Source of the DNA: Eunapius fragilis
Taxonomy: Eukaryota; Porifera; Demospongiae; Spongillida; Spongillidae
Length of the DNA stretch: 64,000 nt
Direction of reading: 5' to 3'
Assembly (NCBI GenBank): GCA_963681505.1
Contig: OY811980.1
Span: 4,509,504-4,573,503, forward strand
Shown here: positions 1 to 64,000 of the stretch, piece after piece
How positions within the stretch are numbered: position 1 is the stretch's first letter
Layout: every line of letters begins with the position of its first letter
Translations under genes and position numbers: made by a program
The notes under the pieces: model-generated
Databases searched by the model: none
The model's input: only the letters and a program-made list of their open reading frames with translations
Told to the model about the DNA's origin: nothing

Positions 1-534
1 TTGAACTGAAATAATGCGTAAGTGAATTTTCAGTAAAATTAATGTTCTACAATTTATTTTGATGCTTCAAACTCCTCGTGTGTGGGTGGCGGCATGCCAT
101 TAACAAAGTCACGGTATTACATTTGCTGAGCAGTATAAATTAAGTTGGTGATGTTGATAATACTGCAATATAGTAATCACCCCACTTAACTTGATCGGCG
201 TAAGCATGCAAGCATCTTCAATCATGGAAATTCCATGTAATCATAATCGCGAACAAGACCAGTTACTTCACATATCCGGATTTTATCTTTAGGCAGCTAA
301 CATGTTAACATTGCATGCATGCATGGCGCTAGCATAATTCTATACATGTATTGAAAACACCAAATGTTCTCCTCCCCCTGACGCCTTACATATATCTTCT
401 TCGGAAATCTCTGGTGCATTATATTCATAATAATCGCAGCGATTCATGTATCAGTTCGGGCGGGACAGACTTTGAATACGTTAATACTGCTATCTCCATA
501 GCAAACAAAAAAGGGGCGTAAACGTAAGCTTATC
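1..534. other. 5' flank of the arrestin-domain gene
   Basis: No open coding stretch is visible. The sequence is AT-rich with alternating gcatgcatg words. A purine-rich stretch (around 505-520) lies just before the ATG at 535. A phrase near 265-292 (atatccggattttatcttt) recurs at about 18755-18775, so part of this flank is dispersed repeat. I see no TATA box I would defend. Confidence 0.4.
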
Positions 535-1824
535 ATGGTGAAAGACTTCAGACTAGAGCTGAACAACCGAGGTGTCTATATAGTCCCCGGAGAAGTGACC
601 GGGACGGTAGTGGTTGTTACGGATGAGTCCAAATCATATAACGCAATCACTGTCACGCTGAAAGGACACGCGGACGTTCACTGGAGCGAACACCATACCG
701 TTACTGATGCACATGGCCATCAGAGAACGGTAACGCGACACTACCATTCCCACGAAAACTACATCAACGATGTCATTGTGCTGTGGAACGCCGATCAGTC
801 CCCCAACAGGGCCCTAAATCCGGGACAGTACGTTCTTCCTTTCAGGTTCGCGCTACTCTCTGGGAGACTTCCCAGCTCGTTTGTAGGAACTCATGGCCAC
901 ATCCGCTACGAGATCGAAGCGAGAATCTCGACGGGTCTCTTCCACTTTGACAAAACCGTTTCTGCAATAATCCAAGTGGTCGACCGAGTAGATATAAACG
1001 TACCAGCCCTTATGAGCCCTGCTCAGTTCGAGGAAGAGAAAACCATCTGCTGCCTATGCTGTGCGTCACGTCCAATAATTCTGACAGTTACAATACCACG
1101 AAGAGGTTTTTGCATCGGAGAAGGCATTCCTTTGACCGCGACGATAAATAATGGAGGCTCGCGAGAGATCGTGCTAAGAGCTACTGTCACAAAGACAGTT
1201 ACTTACCGTGCCCAAAGGAACATACGCACGAATACACAGCAGCTGAACTCATTTCAGTCACAACCAGTGGCGGGAGGAGCCACATTCCAATGGTCACCAG
1301 CTGAACAGCTTGCTATTAAGTCCGCTATTCCAACAATAGCCAACTGTGCCATTATCAATCTGCAATACAATCTGCTGATAGAGGCGCTTATTCCCTGGGC
1401 CATAGACGCTGTCATCAACATTCCGATCACACTTGGCAATGTTCCACCTGCAGCAGTACAGCAGCCACTCCCACCACCTCAATATCCTATTCTTGATTTC
1501 AATGCGTTCGTACCTTATAACCCTAATTCAGATCCAGCGCAAGGCGCAACTCCAGTTCCAGGTCAAGTTCCACCCGTTGGCAGCCACCAAGCTCCACCTC
1601 CTGAGGCTTTCCAAATCCCGCCTCCTGGAGCTCCTGGTGCTCCGTATCAAGCTCCGCCTCCTGGCGCTCCGTACCAAGCTCCACCTCCTGGAGCACCATA
1701 CCAATCTCCACCTCCTGGCGCGCCATACCAAGCTCCGCCGCCAGGCTCTCCATTCCAAGTTCCCCCTCTTGGCACTCCATACCAAGCCCCGCCTCCTGGT
1801 GCATTCCCAGGACCAACTTTTTAA
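535..1824 (+). CDS. arrestin domain-containing protein (ARRDC-like), intact
   Basis: A single uninterrupted frame of 429 residues. It starts MVKDFRLELNN and has the ARRDC pattern: an N-terminal arrestin fold (about residues 1-160; PGEVTGTVVV, LKGHADVHW, LNPGQYVLPFRF, PSSFVGTHGHIRYEIEA), a Cys cluster CCLCCAS near residue 171, then a C-terminal arrestin fold (about 175-305; GFCIGEGIPLTATI). In the family this fold acts as an adaptor between membrane cargo and NEDD4-type ubiquitin ligases. A PPxY motif (PPQY, about residue 315) is visible and would bind WW domains. The last 80 residues are a low-complexity tail of repeated APYQAPPPG-like units. I chose this start because two paralogues here (25575-26684 and 28640-30093) begin at the same point. 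The gene has no introns, which suits either a retrocopy or an intronless local family. Substrate unknown. Confidence 0.88.
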   Translation: MVKDFRLELNNRGVYIVPGEVTGTVVVVTDESKSYNAITVTLKGHADVHWSEHHTVTDAHGHQRTVTRHYHSHENYINDVIVLWNADQSPNRALNPGQYVLPFRFALLSGRLPSSFVGTHGHIRYEIEARISTGLFHFDKTVSAIIQVVDRVDINVPALMSPAQFEEEKTICCLCCASRPIILTVTIPRRGFCIGEGIPLTATINNGGSREIVLRATVTKTVTYRAQRNIRTNTQQLNSFQSQPVAGGATFQWSPAEQLAIKSAIPTIANCAIINLQYNLLIEALIPWAIDAVINIPITLGNVPPAAVQQPLPPPQYPILDFNAFVPYNPNSDPAQGATPVPGQVPPVGSHQAPPPEAFQIPPPGAPGAPYQAPPPGAPYQAPPPGAPYQSPPPGAPYQAPPPGSPFQVPPLGTPYQAPPPGAFPGPTF

Positions 1825-2060
1825 GGTCCTCGACTTATAATTAACTATGAATCTATATTGAACCTTGTTCTATAGCGATCACAAGTTTATTAAACTTCAA
1901 TGCCGAGATAGATGGGAAAATTTACACTAGAGAGCATTTACTGAATGTGAAAATGTGTAACTGCATCTTCGAACTTAACCCCAAACCAATATTCTTTTTT
2001 TGTTTTGAAACTTTTTGTTTTGAGTCAGTGTTGCCGCGGTCGACCGATTTAATCAACTCG

Positions 2061-2227
2061 CCGGAAAAGCACTGCAAAAAAAAAAGACGCAAATCTTGAT
2101 TCCACAAGTGATCTGTTTTTTCATATCTCAGTGTACCAAAATGATATTATTAACAGTTATGAAAAAAACAGATCACTTGTGGAATCAAAATATGATATGC
2201 GTCTTTTTTTTTGCTGTGCTTTTCCGG
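2061..2227. repeat. hairpin-forming inverted repeat
   Basis: The left arm (2061-2129) and right arm (about 2157-2227) are reverse complements over most of their length, sharing ccggaaaagca, the A/T tract with gacgc, and the word gattccacaagtgatctg. The spacer is short. It lies at the left end of the 2026-4068 element and may be its subterminal hairpin or a separate MITE. Confidence 0.7.
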
Positions 2228-2625
2228 TTGACCGTCCGCGAGTGTCTATTTTTTGCTGTAAAGGCCTAGTCGATCACAGTTCCGATCAATATCCAGCCGC
2301 CAAAGGTCTCTCCCGATCCGGTAACCGGCAGGTCGCTTCAAGCCTTATCCGGCACAGTCACGGTCAATATTTGACCGCCGAAGATCGTGAAAATCGAGTC
2401 GACGGTCACGGCTATTTCGTTGAAGGGTGAAATTTGACGGTCAAAATCCCCTACGACACATTTTGGCAGAGTAGGATAATATTTGGCTGCCAAAATCTAT
2501 CCTTGGATATATTTTAGCTAAAATATCTATCCCATGGGATACATTTTGGCAGCGAAATTTTATCCTAGGATAAATTTTAGGTAGGATAATTTTTGTCGTG
2601 ACAGTTCTATGCCGGTTACCTGAAA
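2228..2625. repeat. GACCG/CGGTC-rich and ATCC/GGAT-rich subterminal region
   Basis: The first half has many copies of ttgaccg/cggtca in both orientations. The second half (2440-2600) has short palindromes built from tatccta/taggata and ccaaaat/attttgg. This looks like subterminal transposase-binding repeats of the enclosing element rather than coding DNA; that reading is inference. Confidence 0.35.
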
Positions 2626-2948
2626 GCAGGCTTCTTTTGTACTGAAGTCACGATATTGACACTTATGCAGGCAGCTAAGCTTCAGTGAAACAGAAAATCG
2701 TAGATAACAATCAACTGGCAGAATCAAGAAAGCTACGTTGCAATACATATAATAGACCATTTACCACTGACGTCACACATGAATAGGGGGGTCAATTTTT
2801 AAAATGTACAACTTCATCATAGATTTTCCTTTTAGAGTTTCGTTAAGAAGTAAATCATTTCACGTTTCATTTTTGCTGTATTTCACGGTGGATCTTTGCA
2901 AAGGACTTCTTTTAAGCAGTTCGATGTTGAATCCTTGCGGGTCAACAC

Positions 2949-3701
2949 TAGTCTGGGGACCCGACTGATGGCTGTACTATCAGCCTGGTGACTAGCTCGC
3001 ATCCGTTTTGTGCATTGCTGCACGAATTCGTGCAGTAGCATGAATCTAATTTGTGCCCCACCTACGAGCATGTAGTCATTACCTATAAGCCATAACATTA
3101 TATGAATAATATAAATTATGCCACGTGTTTTTTGTAATGTCCGATATACGGATGTTAGTTGATGCTATCCATTACGCTGTGGAAAGACTTGGGTTTACCG
3201 AGATACAGAGCTTTCAGTTGGAAGTAGTTCTAGCTATAGCCACTGGGCAGGACGTTTTTGGAGTGTTATCAACTGGATATGGCAAGAGTCTTTGTTATGC
3301 CTGCCTTCCTATTTTGTTTGATCAACTGTACTATACACCATACTGGTCCGGTGTAGGCAGTAAAACATGCACTACACATTTTACAGCTAATAGGATCAAA
3401 TAAATCCTCAACAATATCGACAGGAAACCTCTAGCGACAGCTCATCTTGCGCGAACATCCGCCATAACCGTACAACGCTAGATGAAGATTTTCCGTTAAG
3501 GCTCCGTCTTTTGAGTAGAAGGTTGGTAAGGTCATATCCACAAGACAAAGACAGAAAGATTATCCGCCATACTAATGCTAAATAGTCTGGGGACTAGTAC
3601 TGTTTGTGCAGTGAGAGGTAAACCGTTATCCACATTATTATATTCATGAGATTTCGTGATACCAACAGCGAACTACAGCCATCAGTCGGGTCCCCAGACT
3701 A
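2949..3701. mobile_element. non-autonomous TIR element with 9-base target duplication, carrying a captured gene fragment
   Basis: The element starts TAGTCTGGGGACCCGACTGA (2949) and ends with the reverse complement at 3701. The terminal inverted repeats match perfectly for 28 bases. It is bounded by a perfect 9-base direct repeat, GGTCAACAC (2940-2948 and 3702-3710). A 9-base duplication with good TIRs is typical of Mutator-like elements (established); assignment to that superfamily is inference. The only coding content is a helicase fragment at 3137-3403, so the structure resembles a gene-capturing (Pack-type) element. The word TAGTCTGGGGAC recurs at about 3583, and a related one at about 3890. 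Confidence 0.75.
3137..3403 (+). pseudogene. RecQ-type helicase fragment (Walker A region only)
   Basis: A short frame that aligns by eye with the start of the RecQ helicase core: motif 0-like FTEIQSFQLEVVLAIATGQD, then DVFGVLSTGYGKSLCYACLP. This contains Walker A (TGYGKS, about residues 53-58) and the usual SLCY..LP continuation. RecQ enzymes unwind DNA 3'-5' using ATP. Only the first of the helicase motifs is present. After PILFDQLY the sequence stops resembling RecQ and reaches a stop about 20 codons on. DEAH, motifs III-VI, RQC and HRDC are absent, so it cannot be a working helicase. It lies wholly within a TIR element, so it was probably captured from a host gene or another transposon. 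Confidence 0.65.
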
Positions 3702-4068
3702 GGTCAACACGTGATAACTTATGAGCGCTGCACCGTAACTGGTGAATGTATTTTTCATTTTGATTTTGTACTTGCTGTATTTCTTTGTTTCTATGACCAC
3801 TTATATTTTGTCGAAAATTTGTGACTAGCGGTAAAAGGTGTACGTCGTCGTTACGTACTTTGGGTCTGCTGGAATGATAACGTTGTCTGGGGACCAGACC
3901 GATGATATGACCGTATAGGACCGGATTGGTTTCTTTACGGTTGGCCGTCATATTTCTGACGGGTACCCTATTTTAATAGATTTGACGGTTGGGCTCCCAT
4001 GGACTGCATGAGAAATGACCCTTTGGCGGACGGCTGTCCGACGATCAAGGCTGACCGCGGCAACACTG

Positions 4069-4412
4069 ATTCGGATACGAAGGATATGTTTCATCAGAGA
4101 TGTAAATTGATAATTTAAAAACTCCTCTCCAACAATTCCAAGGATGATATTCCCACGAATTCCCATTAACATCTCTTTAGACCGCTTCCCCACCCTGCTA
4201 TCATTCACTTGTGAAAATTCGTCACAGTTTACCTTTAGCAGAAATACGTTCTATTTACTTTACTGTCATCGGTGTTGTTTTAGGTCGTTATAGAGTTCCT
4301 GTGCTGCGTCATCATAATGTTTTCAACATCGAAATGTATGCACGAGCAGCACGACGCGGTACGGTGGGAGAGTCAATATAGCGTATATCACAAACGTTCA
4401 TGCCAACCATGT
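4069..4412. other. spacer without recognised features
   Basis: I see no coding, RNA or repeat signal here. Confidence 0.3.
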
Positions 4413-4560
4413 AGGGCTGCCAATTAAGGCCAGGTGACTAACCTCCCAGGCTGCGGACCGACCTGTCAGGCCGGACCTTGATTTACATATGTATTGTACT
4501 GACATGAAACTGTTGTCAGTTATACAATCGATTAATAATTCTGAGCGAGCACTACATGCA
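4413..4560 (+). repeat. 148-base dispersed repeat, copy 1
   Basis: Matches 15391-15538 in the same orientation with only a few mismatches (for example acctccc versus accgccc). Both copies start agggctgccaattaaggcc and end gagcgagcactacatgca. They contain a CAGGCT...CAGGCCGGAC pair but no obvious terminal inverted repeat. This is probably a SINE or MITE fragment. Confidence 0.8.
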
Positions 4561-4711
4561 ACTACATGCATTAAACAAGGTTGTATAATGTTTTAGAATC
4601 ATTGTAATAAAAAGGCTCTCAATGAAGTTTCATTATGACAGAGGCACGCCACCTGTGCCACTGGTGAAACATAAGTTCTTGTAGTCTGGCTACCAGCCAT
4701 ATGCTGGGTTG

Positions 4712-5560
<849 letters not shown>

Positions 5561-6000
5561 TAAAGCCCTCGAAGGAAGACGGCGCAGTGTGTGTGCATTG
5601 TGTACACATGATGTGTATGCATGGTGTGTGTACCTTGTGGTGTTTATGATAACTTGCTTTGTAACAAATCACTGCACACACTGCTTGTCACTCACCCATA
5701 TGCACATCCCCTGCACACACCAATCCAACAGTACATACACTCCTTGTCATCTTCATACTCCTCTTGTACACACCAATGTACACCCTTGACCTGCCACATT
5801 GCAATCCTCTCACAGCATGGCTAGCCCATGCACACACACCCTTATCACACACATCTAATTTACGCCCCCCTTGTACACATACATGTACTCCCTTGTCACA
5901 CACCCACTGTACATTCTGTCACTATGCACACACCCTCTGCACCCTTTCTACACACACCTTCACTACACACACCCTCTTTGGGAACCAACCCATAGACAAT
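5561..6000. repeat. TG- then CACACC-rich low-complexity tract
   Basis: Degenerate tgtgtg (5585-5640) passes into a long stretch rich in cacacaccc/tgtacac words up to about 5980. The open frames follow the repeat, not a gene. Confidence 0.6.
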
Positions 6001-6359
6001 GTGCATGTTATATGCCGGGCCATTTCATTAACCCTCTTCTTCTCATTCAATAGATTATGGCAATGAGAAAATGAGAAATCCTGTGCAGCTGTCATTATAT
6101 GAACGTTTTCATTGTGAAACTGTGGCTCCATTCTTATTGCCTTGTTAACACACTTATTTATACAGTTGTATGGTTATTGATTAAAGTTGTTATTGATATC
6201 TTAAAAAGGCACACCTACTGACAAATTACAGTGCCGTAGAGGCATGAGCTAGGTTACACAGGCAGATCTTTTCAGTGACTCTGTTGTTGGTAGAGTTGTG
6301 ATAGGGAGTTAGGGACTCACTAATAGCTGCATGGTATTGATACTAAAATTGTTGTAGTA

Positions 6360-6990
6360 GGTGTGTTTGGGGAAGGGGGAGGGGAATGCCAAATGACTTG
6401 TGTAACTATCACCTGACTCAAACAATAGACAGTGGAGTGTTTTCCCTACTCTGGGACATCATTAGGACACTATGTAATGTTTAGGTAGCATAGCAATATG
6501 CATGGGTCATATGTTTGGGGGAGGAGGGGGGGGGGGGGTAAGTGACTTTCGAGTAACTAAAAATTTCTATCACCTGACTTAAAAAATAGACAGTGAAGTG
6601 TTTCCCCTACTCTGGGACATCATTAGGACACTATGTAATGTTTAGGTAGCATAGCAATATGCATGGGTCATATGTTTGGGGGAGGAGGGGGGGTAAGTGA
6701 CTTTCGAGTAACTAAAAATTTCTATCACCTGACTTAAACAATAGCCAGTGAAGTGTTTCCCCTACTCTGGGACATCATTAGGACACTATGTAATGTTTAG
6801 GTAGCATACTTGGGTCATATGTTTGGGGGGGGGGGGGGGGGGGGGGGGGGGAGTAAATGCCAAATGACTTCTGTGTAACTAATCACCAGACTGCAGTGAA
6901 GTTTTCCCCCTAAGTTTACTCCCAGGACAGGGTTAGAATAGTATATGCATGGGTGATATGTCAGGGAAGGGGGAGGGGGGGGGGGGGGGG
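6360..6990. repeat. tandem repeat, unit about 155-160 bases, 3-4 copies, each with a poly-G tract
   Basis: The phrase tatcacctgact recurs at 6407, 6568 and 6722, followed each time by the same text (ctactctgggacatcattagg, ttaggtagcata, gggtcatatgtttggggg). A diverged fourth copy runs to about 6990. Each unit ends in a G run of variable length, the longest about 26 bases at 6826-6851. Confidence 0.85.
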
Positions 6991-7029
6991 CATAATGACT
7001 TAAGCGTGTTATCATGTAACTTATTGGAG

Positions 7030-7215
7030 AACACATTAATAGGAGGTGTGTGATAGTAGGTAGGGGTGTGATGGTAGAGAGGGGTGTGATGGTAGGGAGG
7101 GGTGTGGTGTAGGGAGGGGTGTGGTGTAGGAAGGGGTGTGATAGTAGGGAGGGGTGTGATGTAAGGAGGGGTGTGATGTAGGGAGGGGTGTGATAGTAGG
7201 GAGGGGTCAGGTGTG
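7030..7215. repeat. minisatellite, unit about 17-19 bases
   Basis: About ten tandem variants of ggaggggtgtgatggtag cover the stretch. It is purine/TG biased on the plus strand. Confidence 0.85.
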
Positions 7216-7728
7216 AGGACTGGTTGTAACACACATTCCCCAACATTGTATGTAAACACAGCTGAAGACTCATTGCACAGAACATGTGCTCCTCATCACC
7301 TGATATCTACAGCTGCACATTCACATACACCCCTTACAATCTTTATGTAGGCTCCCTCCATATTCATATGGGAGCTGTGTGTATGTAATGAAGAGGTGTG
7401 GAGGTGTGTTTATAATGAAGAGGTGTGTACTTAATGTGCTCTGTTCACACACATGCAGTCACACTTTTGGTTTTGTAGGGAGCCTCTGTTGTTCTCAGCA
7501 GCAAGCATTTCATTGGTTCTTGAAGAGTTTGCGGACATTTACTGATGCTTTATTTTGTATATCGCATAACATATTTGCTTTGTAATGATGATGATCAGTA
7601 CTATAAATTGTAGGAGGATGGAGTCAGTCACAAGGTTTATTGATTTGCACATATACAAAAAAAGTATGATAGACAAGTTACAAAGCAACAGCTTATATAG
7701 ATACATGTAGGAAGCATGCAGTTCTGGA

Positions 7729-8338
7729 TCATATGATTGGTGTATCTATGTTCTCTGTGTCCAGATCAGTGGCTGCTTCCTTGTTCTTGCCGGTGAGACT
7801 AAACTTCGCTCTTAGATTCCGGCACTTAGAATTAAGTTTGCCCACTATCTCTTTCCAGTTGTTTTCTTCATCTTTAATAGGAATCTGAAATCTGTCTTGT
7901 ATTGTCACTGTGAATGGAACAATATAAGTAATGTTGAATGTATACATTTGTACACACATACATCGGATTCCCTGCAAAACCTTTTGATCCAAAAGATGCC
8001 ATCTATTATTTGTATCAGTGCAGTTACCGTAACTAAGCTGCTTGGTAGAGAACATTGTTGAGAATAAATTTAAAGCCAAAGCTCCTGGTGTAGAACCAGA
8101 AACTTTGGCAATGTCAGCTTCTGTAATCTTTATTTGTAATGTAGATGAAGGAATCCATACTTTCAACCCTTCTGTTACATCAGAATTGAGTCGTCCCATC
8201 CATACCGGCACCTTTCAGAAATATACAACTACAACATAAATGGATGATTTTAGCTTTGACTTTCTTACCATTCTGTGAATCTACTAAATTTGTGTCTGTG
8301 TCATGATCAAGTGCTGCTGTTCTTGTTGGTGCCTTCAT
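7729..8338 (-). CDS. small BEN-domain-like protein, three exons
   Basis: A hand splice gives exon 1 8338-8269 (ATG at 8338, donor GTAAGA), exon 2 8171-7962 (acceptor after gtaacag, donor GTATGT) and exon 3 7895-7729 (acceptor after atacaag, stop TGA). The phases agree (1 and 1), giving about 148 residues. The product has the BEN pattern: EGLKVWIPSSTLQ, then ALALNLFSTMFSTKQLSYGN, LLDQKVLQGIR, and NNWKEIVGKLNSKCRNLRAKF. BEN domains bind DNA and protein in chromatin regulators and some transposon and viral proteins (established). Here the domain is almost the whole protein, after a short acidic N-terminus. Upstream on the same strand, 8430-8600 could hold earlier exons (a KELDDLKK coiled-coil-like stretch), but I could not splice these in frame. 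Host gene versus transposon-borne BEN cannot be settled here. Confidence 0.6.
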
Positions 8339-8816
8339 GATGCCGGAAAATCAGCAAATGTAATTTGATATTGTTAAGAAGGTTACCATTGTTATTCCCT
8401 TCTTCAAATCATCCAGCTCTTTTTGAAATGAATCTTGCTGCCGTTGTCCTTATAATTTAGCTGATGGGATAACTGTAGATACTCTTCATGATGTGTGTCT
8501 GGGTATTGTAAAGAACATACTGGGATTCTGGTTTGATGCACAGCACAGAGATCAACCTTACAGTATAAGGAGTAAGGCAAGCCAGCTGCACGTAATTTAT
8601 GCATACATGTACATTTATATTACATGTTCACTAGGGCATACAAAATGTTATGTGATGGAATTCTTCATTGCAGATTGATCTTTGTGAAAATCGATTACAA
8701 AGTGTACTGATTCCAAATGAAATCAGTCGAACACCCAGCCCCATATGTGATTACAAAACCTGGAAAGGTAGCATGATAATGCACGATACCATGTAGCAAA
8801 TGCATGAGCCTAATAT

Positions 8817-10029
8817 TTCTCAACTCACTCAAGGAAATCAAGTGATGCCATGGGTTCTCCACTATAGCCTTTTTGTTCTGGAATCAATTCTCCCTCAGAT
8901 GTATCTGCAGCATTATTCTCTATTAGTTGCTGCTATGCATTTACTGTCAAGTGACTGCATCTCAAATGAAAATCTCACCCCCCCCCCCCCTTCCAGCGAT
9001 CATACTTATAGCCCTGGCGCCCATACCCTTTCGTATTGAGCAGCTGCAACCCATATCAGTTTGTATGCAACAGGAAACCCCTATTCTTTCTGAGTTGTCT
9101 GTTAACTGATCCTCCTACCATGCATTTGGTAAATAATAGATGATGAGGCTTTGTACATTAAAGGTGCATCTTCTCAATCATTATGCTGGCGTGGTGAGAA
9201 AGTGGGGACCACTATGGGTCTATGGAGGGTTTCCATTTGAGGGCATGAACAACCAACTTCGTAAATACTTCCATGGAACACGAAACATGTCACAAGAGGT
9301 GGGTTGTGCCGCTTATAAGAATTGACAACTTCATGCTTCTTTGGTAGGTAGCACTGTCCATTGCAGCCATGCAGCTAGTGCCATCTTGGCAGAAACGTAC
9401 CCACCAAATCACTGAAAAGACTTCTAACTTTATTAAATATTTAATTAAGGTATGTGATTATTTAAAACCATAATTTCAACATTGATAATTCTGTAATCAT
9501 GACAAAATGTAGAAATGAAAAAAATAACAGCAGTGATGAAAAGTACCATGAAATCTGGAAAGTGGGAGTGAAGGGTGCTGAGGCAATAAATGCTTACATG
9601 GGACATAGCACTGTACAGGACACAACAATTGTTTCAGTTGTGGGAAGAGTGATCCACAAGCAAATGACAATTGATGCAGAAGACATAAACGGAAAAACAA
9701 GGTATAATTCTGCTGTATTGTATCGTTCCCAGTCAGGAAAACTTAGAGCTGGTATTGTCACCAAGTTTATTCACCTCAATGGCTCACTAGTAGTGCTGAT
9801 GAAAAAACCATTGTTGCATAATGACGGTTTGAAGAATGTGTTACATCTGGCAGATGATGTTGTCAATGCCATCCGATCATGCTATCTATGTGCAAAAATA
9901 GTGGATAACTTTGAGGTTGTCCCATGGTCAGCTATATGTGAAAAGTGTGTGTATCTACCAAACACCGGTCATTCAAGGAGTACCTTGTGTTTTTTTTCTA
10001 GGTTTCCTAGTCATTTATTAAGAGATTGA
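8817..10029 (+). pseudogene. C-terminal part of a TNP2/DUF4218-like transposon protein, several exons
   Basis: Four coding blocks follow one another on the plus strand. About 8832-8950 contains LPQMYLQHYSLLVAAMHLL. 9140-9298 contains VVRKWGPLWVYGGFPFEG and LRKYFHGTRN, the DUF4218-like signature with GPLW..FPFE and HGTR, ending at a GT donor. 9348-9449 has AG and GT borders and VALSIAAMQLVPSWQKR. 9499-10029 contains a KTRYNSAVLYRSQSGKLRAG-type block. In CACTA/TNP2-like transposons of animals this region follows the transposase core. The catalytic part is missing upstream, and a poly-C tract and stops interrupt around 8975-9135, so I read it as a decaying element or a host gene derived from one. 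No terminal repeats were found. Confidence 0.5.
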
Positions 10030-10886
10030 AGAAGCTCCCCTCCCAATATCATTTGTTCATTGTACGTGCTATTTGATTTTAATTGCTTTGCATTTGACAG
10101 TGGTTTGACTTGAACACACTGTGGAGGTGTCTTAATGTGCAAAGTGTTCTGGTATGCATGTGTATGCATGACTATGAAATGATGCATACATCAACATCCA
10201 CATTTGGAACACACATATATACTCATCCCCAATCCCATTTCTACTATTCAGGGGTGGAAGATGGGGACCGTTGTCTATTGGCAAAGTCCTAGCACGCATG
10301 TGAAACTAGTCATTGTGCACCTAGAAACCTTGTAATATACACAGCACACACATAGCACATACACAAGCTCACACATATCACAGAGCAGGTGTAAGGCCAC
10401 TCTGAAGTCGACTTTAGTTTTCCATCCCCACCACATGCTAAATATTTTCGAGGAAGGGTGGACAGGAAACTAAAGTGCAGTTTGGAGTGACCTAATGCAT
10501 ATAGGTCAAAAGTGCATGTTGGTGTCCACACATACACAATACACAAATTCATTCATTCCCGTATAGAATTGCAATGGACACTTACATGTATACAAGTAGA
10601 TCATAGTCTTTTTTAGTTCCGTTTCATAGAGAATGAACACCATTTGTCCTACGCACGCACTCATTATTTATTGCCAATATTGGTATTCTGCCATTTTATA
10701 TTCAGTGTTCCATTATAGCACTGGTTCGAAGAAAAGCATTTAGGCATAGAACAAGACACGTAATCACAGACCATGCTGCATGCACCCAGAAGCAAAGTAC
10801 AACGTATTGATACCATTACAACAGTTGAGTACATCTAGACACGCGTGCGCGCGCACATGCACACACTGATCTAACGTACTTATCGA
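10030..10886. other. spacer upstream of the hAT element
   Basis: Scattered cacaca/catgta words only. A CGCGTGCGCGCGC patch lies near 10841-10853. No gene is supported. Confidence 0.3.
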
Positions 10887-13800
10887 CAGTGGCGGAGCTA
10901 GGGGGGGCTGGAGGGGGCTTGGCCCCCCCCTGCGATTTCAGCTTGTACAGTGACGTCAGCGCTTGACCCCCCAATATGTGTATGCACATGTACATGTTTT
11001 TAGCAGCCTGTGTGCCTCCAGTCATCTAATAAATAGCTTTGTCGTCGTTGTCGAACGCTCTCTTGATTAGTACTGTTATCCGTAAGGGGTTAAAAATATT
11101 TACGCCACAATGACGCCAAATTTTTTCCTAAAATAGTTTGGACAAGCCATGGCTTCGTCCAACATGCAAGGTGCACGTACATTACTATCGTTAACTAAGT
11201 TTGGATTTACTTGTACGGCGAAGATAAAAGAGCCAGAGATAGCGGCGTGTAACAAAGGTGATATTATTGGTGATATAGGTGTTGCTTCGGCCCCCGAAAT
11301 ACCAAATGGAACCAATGCCTCTACCTCTGTAGTCTGGGGACCAGATGACTGCCATTCATCTGTTCGCCAAACTACGGCCTCTGCTGCCACAAACAAGGGA
11401 AGCACTGCTAAGACTGCTTCCAAAAGACCTGTTGATACCAGTACCAATTCCCCCACCTCCAAGAAAAAGAAATTAGCAAGTGATTGCAGTAACAATCCTG
11501 TCAGCTGCTACAGGAGCAGTTGTGGTAGTGCTGCCTCCACAGTGGGTATTGGTACTACTACCAATGCCTCCAAAATACTGGCTAGTAGTAGTAGTAGCAC
11601 TGTAGCTAGCGGTACACCACACAACATAGAAGAAATTGAGGGAACAACCACCACCCTCATCATTAAAGGTATGGATCTTGACAAGCTACAAAACAAGGCA
11701 GTGATTGTAGAGGAAGAAGTGGAGGAACAACAGCAGCAAGAAACGGCAGAAAATCCAACCTTGAACCAGGCTTCAGCGGCTGCATGGGATCCTGCAATAA
11801 GGAACCAATGTACTCCACACAAGGATGACAAGCATTGGCACAATGATTGTCATCAGGGCCGCTTTTGCATTCTCCAAGATGCTTATCCCAGTAAACAATA
11901 TGGGGGTGGAGGTAGAAAGAGAGCTGTCCAGAAGAGTTGGCTTGAGGCCTATGGCTGGCTTGAGTGGTCCCAAGAAGCAAATGCCTTGTTCTGCTATCCA
12001 TGTTGGATCTTCAATTCCAAGAGGGACAATGAGTGGATTAAGGGTGGGCACAGCAATTTTAAGAAGTGCACTGGTGCTGAGGGCAGTTTAGTGAAACATG
12101 CAAACTCACTTGACCACAAAGCTGCAGAGGTATGCCTGTCTAACATCAAGCTCAAGAAAGAGATGGAGTTGCTGAGTGCACTGGCTGGGCCTGTACATGC
12201 TTCCAAGGTAGCACTGGAGAAGAAGTCTACAAGGGAGTACTTGAAGATAATGCTGCAAGCTGTTGCATTTTTAGCAGCTGGTGGCCTTGCCTTTAGAGGG
12301 CATGATGAATCTTCCTCTTCATCTAACAAAGGCAACTTCCTGAGACTATTGGATCTGCTAGCCAGTGTCAGCCCTGATTTTGCTAAGCAAAGGGAAAGTT
12401 GTCCTGACAATGCCAAGTATACATCTCCTGACAGCCAAAAGCAGCTGGTGCAGTCTTTCAGGCATGCAGTGGACCAGAAGATTAGAGAAGAGCTTGGTGA
12501 CGATTTGCTTGGTGCTGTATATTCAATCTTGGCTGACGAGACAAGCTGTGTAGCTCACAAAGAGTTTCTCACACTGGTCATACGTTATGTGAGTGCCACC
12601 ACTGGGGAGATTATGCAGAGGACCATCAAGACTGTGCATGTTGCAGACACCAAGGCTACCACCCTTAGGGATGCTCTTCTCAGTGCTGTAAAAGGGTTTG
12701 GTTTGAATCCTGAAAAATGTAGAGGGCAGGGATATGATGGGGCATCAAACATGTCTGGCAAGCACAATGGATTAGCAGCTCTTATTAAGATGGTGTGCAA
12801 GCATGCTATGTACACCCATTGCTGTGCCCACAGGCTTAATCTTATTGTTGAAATGATTGGCAAAGATGTGGCTGAATACCAGAGTGTGTTGGGCTTCCTT
12901 CAGCAGATCTATAACCTCATCTCTGCCTCACCAAAAAGAGTGGCAATGTTTGAGAATTTCCAGCATGAAAATCATGCATCTCTCAGTGAAGGAGGCATTG
13001 GAAAAGGAAAGAACCAAATGCAGCGACTCAAAAGCCTATCGGAGACTCGTTGGTGCTGCAGGATTGATGCAGCTTGTTGCTGCAAGCAGCATTTTGGTGC
13101 AGTCCTCAAGACTGCCCATGAAATCAAAGACAGCCCTGACAGCACGTCAGATCAAAAGGCAACTGCACTTGGTGTGGTATGTGGAGTTGAACGATTCTCG
13201 TTTTGTTTCTGGTTGGATGTTCTAATTGAGATCTTATCTCTCACTGACATCCTCAACAATGCTCTGCAGAAACAACGGGACACCTTATGGGAAGCAATTG
13301 GGTTAGTCAAGGCAACACAGAAGAAAGTCAGAGAGCTGCGCACAGATGCTGCTTTTGACTGTATCAAGCATTCAGCAATAGAATTTGCTGCAGAGTATGG
13401 CATTGATGTTCCTGATTTTACAGCACCCTACAACCATCGAGGCACAGGCAGGCGTTCCATTAAGCTTAACAGCAGGCTGCAAGGGTATACAGTTGATGCC
13501 TTTGTGGAAAGTGGGGTTGGAGATGGAACCTTTGATGCTCATTACAAGAGATTGTTTCTTGAGGTGATTGATGCACTTGTGGCTGATTTTGAAGGAAGAT
13601 TCAGTGAAACAACATGTGAGATAATTACAGCCATGGCATCACTCAATCCAGCTAATAGCTTCGCAAAGTACTCCAAGGCCAGCATTGATAAGCTATAGGG
13701 AGGCACTACTGTGATGACTTTAATGACACTGAACGTGGAATGTTGTCAACTGGAGTGGAGCTGATGATTACTGAGATTACAACGGTGAAAAAAGCAACTG

Positions 13801-14483
13801 AATTGTCAGAGATGAAAATGAATGACATGTGCAAATGGCTGCATACCAAGTCAGGCAGCTACCCGCTTACTCAGCGTTTGTATGTTCTTGTAAGTGTGCT
13901 GCCTTACTCCTCAGCTGCATGTGAGAGGAACTTCTCTGGGTTGAAATTTGTTAAGAACCGCCTCAGGTCTACCATTGGTGATGACTTTTTGGATGATCTA
14001 TTGACCATGCTTGTAGAAAATGACCTGGTGGATGCTATTCTCAAAGCAGATGACAGTGACACTTCATTCACTCAAGCTATTAACTACTTTGCCACACAGT
14101 TTGGGAAAAGAAGGGAAAAGATGTGATCCACTGAGTAATTTCGTAGTAAATCATCACACCAACTGCTTCATTTATTCATTATTTCAATGTGTTATTCCCA
14201 TCACAATTTTTCATGTTATCACAATCACAATTTAAAGCCAGGAGAAATAAAACATGGTTCAATGATTCTGCATCAGTACTAGTATAGAAGTTATATTATC
14301 CATGGATTCCATGCACGATGATAAAATGTAACACATTTAATATATTCAAAACTAGCAAGAGCTTTCGCTTCTGGCATCCGCACCAGAACCAACACGCGTT
14401 AGCTGGTCTCGTCGGGACTCGGGAGGGAATGTCCCTCCCGTTAAGTTGGCCCCCCCTAGAATAAAATCCTGGCTCCGCCAGTG
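10887..14483 (+). mobile_element. full-length hAT transposon with 8-base target duplication
   Basis: The 5' end reads CAGTGGCGGAGCTAGGGGGG (10887) and the 3' end is the inverted copy ...GGCTCCGCCAGTG (14483), with one mismatch in the first 12 bases. Both ends then run into a G/C homopolymer (GGGGGGGC and GGCCCCCCC). The flanks are a perfect 8-base duplication, CTTATCGA (10879-10886 and 14484-14491), the hallmark of hAT insertion. At 3597 bases with one long transposase frame, this is a complete element that became defective only by a frameshift. It seems young. Confidence 0.9.
11149..14126 (+). pseudogene. hAT transposase (TTF zinc finger, DUF4371, dimerisation domain), one frameshift
   Basis: The first frame runs 11149-13698 (849 codons) and the C-terminus continues in another frame to 14126. 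The changeover is at about 13693-13697, where loss of one base turns an open frame into a TAG; after it GRHYCDDF is readable in the new frame. Domains: a low-complexity Ser/Thr/Lys N-terminus (1-150), a TTF-type zinc finger (about 230-325; WLEWSQEANALFCYPCWIF, then H..S.DHKA), a DUF4371/ZMYM1-like RNase-H-fold core with ADETS (about 462) and GYDGASNMSG (about 528) supplying acidic residues, CCAHRLNLI, and the hAT dimerisation block LPYSSAACERNFSGLKFVKN in the shifted frame. These enzymes cut and join the element's ends. The C-terminal dimerisation domain is needed for activity, so this copy should be inactive unless the frameshift is a sequencing error. Confidence 0.88.
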
Positions 14484-14533
14484 CTTATCGATCGAGCTAG
14501 CTCAAGTTACCAACCTGAACGACTGCTCTGTAC

Positions 14534-14696
14534 TACAAGTAAATAAAAACATTCTCTCTGAGAAAGTTGGTGGGATATAGGTTTTTCAGGCAAATAGTAT
14601 ACTGGTGTAAAAAGCCTTTTTACACCAGTATACTATTTGCCTGAAAAACCTATATCCCACCAACTTTCTCAGAGAGAATGTTTTTATTTACTTGTA
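14534..14696. repeat. perfectly palindromic MITE, family member 1
   Basis: The whole 163 bases form one hairpin: the arms, starting TACAAGTAAATAAAAACATT, are exact reverse complements meeting at about 14615 with virtually no loop. TA borders both ends, which would fit a TA target site. Relatives lie at 50876-51190 and 60453-60654. Confidence 0.92.
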
Positions 14697-15390
14697 TCCT
14701 TAATTTTTTTAACACCCAGATCACTGTTGCATCGCAGGTTTCCCCCCTTTCATTTAACCGATTTAATTCGTATTGTGAAAATTTTCTAGGTACCTTTGCT
14801 TAATTAGAATTGGTAAGACCGTATATAGGCTTTTAGGCGTTTTTGTATCAAAGCGAGTCCTCCAGCAAATTCTAAAGCTATTGGTGCAATTTTCATGCTT
14901 AAAAGTGTTCCTGTCCCGAGTTATGAGTTCTCAAGAAGAAGAAGAAGAAGAAGCAGAAGCAGACGACCCGCCCATTATTTTTGGAAGGGGAACGAGGACG
15001 GCAGTATTTTTCGTTCTCGACAACCACGCGGTTCTACGACGTGAAACAAAAACGAAACTACTCAGTTTTGACTTCTAGATCGATTGCCGCAACAAGTTAG
15101 ACGATCCGATCGTCGGGAGCGAAGCTACGGTAGGGTCGCGTGATTTTAATTAAATTCATAGTCGGGGTCAAAACCTATATGGAAGTCTCGAGCGAGACTT
15201 CCGATATGGATCTCGTGATTTAACGATGCAGTGATACGCCCTCCTGGGGGGCGAGGCATTGATGATATACGGTATGATACGCCATCTTTACAGAACAGTG
15301 CTTGGGTTTAGCGCGATTAATGGGCGATTATCGCGATAATCGCCGCGATTAAAAAAATCGCGATATTATCGCGATTTTTTTCACCCGGGC
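14697..15390. other. spacer with CGCGAT palindromes
   Basis: No supported gene; a short frame with a run of Glu (around 14935-14960) is low-complexity. At 15305-15380 there is a dense set of overlapping cgcgat/atcgcg words (gcgattatcgcgataatcgc and tcgcgatattatcgcga) forming nested palindromes. At 15188-15205 a small hairpin ggaagtctcgagcgagacttcc is present. Confidence 0.4.
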
Positions 15391-15538
15391 AGGGCTGCCA
15401 ATTAAGGCCAGGTGACTAACCGCCCAGGCTGCGGACCGACCTATCAGGCCGGACCTTGATTTACATATGTATTGTACTGACATGAAACTGTTGCCAGTTA
15501 TACAATCGATTAATAATTCTGAGCGAGCACTACATGCA
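15391..15538 (+). repeat. 148-base dispersed repeat, copy 2
   Basis: Same orientation and almost the same sequence as 4413-4560. Confidence 0.8.
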
Positions 15539-16594
15539 TTAATTAATGCAGTACCAATTAATGCTGCACGTGCTCCATGAACGTCGGCGGTAAAAATTAA
15601 AAAGTTGCACCAACTTTAATTTTTAGCTGCGTGTTTCTAGAGTACAATTTACTCCCACTCATTTATTGTTCAATACTATTATTATAATATTATTACTCCG
15701 TTTGCGGCCTCCACCTCTGTAATATCGAAATGATAACGTCTTTCCTATAGCAACGAGCCTTGACAACCACTGACCTGAAACTTGAGGCTATACATGAGAA
15801 CATAACAAGTTCAGTCGCCATTTCACAAACCATATCAGTATTGAAAAGGGACTATTGTTCTATTTAAGTCCCAATCCACATGGCTTAGGGTTGTGTCTCC
15901 TCTATGAACAGTAGCGTCGAAAGCGGGCTACCTTGGAAAAGACCATTTAACTTCGAAGCGCTGGGTACAAGATGGAACAATTTCTATCGGCAGCCTGATA
16001 GCAGAAATCTAACGAAGACACAAGGTTCTTACAAATTGTTGAATACATACTTTATAACTTGTACATGCAAAGTGTGTCCAGGCTTTTCTTTTTTCTGCTG
16101 GCTACTTACAACGTTATAATTGTAAGTTTCTTTCGAACCGCCACGTACACATGCAAGTAATAAAGGGAGAGTGATGAATTATATAACGCTTGCGTGCTAG
16201 GGTAGCGTCAGGTATAGTCGCCAGCTGGAGGAGTGTTCGCCACATTTCCTTTCAAACTGTTAACTTGGTTAAGCAATGTTGCGTTACAATCCACCTACCA
16301 TACGCTATGTGTAACAACGAATACAGGGGGGTGGCGAACACTGCAACCATACGTGGCGAAAGACTAACCGCACTGGCGCCAGTAATCCGCTTAATTGGAT
16401 AAAATTGTTTTTTTACCCTCGTACGGAGCACCTTTTTGAATAAACGAAGCGGTATTACTATAGAGTGAGGGCTGGCGATCTCTTGGAATCAGGTATGTTT
16501 ATATAATTATCCCTCCTGTTTGCTATATATTCAAGACAACCGACATCGGTACTCGCGGGTGGCCGGCGAACACTATACCACGCTTGCACACACA
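15539..16594. other. spacer with short gtgttcgcca inverted words
   Basis: No gene is supported. gtgttcgccac (about 16231-16241), gtggcgaacac (about 16331-16341) and ggcgaacac (about 16564-16572) suggest fragments of transposon ends, but no pair brackets a convincing element. Confidence 0.3.
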
Positions 16595-16806
16595 GGGTAT
16601 ACATTTCTTACCAATTACTCATATGCTTCTTCTACTAGGTTCCCATTTTTGGCATCTCCCTCTTCCCTTGAATAATCCATTTTCACATATAGTAAGACTA
16701 ATCTCCACGTATTTATGTGCCCGGACAAATTTTGGATTAACCGGACAAATTTTGGCGTCATTTTCGGTCCGGCCGGACCGATTTTTCCCACGGACCAAAT
16801 TTTTCG
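16595..16806 (+). repeat. dispersed repeat with CCGGAC-rich end, copy 1
   Basis: Matches 27777-28016 in the same orientation, from ggta(t)acatttctta to cggaccaaatttttcg, with diverged middles. Both share gtgcccggac, ggattaaccggacaaatttt and tccggccggaccgatttt. A poly-G tract (16822-16839) follows this copy, while a poly-C tract precedes the other. The family is unknown. Confidence 0.75.
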
Positions 16807-16929
16807 CCAATACGAAAAGCTGGGGGGGGGGGGGGGGGGCTTAAGGCCCAATACAAAAGGTGGGCTGGGGAGGGGTGACGAAAGCTGAGAAGCCGTGGGG
16901 GCGGAGGTTTATTATTTGAACTGATCACA

Positions 16930-18411
16930 ATTCTCTCTGTTGGCTGCAGAATTTCCCCAGGGCAGATTGCTCGTTGGCTAGATGTTCTCGCAAAATACTG
17001 ATGACTTCATTATTCTGCATCGGCCTGGACTGAAGCACAGTAACGCGGATGCATTGTCAAGGTTACCCTGCAAGCAGTGTGGCCGTCATGATCCAGATAC
17101 AACAGTGGTTCATTCAGATACCGGTATTACAGCAAAGAGTAGTTGGGTCTCCGCGTACTACCAGTTTTCGATCAAAAATAGGAACACAGTCTGATCCTGC
17201 ATGATTTACGGCAAGTTACCGCATGGATTGTGGACAACACCACTTCTGTTAAAATTCCCAAGCAGTCGTGGCAGCTACTTACCGAAAGCATTGGTCGAAA
17301 CCATTTTTCAGGAAGGCCATGATTCACCCAATGGTGGCCATCTTAGTATGGCAAAGACCTTGGGAAAGTTTCAAGGTTCTACTGGCCTGGCCAACGCAAG
17401 GACGTCGAAGACTGGTGTAAGAGTTGCGAGATGTCTGCCTGGTTTCGTGTGCCATTTTCAAATTGATGTGCCAGATGCTCTTCACACCGATCAGGGACGA
17501 AATTTCGAATCTGCGCTACTGAAGGAAGTGTGCCAGTTGCTGGGAGTGGAAAAGATGAGAACAACTCCCTACCACCCCCAATCGGACGGTTTCGTGGAGC
17601 GCTTTAACCGCACTTTATTCAATAATTGACTGCTTCGGAGAACGAACGCGACTGGGATTTACACATTCCGATGGTGATGATGGCTTACCGGACCCGTGTG
17701 CAGGAGTCCCATGGTTGCACGCCCTTCTATTTGATGTTTGGCCGGGAGGCGCGCCTTCCCGCTAATGTAACTTTTCGACTTCTTCTTCCCCTTTGCAGGT
17801 GAACAAATGCGGTTTCGCTTGGAGCAGTTTATCAGGACGTTCGTACTCTTCTAAATTTAGAACAGCGACGCCAAAAAGCTTTATACGACAGAGCAGCACA
17901 TGGATCACCCTTAGCAGTTGGCGATCTGATATGGCTTCATTGTCCTGCCGTATACCGAAAGGGAAGTCAGTAAAGCTTCATCGCTACTGGCAGGGCCCGT
18001 ACAAGGTCGGCCTAAATTTGCTGGGTAATGTACTCCTTAAAATCCAAAACAGGGATCATCCCCGGAAGAAAAACTGTTGTCACTTTAATCGGTTGAAACT
18101 ATAGAAGAAGGAAGAACAGGAAGTTGTGCAATATAGGCCCAGGTGACTACAAAATCATAAGCGTGGGCGGGGACGGACCTGATCAGTGTAAGCAGAATGA
18201 TCCAGAGGAGGAGATTACAGTTGAGTTCCGGGACGAAGCCGTCCAAGATAACATAGAGCCCGAGCACTGCAGGTGAGGATCATATATCGCGGCGCATGGC
18301 GATGATGAAATTGCTGAGCAAATTGTTCCAGTACAGGAAGATGACAAGAAGGTCGACACGCTGCCGCAGAAAGCCCAAAAAATTTGGACACATCATTTAC
18401 GATTCCTAATG
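16930..18411 (+). pseudogene. eroded Ty3/Gypsy pol fragment (RNase H end to integrase C-terminus)
   Basis: In pieces and several frames: the RNase-H/integrase linker with HSNADALSRLPCKQCG (about 17036-17085), an integrase H2C2 remnant, then the second catalytic Asp (LHTDQGRNFES, about 17480-17515) and Glu (SDGFVERFNRTL, about 17584-17620). Further on come KLHRYWQGPYKV (about 17974) and a C-terminal end matching that of the element at 35310-40265, closing at a stop near 18411. The first catalytic Asp and the middle of the core are deleted. Its wording is close to element 2 (CKQCG; HTDQGRNFES), so it is an old member of the same family. A purine-rich tract (18423-18455) follows, as expected before a 3' LTR, but no LTR pair was found. 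Confidence 0.8.
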
Positions 18412-18899
18412 CCGCGGACTCTTAGGGGGAGGGAGGGGGAGCTAGGGGGGAGACGTAGTTTGTCACAATTGCATATAATCGTACTGGATGGCGGTTTATA
18501 TTTTTCCTTTCCCTTCAATTTGTTCTTCCCACTTAGATAGCATTACATCACCTGTTTTCAAGATCTTCTATTCACTCGACTCAATACATCGGTAACCGGA
18601 TTGATGACTGAATAACAAGGCCGGAATCCTTTATATCCGTCATTTAATCACTATCCGGATGAAAACCCTATTCTTCTCCTTCCTTCCGCCTTCCGCCGCA
18701 AAGAACCCTAGCTAGAAATGATGTTGAAGAGCGCCAATAACAACAGTCGCTTCATATATCCGGATTTTATCTTTGGGGCCAATTGGGCCGGGGTTATAGG
18801 TACATGGAATATCAGAACTGGCGGAAGCCTTTATACGACTTTGGATTGGTCATGGTGATCTACGTCATGAATATCCATGTAGATTATTCGGTTATTACT
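18412..18899. other. spacer after the Gypsy remnant
   Basis: It begins with a G-rich purine tract (18423-18455), then shows no coding signal. Bases about 18745-18778 repeat a phrase found at about 262-293. Confidence 0.3.
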
Positions 18900-18939
18900 T
18901 TAAAAAACGCACTATACATACAAAATAACCGTTTAGCAG

Positions 18940-19110
18940 CCGGAAACAAATCTTAAAGAAGTAGAACCTCTCATTCACCTTCAAGAAGAGTACCAAGCCA
19001 AAGCAGCACAGAACATTGTTGATTACTCTCAAACTCGACAGAAGTAGCAATATGACACTCACAGAAAGCACAATGCTCGCCTAAAAACTACATGCTATAC
19101 TTGAACCAGT
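18940..19110 (+). pseudogene. possible retroelement integrase C-terminal remnant
   Basis: A frame around 18960-19080 reads like the helical stretch near the end of Ty3/Gypsy integrases (QAKAAQNIVDYSQTRQ, then a stop, then YDTHRKHNAR). It is broken by at least one stop and has no recognised partner upstream. Low confidence: the match is by pattern only. Confidence 0.25.
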
Positions 19111-19477
19111 GACGGACAGAGATATACTAAATATACAGTCTTCAAGCAAAAGTCACTTATACATGGGTGGAGAAGAAGATTGTGTCAGTGAACAAGGTGC
19201 CAATGAAAAAGATGATGGTGATGGTGACTGTGAACAAGATGACTGGTGTAATAATAATATGATGGCGTAAAAACATTGTCCATCATATGCTTTTGTAAGC
19301 TGCATATGCCCTATATGCCGGGGATAATTGCATGGGTGCCGTTTCTCCTTGTCATGTAGTGGGTTCCGTTTTCACGGAGGGTGCATGCCAATGGTATAAT
19401 GTGCGTGCACGGGGGGTGCCATGGGGTGCCATTTATTTTAAGAAAAATTGCGTGGGAATATCTATAATTTTCAGGGG

Positions 19478-19571
19478 TGTTGCAAGACAAGCACTAATTT
19501 AATGAATGCAACTGCGCATGCGCTAAATACATAAATACGTACACACATAACAACATATATTTCATGTCACA
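19478..19571 (-). repeat. 3' LTR of element 1 (94 bases)
   Basis: Nearly identical to 23484-23577. It contains TGCGCATGCGCT at 19513-19524. Unusually short for a Ty3/Gypsy LTR. Confidence 0.93.
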
Positions 19572-19586
19572 ACTCTCTCTCTTCAG

Positions 19587-22500
19587 TCAGTAATAATCGG
19601 GTGGTCGTATCCTGGTACCTGTTCGGGAACGAGTAGCAATGGGACTACGTATGAAAGTTGGAGGAGCGATATTCTCTGCCTGTGGTGACAAAGATTGATC
19701 TTTGCTTTCATTTGTTTTTGTTTGCTGTATGGGCTGCTCAACATTTTGCTTACCACACAATTTCTCTGGAATTGGGGTTAGATTACATTTGTTCCGTCGC
19801 AGCTCTCCTGCAGGTGTATCCAAAATATAAGACCTAGGTGGCTTTGACTTCACCTCGAGTACTAATATTTCTGGTGTCACTTATCCACACTTGTTGACCA
19901 ATCTCAAGATCTGGTCTCTGACCTACAGCATGTGTTTGATTATAGTTTTCTGCCTGTTTCCTTTTGTATCTCAGACTCTGTGTTTTGAAGTGTTGTAAAT
20001 AGTCCCATTTTGGCACTAGAACCTTGAGATGCTGTGGTAAAGTGGTGCGCAATTTGCGTCCCATCAATAGTTCTGCCGGACTCAACCCGCACCAGGGCAA
20101 TGGGGTAGTTCTATAGTTCAACAAGGATATAGCCAGGTCATCTCCTGCAGATATTAGTCGTTTGGCTGTTTGAACAGTTCTTTCTGCCTGCCCATTGCCT
20201 TGCGGGTAATAAGGACTACTTGTAACATGCTGAAATCCGAAGCTATGAGAAAAATCTTTCATCTCTATAGCAGAAAACTGGGGGCCATTATCACTTACCA
20301 GCGTCTCCGGAATCCCATACCTGGAAAATATATTTTTCATTGCCTCAATAACTGCACATGAGGTTGTTGAAGTTAGCTTAGCAACTTCAAAGTAACAAGA
20401 AAAATAATCCACAACAACTAAATAATTTATTCGGTTCAGTTCGAACAAATCAGCGCCCACCCTCTGCCAAGGGTACTCTGGAGTGTCTACAGCAATCATT
20501 GGTTCTTTATTGCGTCTGGCTCGCTTAACACATGTGTGACATTGTTTAACCATAGTTTCAATATCTGTTGTCAGGCCGGGCCACCACACCGCTGACAATG
20601 CTCTGAGACGGCAACGCTCAATTCCCTGATGACCTTGATGAATCTTCTCTAATGTATGTGCCTGTAATTGCTTGGGAATGATTATTCTATCACCAAACAA
20701 AAGAAGCCCTCTGTTGACCGTCAGTTTTCCACGATGCTCCCAATATGGTTTTACTTCTGCTTTTAGTCGGTGTTTATCAGGCCAACCTGACGAACAATAA
20801 CTAACCAGTGTCATCACAGTGGAGTCTTGGCTTTGAGCAACTCTATATTTTTCAATCAAATCCTCACTGCCAGGTAGGTTAGAACATACTACAGCTACCA
20901 ACCTTTCTACATCCTCTTGAAGGTAGACAGCTGATTTGTGAGGGGTAGATGTTGGAGCCCTAGATAATGTATCAGCCGTATACATCAGCTTCCCAGGAAC
21001 ATGGTGAATAGTGAAATCAAATCTCATCAACCGAAGTCTAAATCTAAGTACCCTAGGTGGTAGGTTATCAAACAACTTGGTGCTCAACAAGGGTACTAGG
21101 GGTTTATGATCAGTTTCGATTGCAAATCGCCTACCCAGGACATAGTCCGAAAATTTCTCACATGCCCATGTAATGGCTAAGGCTTCCTTTTCAATCTGGG
21201 CATAATGGGTTTCAGCGTCTAACAATGACCGTGATGCATAAGAAACAGGCTTCCAGTCATGGCCCATTTTTTGGAGAAGGACTGCACTCAATCCATAGGA
21301 AGATGCATCTGCTGAAATAAGAATTTCTGCATCAGGGTCGTAGAAGGCAAGGACTGTAGGCTGACACAACTCAGCCTTAATAGAGGAGAACGATTCCTCT
21401 TGTGAAGGACCCCAAACCCAGGTCGACTTTGCACTAAGTAACTCCCTAAGTGGCCGAGAGATTTGGGCAAGGTTTTGAGAGAATTTTCCAAGCTGGTTAA
21501 CCATACCCATAAATCTCCTTAGTTCCGATACATTCGTTGGTGGTCCCATTTCCTGTATAGCTGCTGTTTTATCGGGATCAGCCCTGATTCCTTCTTGGTC
21601 TACAACATGACCTAGCTACTTCACCTTATCAACACCAAAAACACATTTCTCTTTATTCAATGTTAGCCCTGCATTCAGCATTCGTCCAAAAACTGCATAC
21701 AGACGCTTGTCGTGTTCTTCTTGATTTTGCCCATAAACCAAAACATCATCAGCTAAACATAACACCCCATCAATACCTTCTAGCATGCTACACATTCGTT
21801 TCTGAAAGTGCTCTGGGGCACTGGAAATGCCAAATGGTAATTTATTAAAGCAGAATCGTCCAAAGGGAGTGATAAATATAGTCAATTTGCGAGAGGCTTC
21901 AGCAAGTGGGATTTGCCAAAAGCCTGACATAGCATCTAGTTTGCTAAATACTTTAGCTCCTTTTAATTGGGCAAGAATTTCATCTATCCTAGGAAGAGGG
22001 TATATCTCTCTCTGGACGCTCTTATTCAGATGTGTGAGATCCACACAAATCCTGATCTTACCATTGGCTTTTGGTATGACAACTATACCTGAACACCAAG
22101 CAGTGGGTTCATCCATTTTTGATATGATTCCCCCAGATTCCATTTGTTCTAATTCTTTACGAACTTGCTCTCGAAGGGATATTGGGACCCTTCTTGGCAC
22201 ACATAAAGCAAAAGGCTTTGCATCTGGGCAAAGCTTAATTTCATATGGATCCTTCAGATTTCCCAAACCCTTAAACAATGCTGGGAATTTCTTAGCTATC
22301 TCTGACCCCCTGTCCTCTATCACTGCATCCACCACTTTAGTCAGTAGGTTCAGAGCTTTAATAGCAGGTAACCCTAACAAACAATTCTTCAAATCTTTAA
22401 TGACGTAAATGGTTTGCTTCACTGACGTACCTTTATAGGCAAGAACACCAAAAAACTGCCCTACAACAGGCAAAGGTTCATGTGCGGGTCCATAAAGGGT

Positions 22501-23463
22501 CTTAAATGGGGATTGTAGTCGTGGTCGTTTACTTTGTTTCCATACCTTCTCAGACACTGCAGTTACTTCTGCCCCAGTATCTATTTTAAACGATACCTCC
22601 CTGTTCCCTAGAGTCACTTTTACAAACCATGATCTAGAGTCCTCCTCTCCTACTGTGTTTAAGAAGGCTGTGTCTATGCTGTTATCCTCCTGATCACCTA
22701 CAGGGGTTGTGGGTACGTTCCGAGACTTACAACAGGATTGGAAATGGCCTCTCTTGTGGCAACGATAACACACAGCATTAAACGCTGGGCACTTGCCTCT
22801 TCTATGTTTCCTACCACAGCGACTACAATCAACATCACTCACACTGCTGCCCTTATTCTCCTCAGTCTTTTTAGATAATGCTGCTACTTCTACTAACTCT
22901 TTACACGATGAGGTCTCCTTAAGCACTGACTGCTGCTGTTGCTGTTGTTGTTGCACTGCCTCCGTTTGCCTCACTATTTTTGTCACTTTCTCTAGTGTAA
23001 GCGAAGGATCTAACTGAAGTTTCCTAGACAAAGCTTTGTCGGTAATGCCTATCACTATACGGTCCCGTATAAGATCTTCACTTAACGCACCGAAGTTGCA
23101 ATTTCTAGCTAGACTATGCAAGTCTACCACATATTGTTCGACCGACTCCCCGTCACGTTGGTTTCGAGAATTAAATTTGGCCCTTTCAAAAATGACGTTC
23201 TTACGGACCCCGAAATAAGTGTCAAAGGCATTTAATACCTCATCGTACTTCATTTTTGCCTTATCCACTATCTTCAAGGCCAACAAGACATCTTCTCCCT
23301 CTTCTCCCAAACAGTATAAGAGTGAGCTAACCTGTCTGCTTTCTTCTTCCTTTGATAACCCAGAGGCGAGGCGGAACTGCTCGAATCTCCGCTTCCAGTG
23401 AGGCCACTCATCAGGGTTCTTGAAGTCAAACACCGGCGGTGGTTCAAAACGAATACTTGCCAT
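19587..23463 (-). pseudogene. Gag-Pol polyprotein of element 1, one nonsense codon and one frameshift
   Basis: The frame from ATG 23463 covers Gag (EWPHWKRRFEQFRL), two Cys/His knuckles (CSRCGRKH near residue 214 and CYRCHKRGHFQSC near 231), protease (KIDTGAEVTAVS, about 293) and RT (ITPFGRFCFNKLPFG; CLADDVLVYG near 569). A TAG at 21616-21618 stops it within RT. The same frame continues 21615-19834 with RNase H (ISADASSYGLSAVL; ETDHKPLVPLL), the integrase H2C2 finger (H..H, CHTCVKR) and the DDE core (GADLFE, VSDNGPQFS, QGNGQAERT). A frameshift near 19880 moves the last 95 codons into another frame, ending at 19587. In the RT active site the usual YxDD reads LADD. The domain order is the standard Ty3/Gypsy one. 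Confidence 0.93.
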
Positions 23464-23483
23464 TTTCTAAACAGCTGCCACCA

Positions 23484-23577
23484 TGTTGCAAGACACGCAC
23501 TAATTTAATGAATGCAACTGCGCATGCGCTAAATACATAAATACGTACACACATAACAACATATACTTCATGTCACA
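23484..23577 (-). repeat. 5' LTR of element 1 (94 bases)
   Basis: Promoter-bearing LTR for the minus-strand element. It ends in TGTCACA on the plus strand, directly beside the AGGGG duplication. Confidence 0.93.
23519..23530 (-). promoter_or_regulatory. NRF-1-like palindrome TGCGCATGCGCT in the 5' LTR
   Basis: Matches the palindromic NRF-1 consensus (YGCGCAYGCGCR) except at the last base. The same core occurs in both other LTR families here (40252-40262 and 55981-55992). A promoter role is inferred. Confidence 0.45.
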
Positions 23578-23778
23578 AGGGGTGCCTTATTTTCCCGGAT
23601 CAATGCAATAAATTATTGTGTGACGCGCATGCACGCACAGCCTCGAACCAGGAGTACAATATTAATGCTGCAAAAGCACCAGTGCGCCTTGCATGCCTGG
23701 TTCGAGCTGGGCCTAGTTACTTAGTTAGGTTCAGCGGGTAGGGTTAATAGCTAAAGTCGCAAATAATTCATTCTAGCA

Positions 23779-24397
23779 TATAGAGCTCTTTCATGGTCAA
23801 ATGACGCGTGAGCTTTAATTGCTTTATTGTCCGCCATATTGGTGCTCGGAAATATAGTATAGTTTTGGTACTTTGATACGTATAACTCGTGCTCCGAGGG
23901 CACAAGTAAAAATCATATTTTTACAAATGTTAGTCATGTGTTAGACCACAGTAATATATATTTAAACGACACTCTGAAGCAATGTTACGTACCAAAACGA
24001 AGCATAAGCCCATACTTCTCCATTGTAAACGAGCACCAATATGGCGGACTAATTAGAAGATGAATGCTATTAAGTCACGCGATGAAAGCGCTCTAGCGGA
24101 CTAATTAGAAGATGAATGCTATTAAGTCATGCGATGAAAGAGCTCGTTTACAATGGAGAAGTATGGGCGTATGCTTCGTTTTGGCACGTAACATTGCTTC
24201 AGAGTGTCGTTTAAATATATATTATTGTGGTCTAACACATGACTAACATTTGTAAAAATACTTGTGCCCTCGGAGCGCGAGTTATACGTACCAAAAGTAC
24301 CAAACTATATATTTCCGAGCACCAATCAGTATGGCGGACAATAAAGCAATTAACGCAATTAAGCCCACGCTTCATGTGACCATGAAAGAGCTCTATA
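23779..24397. mobile_element. foldback element with about 255-base arms
   Basis: The left arm (23779 to about 24032) and right arm (about 24143-24397) are reverse complements with few differences. They run from TATAGAGCTCTTTCATGG at the outer ends to cttctccattgtaaacgag at the inner ends. The loop holds a direct duplication of about 51 bases (gcggactaattagaagatga...), copies at about 24043 and 24094. The ends abut TA. No protein is encoded. Confidence 0.85.
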
Positions 24398-25574
24398 GGG
24401 ACCTGAGATCCCGCCTTACATTCTCTTTGCTGCGAAGCTCAATTATGTGTATTCGACAGACATGTTCTCACTTTGGTCATTATATGTTCCCATGACACAA
24501 CCTCCACTTGACCTGGTGTCAAGGGAAGCACTGCTAGGCCCACAATAGACTCTAACAGTTAATACTGTTTGGAGACATATGGAAATTGGGGCAAAGAGGC
24601 CCAGGATACTATCTCCAGGCCGGCATCTCACCTGGCCATTCACCAGTCTTCTCCCAAGTCATCAGTGGTGGCGGAGATTTATGGGCGATTGAATATGGCC
24701 CTTGCAGCTGTTCCGGTCCGTTGCCAGAGCCGTCCTGGCTAGGGAGCTCACGCCCTCGTAACTGCTTATGTTCGTGTTTGGTGCAATATAGCCTGTTAGT
24801 TGCGGTAGTAGTTTAATGTACTAGTAATATTACGATGTAATATTACGTATGGCAGTATAGTGTTAGTTTTTATTATTATCACATAAAAGAAAAAAAGAAA
24901 TTATAAAACGTAGGGGACCTGTCACGCCGTATAACCGCGGCATAGATGGTCCGGCCGGACCATCTGCGTTGCTGTAATTGGTCCACTCGGACCTACTGCG
25001 GTTGCCGGGGTTCTCCTTTGCCACAAGAGGCCCCCCACCCCTTTTCTCTGATATCATCAAATACGTTAAGCCTTCGCCAGTTCAGCAGCTATCCAATGCA
25101 AGGCAGCTACAGTCATTAACCGCAATGCCATGACGTGTAGTAAAGCGACGGTTGCGTTAAGGATTGGACAAATTGGAAGACGGCTACCTCATCTTGTGTT
25201 ATACGGTACAGTCGTGCATGCGGGTTTAATACATTTTGACATCCCATAGATAGAATCTACATATTAATGTAGCAATGCATGAGAAGTGTTATATTATCTG
25301 AATAGAATACATGGTGCGTGCTTCATTTCTTGATTTATGAATTCATTTGACTCATTGACATATACTAGCAGAATTAGCATGCATGAATTTCCTGTGACAC
25401 CAGCCTAATAAATCAGGCCATAACTGGTGAGGGGTAATTTTCCGGCAGTCCCATATGCCTTTCAGTCATACTTAAATACGTGTAATACTATGCAACAAAA
25501 TACACAAAGGCTGCACTGAAATGTTATATAGCTGGGTATTTTAATCAAAAATTTGGAAGGTCTGGCTAGCTTAG
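24398..25574. other. spacer 3' of the arrestin gene
   Basis: No gene is supported. ggtccggccggaccat near 24949-24964 resembles the CCGGAC-rich part of the dispersed repeat at 16595/27777. No clear AATAAA signal serves the arrestin gene that ends at 25575. Confidence 0.3.
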
Positions 25575-26684
25575 CTAGAACGGAGGCGGTGCTTCTTCAG
25601 GGTAGGCATTAGGAGAGGGGCTTAGTCCAGTAGGAAATTGGAAGCCAATAGGAAGTGGAACTTGGGCTGCACTTGGATCAGGGTTATAAGGTACAAATGC
25701 ATTTGTAGGAAGAGTAGGGTACTGAGGTTGTGGGAGTGGCTGTTGTCCTGCAAGGGAGTGAGGTGGAACATTGCCAAGTGTGATGGGAATATTGGTGGCA
25801 GCATTGATGGCCCACGGAATCTCAGCTTCTACCAATAAATGATACTCAACAGTGATAATATCACAGTTGGCTATAGATGGAATAGCTGACAGAATAGCAA
25901 GCTGCTGAGTTGGTTTCCATTCGAACGTGGTTCGTCCTTCAATTTGTTCTGATCGCAGTGTACTTATCTGCTTAGTATTTGTACGCGTCTGGCCCTCGGC
26001 ACGGTAGGTTTCTGTTTTATTGATAGTAGCCCTGAGGTGCATTGTTCTTCCACTGCCATTTTCCAGCGATACGGACAACGGGATTCCTTCTCCGATGCAA
26101 AACCCCTTTCGGGGTATGTTAGTGGTCATGGTTATCTGAGGTGAGGCACAGCACAGGCAACAGATGGTTTTCACTTCCTCGAACTGAGCAGGGTTCAAGA
26201 GCTCCGGTGTGTTTATATCAACCCGGTCGACAACTTGGATAATTTCAGAAACGGTTTGATCCAATTGGGCAACGGCGGTCGAAATTTTTGCTTCGATCTC
26301 GTAGCGGATGTGTCCATGTTCTCCTACGAACGAACTGGGAATCCTTTCTGCAGAGCGCAGCGCCAATCTAAACGGGAAATTGTGCTGTCCGGAATTTAGA
26401 ATCCTATTGTGGGATTGCGTGGCGTCCCATAGTACACTCCCGTCGGTAATGAAGTCTTCGTGGGACTGGATGTGGCGAGTTTCTGTTCGCTGATATTGTC
26501 TGTTATGACGTGTCTCAGTTACTGTGTACGTTTCTGTCCAGTGAACGTCGGCGTATCCTTTCAGGGCGACGGAGATAGTGTTGAAGAATCTGGCTTGATC
26601 TATCACGACCGCAACAGTTCCTGTCACTTCTCCCGGAACTACGTAGGCACCGTGGCTGTTCAACTCCAACCTAATACTCGTCAT
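25575..26684 (-). CDS. arrestin domain-containing protein (ARRDC-like), second intact copy
   Basis: One frame of 369 residues, starting MTSIRLELNSHGAYVVPGEV. It is clearly a paralogue of 535-1824: LKGYADVHWTETYT, PSSFVGEHGHIRYEIEAKIS, CCLCCAS near residue 178, and GFCIGEGIPLSVSL. Both arrestin folds are complete. The C-terminal tail is shorter and lacks the APYQAPPPG repeats. The position matching the first paralogue's PPxY reads PQPQY, so the NEDD4-binding motif appears lost; PPPF closes the protein. As an ARRDC protein it would be a cytosolic adaptor for membrane cargo, but without PPxY recruitment of WW-domain ligases is doubtful. It is intronless like its paralogue, with two pseudogene copies 1.3-3.4 kb upstream on the same strand. 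Confidence 0.87.
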   Translation of the reverse strand: MTSIRLELNSHGAYVVPGEVTGTVAVVIDQARFFNTISVALKGYADVHWTETYTVTETRHNRQYQRTETRHIQSHEDFITDGSVLWDATQSHNRILNSGQHNFPFRLALRSAERIPSSFVGEHGHIRYEIEAKISTAVAQLDQTVSEIIQVVDRVDINTPELLNPAQFEEVKTICCLCCASPQITMTTNIPRKGFCIGEGIPLSVSLENGSGRTMHLRATINKTETYRAEGQTRTNTKQISTLRSEQIEGRTTFEWKPTQQLAILSAIPSIANCDIITVEYHLLVEAEIPWAINAATNIPITLGNVPPHSLAGQQPLPQPQYPTLPTNAFVPYNPDPSAAQVPLPIGFQFPTGLSPSPNAYPEEAPPPF

Positions 26685-27756
26685 GATGTAGGACTCGCCC
26701 CTTTTACGACCGAGACACGACCATGCACGTGATCACCACTGCATGGGTTGCATTCATTATTCAAAGCTGACACCCCATGCATAGCTGAAGTTCTTTTTAT
26801 AATGATTCCCCATGCTGCATACATCAAATCACTGAAGGGAGGGGGAGGAGGTATAAGAAGAGGAGGAAGGGAGTGGTTTGGGTACATGATGATAAAGCAT
26901 CCCGATCCCTCTGGCCCCCCCCCCCCCCCCCCCCCCCCCACATATCCCTGCATGTGACCATGCATGTGAGGAGTGTTGCTGTACCTCACGTGTATGCATA
27001 AACATGCATTAACTATTTCCCTGTTTACACGGACATGTATTACTTATTTCCTTATTTACTGCCTGTGCATATTGCTGGAACCATATGTAGGGAAGGGTGA
27101 CTCTGTGGGTCATATGTACACATCACATGTAAAGTATTCAGTCGTCATGATAAAGTCTATGCACTGTTCTTAGAGTGATTTATCAAACCAGTTCTGAACA
27201 TCCCATTCTAATAAGAGTCCATGCACTGACATGTCTCGACCCCACAACTCCCCTGAGTAGTTAGGTGCTTGTATTCATTTTAATACTCTCTGTGCTACTC
27301 TGTGCTATTGCAATAATCTTGAGCAAACCCATGCACTCGCATAAAAATCTGCAAGAACAGTGAATCAGATTATCGTGAATGGCCATTTGGAAACCTGTAG
27401 TTAAATTAATTAAGATATTCTTATTAGATTCTATGGCTAATAATCTAAGTTGCATGTCTCACCGTGTCGTTCACGTCTTTAGGTCAAATAAACCGTTCAC
27501 TGATCCTGCTCAAAGTTCGCTTTACTCCCATGTGCCCGGACAACATTTATTACGACACTACTCTAACTTTCTTACATTATTTCCATAGTCTATAATAAAG
27601 CACTACCCAAGATGTGCGGATGACATACAATTATGTGCATTAGCCAAATTGAAAAGAACAAACCTTGCCCTCCTTCTTCTTCTTAAAGTATTTTTCACAA
27701 CAAATTTCTGAACTTTTCTTTGTATGCATCTCTTGCGTGCTACGTATGCAAACACC
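26685..27756. other. spacer with poly-C tracts
   Basis: No gene is supported. A C run of about 20 bases lies near 26917-26939 and another at 27756-27776. The rest is catgca/tgtaca-rich DNA. Confidence 0.35.
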
Positions 27757-27776
27757 CCCCCCCCCCCCCCCCCCCC

Positions 27777-28016
27777 GGGTACATTTCTTACCCAGGCAAG
27801 TACTCATATGCTTCTTCAACTAGTTTCACTTTGGACATCTCCCTCTTCACTTGAATCAGCCATAATCTCCACATGTTCAAGGTGCCTATGTGCCCGGACC
27901 AGTTTTGGATTAACCGGACAAATTTTGGCGTCATTACAAGTCCGGCCGGACCACTTTTGGTCGCCAAAATTGCATGGTCCGGCCGGACCGATTTTTTCCC
28001 CGGACCAAATTTTTCG
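27777..28016 (+). repeat. dispersed repeat with CCGGAC-rich end, copy 2
   Basis: Relative of 16595-16806. Its end (cggaccaaatttttcg) abuts the broken arrestin pseudogene at 28017, so this insertion probably truncated that gene copy. Confidence 0.75.
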
Positions 28017-28214
28017 TGACACAGTACCGTTTCTCTAAATGTACATGTTTGGGTTTCTGTCCAGTGAACATCACCGTATCCTTTTAGCGAGATGGAGATG
28101 GCGTTGTAGGATTTAGGCTTGTCAGTAACCACGAGAACCGTTCCGGTTCTTCTCCGGGGGCTATATACACCCCCCTACATGGTTGTTCAACTTTATTCTG
28201 AAGTCTTGTACCAT
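28017..28214 (-). pseudogene. arrestin-domain pseudogene fragment (first ~60 codons)
   Basis: Starts at ATG 28214 with VQDFRIKLNN and, after an indel near 28150-28165, continues as KSYNAISISLKGYGDVHW before ending where the dispersed repeat begins. It corresponds to the first sixth of the intact paralogues. The frameshift and truncation make it non-functional. It closely resembles the start of the pseudogene at 30093, so it may be a duplicate of that copy. Confidence 0.8.
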
Positions 28215-28216
28215 GA

Positions 28217-28639
28217 TGCCCTATTATAATTACACCAGGCGTATCAGCCTTTCACACCGCTACGGCAGTGATTGTTAAATTCAGGGGCGGATACAGAAAT
28301 TCTGGGTGGGGGGAGACGAATAATCAATAGGGGAAGGGGATGTGATGCGGAAGCTTTTGGAGATTAATGGGGTCCCAACAACTAGTTTTTTGAAGTGCAC
28401 ACTGTAACTCATCCACCTTAATCATATAGAGCCGACATGTAGGCGAAAAGTACACCGTTTTAGTCTACACGTAGGCGTTTTATTGCGACCTATGGTCCTT
28501 GCATTCAATGGCGTATAAAACTTTGAACACGCTTATATTAAGCATACGGCTTCGTATTAAATCCGCTTTGGAGCACACTCAACCATCGGCTCTTTAGATA
28601 CACGATCGAGATAGAGGTGCGTACAAAAATTGCTCGGTC
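28217..28639. other. spacer between arrestin pseudogenes, with one transposon end
   Basis: At about 28274 the phrase CAGGGGCGGATACAGAAATTC, followed by a G run, matches the terminus of the MITE family at 30649 and 45955, but no partner end is visible. Otherwise empty. Confidence 0.35.
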
Positions 28640-28785
28640 AACGGAATGCCTTCTCCGATGCAAAATCCCGTACGCGGGACATTTACGGTCAGAGATATAG
28701 GAGGCGAAGCACAGCATAGACAGCAGATGGTTTTCTCATCTTCGTACTGAACTGGATGCATAAGGGCTGGTACGTTAATATCTAC

Positions 28786-29617
28786 TAGGGCTCCTCACGA
28801 ATCGAATGCTATTTGATTCGATTCGACGAATTTCGAATTCGAACATGTCGCGTTTAGCCTCTCTCGAACTTACGTACGAATACGAACCTAGTCAAGTTCG
28901 ATTCGAATTCGCACGCGTTTTAATCAAATAATCGAACACGCTATTAAGAACCACATTGTTTCAATAAAGAGAGGTCTTGACTAACAAAAAGCCTAATCAG
29001 TGCCTCTGAAAAACGTTCATTGCAATACGTAGGCCTTTGCGCTATAGTACTATCGCGGATATCTCCCTAGGCCTGGCCTTTGTCCTTTTCATTAAGAACT
29101 TCTGTGATGCAGTTACGTATATGGCTAATCAAATGCGATGTGGCGCCTGCCTTGTTTAGTTTCGGAGGGTAGCAGCTTCCAGAGAGTACATACTGCGTGT
29201 GTGTTATCCCTATTTTTAGTGAAGTAGGTCCAGACAAATGATTTCGGGGTTCTGCCACCATTTTGAAGCTTCTTAGTTGTCGGGGTCCATGAAGTATTCG
29301 AAATCGACGACAATGTTGAGCTACTGCTAGAACTACATGTACTCTGCAGACCCTGTTAACTCTGAATCAGTACTTGGTACTTCCTCAACGTCACAATCCT
29401 TTGTAAGCACGCCGATTACTAAAGTTTTCTAAAAAGGGGTTAACTAATATTATAAGTCACGCTATACCTAAAATTGGACGAACTTTCAAATCGAAGTTTG
29501 ATGCATACCTAACGAATCGAACTTAATTATCGAATCGAATTCTAGACTGTTCTAATTCGATTCGGTGAAATTCGATTTCTTCAAAATTTGATTCGACTCG
29601 ATTCGTGAGGAGCCCTA
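28786..29617 (-). mobile_element. non-autonomous hAT element inside the arrestin pseudogene
   Basis: Termini TAGGGCTCCTCACGAATCGA (28786) and its inverted copy ending at 29617. The first five bases fit the hAT YARNG rule. A perfect 8-base duplication ATATCTAC (28778-28785 and 29618-29625) fits the hAT preference nTnnnnAn. Subterminal regions are dense in TTCGAATTCGA words. The interior keeps a broken BED finger, so it is an internally deleted derivative of a BED-type hAT. Confidence 0.9.
29080..29300 (-). pseudogene. BED zinc-finger remnant of a hAT transposase
   Basis: One frame reads SFVWTYFTKNRDNTHAVCTL, and the neighbouring frame continues GATSHLISHIRNC. Together they show the BED finger order (aromatic W..F, C..., H-x3-H). 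A frameshift lies between, and the second Cys appears as Trp. BED fingers bind the element's ends in BED-type hATs. No RNase-H core follows. Confidence 0.6.
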
Positions 29618-30093
29618 ATATCTACTCGGTGGACGATTTGGATAATTGCAGAAAAATTTTTTTAATCGAAGTGGAAGAGACCCGTCGATATTCTCGCTTC
29701 GATCTCGTAGCGGATGTGGCCATGCGCTCCTACGAACGAGCTGGGGAGTCTCCCAGAGAGTAGGGTGAACCTAAACGGGAGAACGTACTGTCCCGGATTG
29801 AGGACCCTGTTAGGGACCTGCTCAGCTTTCCACAGCTCAATGACCTCGTTGATGTAATCTTCGTGAGAATGGAAGTGGTCCGTTTCTGTTCGCTGGTATT
29901 CTCTGCCATTTGGATCCCTACCATGTACGGTGCGGGTTTCAGTCCAGTGAACGTCACCGCATCCTTTTAGCGAGATAGTGATGGCGTTGTAGGATTTGGG
30001 CTCGTCAGTAACCACGACCACTGTTCCGGTCACTTCTCCGGGGACTACATACACCCCTTGGTTGTTCAACTCTAGCCTGAAGTCTTTTACCAT

Positions 30094-30340
30094 GGTGGCC
30101 CAATACGTCTTTGTGAGCGTATGAGCTTTAATTTCACGCTATAACGATATTCGTAGCGCACTTGTACCTTGCACGTGCGTCCTCAACTTGTGCATTGTTT
30201 ATTCTGGTTCCCTATCTAACCGCCACCGGATGTCAGATTTTCTGGGTAACCCTGTCACATAAAATTCCCTCGCATGGTTTTTTAAAACTCAGTTCTCATG
30301 CATGATGGTAGTACAACTATCCTCACGCAGCTACCTTACT
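30094..30340. other. 5' flank of the arrestin pseudogene
   Basis: No feature beyond cgcacttgtac/cgtgcg words was seen. Confidence 0.3.
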
Positions 30341-30648
30341 ATGGCATGTGATTTGTGCCAAAATTAATTTCAACTCTAAATTAGCGTGCGAAACACACAA
30401 CTTTGTGCGTGTAACGCGCAGCGCAATTAGTTGCGTGGGCGGCGAAAAGTTAATGGACGTATCCGATTCCGTATTTCGATAGTATCGTAATACACGGAAA
30501 TCTAGTATTGGTATTGTGGATCATTATCCGTATCATTTCATGGCGATACCGAGGGCAGGTAAACATTTGGGCGATCGCTGACGTGTAATTCGATGTGGGA
30601 TCTCTTGATTCACAAAGTTGTTTTTGTTGCAGTTTCACGGCTGCCATA

Positions 30649-30918
30649 CAGGGGCAATGCAGGGTTTTGGGGCGGGGTGGGGTGAGGGGAAAGCGACACG
30701 GCCCATCAGCAAGGGAGTATGGGGAGCGCTGTAAGCTCCCCCATCGGGGTCTGGGACTCCGCCCCAGCCGCTTTGAAACATTCGCACGTTTTCAGTCCGC
30801 ATCGGTAATTGCGATCGTTATGGCCTTAACTATCTATGTTATGGCGTAAGAATTCATGAATGTTTAATAACATAGGTTTTTTGGGGGGGGGAAGTATACA
30901 CCCCTAAATCCGCCTCTG
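30649..30918. mobile_element. MITE with CAGRGGCGGAT-type ends and 5-base duplication, copy 1
   Basis: Begins CAGGGGCAATGCAGGGTTTT and ends AATCCGCCTCTG. The flanks are CCATA (30644-30648 and 30919-30923). A 5-base duplication with hAT-like CAG termini would fit the hAT5 group (inference). It lies in the extra 895 bases of the left arm. Confidence 0.65.
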
Positions 30919-31411
30919 CCATATGAAATGGACTTAGCCCAGACAGTTCGTCGTTAGATGATGATAAGTCCTATGGAGGCTTTTGATTAGAGTGGGAAAG
31001 TCAACTTTTGTTGACCTATCGTGATAACCATCTACACCCTTGGGATCCCTGGCAGTGTTATGGGTGTAGAGGGTTCCTCAAAAGGCTGCCATTGGCCTAT
31101 GTAATTAAGGAAGGTATAACCCTGGGAGCAGTGAGTAGTGATAGTTAATTCCACAAGGTTGGCAGTTAAATCCATAGGGTTGAGGTGGGAAAAAGGGACA
31201 GTTTTTGAATGGGGAGGGGGGGGGGGGGGGGGTAGTTGGAGGGACATTAGAGTCTTGTGTGTTGTTGTTGGTGGGGTGCGGGTGGTTTTGAGGGGATTTG
31301 GAGACGGTTCTTGGCTGGTGCTTGGGACTTCCTGTGGATCTGGGTGCAGTGCTGGGTAATTTGGGTGGTGCCTGGGTTTTGGGGATTTGGTTTTTGGGTT
31401 TAAGTGATCAT

Positions 31412-32527
31412 CTAGGTGGAACCTGGTCTGCAGTTTTCTGCAGGGTTTTGGGTTTCAGACAGACCTCCGGATATCTTGTCCCTTTCTATGTTTGTTGCAT
31501 GGTGGTGGTTTCTAATTTTTTTCTTTAAAATTAGTTCATTATATGTAGCACCTCTATTTCTCTTCTGGCAAGTGGTTGTCCACTTCTTTTTGGTGTTTTC
31601 ATTTTCTTGTGCATCAAGGGTTCTCTCAATCTTTGTCTTCAATCCCATTTTCTTTATTCTTTAGGTGGCATACATTGGCTGCTGTAATCTTCATAATAGC
31701 CCAGTTCTGGATGTTCACAATTTCTTCTCTCAGTTCATCATCGGCTGCCGTTGTGGCATATGCCCTTGCCCCAACAGGGAAAATGCCATTGTTCTGGCAC
31801 ACCTGATTGAAGGTTTGGTGATGGCACAGCATCTCGTAGAACTTACTGGAGCTAGTGTATGCCTCACACACAGGATCCCACATTCCTTTTTCAATGTTGT
31901 CATGTAGTTTCTTGTCATCATCCTTCTGTGGTGCGAGGGCAGGGTTGTCTATTTCAGCAGGGAGTACATGAGTCAGAGGGGTTACATGGGACGGGGGTCT
32001 GGGGGAGGGAGTTCTTGGGTCAGCATGGAATTGGAGTTCTCAGCTGTGGTTAGGTTTGTCTTGGTTCAAGGACCTTTGGTTGTGGTGATGGGTCAGAGCT
32101 CTTTGCCTTCAGCAGGGGTTTCTTGGGTCGAAGGATTTGAATGAGGAGGGGTGGGAGGATGGGATTTGTAATGATAAGGGCTCCTTGTGGTGGTGTGATG
32201 GCTGGGTTTATCTCTTGGTTGTTATTAGAGGGTTGGTGTGGTAATAAATGTGTGTAGGACTTGTGGTGGGAGAGACTGTGTGATGTTTTCTGAGGTGGTG
32301 TGGTTTGTATCATTGAGTTCTATGTGTGTGAGGGACTGTGGTGTTACTAATGTTGCAATAGTGGTGGGTGCCTGAGTTAGGGTTTGTGGGGCATTGTTGG
32401 AAGATTCAGAAAATGGGCTGCATAAATTCTCCGGTACTATGAAAATGCTGTAGACCTTCAGGCTAGCTTTAATATCTCCATTGATAGTAGATTTGCTGGT
32501 GTTCAGGGAGGTAAGACTATCCCCCAA
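31412..32527 (-). pseudogene. unrecognised coding-like region, left-arm copy
   Basis: Mirror image of 44202-45299. On the minus strand, from 32527, a Ser/Thr/Pro-rich stretch is followed by a frame with MWDPVCEAYTSSSKFYEM and ADDELREEIVNIQNWAIM, then a Lys/Arg-rich stretch. The frame changes are shared with the other arm, so they predate the duplication or reflect introns I cannot place. Family not recognised. Confidence 0.35.
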
Positions 32528-33744
32528 ATATTACAGAGAAAGCAGATATAAGAACCAGGCTGAAGTGAAAGTAGTATAGCACCAGTTGGAATGCAGTGGA
32601 AGAGGAGGTGTGTTCTGCCTAAAAAACGATTTCATTATTGATTATAATACAGTTTAGCACAACAGATTTAAGATAGTAACAATAGTGTCCATCCTACTAC
32701 AAAGCCAGGAGGCTGTACACTGGTGGTGTGTACAGCACATACCTCAAGTGTAAGGCAACACACCTTAAGTATAAGTGTAAGGCATAACTGCTTTTTGAAC
32801 TTTACACCCAGGTACATGTAGTGTATAATTTGTACAACAAACCTAACTGCAATTGCTAACTTTAGTCTTGTTTTGTGCTTCAGCTTTACAATCTTTAATC
32901 TGCTGTGCACATGCACCCCTATCAGCTCGTACTACCACATTGCACATGTTTTTGTGTCCAGATCAGAGGTGTGATACACCACTATCAAAAAACTTTGACA
33001 AGAGTATGACTGAATTGTTAGCCCACTGAAGAAATCCATATGCACAATGCAATAATCTCTAATAAGAGTATTCTTTTTATTTGCAACCAGTTGTGCACAC
33101 CATATGATCAGATATGAATTGTGATGGTGAGATATTTGTTTTGCCTTTAGAGTATAAATTAATGCCACATTCCTGACTTGTAAGGGAGCAGCATACTGTC
33201 AAAGGCTTCTTTGGCTTTGTACTGCAGTGGCATATTGTGTAATTAAGGTGTATTGTTTTGAGCTGAATGTCCACCTGGGGGTGCAATTGTACACCCAGGT
33301 GGGCATTCAGGACAATAGGCATTAATTAACTTTACTAGAAAAAAAAAGAAATACTTACCATCTGTATAAGGAGCATGATAACATATCTGGAACAAAACTA
33401 TACTTTGTTTCATGCATAATTAAGTTGTAATAACTGCAGTGGCTAGTTATGTTCAATTGATTGGAGTTACACAATTCAAGGCAAAGCAAGACCCCATCAT
33501 GAGCATCTGAGTTGGGCAATGTATGCTGCCATGCTCTTCAATTATGTACCCCCTGTACTTCTGTAGTGTATTTCATGCATCTCGGTGCGCTGCATGATGG
33601 ACTAGTGCATCACAAAATGTCCCTCTTTTTTGTTCACTTCATGTTTGTAAGACCCTTCATCGAATACAAAAACAACATAAACACATGCACACACACACAC
33701 ACACACACACGATCTTTGCAAACCCAAACCAGAATGGCAGTGGA

Positions 33745-36700
33745 CTACGCACATCCAAATCCGCCATGCCATTCCAATGCTTTGTCCATAGCGGATGCAA
33801 ATGAGATGTAGGTTTTGTGTGATGCTGGTATGGATAGTTCCATTGAGCATGTTGATGCTGTGGGAAATATCCCACTGTCATGAAAAGTAAGAATAGGTTT
33901 TATAGTAGATGGTACATGATCCTCTCCGCAGAAGAACTGAAGCAAACTCTTCAGTTTGTCTCCTATAAATAAAGGTATGTTTATCTGTAAATAAAACACA
34001 AAAACAAAAACAATCATTATTTACCTGGACTCTTGCCAATATACTCTTTAAACCAACAATATGTCATTTCTTCTCCTACCCTTTTTTGACTGCAACGTGA
34101 AAAATTTACTTGGAACATGTTTTGAATCTGATCTGAAAAATAAGATGTTTTTTGCAAAAATTGATCAGGGCATGTTACTTATTTCCATCAAGTTTGCAGA
34201 CCTCTTAATTATGATACCTGTAGTAATGTTATTTTTAAAATAGAAAACTATCATGGTACATGAATGGTTATAAATGTTGAATTAAAATTCATTCACTTTA
34301 TTAAAAGTGTAAAAGTGAAAATACATACATGTACATATATGCATTTCCACCTGGTACATATACATGAACCAGGTGTTTACAAGAGAACGCAACTCAGGTT
34401 GAAATGAATTAACCACTTGATTTCATTCTTATATATAAATAGTCATTGATTGCATGAAACCCTTCAGCCTCTATTATTCAAGATTACAATTAGAGATAAA
34501 TTTAAAAATACAAAACATATTAATATACAGTTGGGCATTTGATAGCACTTACAAACACATTGTGAACAACAAAATAAAAACATTCAGATGGGAACGTTTG
34601 ACTTAAGAGCACATATTACTGTGGGATTGATTATATCAATGGTGTTATACCTGCATTGGGATCCTTCACATTGTTTGTGAATGTCTCTTCAAATAACTCA
34701 GAGTGAGCACAAATAGTGCTATGCACCTGTAGTGCCTTGAGACCCTCAATCAATTGGTCCAATTCAGCTTTGCAGTGTAAAATTACGTGCTGCATTGCAA
34801 CAGTTTGTACAATAATGTCTTTCTCAGCAATGTTTATTTCTGTTATATATATTCCACAATATATTCAACACATCAATGTATTTTTCTGTTTCATCCATAG
34901 TGTTCATATTCACTATCTGAATGCATAATGAAATGACCAACTATGAAAATTGACAGTGTATAGTAAACAAACAAAATTTAACAATGAGCAGAATAGTATA
35001 ATTAAAATGCATGATATATCCTCCTCCTCCCTCTAATTAATACTACCCCAAAATTACATACCTCGCTACACATCGTCTTCACATCAGAAGGGAGGTCCTC
35101 AATTTGGAAAACAATTGTTGACAGTTCACTACCACATATGTATTTGTATACTGGAAGGGACATTAAGTTAAATCCATTGCCACTTGATACAACAGAGATG
35201 GCCATAAGCTGTCCCATTTGTAAATAAACCCGATCCTGTGAAGAAATTCTATTTTTAGGTACAAGTGTAACTATGGTAGAATGATAACACCCCACATCTT
35301 GCATAAAGGTGTGACGTCAAATCAGTTTAATCATCGAACGACTCGGTACATAATACAGCGGCTTAAATAATGGTGTATACAACTAGTGCGCATGAGCATG
35401 ACACAGCACAAATAAATAATTCTACGCATGCGCTACACTACCCCCCCTCCTCCGAGATTTTAAGTGTCATAGATATTCTGTCCGTAGCGGTCTATTTTCT
35501 TCTTCTGCCGAACTGGCCTCAACCTTTCAGGTTCAGCTTGGGGAGGCGCTACATTTTGCTGTGGTGTCTCCCACTCAATCACAAGTGGTTCCGGATCATC
35601 ATCTTCTCGAGACTCTTTCTCTTCCATAACGTCATCCTCATCTGAAACCGTTGCTTGAAAATACCCATCATTTTCATCCTCCCCTGAGGTCCCCTCCTCC
35701 TCTGTCTGTGGCAAATCTTCCTCCTCCACTGAAGTATCCTCCTCCTCTGTCTGTGGCGGGGCTACATGAGGCTTCAGCCTATCAAAATGCACAACAGTAC
35801 GCTTCCGAGGAGAATCCCTGTGCTGAAGTAAATACAGCACATCACCCAACGGCTTCACAACCTTGTAAGGACCTTGCCAATAACAGTGCAACTTTGGTGA
35901 CTTACCTCTCGGAACAGCTGGACAGTGTAACCATACTAGATCACCAACCTTGAATGGATGCCCCTTTGCTGTCTTGTCATATAGTGTCTTCTGGCGTCTT
36001 TGTTGCATTTCCATATGGCTTCGTACCCTCTGATAAGCTGTCTCCAAGTGTGTTCTTAGATCCAAAGCATACTGATTGACCTGTTGGGGTGCAGAAGCTG
36101 GGGGAAGACCAAACATAACATCTGCTGGAAGGCAAATTTCCCGCCCAAACATCAAATAGAATGGTGTACACCCAGTTGACTCCTGTACACTAGTTCTATA
36201 CGCCATCATCACTAGCGGAAGACGCAGATCCCAGTCGTGTTCATTTTCGGAAGCTGCAATGCTAAGGAGGTCAAGCAGTGTACGATTAAATCGCTCAACA
36301 AATCCATCAGACTGGGGGTGATATGGGGATGTCCTTGTCTTAGACACACCCAACAGTTGGCATACTTCCTTCAATAGAGAAGATTCAAAGTTACGACCCT
36401 GATCTGTATGCAGAGTATCCGGAACCCCAAAACGAGAGACAAATTGGTGCACGAACAAATCCGCAACAGTTTTTGCCTCCATATTAATCATTGGATAAGC
36501 CTCTACCCACTTAGTAAAATAATCTCCCACAACTAACACATACTTGTTACCTCTGGTGGTACTGGGCAATGGACCCAATATGTCCATGGCAACGCGTTGT
36601 AGTGGATATCCTACCAAATCAGACTGCATAGGAGCCCTTCTTGCTTGGGATGGTGACTTTCTGGACAGACACTTTTCACAAGCCCTGCACCAATTCTCTA

Positions 36701-39700
36701 CATCGTGTCGTTGGCCAGGCCAGTAGAAGCGCGAACGAATCTTTTCCATGGTTTTCTTTTGACCAAGGTGACTTCCAGTAGGTGCATCGTGGAACTCCTT
36801 TAGAATACTCTGTACAGAGAACTTTGGTATGACCAATTGAAGATGCCTGTTCTGTCCTTTCCCAGGAACGTCTTCCCAACGCCTGTAGAGGACCCCTTCT
36901 TTAAGTAACAGATGGCTCTTCTGGGACCATAACGTCTGCAACCAGTAGCTTCCATGTCTGGGAAGGGTGGGAGGAAATGCATTATCTCTCACCCAAGATA
37001 TCACCTGCTCCAGATCAGGATCTCCTTGTTGTAATTGTTTTGGGTCTCCGGCAGACAACACACAAACGCTCTCCCTCTGGCCAATACTGCTGCTAGGAAG
37101 GGGAGGGGCTGATGGCTCGAACCCACATTGTTTACACGGAAGCCTTGAGAGTGCATCAGCGTTACCATGACGCTCTCCAGGTCGATGCTCAATGACGAAA
37201 TCATACTCAGCAAGAATATCCAACCAACGCGCAACTTGGCCCTGCGGCTCTTTGTGCGGACGATGAAATGGCGGCCCCAAAGGTAGGATCGAAAGTTTCG
37301 AACGGCCCACACAACTCCCAGCATCTCCCGCCGGGTTGCACAATACTGGCGCTCCGCCTTTGTGAGCACGCGGCTGGCGTACGCAATTACTCGCTCTCCC
37401 TCCTGGGACAACACTGCGCCAAGTCCTTCTTGACTAGCATCCGTGTCCAATATGAACATTTTGTCGAACTGAGGGAATGACAAAATAGGAGGTGACAACA
37501 ACTTATCTTTCAACAAGATAAACGCTTCGTCGCACTGCTTGGACCAAAACCATGGTTTGGACTTTTCCGTCAGAGCATGAAGAGGAAAGGCTATCCGAGC
37601 AAAACCAGAAATGAACTTTCTGTAGTAGGAAGCAAATCCTAAAAATTGGCGGAGAGTGTCATGATTATGTGGCACAGGCCATTCGCGGACAGAACCAGTT
37701 TTTCCTGGGTCAACCTCCACGCCCTTTTCGGATACAATGTACCCCAAGTACTGTACGCTCTTACGTAATAGTTGGCACTTGCTTGGCTTTACCTTCAGCC
37801 CCGCCTCTTTCAGCCTTCGCAACACGTCTGCCAGCCGTTGAAGACGTTCACCCACTGTCTGACTGAAAATAATAATGTCATCTAGATAAACTAGACAAGT
37901 GGTCCAACAAAGACCCGACAACACAGAACTCATTAGTCTTTGGAACGTGCTGGGGGCATTGGTTAGCCCGAACGGCATTACCCGAAATTGGTGGAGCCCA
38001 AATGGTGTGATAAAAGCAGTCTTCTCCTTGTCGTCCGGATTCATCTCGACCTGCCAGTAGCCACTTGCTAAATCAATGGTAGAAAACCATTTCGCTCCCC
38101 CGAGGCTGTCCAAAGCATCGTCTATCCTGGGAAGCGGATGCATGTCCTTCTTCGTTGCCTCATTTAGACGGCGAAAGTCGACACAGAACCGGAACGAACC
38201 GTCTTTCTTTTTTACCAGCACTATAGGAGATGCCCAGGAGCTCTCAGAAGGCTCTATTATGCCTTGGTCCAGCATGTTGTGAATCATCTTCTGTACCATG
38301 TCCCGCTGATGAAACGGTAACCTGCGAGCTTGCTGTCGAATGGGTGGGGCATCACCAACATTAATTTTGCGACGCAATAAACCTGTACGTCCCAGGTCCC
38401 CATCCCCAACCGAAATAGCGTCTGAAAAATCATACAACAAATCTGTCAGCTGGTTTTTCTCGCTTACAGTTAAGCCATGCACATTACACAGAAACTGTTC
38501 AACTGACTTATTAATGGCCTCTTGGGACCGGACAACTGGTTTCCTGTCCAACGACGGCTCCACTAAATTCACAAAATCAGCATCCTGCAAGGGAAACATC
38601 TTACCTACCTTTTCATCAGCGTACACAGTAACAGGTACAGCTGACAAATTTAACAACTGTATCGTTGCGTTCTTCCCTGACAGGATTGGAGACACAGAAT
38701 GTGCAGCAAGTAACCCACCATGCCGATCCGGAAACTCTGGCTTGGGTTCAAACAATCCACAGCCACTGTTGAATGCACCCTCTTCTGCGTTGGCATCCAG
38801 GTGAACAGAAAGGTGAACTTGATGGAAGGCAGGAATAACGGTGGTCTCCTGTACCAGCACGTGACATGTAGAACTACATTCGCCGGCACACAACTGCACC
38901 GGACGTGGGTGACCTGCCAATGTTAAAGTCTTGTTGTCCATGTTATTAATAACACAATGACATTGTTCGAGAAAATCTGTACCCAGTAAACACTGTTGCG
39001 TCATGTCTCGCACAACCAGGACATTGTGTGCTCCCACATAGTCTCCCACCTGTAGAGTCACATACACCTGACCACATAGAGGAAGACTCTCACCGTTAAC
39101 TGCCATTACAGGACACCTGGCCTCTTTTAGTTCCAGTTTGCTGTTCTTCACGGCCTCCTTCCAAACGTTCTCATGCAGCAGGGTAACCGACGATCCCGTG
39201 TCTACTAACATGGAAACAGGGTGGCCCTCCACGAAACCTTTCAATGTTAGAGTGCTGGCAACTGCAGAGGTATGCTTAACTGACCTTTCGTCACTGTCTT
39301 CAGTAGAACGCCTTAACGGACAACCCCTGCGCACGTGGCCTGCTTTCCCGCAATTCCAGCATACTGGACGCTTCTTCGCTCTTGCTGGCCGTTTCTCCGC
39401 CTTGTCCAGACGTAACTTACTCAACTGCCCTGACAACGCTGCCACTTGCGCCACTAAGTCCTGATAGCTGCCACTCCTTGCAGAAGAGAAGAGAGACGCA
39501 CCTTCGGCTTCCGAAGAGACAGCGCTCTCCGTGGTATTAGCGGCTGCAGTTTTTCCTGCCTGGAAACTTTTCTGGGCAGACTCCACCGACTCTAACCGGC
39601 ACGCCAAGGCAAGAACAGCTTCCAATGTGTCCAGCCCTTCCTGCAATAGCTTCAGCTGTATAGAAGGTGAAATAATACCACGAATAAATTGGTTACGCGC

Positions 39701-42614
39701 AACTTCTAGTCGTTCCCTAGACTGCCACAACGGGTAAGCCCTATCTGCTAACATGCGCAACCTTGCCGAGAACTCTATTAAGGACTCCGTCTGTTTCTGC
39801 TGCGCTGCATGGAACTTCCTCTGCCAATCCAGCTCTACCCCTAGCGGAGCATACTGTCCCTCGAGACATTTCTTCACAGCTGCGTAGTCAACCCCGGTTT
39901 CTACATCCAACAAACCCATTTGACTTACAATACGGAATGGCTCATCCTCCAACAAAGAGACCAGTTCCTGGCCTTGCTTATCGTTCGGAACTCCGGCTTC
40001 CTTAAAGTAGAGCTCGATGCGCTGAATCCATATAGCAAAGTCAGCTCCCTTTCCCGCAAATCGCGAAGGTGGCCGCACGCTAAACCTGGTGGTTCTTACG
40101 CCTGCTCCTTCCTGCTCCATCCCACTTCTGACACCAGTGTGACGTCAAATCAGTTTAATCATCGAACGACTCGGTACATAATACAGCGGCTTAAATAATG
40201 GTGTATACAACTAGTGCGCATGAGCATGACACAGCACAAATAAATAATTCTACGCATGCGCTACAAAGGTAACAGTTGTATTTTAGAACATACACATCGT
40301 AACATTTTTACAATATAAGAAAGTATACCTTCAATGCAATGACATTGTGCCGTATGGTGCCTTTGTTCCATTAAGCATCTTTAAATTCTTTGCATAATAT
40401 TGTGAAGAATTCGCGAGTCAACCCTCCTGCATCAATCCCATTCTCAGAATCAAATATAACCTACAAACATTCAACAACCATGCAGAACACTATCAGAAGT
40501 TAACTAAGTGGTGTATTTTACCATTTTAAAACAATGTGCCAACACATGTAATAAGTACATACCACCATATTTTTCGTAGGTGTGATATTGTGCTTTAGAG
40601 CATCTTCCATTACTTGACTTCTATGCACTCTCATTTCAAAATCACCATCCTTAATTTGGCTTTTGAGATGGTTAATGACATCAGCCATACTATATTGCAA
40701 GCTTAGGTAAAAAATATGTACACATGCAATAGCATTTACCACGAATCATGATCCTCCCCCAGCTTATAATCAAAGCATATTCCAATTCACTGTCTTCATC
40801 CTGAAAATTGAACAGAAAGTCAGTAGACTCAATGTATCAATCACACCATTGTTTTACATGATATTCATAAACACTATCATCATCCAATTCAAATCATTAG
40901 GATGAAATAGTAATGTATCCATACATGCCATGCATCATAAACTTGCATCTAATACATTGATACATGACTCGGATAGAAAAGGTCGAGTGTCTTCATTATC
41001 ATGCCTATTAATTGGAGCATTTAATACATGACATAATAAACATTTGAATATATGACTGAAAATACACTAACTGCATGTGTGGTAAAATGGAGATTTTCCA
41101 ATTTCAAACTCAATTACCATTACAAATTTAGTATAATGCAGCATTGAAGATAAGCTTTCCATGAATTTGAGATCAAGAAGCAATCGTCATACAAATTACT
41201 ACCACATTAAGCCAAATGGATTACCTGATTACTAGATCATTACTAATCTTATGGATATTGGGTTTGTTGATGCCAACTCAACACAACAATACAAGAAAAT
41301 ATTATCCATGCAGAGCAAGGTGTAGACTATAGATAAATAATATTCTCACCTTTTAATAATCAGATTACTTATACCCTGTGCCACACTGATTTGTGGATTC
41401 TGTGTGATGAATTTAAATGTTAGAATAAGGCATCATGTCAGGAAAAAGCACTGTTGCCATACTTGTGTTCGTAAAATGCTTGTATTTAGTTCAAAAGATA
41501 CATGCATTACAGTACAGTGATTAATGTGTGCAATCTCCCTTCCCTCAATGATCAACAGGCTGCTTTCAGTGTTACTGTTAACTCTTATTTAGGTCTATCC
41601 ATAACTTACACTCTGCATGGTGTATGTGAGACTTGTTGGGCCTATCTAGCTCTTCACCTTTATAGACATGGCCACCTACTCACAGAGTATTAGGAAGTAT
41701 TCTATTTTAATATTCAAAAAAGGGGCAGAAGTGGTTAAGTGATATGAAATCTTGTTCCCATACAGATTTTTTGGCTTCTCTCACTTTCATTTTGTGCATT
41801 AGAATCAATATGTCAATATTAGCATAAAAATAATGATAATTTCAAATTTGGTAAATGCTTACACTTCTTGGTAAAGTAATGTTTGGTAAGTAGTCATCAT
41901 CATCATCTGAGTCATCCATTCTAATAATAGAATAAGTTTATAACCCACATGCAAAGCTTAATTAAACCATACTCTAAGGTACTGTATATAAGCCTCCTTA
42001 TCCTCTACCACCACTAACAAAAAATGGCTCGTGTTTAAATGTGTACATCTTTAACCGCAAATGTCTTCACAAATTTGTTGAGCATTTTCGAATGGCACCA
42101 TGAATAATAGATATGGAGATTTCACACAAGACATTTTACTTCGCTGGGAGTGGAGTGAGGAGGAGGCTTAACAATTTTAATCACAGTTAATTACCATCAA
42201 CTTACTGAGGTTTTTGACATGATTTCATGTGTTCACATAAGTCTTTCATACACATTCTGGTGTTGCACTTAAAGCAAACCTCTTCTGGCTGGGGAGACTC
42301 AGCCTACATAAACAAAAATAAGTTAAAAGTAGTACATGTACATTTTGACCTACCATTGCTGAGATAGATTTATCATGATGCATAACGTCTCTCTGCAGTG
42401 GTCGAATGTACAGAATACTACGATTTATAATGTCTCGTAGGTATTTCACAGTTAAACCACATTGTGGGGGTGTGACGATAACTAATTGGACACCACTTGC
42501 TACCAGTAATGTATACCCACCACACTGCAATAGCATAGGAAATGCATTCATAATTATTTCGTGCATATGAATAGAGTCGCCATCTTGGTTGAATATCAAT
42601 TCAATGTTAGCCAT
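33745..42614 (-). CDS. G2E3-like protein with zinc finger and HECT-like domain, nine exons, interrupted by an LTR element
   Basis: Hand-placed exons: 42614-42354, 42303-42206, 41920-41863, 40800-40740, about 40689-40563, 40460-40329, 35235-35062, 34822-34651, 33962-33745 (stop TAG). Exon 1 carries the N-terminal block of G2E3-like proteins (GGYTLLVASG, GLTVKYLRDI, ILYIRPLQRDV). Exon 2 is a Cys/His finger (CFKCNTRMCMKDLCEHMKSC), exon 3 acidic. Exons 5-6 start the HECT-like domain (FEMRVHRSQVMEDALKH, IDAGGLTREFF). Exons 7-9 continue it (YLQMGQLMAISVV, AELDQLIEGLKALQ) to the end (GIFPTASTCSMELSIP, EWHGGFGCA). HECT enzymes transfer ubiquitin through a Cys; TASTCS near the C-terminus is the candidate. 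Most joints keep frame, but exon 4 to 5 does not by one base, and a TAA (40371-40373) lies in exon 6, so this copy may be dead. The LTR element at 35310-40265 sits in the exon 6-7 intron. Confidence 0.7.
35310..35437 (-). repeat. 3' LTR of element 2 (128 bases)
   Basis: Matches 40138-40265. It holds a full CRE palindrome TGACGTCA (35312-35319) and ACGCATGCGCT (35424-35434). Confidence 0.93.
35460..40120 (-). pseudogene. Gag-Pol polyprotein of element 2, RNase H deletion with frame change
   Basis: The frame from ATG 40120 encodes Gag (FAGKGADFAIWIQRIELYF), a CCHC knuckle (CWNCGKAGHVRRGC, about residue 252), protease (MLVDTGSSVTLLH, about 304), RT (MPFGLTNAPSTFQRLM; YLDDIIIF near 743) and the first part of RNase H (LDTDASQEGLGAVLSQ, about 893). 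At about 37265 the frame changes: directly after HFIVR the sequence jumps to KEPQGQVARWLDIL. The stretch that should hold the RNase H TDH..L motif is missing. The downstream frame runs to 35460 with HGNADALSRLPCKQCG, the integrase finger, the DDE core (MDILGPLP, HTDQGRNFES, SDGFVERFNRTL) and an acidic tail. RNase H should be inactive and Pol split in two. This family also left the fragment at 16930-18411. Confidence 0.93.
40138..40265 (-). repeat. 5' LTR of element 2 (128 bases)
   Basis: Promoter LTR for the minus-strand element. It carries a CRE-type TGACGTCA (40140-40147) at its internal-side end and the GCATGCGC core near its outer end. Confidence 0.93.
40252..40262 (-). promoter_or_regulatory. 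NRF-1-like core ACGCATGCGCT in the 5' LTR
   Basis: Shares GCATGCGCT with the other two LTR families in the window, close to the LTR's outer end. Function inferred only. Confidence 0.4.
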
Positions 42615-43098
42615 GCCGAGGGATCCTAGCTAAAACGAGAGCTATAGCCTCGTTTCTCTCGTAGTTCCAGATCCTTATACCAGCGCCTTGGACGAAAGTG
42701 TCCGCCCACAATTTCACCATATGTACTTAGAAGGGCAAAAAAGTACAAAAAGGTAGCGTTGAGGTACCTTATATAGGACCAGTTCGATCAGACAATCAGT
42801 GCATAAATAGAGGGATTGAGCAGGGGTTTGCAGTGCACGCCCACATAACCGGATGGCTCCTTGCCTCGTTTATATGAGCACCCAACGTGCAATCCAAACA
42901 AAACATGTTGAGTTCGATCCCTCGCAGTGAGACTGCCAATTCGATGAAGCTGTGGTCTCTTTCAGGCCCACAAAGCATTCCTTGAGCACAGAAACTCGGG
43001 CCTTGATACGTCGCGAACTATAACACTTCGGAAAGATGTTTTAGCTCTAGGGCAGTCAGAGGCAGTCGGAAAAACAAGCTTTATAACCTCGATTCTAC
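42615..43098. other. spacer between the HECT-like gene start and the right arm
   Basis: About 480 bases that should contain the promoter of the minus-strand HECT-like gene and possibly that of the outward-reading right-arm region. No TATA box or CpG cluster stands out. Confidence 0.35.
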
Positions 43099-43406
43099 AA
43101 AAAGAGGGACATTTTGTGATGCACTAGTCCATCATGCAGCGCACCGAGATGCATGAAATACACTACAGAAGTACAGGGGGTACATAATTGAAGAGCATGG
43201 CAGCATACATTGCCCAACTCAGATGCTCATGATGGGGTCTTGCTTTGCCTTGAATTGTGTAACTCCAATCAATTGAACATAACTAGCCACTGCAGTTATT
43301 ACAACTTAATTATGCATGAAACAAAGTATAGTTTTGTTCCAGATATGTTATCATGCTCCTTATACAGATGGTAAGTATTTCTTTTTTTTTCTAGTAAAGT
43401 TAATTA

Positions 43407-43900
43407 ATGCCTATTGTCCTGAATGCCCACCTGGGTGTACAATTGCACCCCCAGGTGGACATTCAGCTCAAAACAATACACCTTAATTACACAATATGCC
43501 ACTGCAGTACAAAGCCAAAGAAGCCTTTGACAGTATGCTGCTCCCTTACAAGTCAGGAATGTGGCATTAATTTATACTCTAAAGGCAAAACAAATATCTC
43601 ACCATCACAATTCATATCTGATCATATGGTGTGCACAACTGGTTGCAAATAAAAAGAATACTCTTATTAGAGATTATTGCATTGTGCATATGGATTTCTT
43701 CAGTGGGCTAACAATTCAGTCATACTCTTGTCAAAGTTTTTTGATAGTGGTGTATCATCACCTCTGATCTGGACACAAAAACATGTGCAATGTGGTAGTA
43801 CGAGCTGATAGGGGTGCATGTGCACAGCAGATTAAAGATTGTAAAGCTGAAGCACAAAACAAGACTAAAGTTAGCAATTGCAGTTAAGTTTGTTGTACAA
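43407..43900 (+). other. possible small exons in the arm, unrecognised
   Basis: On the outward strand, a Cys-rich stretch can be read near 43410-43460 (CPECPPGC) and an open block near 43780-43880 (CNVVVRADRGACAQQIKDCK). They look more coding-like than the surrounding DNA, but no family or reliable splice pattern emerges. A mirror copy lies in the left arm. Confidence 0.25.
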
Positions 43901-44201
43901 ATTATACACTACATGTACCTGGGTGTAAAGTTCAAAAAGCAGTTATGCCTTAACTTATACTTAAGGTGTGTTGCCTTACACTTGAGGTATGTGCTGTACA
44001 CACCACCAGTGTACAGCCTCCTGGCTTTGTAGTAGGATGGACACTATTGTTACTATCTTAAATCTGTTGTGCTAAACTGTATTATAATCAATAATGAAAT
44101 CGTTTTTTAGGCAGAACACACCTCCTCTTCCACTGCATTCCAACTGGTGCTATACTACTTTCACTTCAGCCTGGTTCTTATATCTGCTTTCTCTGTAATA
44201 T

Positions 44202-45299
44202 TTGGGGGATAGTCTTACCTCCCTGAACACCAGCAAATCTACTATCAATGGAGATATTAAAGCTAGCCCGAAGGTCTACAGCATTTTCATAGTACCGGAG
44301 AATTTATGCAGCCCATTTTCTGAATCTTCCAACAATGCCCCACAAACCCTAACTCAGGCACCCACCACTATTGCAACATTAGTAACACCACAGTCCCTCA
44401 CACACATAGAACTCAATGATACAAACCACACCACCTCAGAAAACATCACACAGTCTCTCCCACCACAAGTCCTACACACATTTATTACCACACCAACCCT
44501 CTAATAACAACCAAGAGATAAACCCAGCCATCACACCACCACAAGGAGCCCTTATCATTACAAATCCCATCCTCCCACCCCTCCTCATTCAAATCCTTCG
44601 ACCCAAGAAACCCCTGCTGAAGGCAAAGAGCTCTGACCCATCACCACAACCAAAGGTCCTTGAACCAAGACAAACCTAACCACAGCTGAGAACTCCAATT
44701 CCATGCTGACCCAAGAACTCCCTCCCCCAGACCCCCGTCCCATGTAACCCCTCTGACTCATGTACTCCCTGCTGAAATAGACAACCCTGCCCTCGCACCA
44801 CAGAAGGATGATGACAAGAAACTACATGACAACATTGAAAAAGGAATGTGGGATCCTGTGTGTGAGGCATACACTAGCTCCAGTAAGTTCTACGAGATGC
44901 TGTGCCATCACCAAACCTTCAATCAGGTGTGCCAGAACAATGGCATTTTCCCTGTTGGGGCAAGGGCATATGCCACAACGGCAGCCGATGATGAACTGAG
45001 AGAAGAAATTGTGAACATCCAGAACTGGGCTATTATGAAGATTACAGCAGCCAATGTATGCCACCTAAAGAATAAAGAAAATGGGATTGAAGACAAAGAT
45101 TGAGAGAACCCTTGATGCACAAGAAAATGAAAACACCAAAAAGAAGTGGACAACCACTTGCCAGAAGAGAAATAGAGGTGCTACATATAATGAACTAATT
45201 TTAAAGAAAAAAATTAGAAACCACCACCATGCAACAAACATAGAAAGGGACAAGATATCCGGAGGTCTGTCTGAAACCCAAAACCCTGCCGCCATGAAA
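44202..45299 (+). pseudogene. unrecognised coding-like region, right-arm copy
   Basis: Reading outward: MGDSLTSLNTSKSTINGDIK and a Thr/Pro/Ser-rich stretch in one frame (44202-44504), a Pro-rich stretch in a second (to 44679), then a well-formed third frame through KDDDKKLHDNIEKGMWDPVC, SSSKFYEMLCHHQTFNQVC and DDELREEIVNIQNWAIM to a stop at 45103. A Lys/Arg-rich segment follows in the first frame (ERTLDAQENENTKKKW). The switches suggest frameshifts or introns. I do not recognise the family. Presence in both arms, each reading away from the HECT-like gene, is the main clue to its role. Confidence 0.4.
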
Positions 45300-45488
45300 T
45301 GATACGGATAATGATCCACAATACCAATACTAGATTTCCGTGTATTACGATACTATCGAAATACGGAATCGGATACGTCCATTAACTTTTCGCCGCCCAC
45401 GCAACTAATTGCGCTGCACGCACAAAGTTGTGTGTTTCGCACGCTAATTTAGAGTTGAAATTAATTTTGGCACAAATCACATGCCATA

Positions 45489-45954
45489 ACCTCAGTTCCA
45501 AGTTTAGCAAGCAAGGCAACTACAAGTACGCTCCGTACCGGTATCAATGATGGTTTGGATCCCAACTGAGCTGTTTCTTCACAAGAGCTTCAACCGTTCA
45601 GCAATATGCTGCCAGCACGACCTCAACATTTAGCCGGATGGACCAATCCGGCTAAATGTTGAGGTCGTGCTCTGCTTAATTCAATAGGGTGTACTGTTTG
45701 GGACCAGAATAAAAAGAGTGTGTCATGTGCCTACTAGCCTCGTTCCCAGGCCCCATTATTAAATTTACATATTTTTTTCCGCCTACAAGATAGTTATTGA
45801 AACGTCGCGATAATTTCACCAAATTATTCGCACCATTAACACTGCGGCTGGACACAATTCAGATAATTGGCTAATACGGTATACCTTTTGAATAGTGTAA
45901 AATAATTTACTTTTAGAGCTCATTATAAATCGTACTTTTTGTGACCCACATTTC
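45489..45954. other. flank outside the right arm
   Basis: A hairpin at about 45620-45672 (gcacgacctcaacatttagc and its reverse complement around gatggaccaatccgg) is visible. No gene. Confidence 0.4.
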
Positions 45955-46237
45955 CAGAGGCGGATCCAGGGGGGGGGGGGGGGGGGGGGGGGGGGCTATG
46001 GGGGCTGTAGCCCCCCCCCCTTTCGGATAAGTAACGAAAATAATTACGACTAATTAACTACATGTATATACGCGCTCACTGCATGTATTTTTATAATGCT
46101 ATACCTATGCGCACAAAGTGAAGCATCGTTCCTACTTGAACCGAAATGGTATTTAATTAGTGCCCCATGCACAGATTTAGAATACAACTTTTTTATAATA
46201 GGCCCCCCCCCTTTCAAAAATCCTGGATCCGCCCCTG
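45955..46237. mobile_element. MITE with CAGRGGCGGAT-type ends and 5-base duplication, copy 2
   Basis: Begins CAGAGGCGGATCCAGGGGGG and ends CCTGGATCCGCCCCTG. The 5-base flanks are ATTTC (45950-45954 and 46238-46242). A G run of about 26 bases follows the left end, and C runs recur inside. Related to 30649-30918. Confidence 0.7.
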
Positions 46238-46422
46238 ATTTCGTGCTTTTTTCAAGTCATAGCTCTGAGATGATTTGATCTTTCGTATTCCCTATCATCG
46301 CACTAAGGAAAATCGCCAACGCGCACAGCCTACAATGTTACTCGAATCGTTGCGCATCGTTTTTATACGCCCATGTGATGGAGGCGGTAACTGAGAGGGG
46401 GTACTTTGATCGTGTGTAGACT

Positions 46423-48160
46423 CAAGGGCGGCGGAAGCGGGGGGGCTGTAGCCCCCCCAAATATGATGTTGGGGGGGCAGAGCCCCCCATAATTGTGATA
46501 CACCTTACTATGACTAAGCGTTAGCCGTGTGGTTCAAGTCGCTGCCACACTGCCAGTATGCCACTCTTCGATCTAACTATCCGTCCAATTGCTTCATTGA
46601 CCGTACGTTGTAGGCAATTTAATACATCGTGAATTAAGACGGTTAAAACCGATTGCGAGAATTAAATAACCGCCTCAACTGGTTCTATTTCAGTTTAATA
46701 ACCGCTTCAACCGGTTGTTCAAATATTAAGCAACCACAAACGACCGGTTGATATTTTTTTGAGGAGTTGCAAGTGGCGTCACGTCCGCCTTACATCTACC
46801 AATAATATTAACTTAAATGATGCGGGGCGTGAGAAGACAATAAGCGGACGAAAGCGAACAAAAGAGAGATGCATCTCTTCGTTGTTCATCTCTTCGTTGT
46901 ATGCATGGTGATACTTACAGTAACTATTATATTTGGAACAATGTCCAGCAAATTAAATTACCCCTATATGATACTATCAAATTTTACAGGACAAACAAAA
47001 TAAAAGTAACGCTCGCATTGAAATGTATGGCTAATAATAGAAATTCAGTACCCTATAACTTTATGATGGATAGCCCATTTAGTTCAGGGAAAATTCAAAA
47101 ATTTGAAAACTTGAAAAACTATCCAGAAGGGCGATATTGCTGGACACTAACAACAAGGGGATCCGCGACATTCTTAAGGGTACGCCGTGGACCACCTTTT
47201 TTGCCATGATTGTGGCAAATCCCGATGTTGTGCTGGTTTAACTTTTATGCATAAATAATTGTTAAACCGGCAATAACCGGTTATTGTAAAACGAACAACC
47301 TCAACCGACCGTTTTTATTTTATTTTAACCATCACCTTAACCGACCGGTTTTTTTAATTTTAAGAACCTCTTACAACCGGTTTTTTCAAAATTAACAGGT
47401 TTCAAGCCTATAAATCATTCAATGAAACGGTTGTGAAACATGCTCACGATCTGCAAATAGGAGAACCCATGCTGCCCAGGTACAGAAAGGTTTCTCGCGT
47501 ATGACGGTGGATCTCCCCAATTTGCATTCAGTGATCCTCGATCCTATTGCCGATCTTTTTTTAGTTTTGTAAACGATTTTCATCGCGATATTAAACCAAT
47601 TGCTACCTTGGAGTCGCTGTTAATTAATGAAGTCTACTAATGGAGATAGTTGCTTGCAGGAACTTTCAGATATGAGGAATAGCGAGGACGTTTGTGTGGA
47701 TAAGCCAGAGAACCTATTGAAAATGCTAGTAGATGTGATTCGTGTGGAACTATCCGAAGTTGTACCAGCATTAGAACCATTTGTGATGCCATGGCACATC
47801 ATGTGAACAAGAATCTCCTTTCTGAGGTGCATTTGCTACTTCGATTGTACATCAATTCCAATATCATCTTGCACATCAGAAAGGAGTTTTTCCGTACTTA
47901 GACGACATTTTACTTATCTTAGGTCGAGTAATAGTGAGAACAGATTGAACCAAAGTTTCTTGTTACATGTTCACAAAGAGCTGACAGAAACCCCTTAATG
48001 TGGGTGAGATAGCGGCGGAGTTCATTGCAACAAACGACGGACTGATGATTAAGATACTTCGGCATACAAGTGTATATGTGTGTATTATGTAATGAATATC
48101 ATTATCGTGTCAAACTTCAGCCCCCCCCCCCCCATTTAACTTCAGCTTCCGCCGCCCCTG
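46423..48160. mobile_element. hAT-like non-autonomous element
   Basis: Termini CAAGGGCGGCGGAAGC (46423) and the inverted GCTTCCGCCGCCCCTG ending at 48160 match at 15 of 16 positions, and C/G runs follow both. The flanking 8-mers TGTAGACT and TGTAGCAA share only their first five bases. Inside, 46640-46760 and 47240-47410 are full of aaccggtt/gaccggtt words, perhaps a nested element's ends around the unassigned frame at 46901-47209. No transposase is recognised. Confidence 0.6.
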
Positions 48161-48480
48161 TGTAGCAAAGACAGAAACAATAGGATTTAGGTCAGCGAGT
48201 TATGACATTAACATGACAGATCAAGAAGCATATTTATAACAATTAGAACAAGCCACAGTTTTGTTTTACCAACCTACGCGGCGTGTGTATTTTTGGAATA
48301 ATCTGTGCGGTTTGAATAGAGCATCACTTCATTAACAAAGGTCAGGAGCGATGCAGGGTGTGTGGTCGCTTGCTTGTGGCACCTGATAATAAACCAAAGC
48401 GTTCAAATCAATGCACAGAGTTTGCAGCAGATTTACACTTGGTATTCTATTAACAACATCCACCCATGCACTCAAGTTCT
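48161..48480. other. spacer before the minisatellite block
   Basis: No gene or repeat is recognised. Confidence 0.3.
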
Positions 48481-48499
48481 GTCATCAATGCAAACAGGT

Positions 48500-48695
48500 T
48501 ATGAGGGTGGTATTAATAGCTGAGATGAGGGTACAGGTGGCACAGATGAGACTGGTACTGGTGGCTGAGATGAGGCTGGTACTGGTGGCTGAGATGAGGC
48601 TGGTACTGGTGGCTGAGATGAGACTGGTACTGGTGGCTGAGATGAGACTGGCATTGGTGGCTGAGATGACAAGTGGCTGAGATGAGGCTGGTACG
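48500..48695 (+). repeat. 24-base minisatellite, first block
   Basis: About seven variants of gagatgaggctggtactggtggct in tandem. The long open frames on both strands come from the 24-base (multiple of 3) period. Confidence 0.9.
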
Positions 48696-48699
48696 AGGA

Positions 48700-49450
48700 T
48701 GTTGCTGTCTGCATTCGGCCAATTCAACCAGCGGGGGGGAGGAGGGGGGGTGCTGTCCGCTTTTGGCTGGTTCAACCAGTGGCAGCGTGGGGGGAGGGGG
48801 GGGGGCGCTGTCCGCTTTCTGGCTGATTCAACCAGTGGGGTGGGGGTGCTGTCTGTCTGCTTTCGGTTGATTCAACCAGCAAGGGAGGGGAGGGGGGGGG
48901 GGGGGGTGCTGTCTGTTTGCTTTTGGCCGATTTAACCAGCGAAGGGGGGAGGGGGGGGTGTTGCTGTCCACTTTCGGCTGATTCAACCAGTGGGGTGGGG
49001 GGTGCTGTCTGTCTGCTTTTGGCTGATTCAACCAGCGAGGGAGTGGGAGGGGGGGGGGGGTGCTGTCTGTTTGCTTTCGGCTGATTCAACCAGCGAAGGG
49101 GGGGAGGGGGGGGGGGGTGTTGCTGTCTGCTTTCGGCTGATTAAACCAGCGGGGTGGGGGGTGCTGTCTGTCTGCTTTTGGCTGATTCAACCAGCGAGGG
49201 AGGGGGGTGGTGGTGCTGTCTGTCTGCTTTTGGCTGATTCAACCAGCAAGGTAGAGGGGGGGGGGGGGGGTGGTGCTGTCTGTCTGCTTTCGGCCGATTC
49301 AACCAGCAAGGTAGAGGGGGAAGAGGGGGGGGGGGGGGTGCTGTCTGTCTGCTTTCGGCTGATTCAACCAGCGAGGAGGGGGGGGGGGGGGGGTATTGCT
49401 GTCCGCTTTTGGCCAATTAAACCAGCAAAGGGGGGGGGGGGGGTCATTCA
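48700..49450 (+). repeat. G-rich minisatellite, unit 45-65 bases, about 14 copies
   Basis: Each unit contains gctgtctgtctgctttyggc, then gattcaaccagc, then a poly-G tract of 4-20 bases. Most length variation is in the G tract. All G runs lie on the plus strand, so the array could form stacked G-quadruplexes (inference). Confidence 0.9.
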
Positions 49451-49485
49451 GTCCCGAAGGGGGGAGGGGCCCATGGGTACAGGGT

Positions 49486-49665
49486 GCCCGAGATGAGGCT
49501 GGTACTGGTGGCCAAGATGAGACTGGTACTGGCGCCTGAGATGAGGCTGGTACTGGTGGCCAAGATGAGACTGGTACTGGTGGCTGAGATGAGACTGGTA
49601 TAGGTGGCCAAGATGAGGCTGGTACTGGTGGCTGAGATGAGGTTGGTACTGGTGGCCAAGATGAG
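49486..49665 (+). repeat. 24-base minisatellite, second block
   Basis: The same 24-base unit as 48500-48695 (gaggctggtactggtggcca variants, about 7 copies), resuming after the G-rich array. Confidence 0.9.
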
Positions 49666-49699
49666 ATGGTAGTAAGACATAAGTAAGATCCAACAGTTG

Positions 49700-50875
49700 C
49701 TCTGAACTATGAAAGAACAACAGCTGTTCATAGCCCTGCATAACGCGCCGTCAATCCCATATCAGGACCTACTAGTAACCAAACATAATAACGATACTCC
49801 CGGTATTTCTTGCTAACTTTTAGTACACTTGTTCGCTGTCAGAAAAAAACTGTGGCTACAAACCATTGCAAATATCTATTAGTACCTTTAGATCCCTTTA
49901 CGAACCAACCTTTATTTCAGATTTCCTATTGTCGCAGGCGTGGAGAATCGCTTCTGCGTCGAAGAGGTACCCAAAGATTAACCCGCTTTCAGGGTCCGTA
50001 GCTTGCTGTAACAAGTTGACTACGCCTCGTGGTTTGCGACACAAATAGAAAAAAGGTGTTCCTTTCCTTGTACCGTGTTAAAATGGCGATTTAGTCCATC
50101 GGTGTTTTTGAGTGATCTCACGTTACAAAGGTCTTCGGTTGTCAAGGTCGTTGTTAAGGGCATGACATAATCATTTCAATTTTTCGGAAAACGGATCTAG
50201 TGTCCACAAAACATTGGGCCGCAAACACCAGTGTTAAACGATGCCTCAGATTATTACCTAAATTCTCGTGCAGCAGGTTCAGCTCAGTCTACGCTTTGGT
50301 GGCCTTGGCTTGTGATCTCTTTCTCACCATTCTAGTGCAGTATTTATTGCTTCTGTGTGCTCCTCTGGCTTTGGTGACGGAGATAATCAGTATCTTGTTC
50401 AGACAATTAAAAATTTTAACATCCAGGTCCTTCCATCTGATGCCATTTCTATAGAATCTGTTCTGTCCTCTCCTATCAGAGAACTTTGTCCAAAAAACTA
50501 GATAATCTTCTGTTCCAGACATTGTTAGTGTGTTCTTCAGTTGCTAACAAGGCCCGTATTTTGTCTGAGTTAGCCCCTCACTCTGCTTCTTGGTTGTCTG
50601 TGGTACCATCTGCTGCACTTTCCTCCACTTGGAACCTAATGAGTTCTTGGTAGCCTTAAAATGGTGACTTGGCCATGATTTGTCCAGGCGTTCATTATGC
50701 CCACTATGCCCAGACACCGCACTAGACCCTCTAGGCCATCATGCAGTGACCTGCAGGCGGGGTGGTGACGTAGTGATGCGCCATACCTATTTGATATCGC
50801 TCGATTGCCACTAAAGAGCGAAGTGACCCGAAGGTTGGCTTTCCCGCTAGACGCCAGTAACGTTTTTTAATGACA
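49700..50875. other. spacer; possible retroelement trace near 50551-50645
   Basis: No gene is supported. A plus-strand stretch reads NKARILSELAPHSASWLSVV, a wording that I associate with reverse-transcriptase-bearing elements of invertebrates. It is short and isolated, so only a hint. Confidence 0.25.
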
Positions 50876-51190
50876 CAAGCAAATATAAAACATTCTCTAT
50901 GAGAAAGTTGGTGGCATATAGGATTTGAAGGCAATGGTGGTGTAAAAAGGAAGGAAACAAGGGTCTAATAATAAGGGAAAATGGAATTCTCCTGTATTTA
51001 GCACACGAACAACATACTATACATTTCTATATGTAGGATATAGTATGTTGTTTGTGTGCTAAATATAGGACTATTCCATTTTCCCTTATTATTAGACCCT
51101 TGTTTCCTAAGACTTCCTTTTTACACCACCATTGCCTTCAAATCCTATATGCCACCAACTTTCTCGTAGAGAATGTTTTTTATTTACTTG
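50876..51190. repeat. palindromic MITE, family member 2
   Basis: A hairpin of about 315 bases: caagcaaatataaaacattc at the left end pairs with the right end (gaatgttttttatttacttg). The arms continue through gagaaagttggtggcatata, then a longer inner palindrome centred near 51032. The outer 40 bases match the MITE at 14534-14696; the middle is an unrelated extra hairpin. Confidence 0.85.
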
Positions 51191-51890
51191 CTTCATTGAT
51201 TTTTATTCATACCCGATTATGAGCCGTATAACATGTTAAGTAATCCATCTTGATATGAGAGGGAGGTTGCAAAGGTACGACATACCTTTCAGTGACCTTA
51301 ACTCTTTTCGCCGAGCGAGATGCACGTTCAGGACTATGGCAATATCGCTGTCTTTTTTCAGGATCTGCTCGATACCTTGCATGTCGAGAGGTCCGATCCT
51401 TTTCAGGATCTGAGGGGGCTTTAAGGGGCGGCCGAAATAGAAGAGAGCTAGGTTATTAATTGTCGCCCCAGCGCGATCGAACCCACGAACGCATTTTGTA
51501 TCGGGCCAGAAGCAGAGAGCACCCCCCCCCCCATCCGCCTACTAATCGCATCTCGATACCACGGTGACAATTAGGAGTTTTCCGGCTATGTATGACGCAT
51601 GTATACGTTCTGCTTACATGTGTTTAACGCATGTTGTAACCATGTTGTATACAGCGTTGGATAACGAGTGGAAGGAGACTGACATCCGCTCGAGGGTATA
51701 TTGGGTGGATAACACCTATGTATAACGCCGTATGTATAGATGATAACAAGCGTTAAGCGTAAAACGAGATTATAACAAGCGTATGTAGAGTGAAATCATT
51801 TGTATATATAGGGTATACGATTGACGCGTTATGATGCATGCATTCTGGTTTATTGACGAGTACGAATAAACGTAATTTAATAATAATAAT
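51191..51890. other. spacer before Gypsy element 3
   Basis: No gene is supported. A short C run is at 51520-51531. tttttcaggatctg is duplicated near 51355 and 51400. Confidence 0.3.
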
Positions 51891-52004
51891 TGTAGTGTCC
51901 TAGTCACTCGTTTAAGCCGCTACAAGAGAGGTGAACATCTCGCTGCGTGACTGACTCAAAAAGTGATCATTGTTTTCCGCCCATGCGCTAACATATTACA
52001 ATTG

Positions 52005-52035
<31 letters not shown>

Positions 52036-52043
52036 ATATCACA
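51891..52043 (-). repeat. 3' LTR of element 3
   Basis: Contains an expanded (AC)n of about 32 bases near 52003-52033. Its NRF-1-like core has one changed base (CGCCCATGCGCT at 51978-51989). Confidence 0.92.
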
Positions 52044-52119
52044 TTTCCCCCTCCCTAAAGTTCAACCCCCTCTAATGTCCTAACATGTTACATATACTAC
52101 AGCATGAGTTTAATCACCA

Positions 52120-55100
52120 TTAATGACCATAATAGTCTGGAGGATTCCTCACTCTTGTCGACCGACGCACTGGTGCTGAAATAGGCACTTGTGGCTGTGG
52201 TATATCATTGTCCTCTGCACTCGCTACAGGAATACCAACAGTAGGTGGAATAGAGGGAGGTATTTCAGGGGGAGCTTGAGCACAAGGCTCAGATGAAGAT
52301 GAATCAGCAGTAGGAACAGCTCTTTCGTCAGCGGAACTTGGTGAAACCACAGGGGTACTTGACGGACCTGATGTAACGTCATTAGGGTTGTCCACATAGA
52401 CATCATCACTAGCGTCTACTTGAGAGTTGTGGCGAGCCCTCAGATGGTCTATATGTCTGCGGACTACTCCACTTCCAATCTTAACAGTATAGGAGAGAGG
52501 CCCGGTAACAGAGACAATGACTCCTGGAATCCACTCTTTGGGAAAACGAAAATCCCGAACGTATACTAGGTCACCTTCAACAAACTTACGCTCACTGATA
52601 CCCCGAGTATCATGATCCTGCTTCTGCGCGGCTTGGCGAGACTCCACTCGAACAGCAAGGTCAGGATGCAAAATGTCAAGTCGGGAACGAGGGCGACGAC
52701 CCAGCAAAAGTTCAGCCGGTGACGAACCCGTGGTACTGTGAGGAGTCAACCGGTACTTAAACAAGAAACAAGATAGTTTTGTTTCAATAGATCCTAGCTT
52801 TTGGTGTAGAAGACCCTGTTTGAAAGTCTGAACGGCTCTTTCGGCTAAACCATTTGTCGAGGGATGATAGGGGGCAGACTTGACGTGGATTATACCATTC
52901 TGACGCGTAAACAATCTGAACTCTTCACTCACGAAAGCCGGCCCATTGTCTGTTACTATCTTCCGTGGTACCCCATGAATTGCAAATATGCTCTTCAAAC
53001 GCTCAATGGTAGGTACCGCTGATATCGACTTCATAAGGTGAACCTCGAGCCACTTTGAGTGGGCATCAATCAACATAAAAACATATGTCCCATGAATGGC
53101 CCTGCAAAATCAATATGCAACCGAGACCAGGGTTCTTGGGGCCATTCCCATGGATGGAGAGGAGCCACTGGTGGCAGGAATCGAGAAGACTGACAAGTGT
53201 CGCATTGCTTGACTACGTCCTCTATCTCTTTATCCATATTGGGCCACCACACATATCCTCGAGCTAAGCCTTTCATCTTATTAATCCCTGCGTGCGATTC
53301 ATGCAATTCTGCCAAGACTTGTTGCCTGCCCTGTGGTGGAATGATAACTCTAGCTCCCCACAACAAACAACCATCCAAAACACTCAACTCATTCTTTCTC
53401 TGCTGATAGGAGCTCAAATCGTCACCTAGATTTCCGCCAGGCCACCCACTCTTAACAAATCCTCGAACTCTCGACAGAACTGGGTCTCGGTCCGTCCAAC
53501 CCCTAATTTGGCTAACCGTAATAGGAATGGTTGAGAGTAAGTCAAGTAAGGTAAGAACATCTCCAGGAGTGGATATGCAACTAATGGATTGTGGGCTGGG
53601 CAGACGGCTGAAGGCATCAGCATTGGCATGTTGAGCTCCAGACTTGTATCTGATTGAGTATTGGTACGTGCTAAGTGCTAAAGCCCACCTCTGTATTCTA
53701 GATGAGGCCATAGGTGGTATAGCCCTATGTTCTCCGAATAAATAGATAAGTGGTTTATGGTCAGAAAAGATTGTAAAAGGACGACCATACAAGTACTGAT
53801 GAAATTTGGAAACACCAAAGTATATAGCCAAAGCTTCCTTATCCAATTGGGAATAACCCTTTTCAGCAGATGACAAGGTACGTGAAACAAATCCTATAGG
53901 TCTCTCCGATCCATCTTCCATTTCGTGGGACAGTACTGCCCCTATCCCATAGGGTGAAGCATCACACGCCAGAAGGATTGGCTTGTGGCTATCATAATGC
54001 ACCAAAAGAGCTGACGTCTTCAACATGTTTTTCGCAGCAGCAAACGCCTGCTCCTGTTCAGATGTCCAACTCCATTTCTGCTGTTTTCTCAACAATTGGT
54101 ACAAAGAGGACAGCTTGGAGGCAAGTTTTGGCAAAAACTTGGAATTATAATTAAGCAGTCCCAAGAAAGATTTTAATTCTGTGATATTCTTGGGTGATTG
54201 TGCTTCGTTTATTGCCTGAACCTTGGCATCGGTAGGGTGCAACCCTTCTCTATCAATACGATGACCCAAATATTCTACAGACGAAGCCATGAATATACAT
54301 TTTGCCTTTTTAAGCCGCAACCCACTTTCATCAAGTTTACTTAGAACCTTGTCTAAAGTATGTATGTGTTCCTCTATCGATGCACCCGTTACCAGAATGT
54401 CATCAACGTACACCACTGTGTGATCTATACCCTGTAGCACACATTCCATAGCCCTCTGAAACATGGCTGGGGCCGATGCCACCCCAAAAGGTAATCGGTT
54501 GTACTCAAACAGACCTTTATGCGTGTTAATAGTAGTATATGCTTTGGAGGCATCATCTAATCTCATCTGTTGATAAGCATTAGTCAAGTCAATTTTTGAG
54601 AATAAGCGGCCCCCTGACAAAGAAGCAAATAAGTTCTCTACTCGAGGAACAGGGTACGATTCCAATCTGGATGCCTGATTCACCGTTAGCTTATAGTCCC
54701 CACATATTCTAACTGTCCCATCCACTTTCATTATTGGCACTATTGGTGCTGCCCAATCCGCAAAAGGCACAGGTCGAATCACCCCAGACGTCTCTAGACG
54801 TCTCAACTCCACCTCAATCTTATCCTTTAGGACATAAGGCACGGAACGGGCTTTATAAAACCTTGGACCAACCAGTGGATCAACTGAGAATTTAGCAAAA
54901 ACACCCTTCAAGGTTCCCAATTCATCCTGGAACAACACTCTATGCTTCTCCAACAGCTCTTCCAGGTTCTTATTCACCCGTACATTGTGAATCTCCCCCC
55001 AATCAATCTTAATAACTTGCAACCAATTCCGGCCCAATAAGTTTGGTCCCTTTGAATTCACTACTAGCAACGGTAAACGGGCTGTTTGAGACTTATATGA

Positions 55101-55890
55101 TACTACCACTTCTGCCACTCCCGCAATAGATAACGGCTCTCCTGTATAGGTGCTTAATCGAGTTGCCGTAGGATGCAACGTTGGCACTCCCTTTTCACAC
55201 GATCCCCACAAATCCTCAAACATTCTTTTGCTGATTACAGTCATAGCAGCACCCGTATCTAGTTCCATATCAATTCTAGGGTACTATGAATGGTTGCACT
55301 TTGGGCAAACCCAACACATTTAATGTCTGTAAAACCTCTTCCTCATTCTCTTCGTCGTTTATTCTATGAGTTTTCTCTGCAGCATCTTCTCTCTTGTAAG
55401 TAACACCTCTACACACTTTGGTTAAATGCCCGCGTTTACCACATTGACTACAGATTGCTCCCTTAAACCTACAAGATGAGGCATAATGGTTTCCTCCACA
55501 TCTGTAGCATTCTATTACTTTTTAAGCCTTATCCTTTGGTCTACTTCCTACCGCATTGATCACGGGGGGTACTGGCAATACAGTGGTAGGCACAGAGGAT
55601 TGTAACTCAATTGCATGTTTATTTGCAGATTCCACTGCTATGGCTATTTGAAATGCCCTTGCGAATGTTAACTCAACCTCTCCTAGTAGGCGCCTCTGAA
55701 TACGCTCGTCCTTCACCCCGCAAACCAAACGGTCTCTTAATACGTCCTGCAGGGTATCACCAAATGCACAATGTTCTGACAATTGTCTTAAAGCAGCTAC
55801 AAAATCCGCAATGGACTCCCCTTCTCCCCTTACACGGGAATTAAATTTGAACCGCTGCATAATAACTGAAGTAATAACCCTCGTCGCCAA
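52120..55890 (-). pseudogene. Gag-Pol of element 3, several breaks
   Basis: The first frame (55890-55522) is the second half of Gag (FKFNSRVRGEGESIADFVAA; LRDRLVCGVKDERIQRRLL), stopped by a TAA at about 55519-55521. The frame then continues through two CCHC knuckles ([13 protein letters not shown] and [14 protein letters not shown]). A frame change precedes protease (MELDTGAAMTVIS), which begins the long frame to 53070: RT (LPFGVASAPAMFQRAM; YVDDILVTG), RNase H (LACDASPYGIGAVL; FSDHKPLIYLF; HANADAFSRLP) and the integrase finger (H...H, CDTCQSSR). One lost base near 53075 moves the integrase core (LIDAHSKWLEV, VTDNGPAFVSEEF, TNGLAERAVQTFK) into the frame that ends at 52120. The first catalytic Asp (HIDFAGPF) is before the break. 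The family differs from elements 1 and 2. Confidence 0.92.
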
Positions 55891-55893
55891 AAA

Positions 55894-56034
55894 TGTAGTG
55901 TCCTAGTCACTCGTTTAAGCCGCTACAAGAGAGGTGAACATCTCGCTGCGTGACTGGCTCAAAAAGTGATCATTGTTTTCCGCGCATGCGCTAACATATT
56001 ACAATTGACACACACACACACACAATATATTACA
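55894..56034 (-). repeat. 5' LTR of element 3
   Basis: Matches 51891-52043 apart from CA length and a few substitutions. Confidence 0.92.
55981..55992 (-). promoter_or_regulatory. NRF-1-like palindrome CGCGCATGCGCT in the 5' LTR
   Basis: The best-preserved copy of the core in element 3. Compare 23519-23530 and 40252-40262. Confidence 0.45.
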
Positions 56035-56082
56035 ATAATAATAATTCATCATTCAGATATGCCAACTAATGCTGTGTTCTCA

Positions 56083-56355
56083 TTATTTAACCATCCAGGC
56101 TTGCAATCCAGTTGGGGGCTCCACCTGCAGGACAGATCCATCCACCCTTTCTTTTCTTGCTACTTTCCACAGATCTGTACCCCTTCTATCCAGCTCATCA
56201 ATCCATTTATTCATCTTGTCTGATCTCCAGTTCGGCCTTCTTCTCGATATCTTTCCATCTTCCATAGTCTCTTCCTCAGACATCATACCCGACGTAACGC
56301 ACTTCCAAGCCTCCTTTTCATCACTTGTAATAACCTTACTGCGGCGTTCCCAAAG
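56083..56355 (-). CDS. last exon of an uncharacterised gene
   Basis: An open stretch of 90 codons on the minus strand directly after a good acceptor (tttcacttag), ending in TAA. It reads LWERRSKVITSDEKEAWKCV, an acidic linker, then RRRPNWRSDKMNKWIDELDR and a basic tail. The mixture of charged helices and the RPxWRS..mN..id.LDR wording resembles C-terminal parts of multi-copy uncharacterised proteins in invertebrate genomes, often transposon-linked. No upstream exon was found within 600 bases, so it may be a fragment. Function unknown. Confidence 0.4.
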   Translation of the reverse strand, partial: LWERRSKVITSDEKEAWKCVTSGMMSEEETMEDGKISRRRPNWRSDKMNKWIDELDRRGTDLWKVARKERVDGSVLQVEPPTGLQAWMVK

Positions 56356-57020
56356 CTAAGTGAAAGAACTCAATTTTATATACATTACGAATCAATATCA
56401 CCAACGTACTCTTTGCTGTCTAGCTCTTGCACTTATTTTTCTTGTACGGCCCTCAGTTACTACTCGCTTGAGTGACTTCCTGTAGGTAGTGAGTGCTGCT
56501 GCATGCAAAATACTATATATATATATATATGGGACAGTTCACGCGAAACTGGCGTATCACGTTTTTATATATAAAGTTATAAAAATGATTCACTTTGAAA
56601 TCGCTACATCTCCCGAACCGTAAATGCTATTGACTTCCTATTTTCAACACTTCATACTACATCATTTCTCTCTGGTAAAACAATTTTTGGGCTCTTGCAT
56701 TAGCTTCGTGCCAGTGTTGCAACGTCCGATACCCCTTGGGGTTCAAACTGGCCATATCTTTCGGCAGGACATTTCAATTAACTTCAAATTCGGTTTATAC
56801 GTAGAGGAGTCCTGTACCTATCGATTTGTCCTGTTCGTTAATTTTTACTTGATCCGTTACGGAGATACAGCTGTGCAAAGTAATTGCACATTTCTCGTTC
56901 ATTTCGCGCCATTAACCTACTCCAACCTGGTTCCCGCTACTCCGAGCACATGAATATACAATAACCTCCCGTGCCCATGCCACTACATGTACAACTGAAG
57001 TGCCACCGTTGTTCTTACAA
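56356..57020. other. spacer; (TA)n at about 56513-56531
   Basis: No gene is supported beyond the exon next to it. Confidence 0.3.
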
Positions 57021-58159
57021 ACGTCAGTGGTTCTCTTCTATAACAAACAGGATTCGTTAAGCGATCAAAATGCGTGGGATTCAGCTACCATCACCATACA
57101 AAACACGGTACGTACTACCAGTACCGATACGCGCGCACAACAATATGTGTCCCTGTCGATTCGGTCATACTCTTTGGGTGTCACTCATTGCGTGGCCATT
57201 TATAGGCTCACAACCTATGATAGTACGTCAGAGCCATGAGGTAAAGTGCACGGTGTATCAGCTAGGCTATGGGAGAGACGTGGTCGAGTTAAAGACACAT
57301 GCAGCGCAGCTATGCTGGAACATGTAACCCTTCCTTATTGTCGGGATTTGCGTTCTGCTGGCACATATGTTTTAAACGCCCACCGTTTTTCATTTCATCT
57401 GCATGGCTGGCACACACACACCCATGAACCAACACATACACACGTCTCACGTCACACTTATACACACTCTTTCCACTACCAGTATTCTTTCCCCTTGCTG
57501 TACACCCTGTGAATAGTTATGTGCTACATGGATTCACACATAAGCTTTGTCTATTTTGGTTATGTACAGTGCTTTGACTGGCTTACTATCCAACCCTCTT
57601 TCTCAAATATTTATATTCTGACTGATGTGTTTTTCACGTGTGTAAGTTTTATACACAGTGGTATAGGAGCATGGGGGCAAAGGCCCCCCTCCCAACCTCT
57701 CCCCCCATTGGTTGTATGTACTGGATTAATGTGTTGTACGTACTGGACTATTTGTTCCTGTCTCACAGTACCTGCCACATCATGACGTACCATGCCTCAT
57801 GTCCCATATTCCATTAAATGCATCCATTTACACACTCACACACTCATACAGACACAACACTCACATGCCAATCACTATAAATGCTGAAGCTATGAGTGTG
57901 TACCATTGAGAGGTTTAGGACTTACTATTTATTACCTTCCTTTGTTATATAAAATTTCCAGGGCCCTGATCTTTATCTTTAGGGATAAAGCAGGAATAAT
58001 ATTCCTGCCAGGCTTAGGTACAAAAGTATGTTTACAGAGTGGTAGATCTACATGTAATATCACAATAGCACAGATTCCTAGAAGGGGCCCATGTATAATG
58101 CTATACATACACACGTACGCGTGCGCATGTATAATGCAATACATACACACGTACGCGTG

Positions 58160-58210
<51 letters not shown>

Positions 58211-58593
58211 ACACACACACACACACACACACATACACACAAACCAGTGCTACTTAGAAATAGTGGTTCTGGTGGGTATGACTGTCAGTTTGCTATGACC
58301 AGATGCAAAGCCACCCATGGAAGTCACCCATGGAATATTGACTCTCATGTGATGGTGGCAAATAGATAGGCTAATGCCTTTGTGTTTAGGACTCTGCCAT
58401 TAAGAGACATATGGTCACATACCCACCTGAGGATCAGAGCAGTTGGTGTCATTTTTTTTTTGGATCTGGGGCAGTGCTACTTCCAAACATGTTACAGACC
58501 TGTGAGTTCCATAGGCTTTTGCATTTGGTCATATGTGTAGCAAACTTGACAGTCATCCTCGCCAGAACCACTAATCCTAAGTAGCATTGGAAT

Positions 58594-58664
<71 letters not shown>

Positions 58665-58752
58665 AGTGTTTGTGTGTGTAGCATTGGAAATTGGAACCTT
58701 TTTTTCTTGGAGGATGTGCAATTTATTTTTGTAATGTGTTGACAAGGATTGT
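57021..58752 (+). repeat. repeat unit A, left half of a large imperfect palindrome
   Basis: Reads from caaacgtcagtggttctctt through ggtacgtactaccagtaccg to the end phrase tgttgacaaggattgtac. Its reverse complement runs from the window end at 64000 back to about 62346 with very few changes. It is also a diverged tandem relative of 58753-60420. The open frames inside recur in mirror image and have no recognised product. Confidence 0.9.
58140..58690. repeat. foldback bordered by (CA)n and (TG)n, copy in unit A
   Basis: The (CA)n at about 58165-58235 is followed by agtgctacttagaaatagtg...gactgtcag. After about 180 bases come the inverted match cttgacagtcatcctcgcca...taagtagcattgg and then (TG)n at about 58598-58662. 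The two microsatellites are therefore the outer parts of one inverted repeat. Confidence 0.85.
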
Positions 58753-59852
58753 ACAGTATGTACTACCAGTACCGATACTTGCTCACAACATCATGTAGAA
58801 ATTGTGTCCCTGTTGATTTGGTCATACACTTTGGGTGCCACTCATTGCGTGGTCATTTATAGGCTCACAACCTATAACAGTACGTCAGAGCCATGATATA
58901 TAGTGCATGGTGTATCAGCTAGGCAAGGGGATAGGCGTGGTCGAGTTAAAGACACATGCAGTGCAGCTAGACTGGAACACATGTAACCCTTCCTTATTGT
59001 CGGGATTTGCGTTCTGCTGGCACATATATTTTAAACGCCCACCGTTTTTCATTTCATCTGCATGGCTGGCACACACACACACCCATGAACCAACACATAC
59101 ACACGTCTCACGTCACACTTATACACACTCTTTCCACTATTCTTTTCCCCTTGCTGTACACCCTGTAAATTGTTATGCGCTACATGGATTCACTTATAAG
59201 CTTTGTCTAGTTGAACTTTTTTTCTATGTCTTTCGGTTACAGTGCTTTCACTGGCCTACTATACAACCCTCTTTCTCAACTATTTGTATTCTGACTGATG
59301 TGTTTTTCACGTGTGTAACTGGATTGTGTGTTTTATACACAGTGGTATAGGAGCATGGAGGCTATGGGGGCAAAGTCCCAACAATTTTTTCAGAGGAAGG
59401 CCCACCTCCCAACCCCTCCCCCCATTGGTTGTATGTGCTGGATAAATGTGTTATGTACTGGACTATTTGTTCCTGTCTCACCGTACCTGCCACATCATGA
59501 CGTACCATGCCTCATGTCTCATATTCCATTACATGCATCCATTTACACACTCACAACTACATGTATCCCATGCCAATCACTATATACGCTGATGCTCTGA
59601 GTGTTTACCATTGAGAGGTTTAAAAAGACTTAGGTCTTACTATTTATTACCATCCTTTGTTATACCAGGGCCCTGATCTTTGTCTTTTGGGATAAAGCAG
59701 GAATAATATTCCTGCCGCGGGCGTATATACAAAAGTAGGTCTACTAAAGTCCCTCTTACAGAGTGGTAGATCTACAAGTAATATCACAAAAGATAAACAG
59801 CACAGATTCCTAGAAGGGGCCCATGTATAATGCTATACATACACACGCACAT

Positions 59853-59892
<40 letters not shown>

Positions 59893-60256
59893 TACACATA
59901 CACACACAAACCAGTGCTACTTAGAATTAGTGGTTCTGGTGGGTATGACTGTCAGTTTGCTATGACCAGATGCAAAGCCACCCATGGAAGTCACCCATGG
60001 AATGTTGATTTACATGAGATTGTGGCAAATAGATAGGCTATGTTTAGGACTCTGCAATTAATGAGACATACTGTCACAAACCCACCTGAGGATCACAGCA
60101 CTTGGTATCATATTTTACGTCTGTTTTTGGATCTGTGGCAGTGCTGCTCCCAAAGATGTTACAGGTGACTTACATAGGCTTTTGCATTTGGTCGTATGTG
60201 TAGCAAATTTGACAGCCATCCTCATAAGGACCACTAATCCTAAGGAGCATTGAAAT

Positions 60257-60328
<72 letters not shown>

Positions 60329-60420
60329 TTGTGTATGTGAGTGTATGGTGTATGTCTACGTAGCATTGGAATCTTTCTTTTGCAATTTATTTTTTGTGAT
60401 GTGTTGACAAGCTACTTTTA
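58753..60420 (+). repeat. repeat unit B, tandem relative of unit A
   Basis: Follows unit A head to tail, opening agtatgtactaccagtaccg. It contains the same landmarks in the same order (ctcattgcgtgg, gtgtatcagctaggc, tgctggcacatat, CA tract, foldback, TG tract at about 60262-60327), with clear divergence and small indels. Confidence 0.88.
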
Positions 60421-60452
60421 GATCTGCTCACCTAGAGATGGAAGCCTTGCAT

Positions 60453-60654
60453 ACAAGTAATAAAGACATTCTTTATGAGATAATTGATGGCATATAGGAT
60501 TGGAAGGCAAAAGGAAGAAAACAAGGGTCTACTAAGGGGAAATGTAATACGCACACAGTTGAACAACATAATGTCCTACAAATGTGCTAAATATAACATA
60601 TTTCCTCTATTGCCTGTCAATCATATATACCAACTTAATGTTTTTATTACTTGT
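60453..60654. repeat. palindromic MITE, family member 3 (decayed)
   Basis: The ends acaagtaataaagacattct and aatgtttttattacttgt pair imperfectly. The inner words gatggcatataggattggaag and acaagggtctactaaggggaa match the member at 50876-51190. Many mismatches mark it as the oldest of the three. Confidence 0.75.
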
Positions 60655-61029
60655 TCCATCAATTCTTTTTCTTCATGAGATAGAACATAACTATTTTGAA
60701 ATAAGACCATTAGTGGTGTTACACAGTTTAGGAGGGGTATACTGTGTGGGGATGTGTCTCCTGGATGGAATGGTAAAAAGGGGGAAGGAGATCCCTACGT
60801 CGAAGTGTGACATCTATGGAAGAGGGGGTGCCCTGATGTGGAGGAGCAAGGGGCACCTGCTGTGAAGTGGGTGGGGAATCCCATGTGAAACAGGTGGGGA
60901 TGGAAGCACTGATGTGGTGGAGCAAGTAGCATGCATCCATTGGTGGCCTTGTACCAACATATAGGGGCTACCATTGGTGGAGGTCCAAACGCAGCTTGCT
61001 AAGCGTTTTCAAAGCTACCATTGTGTGTG

Positions 61030-61074
<45 letters not shown>

Positions 61075-61279
61075 TATAGCATTGGTACCTTTCTTAGAGG
61101 ATTTATTTTTTGTGCAAGCTACTTGTGGACAGATGGGAAGCCTTGCATAAGTGGCAGTGAATATTATTGCTTAGCCTATCTCAAAGATTTGGAAAGACTG
61201 GGCCACTGTAGAGTTTATACAGAGAGCATTCACTGACATGGCTTCTATTTACCCATGGGTATACCCGCAGTACTGAGTT
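60655..61279. other. spacer with partial unit end and (TG)n
   Basis: The (TG)n at about 61028-61072, followed by tagcattggtacctttcttag and ggaagccttgcat, repeats the end of unit B, so a partial unit lies here. At 60740-60920 phrases such as ggggatg and gtggagcaag recur. No gene. Confidence 0.4.
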
Positions 61280-62345
61280 GGTATTTTACTTACACATGAA
61301 GCTTCAGGACTAGTATATATACAGGAGCACCTTGATGGTGAGCTCCCCCCCCCCCCCCCCCCCCCCCTCCCCCATTATTCCAACTCTTTCATGACCACTA
61401 TCAGCTGAAATAGAGGAGTCTTTAAAACCCTCCCAATTTGAGTACAGTGAATGGTATATGGGACATGTATAGTGGAGCCTCACGGGGGCCTCTGACAAAT
61501 GTATTGTGACATTTGCCCCCATGACCCCCGTGATCCTACCCACTGACACCAGCCCAATCCATGCAACACACAGTCCAGTTGCATGTGTGAAATACATCAC
61601 ATCAGTGACATGGAGTCCTTTGGACATGACCATGTAGAGGAGGCCATGGGATATGAGCATACAGTGAAGGGCATGAGTCTGACAAGACATACTACCATTT
61701 TGTGCTGATACAATTATGACCACTAAAGAATCGAAGGTAATGTTACTTGCACATGTAGGACCAAACATAAAGAGAATGAATCTGAATATAAACATAACAA
61801 AAATAGTTGAGAAAGAGGTAGGCCAGTGAAAGCACTGTAACCGAAAGATATAGAAAAAAAAGTTCAAATCGACAAAGCATATGAGTGAATCTATGTAGCA
61901 CATGTAAATTGTTATGTTGTGTGCAACATAACAATTTACAGGGTTTACAGCAAGGGGAAAAGAATAGTGTCTTATGGTGGAAAGAGTGTGAATAGTCATG
62001 ACATGAGACGTGTGTATGTTCATGGGTGTGGTTCATGTGTGTGTGTGCCAGCCGTGCAGATGAAATGAAAAATGGTGGGTGTTATATGTGCCAGCAGAAT
62101 GCATAATAAGGAAGGGTTACATGTGTTCCAGCCCGCATGTGTCTTTAACTCGACCACGCCTCTCCCATAGCCAAGCTGATACACCGTGCACTAGATATCA
62201 TGGCTCTGACGTATTGTTATAGGTTGTGAGCCTATAAATGGCCACGCAATGAGTGGCACCCAAAGAGTATGACCAAATCGACAGGGACACAATTTCTACA
62301 TGATGTTGTGCACGCATATCGGTACTGGTAGTACTTACGTACCGT
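61280..62345 (-). repeat. repeat unit B', inverted, with an internal divergent segment
   Basis: On the minus strand, from 62345: ggtacgtaagtactaccagt, then the same landmarks as unit B, including gaacttttttttctatatct. It is interrupted by about 300 bases with no match (around 61580-61780). A small hairpin (tgttatgttgcacacaacataaca, about 61910-61935) is present. A C run of about 25 bases lies at 61347-61370. It pairs with unit B to make the inner part of the palindrome. Confidence 0.75.
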
Positions 62346-62852
62346 ACAATCCTTGTCAACATATTACAAAAATAAATTGCACATCCTTCAAGAAAGAAAG
62401 GTTCCAATGCTACACACACACAAACACTCACATCACACACACAAACACACACACACACATACACACACACATACACACACGCACACTGAAATTCCAATGC
62501 TACTAACAAGAAGAATTAGTGGTTCAGGTGAGGATGACTGTCAAGTTTGTTGCTACACATATGACCAAATGCAAAAGCCTATGGAACTCACAGGTCTGTA
62601 ACATGTTTGGAAGCAGCACTACCCCAGATCCACACAAAAAATGACACCAACTGCTCTAATCCTCAGGTGTATGTGACCATATGTCTCTTAATGGCAGAGT
62701 CCTAAACACAAAGGCATTAGCCTATCTATTTGCCACCATCACATGAGAGTCAATATTCCATGGGTGACTTCCATGGGTGGCTTTGCATCTGGTCATAGCA
62801 AACTGACAGTCATACCCACCAGAACCACTATTTCTAAGTAGCACTGGTTTGT

Positions 62853-62946
<94 letters not shown>

Positions 62947-64000
62947 GTGTGTGCGTGTGCGTGCGTGTGTATGTATAGCATTATACATTTACTTTTATAC
63001 ATAAGCCTGGCAGGAATATTATTCCTGCTTTATCCCTAAAGATAAAGATCAGGGCCCCGGAAATTTTATATAACAAAGGAAGGTAATAAATAGTAAGTCC
63101 TAAACCTCTCAATGGTACACACTCATAGCTTCAGCATTTATAGTGATTGGCATGTGAGTGTTGTGTCTGTATGAGTGTGTGAGTGTGTAAATGGATGCAT
63201 TTAATGGAATATGGGACATGAGGCATGGTACGTCATGATGTGGCAGGTACTGTGAGACAGGAACAAATAGTCCAGTACGTACAACACATTAATCCAGTAC
63301 ATACAACCAATGGGGGGAGAGGTTGGGAGGGGGGCCTTTGCCCCCATGCTCCTATACCACTGTGTATAAAACTTACACACGTGAAAAACACATCAGTCAG
63401 AATATAAATATTTGAGAAAGAGGGTTGGATAGTAAGCCAGTCAAAGCACTGTACATAACCAAAATAGACAAAGCTTATGTGTGAATCCATGTAGCACATA
63501 ACTATTCACAGGGTGTACAGCAAGGGGAAAGAATACTGGTAGTGGAAAGAGTGTGTATAAGTGTGACGTGAGACGTGTGTATGTGTTGGTTCATGGGTGT
63601 GTGTGTGCCAGCCATGCAGATGAAATGAAAAACGGTGGGCGTTTAAAACATATGTGCCAGCAGAACGCAAATCCCGACAATAAGGAAGGGTTACATGTTC
63701 CAGCATAGCTGCGCTGCATGTGTCTTTAACTCGACCACGTCTCTCCCATAGCCTAGCTGATACACCGTGCACTTTACCTCATGGCTCTGACGTACTATCA
63801 TAGGTTGTGAGCCTATAAATGGCCACGCAATGAGTGACACCCAAAGAGTATGACCGAATCGACAGGGACACATATTGTTGTGCGCGCGTATCGGTACTGG
63901 TAGTACGTACCGTGTTTTGTATGGTGATGGTAGCTGAATCCCACGCATTTTGATCGCTTAACGAATCCTGTTTGTTATAGAAGAGAACCACTGACGTTTG
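62346..64000 (-). repeat. repeat unit A', inverted, running off the window end
   Basis: The reverse complement of unit A (57021-58752), almost identical over long stretches such as 63225-63999. It contains the third complete CA/TG-bordered foldback (62404-62980). The end at 64000 is still within the match, so the palindrome continues outside the window. Confidence 0.9.

Follow-up and report, generated by a model that had tools for sequence, protein, structure and literature searches.

A probable IS3EU/GingerRoot-type transposon carrying a HECT-type ubiquitin ligase gene in the sponge Eunapius fragilis

In the 64,000-nucleotide stretch of Eunapius fragilis DNA analysed here (the window; assembly GCA_963681505.1, contig OY811980.1, positions 4,509,504 to 4,573,503 of the forward strand), the block from 30340 to 45488 is very probably the insertion of a large transposon of the IS3EU/GingerRoot type, which carries a gene for a HECT-type E3 ubiquitin ligase. 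As judged by comparison with a relative at another place in the genome, the window holds a damaged copy of this transposon, from which 9.8 kb with the integrase are absent and in which the HECT gene is cut short. An earlier note on this DNA had proposed, as one alternative, that a ubiquitin-ligase-like gene is carried here by a large transposon, and this proposal is supported by an empty insertion site, by the relative, which features an integrase and a 6-bp target duplication, and by the proximity of HECT exons and integrases in the genome.

A paralogous site on the window's own contig lacks the whole block and breaks at the TATGG ends; by this comparison, the block is an insertion. The empty site reads ..CTACCTTACCTCAG.., while in the window the left flank ends with ..CTACCTTAC at the insertion point (30328..30339, forward strand) and the right flank starts with ACCTCAGTT.. 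(45489..45500, forward strand), only 2 bp (AC) being duplicated by the insertion. The region flanking the block is itself duplicated on C10.

The relative, located at C3:7360089-7378424 and 18.3 kb in size, is colinear with the window copy, is bounded by TATGG..CCATA ends and shows a 6-bp target duplication, CTGCAT. It carries the same HECT gene in divergent orientation to a DDE integrase (PF24764, E=2.9e-76; rve match at 2e-08), which lies inside the 9.8 kb missing from the window copy and is preceded by an upstream frame with weak HTH matches. Its ends are imperfect and span roughly 0.5 kb, its right subterminal sequence differs from the window arm, and a 200-N scaffold gap (C3:7373778-7373977) separates HECT and integrase. 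Scaffold gaps are also frequent around HECT-integrase elements elsewhere in the genome. The outermost bases read TATGGC..GCCATA in the window and TATGGG..CCCATA in C3. Where both flanks could be read, three of four copies display a 6-bp target duplication, the other two being CGTTTT at C2:13089828-13105028 (15.2 kb; an element with integrase but without a recognised HECT exon in the parts read) and TAGAAA at a 429-bp copy on C8, and the window copy with its 2 bp is the exception. The absence of a transposase and of a target duplication stated in the earlier note holds for the window copy, apart from the duplicated AC, but not for its relative on C3, which possesses both. When the flanks of the C3 element were joined and searched, 16 places on C3, among the best 40 of 445 candidates scored, produced matches that start at base 1-2, end at base 368-370 and so span the junction at 250.

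In addition, a 28-base terminus pattern yielded 27 and 29 matches in the genome, in comparison with 0 and 0 for the reversed control. These 56 termini form 7 convergent pairs within 30 kb, where 0.11 would be expected, and an integrase from the matches listed lies within 20 kb inward at 8 of the termini and outward at none. Five of the convergent pairs are on C16, C4, C12, C13 and C14. The C3 layout, with paired ends, HECT and integrase, recurs at C16:4424811-4449123, an element known from its coordinates alone.

The HECT-like gene of the block is enclosed by two arms that constitute inverted copies of each other (30340-33630 and 43099-45488), as revealed by self-BLAST and by a direct search for inverted pairs. 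Self-BLAST pairs 30340-30545 with 45488-45290 and 31440-33630 with 45289-43099 (99.8%); upon alignment, the arm core is identical at 2,188 of 2,190 bases, with 2 substitutions and 2 one-base gaps, and the outer part comprises 199 matches and one 7-bp gap but is free of substitutions. Chance is excluded by the alignment as the source of this identity. Of the mirror-image arms of about 2.39 kb with few differences that had been described earlier, the inverted pair is confirmed, but the left arm measures 3,291 bp against 2,390 bp on the right, the difference stemming from an 894-bp segment (30546-31439, forward strand) without a counterpart in the right arm. Since the C3 relative contains this segment, it was lost from the right arm.

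According to the C3 comparison, the left arm (30340..33630, forward strand), which begins with TATGGCATGTGATTTGTGCC and reaches 95.9% to C3 over 30340-35310, is the native left transposon end, while the right arm (43099..45488, reverse strand) is an inverted left-end copy that has replaced the native right end. A leftover of the native right subterminal region (C3:7377300 to about 7377770) persists at 42625..43098 on the forward strand and joins the inverted arm via about 3 shared bases. The junction of the 9.8-kb internal deletion (C3:7367480-7377299, including the integrase) maps to 42625..42629 and involves 4-5 shared bases. Hence, the 2.39-kb arms, taken earlier as possible terminal inverted repeats, are by the same comparison not native transposon ends, but arose when the left end was later duplicated in inverted orientation. 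Further matches to the inner arm exist at 69-80%. Concerning a coding role of the arms, no Pfam family scored above cut-off in the single arm frame scanned, and an Rfam scan of the window gave no match at gathering scores.

The form of the window copy is exactly that of a new kind of transposon, whose native structure would be a HECT gene between two terminal inverted repeats of 2.4 kb, and the terminal variant TATGGC is common to both arms. Nevertheless, such a kind is highly improbable, given that the arms differ from each other by 2 substitutions in 2,190 bases and each of them from C3 by 27 in 2,172, and that the nearest relative has imperfect ends of roughly 0.5 kb and a different right subterminal sequence. 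Moreover, the 40 of 541 candidates that were scored contain no second inverted pair of the full arm. An inverted segmental duplication on both sides of a resident HECT gene of the host, the alternative put forward in the earlier note, would explain why near-identical inverted arms enclose a multi-exon gene and accords with the duplication of the flanking region on C10. It is contradicted by the empty paralogous site, from which arms and gene are missing together and which would require a precise deletion of the block, as well as by the occurrence of the same ends on other contigs with 6-bp target duplications, and its probability is accordingly minute. That the inverted arms represent an assembly artefact atop a real transposon insertion gains some credit from the frequent scaffold gaps mentioned above but is very unlikely: the window contains no N, the arms are distinguished by the 894-bp indel, the 7-bp indel and 2 substitutions, and the right arm adjoins a flank that is verified by the empty site.

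Within the transposon insertion, remains of the HECT gene extend over 33745..42614 on the reverse strand; as seen by comparison with C3 and with the second family described below, its 5' part was removed by the deletion and an LTR element splits the gene. The exon for the HECT C-lobe with the catalytic TC motif (FPTASTC) lies at 33754..33954 (reverse strand) and matches PF00632 with E=5.2e-5, its 23.5 bits being slightly below the cut-off of 23.9; the profile matches to AREL1 and UBE3A are weak (E 0.005-0.04), and in the profile comparison the C-lobe Cys aligns with that of AREL1. The N-lobe exons are assigned mainly by homology between the families and by one weak match (E=0.074). Upstream, an exon at 42206..42303 (reverse strand), supported by the second-family comparison, encodes a zinc-finger-like stretch, C-x2-C...H-x3-C, which was named by eye and has no family match, followed outward by the surviving portion of an N-terminal exon (42354..42614, reverse strand) homologous to the second-family HECT gene. 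The exon at 34652-34912 has a one-base gap relative to C3. Window and C3 copies show fewer gaps in HECT exons than in the rest, and substitutions amount to 1.66% in exons vs 2.23% in the rest, a difference that is not significant (p=0.29). The distances of the gene from the arms noted before, 115 bases from the stop and about 480 from the start, were measured as 115 bp to the left arm and 485 bp from the apparent ATG (42614) to the right arm. However, this ATG need not be the natural start, because the open frame of the C3 copy continues upstream of it (L010:7099-7968) and the 9.8-kb deletion lies at 42625-42629. The LTR retrotransposon at 35309..40265 (reverse strand), with identical 129-bp LTRs, does not belong to the transposon; it is absent from C3, in agreement with the earlier view that it is a later insertion. 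Its domain order suggests the Ty3/gypsy type, and it matches an H2C2-type domain.

The pairing of HECT with this type of integrase recurs in the genome, as far as exon and domain matches tell. Of 84 related HECT exons, 32 lie at most 20 kb from one of the integrase matches listed (150 of 155 found, with 150 of 475 candidates scored) against 2.27 expected, where expected numbers assume uniform placement and ignore clustering; this null and the partly near-identical duplicate copies overstate the enrichment to some degree. For the remaining 52 exons, no listed integrase lies that close, and two HECT exons fall outside, not inside, a terminus. None of 21 HECT loci that we classed ourselves as conventional-looking and multi-exon has a listed integrase less than 140 kb away on its own contig.

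A second transposon family carries homologous HECT exons in the same order, with 28-52% amino-acid identity; this comparison used six matches at E <=0.003, arranged alike in both genes, and set aside many short matches at E of about 0.001 to 0.5, a few of them in the LTR element. Its integrase occupies an uninterrupted frame of 521 amino acids (PF24764, 3.5e-83) with D and E 36 residues apart, and its HECT C-lobe scores above the PF00632 cut-off at 34.2 bits. The family has one end set, TATGAAGCG, and copies on C5, C4, C8 and C20; in three of these four, a 200-N gap terminates the left side that the copies have in common, and the right side of the C20 copy contains a run of 2,500 N. The layouts of HECT and integrase differ between the two families.

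This variation in layout, the C2 element, with no recognised HECT exon in its parts read, and the lack of a nearby HECT match at most of the 150 listed integrase matches would be explained if the HECT gene were accidental cargo of single elements and not a regular component. Against this stand the homologous exons in the same order in two diverged families, the proximity of HECT exons to listed integrases beyond expectation and the distance of the conventional-looking loci from them, which together render accidental cargo rather unlikely. A Polinton/Maverick-like element would be similar in size (15-20 kb), integrase, long inverted ends and 6-bp target duplication (see also PMC5753468). Its probability is very low in view of the TATGG..CCATA termini and of the absence of polymerase, capsid and packaging-ATPase families from the C3 frames scanned, which comprise the two integrase frames and ten others, three of them from the HECT gene.

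For the IS3EU/GingerRoot-type transposon, movement would occur when the integrase connects the two TATGG ends with a staggered target, the integrase of the window copy being supplied by another copy. The inverted arm may have arisen from faulty repair in place, during which about 3 shared bases would have linked the broken right side to a left-end copy reaching exactly to the tip. Such an exact tip would follow from a template whose left end the integrase had already cut, and a target duplication trimmed to 2 bp fits this origin. The ligase may benefit the element in trans; most likely, it would tag either a restraining factor of the host or the complex of integrase and DNA for removal, and its substrate would be selected by the N-terminal and zinc-finger-like region. 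This last part of the scheme is put forward only tentatively.

Transposons that carry host-directed enzymes are informative, as exemplified by DNA demethylation genes in fungal transposons. For and against are evenly balanced on the broader proposal that the HECT ligase would be a long-standing working part of an animal IS3EU-type transposon lineage, kept while families diverged and rearranged, that many lone 'G2E3-like' animal HECT genes would be transposon genes, and that through the ubiquitin system of the host the element would rid itself of a factor for silencing or repair or of its own integrase complex. If true, the combination of ligase and DDE integrase would offer a handle on how transposons manage host defence and repair via protein turnover, and a class of animal HECT genes would be re-labelled as mobile cargo instead of host genes, with altered gene-family counts in annotation. 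The window copy, moreover, documents how an inverted copy of one transposon end can take the place of the other, giving a foldback-like derivative.

The earlier note knew of no standard superfamily with this layout, yet IS3EU/GingerRoot transposons agree in ends, target duplication and enzyme type: as described in PMC10045372, they feature TA..TA termini, usually 6-bp target duplications and an integrase-like DDE transposase without an HHCC domain. Filed by these features, the window element looks like a member, since its TATGG..CCATA ends fit TAYGG..CCRTA, its relatives show 6-bp duplications, and a DDE enzyme of the integrase (rve) type is encoded by the C3 copy and by the second family, though not by the window copy; no H2C2-type (HHCC) match precedes the catalytic core in either of these integrases, only weak HTH-type ones. 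It is unlike them in carrying a HECT E3 ligase gene, in the large size of the sponge elements (15-24 kb) and in their imperfect ends, which measure some hundreds of bp. Fungal IS3EU families share TAYGG..CCRTA termini, 6-bp target duplications and passenger genes beside the transposase, which according to PMC12730594 are TET/JBP dioxygenase and alpha-kinase genes, whereas here the passenger is a HECT gene and the host a sponge; 'HECT' and 'ubiquitin' occur nowhere in the main text of that source. HECT cargo in such transposons is unreported in the open-licence PMC literature searched, though Repbase or Dfam may describe it. The gene itself, G2E3-like according to the earlier note, may resemble G2E3 in its HECT C-lobe with a TC motif, and fish G2E3 proteins presumably share its N-terminal ..YIRPLQ.. 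stretch. Foldback elements consist of long inverted arms around a middle; the window copy is alike in its arms, but these are a secondary duplication of one transposon end, and in other copies the sponge transposon has ordinary ends.

The HECT-like minus-strand gene and its flanking inverted arms at 30340-45488 of the window constitute an insertion of exactly this extent, as the letters of an unoccupied site on the same contig (C10; C numbers denote contigs of the Eunapius fragilis assembly GCA_963681505.1) indicate by comparison with the window. When the joined flanks 30040-30339 and 45489-45788 (600 bases) were used as a query, one place, C10:4784037-4784667, matched all 600 flank bases at 83% and was devoid of the element. 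This empty site reads ..CAACTACCTTACCTCAGTTCC.., while the filled site in the window reads ..CAGCTACCTTAC, followed by the element from TATGGC to GCCATA and then by ACCTCAGTTCC.. Together with relatives featuring an integrase and 6-bp target duplications, the empty site favors the transposon that the earlier note had raised as one alternative. A 6-bp duplication accompanies three of the four copies with both flanks readable, the exception being the window copy, which is flanked by AC only (2 bp); either a 6-bp duplication lost 4 bp on one side, or the original duplication comprised 2 bp. Beside the transposon lies an Arrestin-N coding segment (29665-30138) with inverted relatives in the window (repeats 534-1543 and 25661-26666), and a paralogue of this duplicated sequence is the source of the empty site. 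A second inverted pair, 57018-58028 and 62990-64000 (1,011 bp, 99.7%), is located at the window's end in a set of related repeats (57105-63910).

A genome search with the arm, in which 40 of 541 candidates were scored, pointed to C3:7360089-7378424, which is colinear with window blocks 30340-35310, 40265-42629 and 42625-43068 at 95.9-97.4%. This C3 copy is free of the LTR element found at 35309-40265 of the window, whose 129-bp LTRs are identical and whose two long, overlapping frames cover protease, RT and RNase H in one and integrase in the other. Between blocks two and three it contains 9.8 kb absent from the window copy, in which a frame weakly matching HTH families is followed by one for an integrase core (PF24764, E=2.9e-76; rve, 2e-08). 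Its ends are TATGGG..CCCATA and its 6-bp duplication is CTGCAT. Scoring of the best 40 of 445 candidates for its joined flanks gave 16 other C3 places at which the match begins at base 1-2, crosses the junction at 250 and ends at 368-370, which fits a single insertion into repeated sequence. Clean 6-bp duplications also border C2:13089828-13105028 (CGTTTT), where an integrase is present (read except for 599 bases), and a 429-bp copy on C8 (TAGAAA). A 200-N scaffold gap interrupts the C3 copy (L011:3778-3977 in our extracted genome stretches); further N runs of 200 each (L043:3588-3787, L047:4076-4275, L048:6376-6575) and one of 2,500 (L050:892-3391) likewise lie within or border on HECT-integrase elements, which hence seem to break the assembly. 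Directly outside the C3 copy, parts of C3:7353828-7359224 are ~96% identical to the body of window segment 51888-56024, which carries 134-bp direct end repeats (97.8%).

The paired inverted arms described in the earlier note are real: in the core (31440-33630 against 45289-43099), 2,188 aligned bases match, and 2 substitutions plus 2 one-base gaps separate the arms; the outer part (30340-30545 against 45488-45290) is free of substitutions and has a single 7-bp gap, while 894 bp (30546-31439) are extra in the left arm. Stretch 30987-32449 of this arm resembles many other genomic sites at 66-80%, including several on C2 at 7.9-9.9 Mb. Since the arms differ from each other by 2 substitutions in 2,190 and each from C3 by 27 in 2,172, the inverted arm is of recent origin or was homogenised. 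The search for arm copies elsewhere yielded a relative with HECT gene and 6-bp duplication. The inverted ends of this C3 copy are imperfect and ~0.5 kb long; thus, the 2.39-kb arms are a secondary feature of the window copy and not the long terminal inverted repeats that the note had considered. Relative to C3, the window copy lacks the integrase as well as the 5' portion of the HECT gene, both lost at a deletion junction sharing 4-5 bases. Of the native right-side sequence, about 470 bp remain; these are joined, with ~3 shared bases, to an inverted left-end copy that reaches the very tip. The window copy is a derived form of a longer C3-like element.

The HECT-like assignment made earlier holds, the last exon (33754-33954, minus strand) matching the HECT C-lobe at 23.5 bits, just below Pfam's 23.9, and carrying FPTASTC. 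A profile from three such exons matched AREL1 and UBE3A weakly (E 0.005-0.04), and in this weak match the exon's cysteine aligns with that of AREL1. The window gene is broken by three events, namely deletion, LTR insertion and a frame change relative to C3. Substitutions between window and C3 amount to 1.66% in exons versus 2.23% in introns (p=0.29); exon conservation is not significantly higher and hence does not demonstrate current selection on these copies. HECT conservation across families provides the better argument.

Such a second family is represented by loci on C5, C4, C8 and C20, which have an identical HECT C-lobe exon in common. Between C5 and C4 the resemblance extends for 14.9 kb or more (~99%, dropping to 96% over the final 0.8 kb), and the right flanks are unrelated; the C5 copy encodes an uninterrupted 521-aa integrase frame with 36 residues from second D to E. 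Exon order is the same as in the window/C3 gene, at amino-acid identities of 28-32% (N-terminal exon), 31% (zinc-finger-like exon), 50-52% (DAGG..REFF exon), 32-34% (two middle exons) and 44% (C-lobe exon), and the placement of HECT gene and integrase differs. Diverged HECT genes in two differently arranged families argue for a long-standing association rather than one capture.

In the whole genome, a 28-base terminus pattern, allowing at most 3 mismatches, has 27 forward and 29 reverse occurrences, against 0 and 0 for the reversed control. Under uniform placement, which all expected numbers here assume and which some near-identical duplicate copies qualify, seven end pairs are convergent within 30 kb versus 0.11 expected. 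One pair is in direct orientation; its ends, C19:2145534 and C19:2155885, repeat one terminus, and their outer flanks are nearly identical as well, making this a local duplication that includes a transposon end. Integrases (PF24764, 155 matches, the 150 listed being used for distances) lie within 20 kb inward of 8 of 56 ends and outward of none; at the same distance, HECT exons lie inward of 10 and outward of 2. The 139 PF00632 matches were grouped by us into 65 loci, 25 of which have a listed integrase at 20 kb or less (1.76 expected). More than one match is found at 23 loci, two of which are separate C-lobe exon pairs near an integrase; the other 21, by our classing, look like conventional HECT genes and are over 140 kb from a listed integrase or have none on their contig. 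With the C-lobes of the window gene and the second family as queries, 84 distinct HECT exons were obtained; 32 of them have a listed integrase no more than 20 kb away (2.27 expected), and the remaining 52 have none within that range. Relative to the nearest integrase, these 32 are arranged divergently (12), convergently (1) or on the same strand, with the integrase downstream (10) or upstream (9). The C3 layout recurs at C16:4424811-4449123 (24.3 kb), known by coordinates only, with paired ends, HECT near one and integrase near the other, both reading outward.

The insertion, its ends, the integrase of relatives and the recurrent HECT proximity can be read from the genome itself. Beyond these, copies like that of the window may move, or have moved, by integrase supplied in trans, the inverted arm could stem from repair copying a left end as far as its cut tip, and the ligase might aid the element via protein turnover. 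The words HECT and ubiquitin are absent from the main texts of PMC10045372 and PMC12730594, and no report of HECT cargo in such transposons was found in the open-licence literature (Repbase and Dfam being outside this scope). Fungal IS3EU elements are reported in PMC12730594 to carry TET/JBP and alpha-kinase genes; passenger enzymes are thus a known habit of IS3EU. The sponge ends agree with the TAYGG..CCRTA ends of the IS3EU elements described there, and in ends, target duplication and enzyme type the element agrees with IS3EU/GingerRoot as described in PMC10045372, which suggests an IS3EU/GingerRoot-like transposon.
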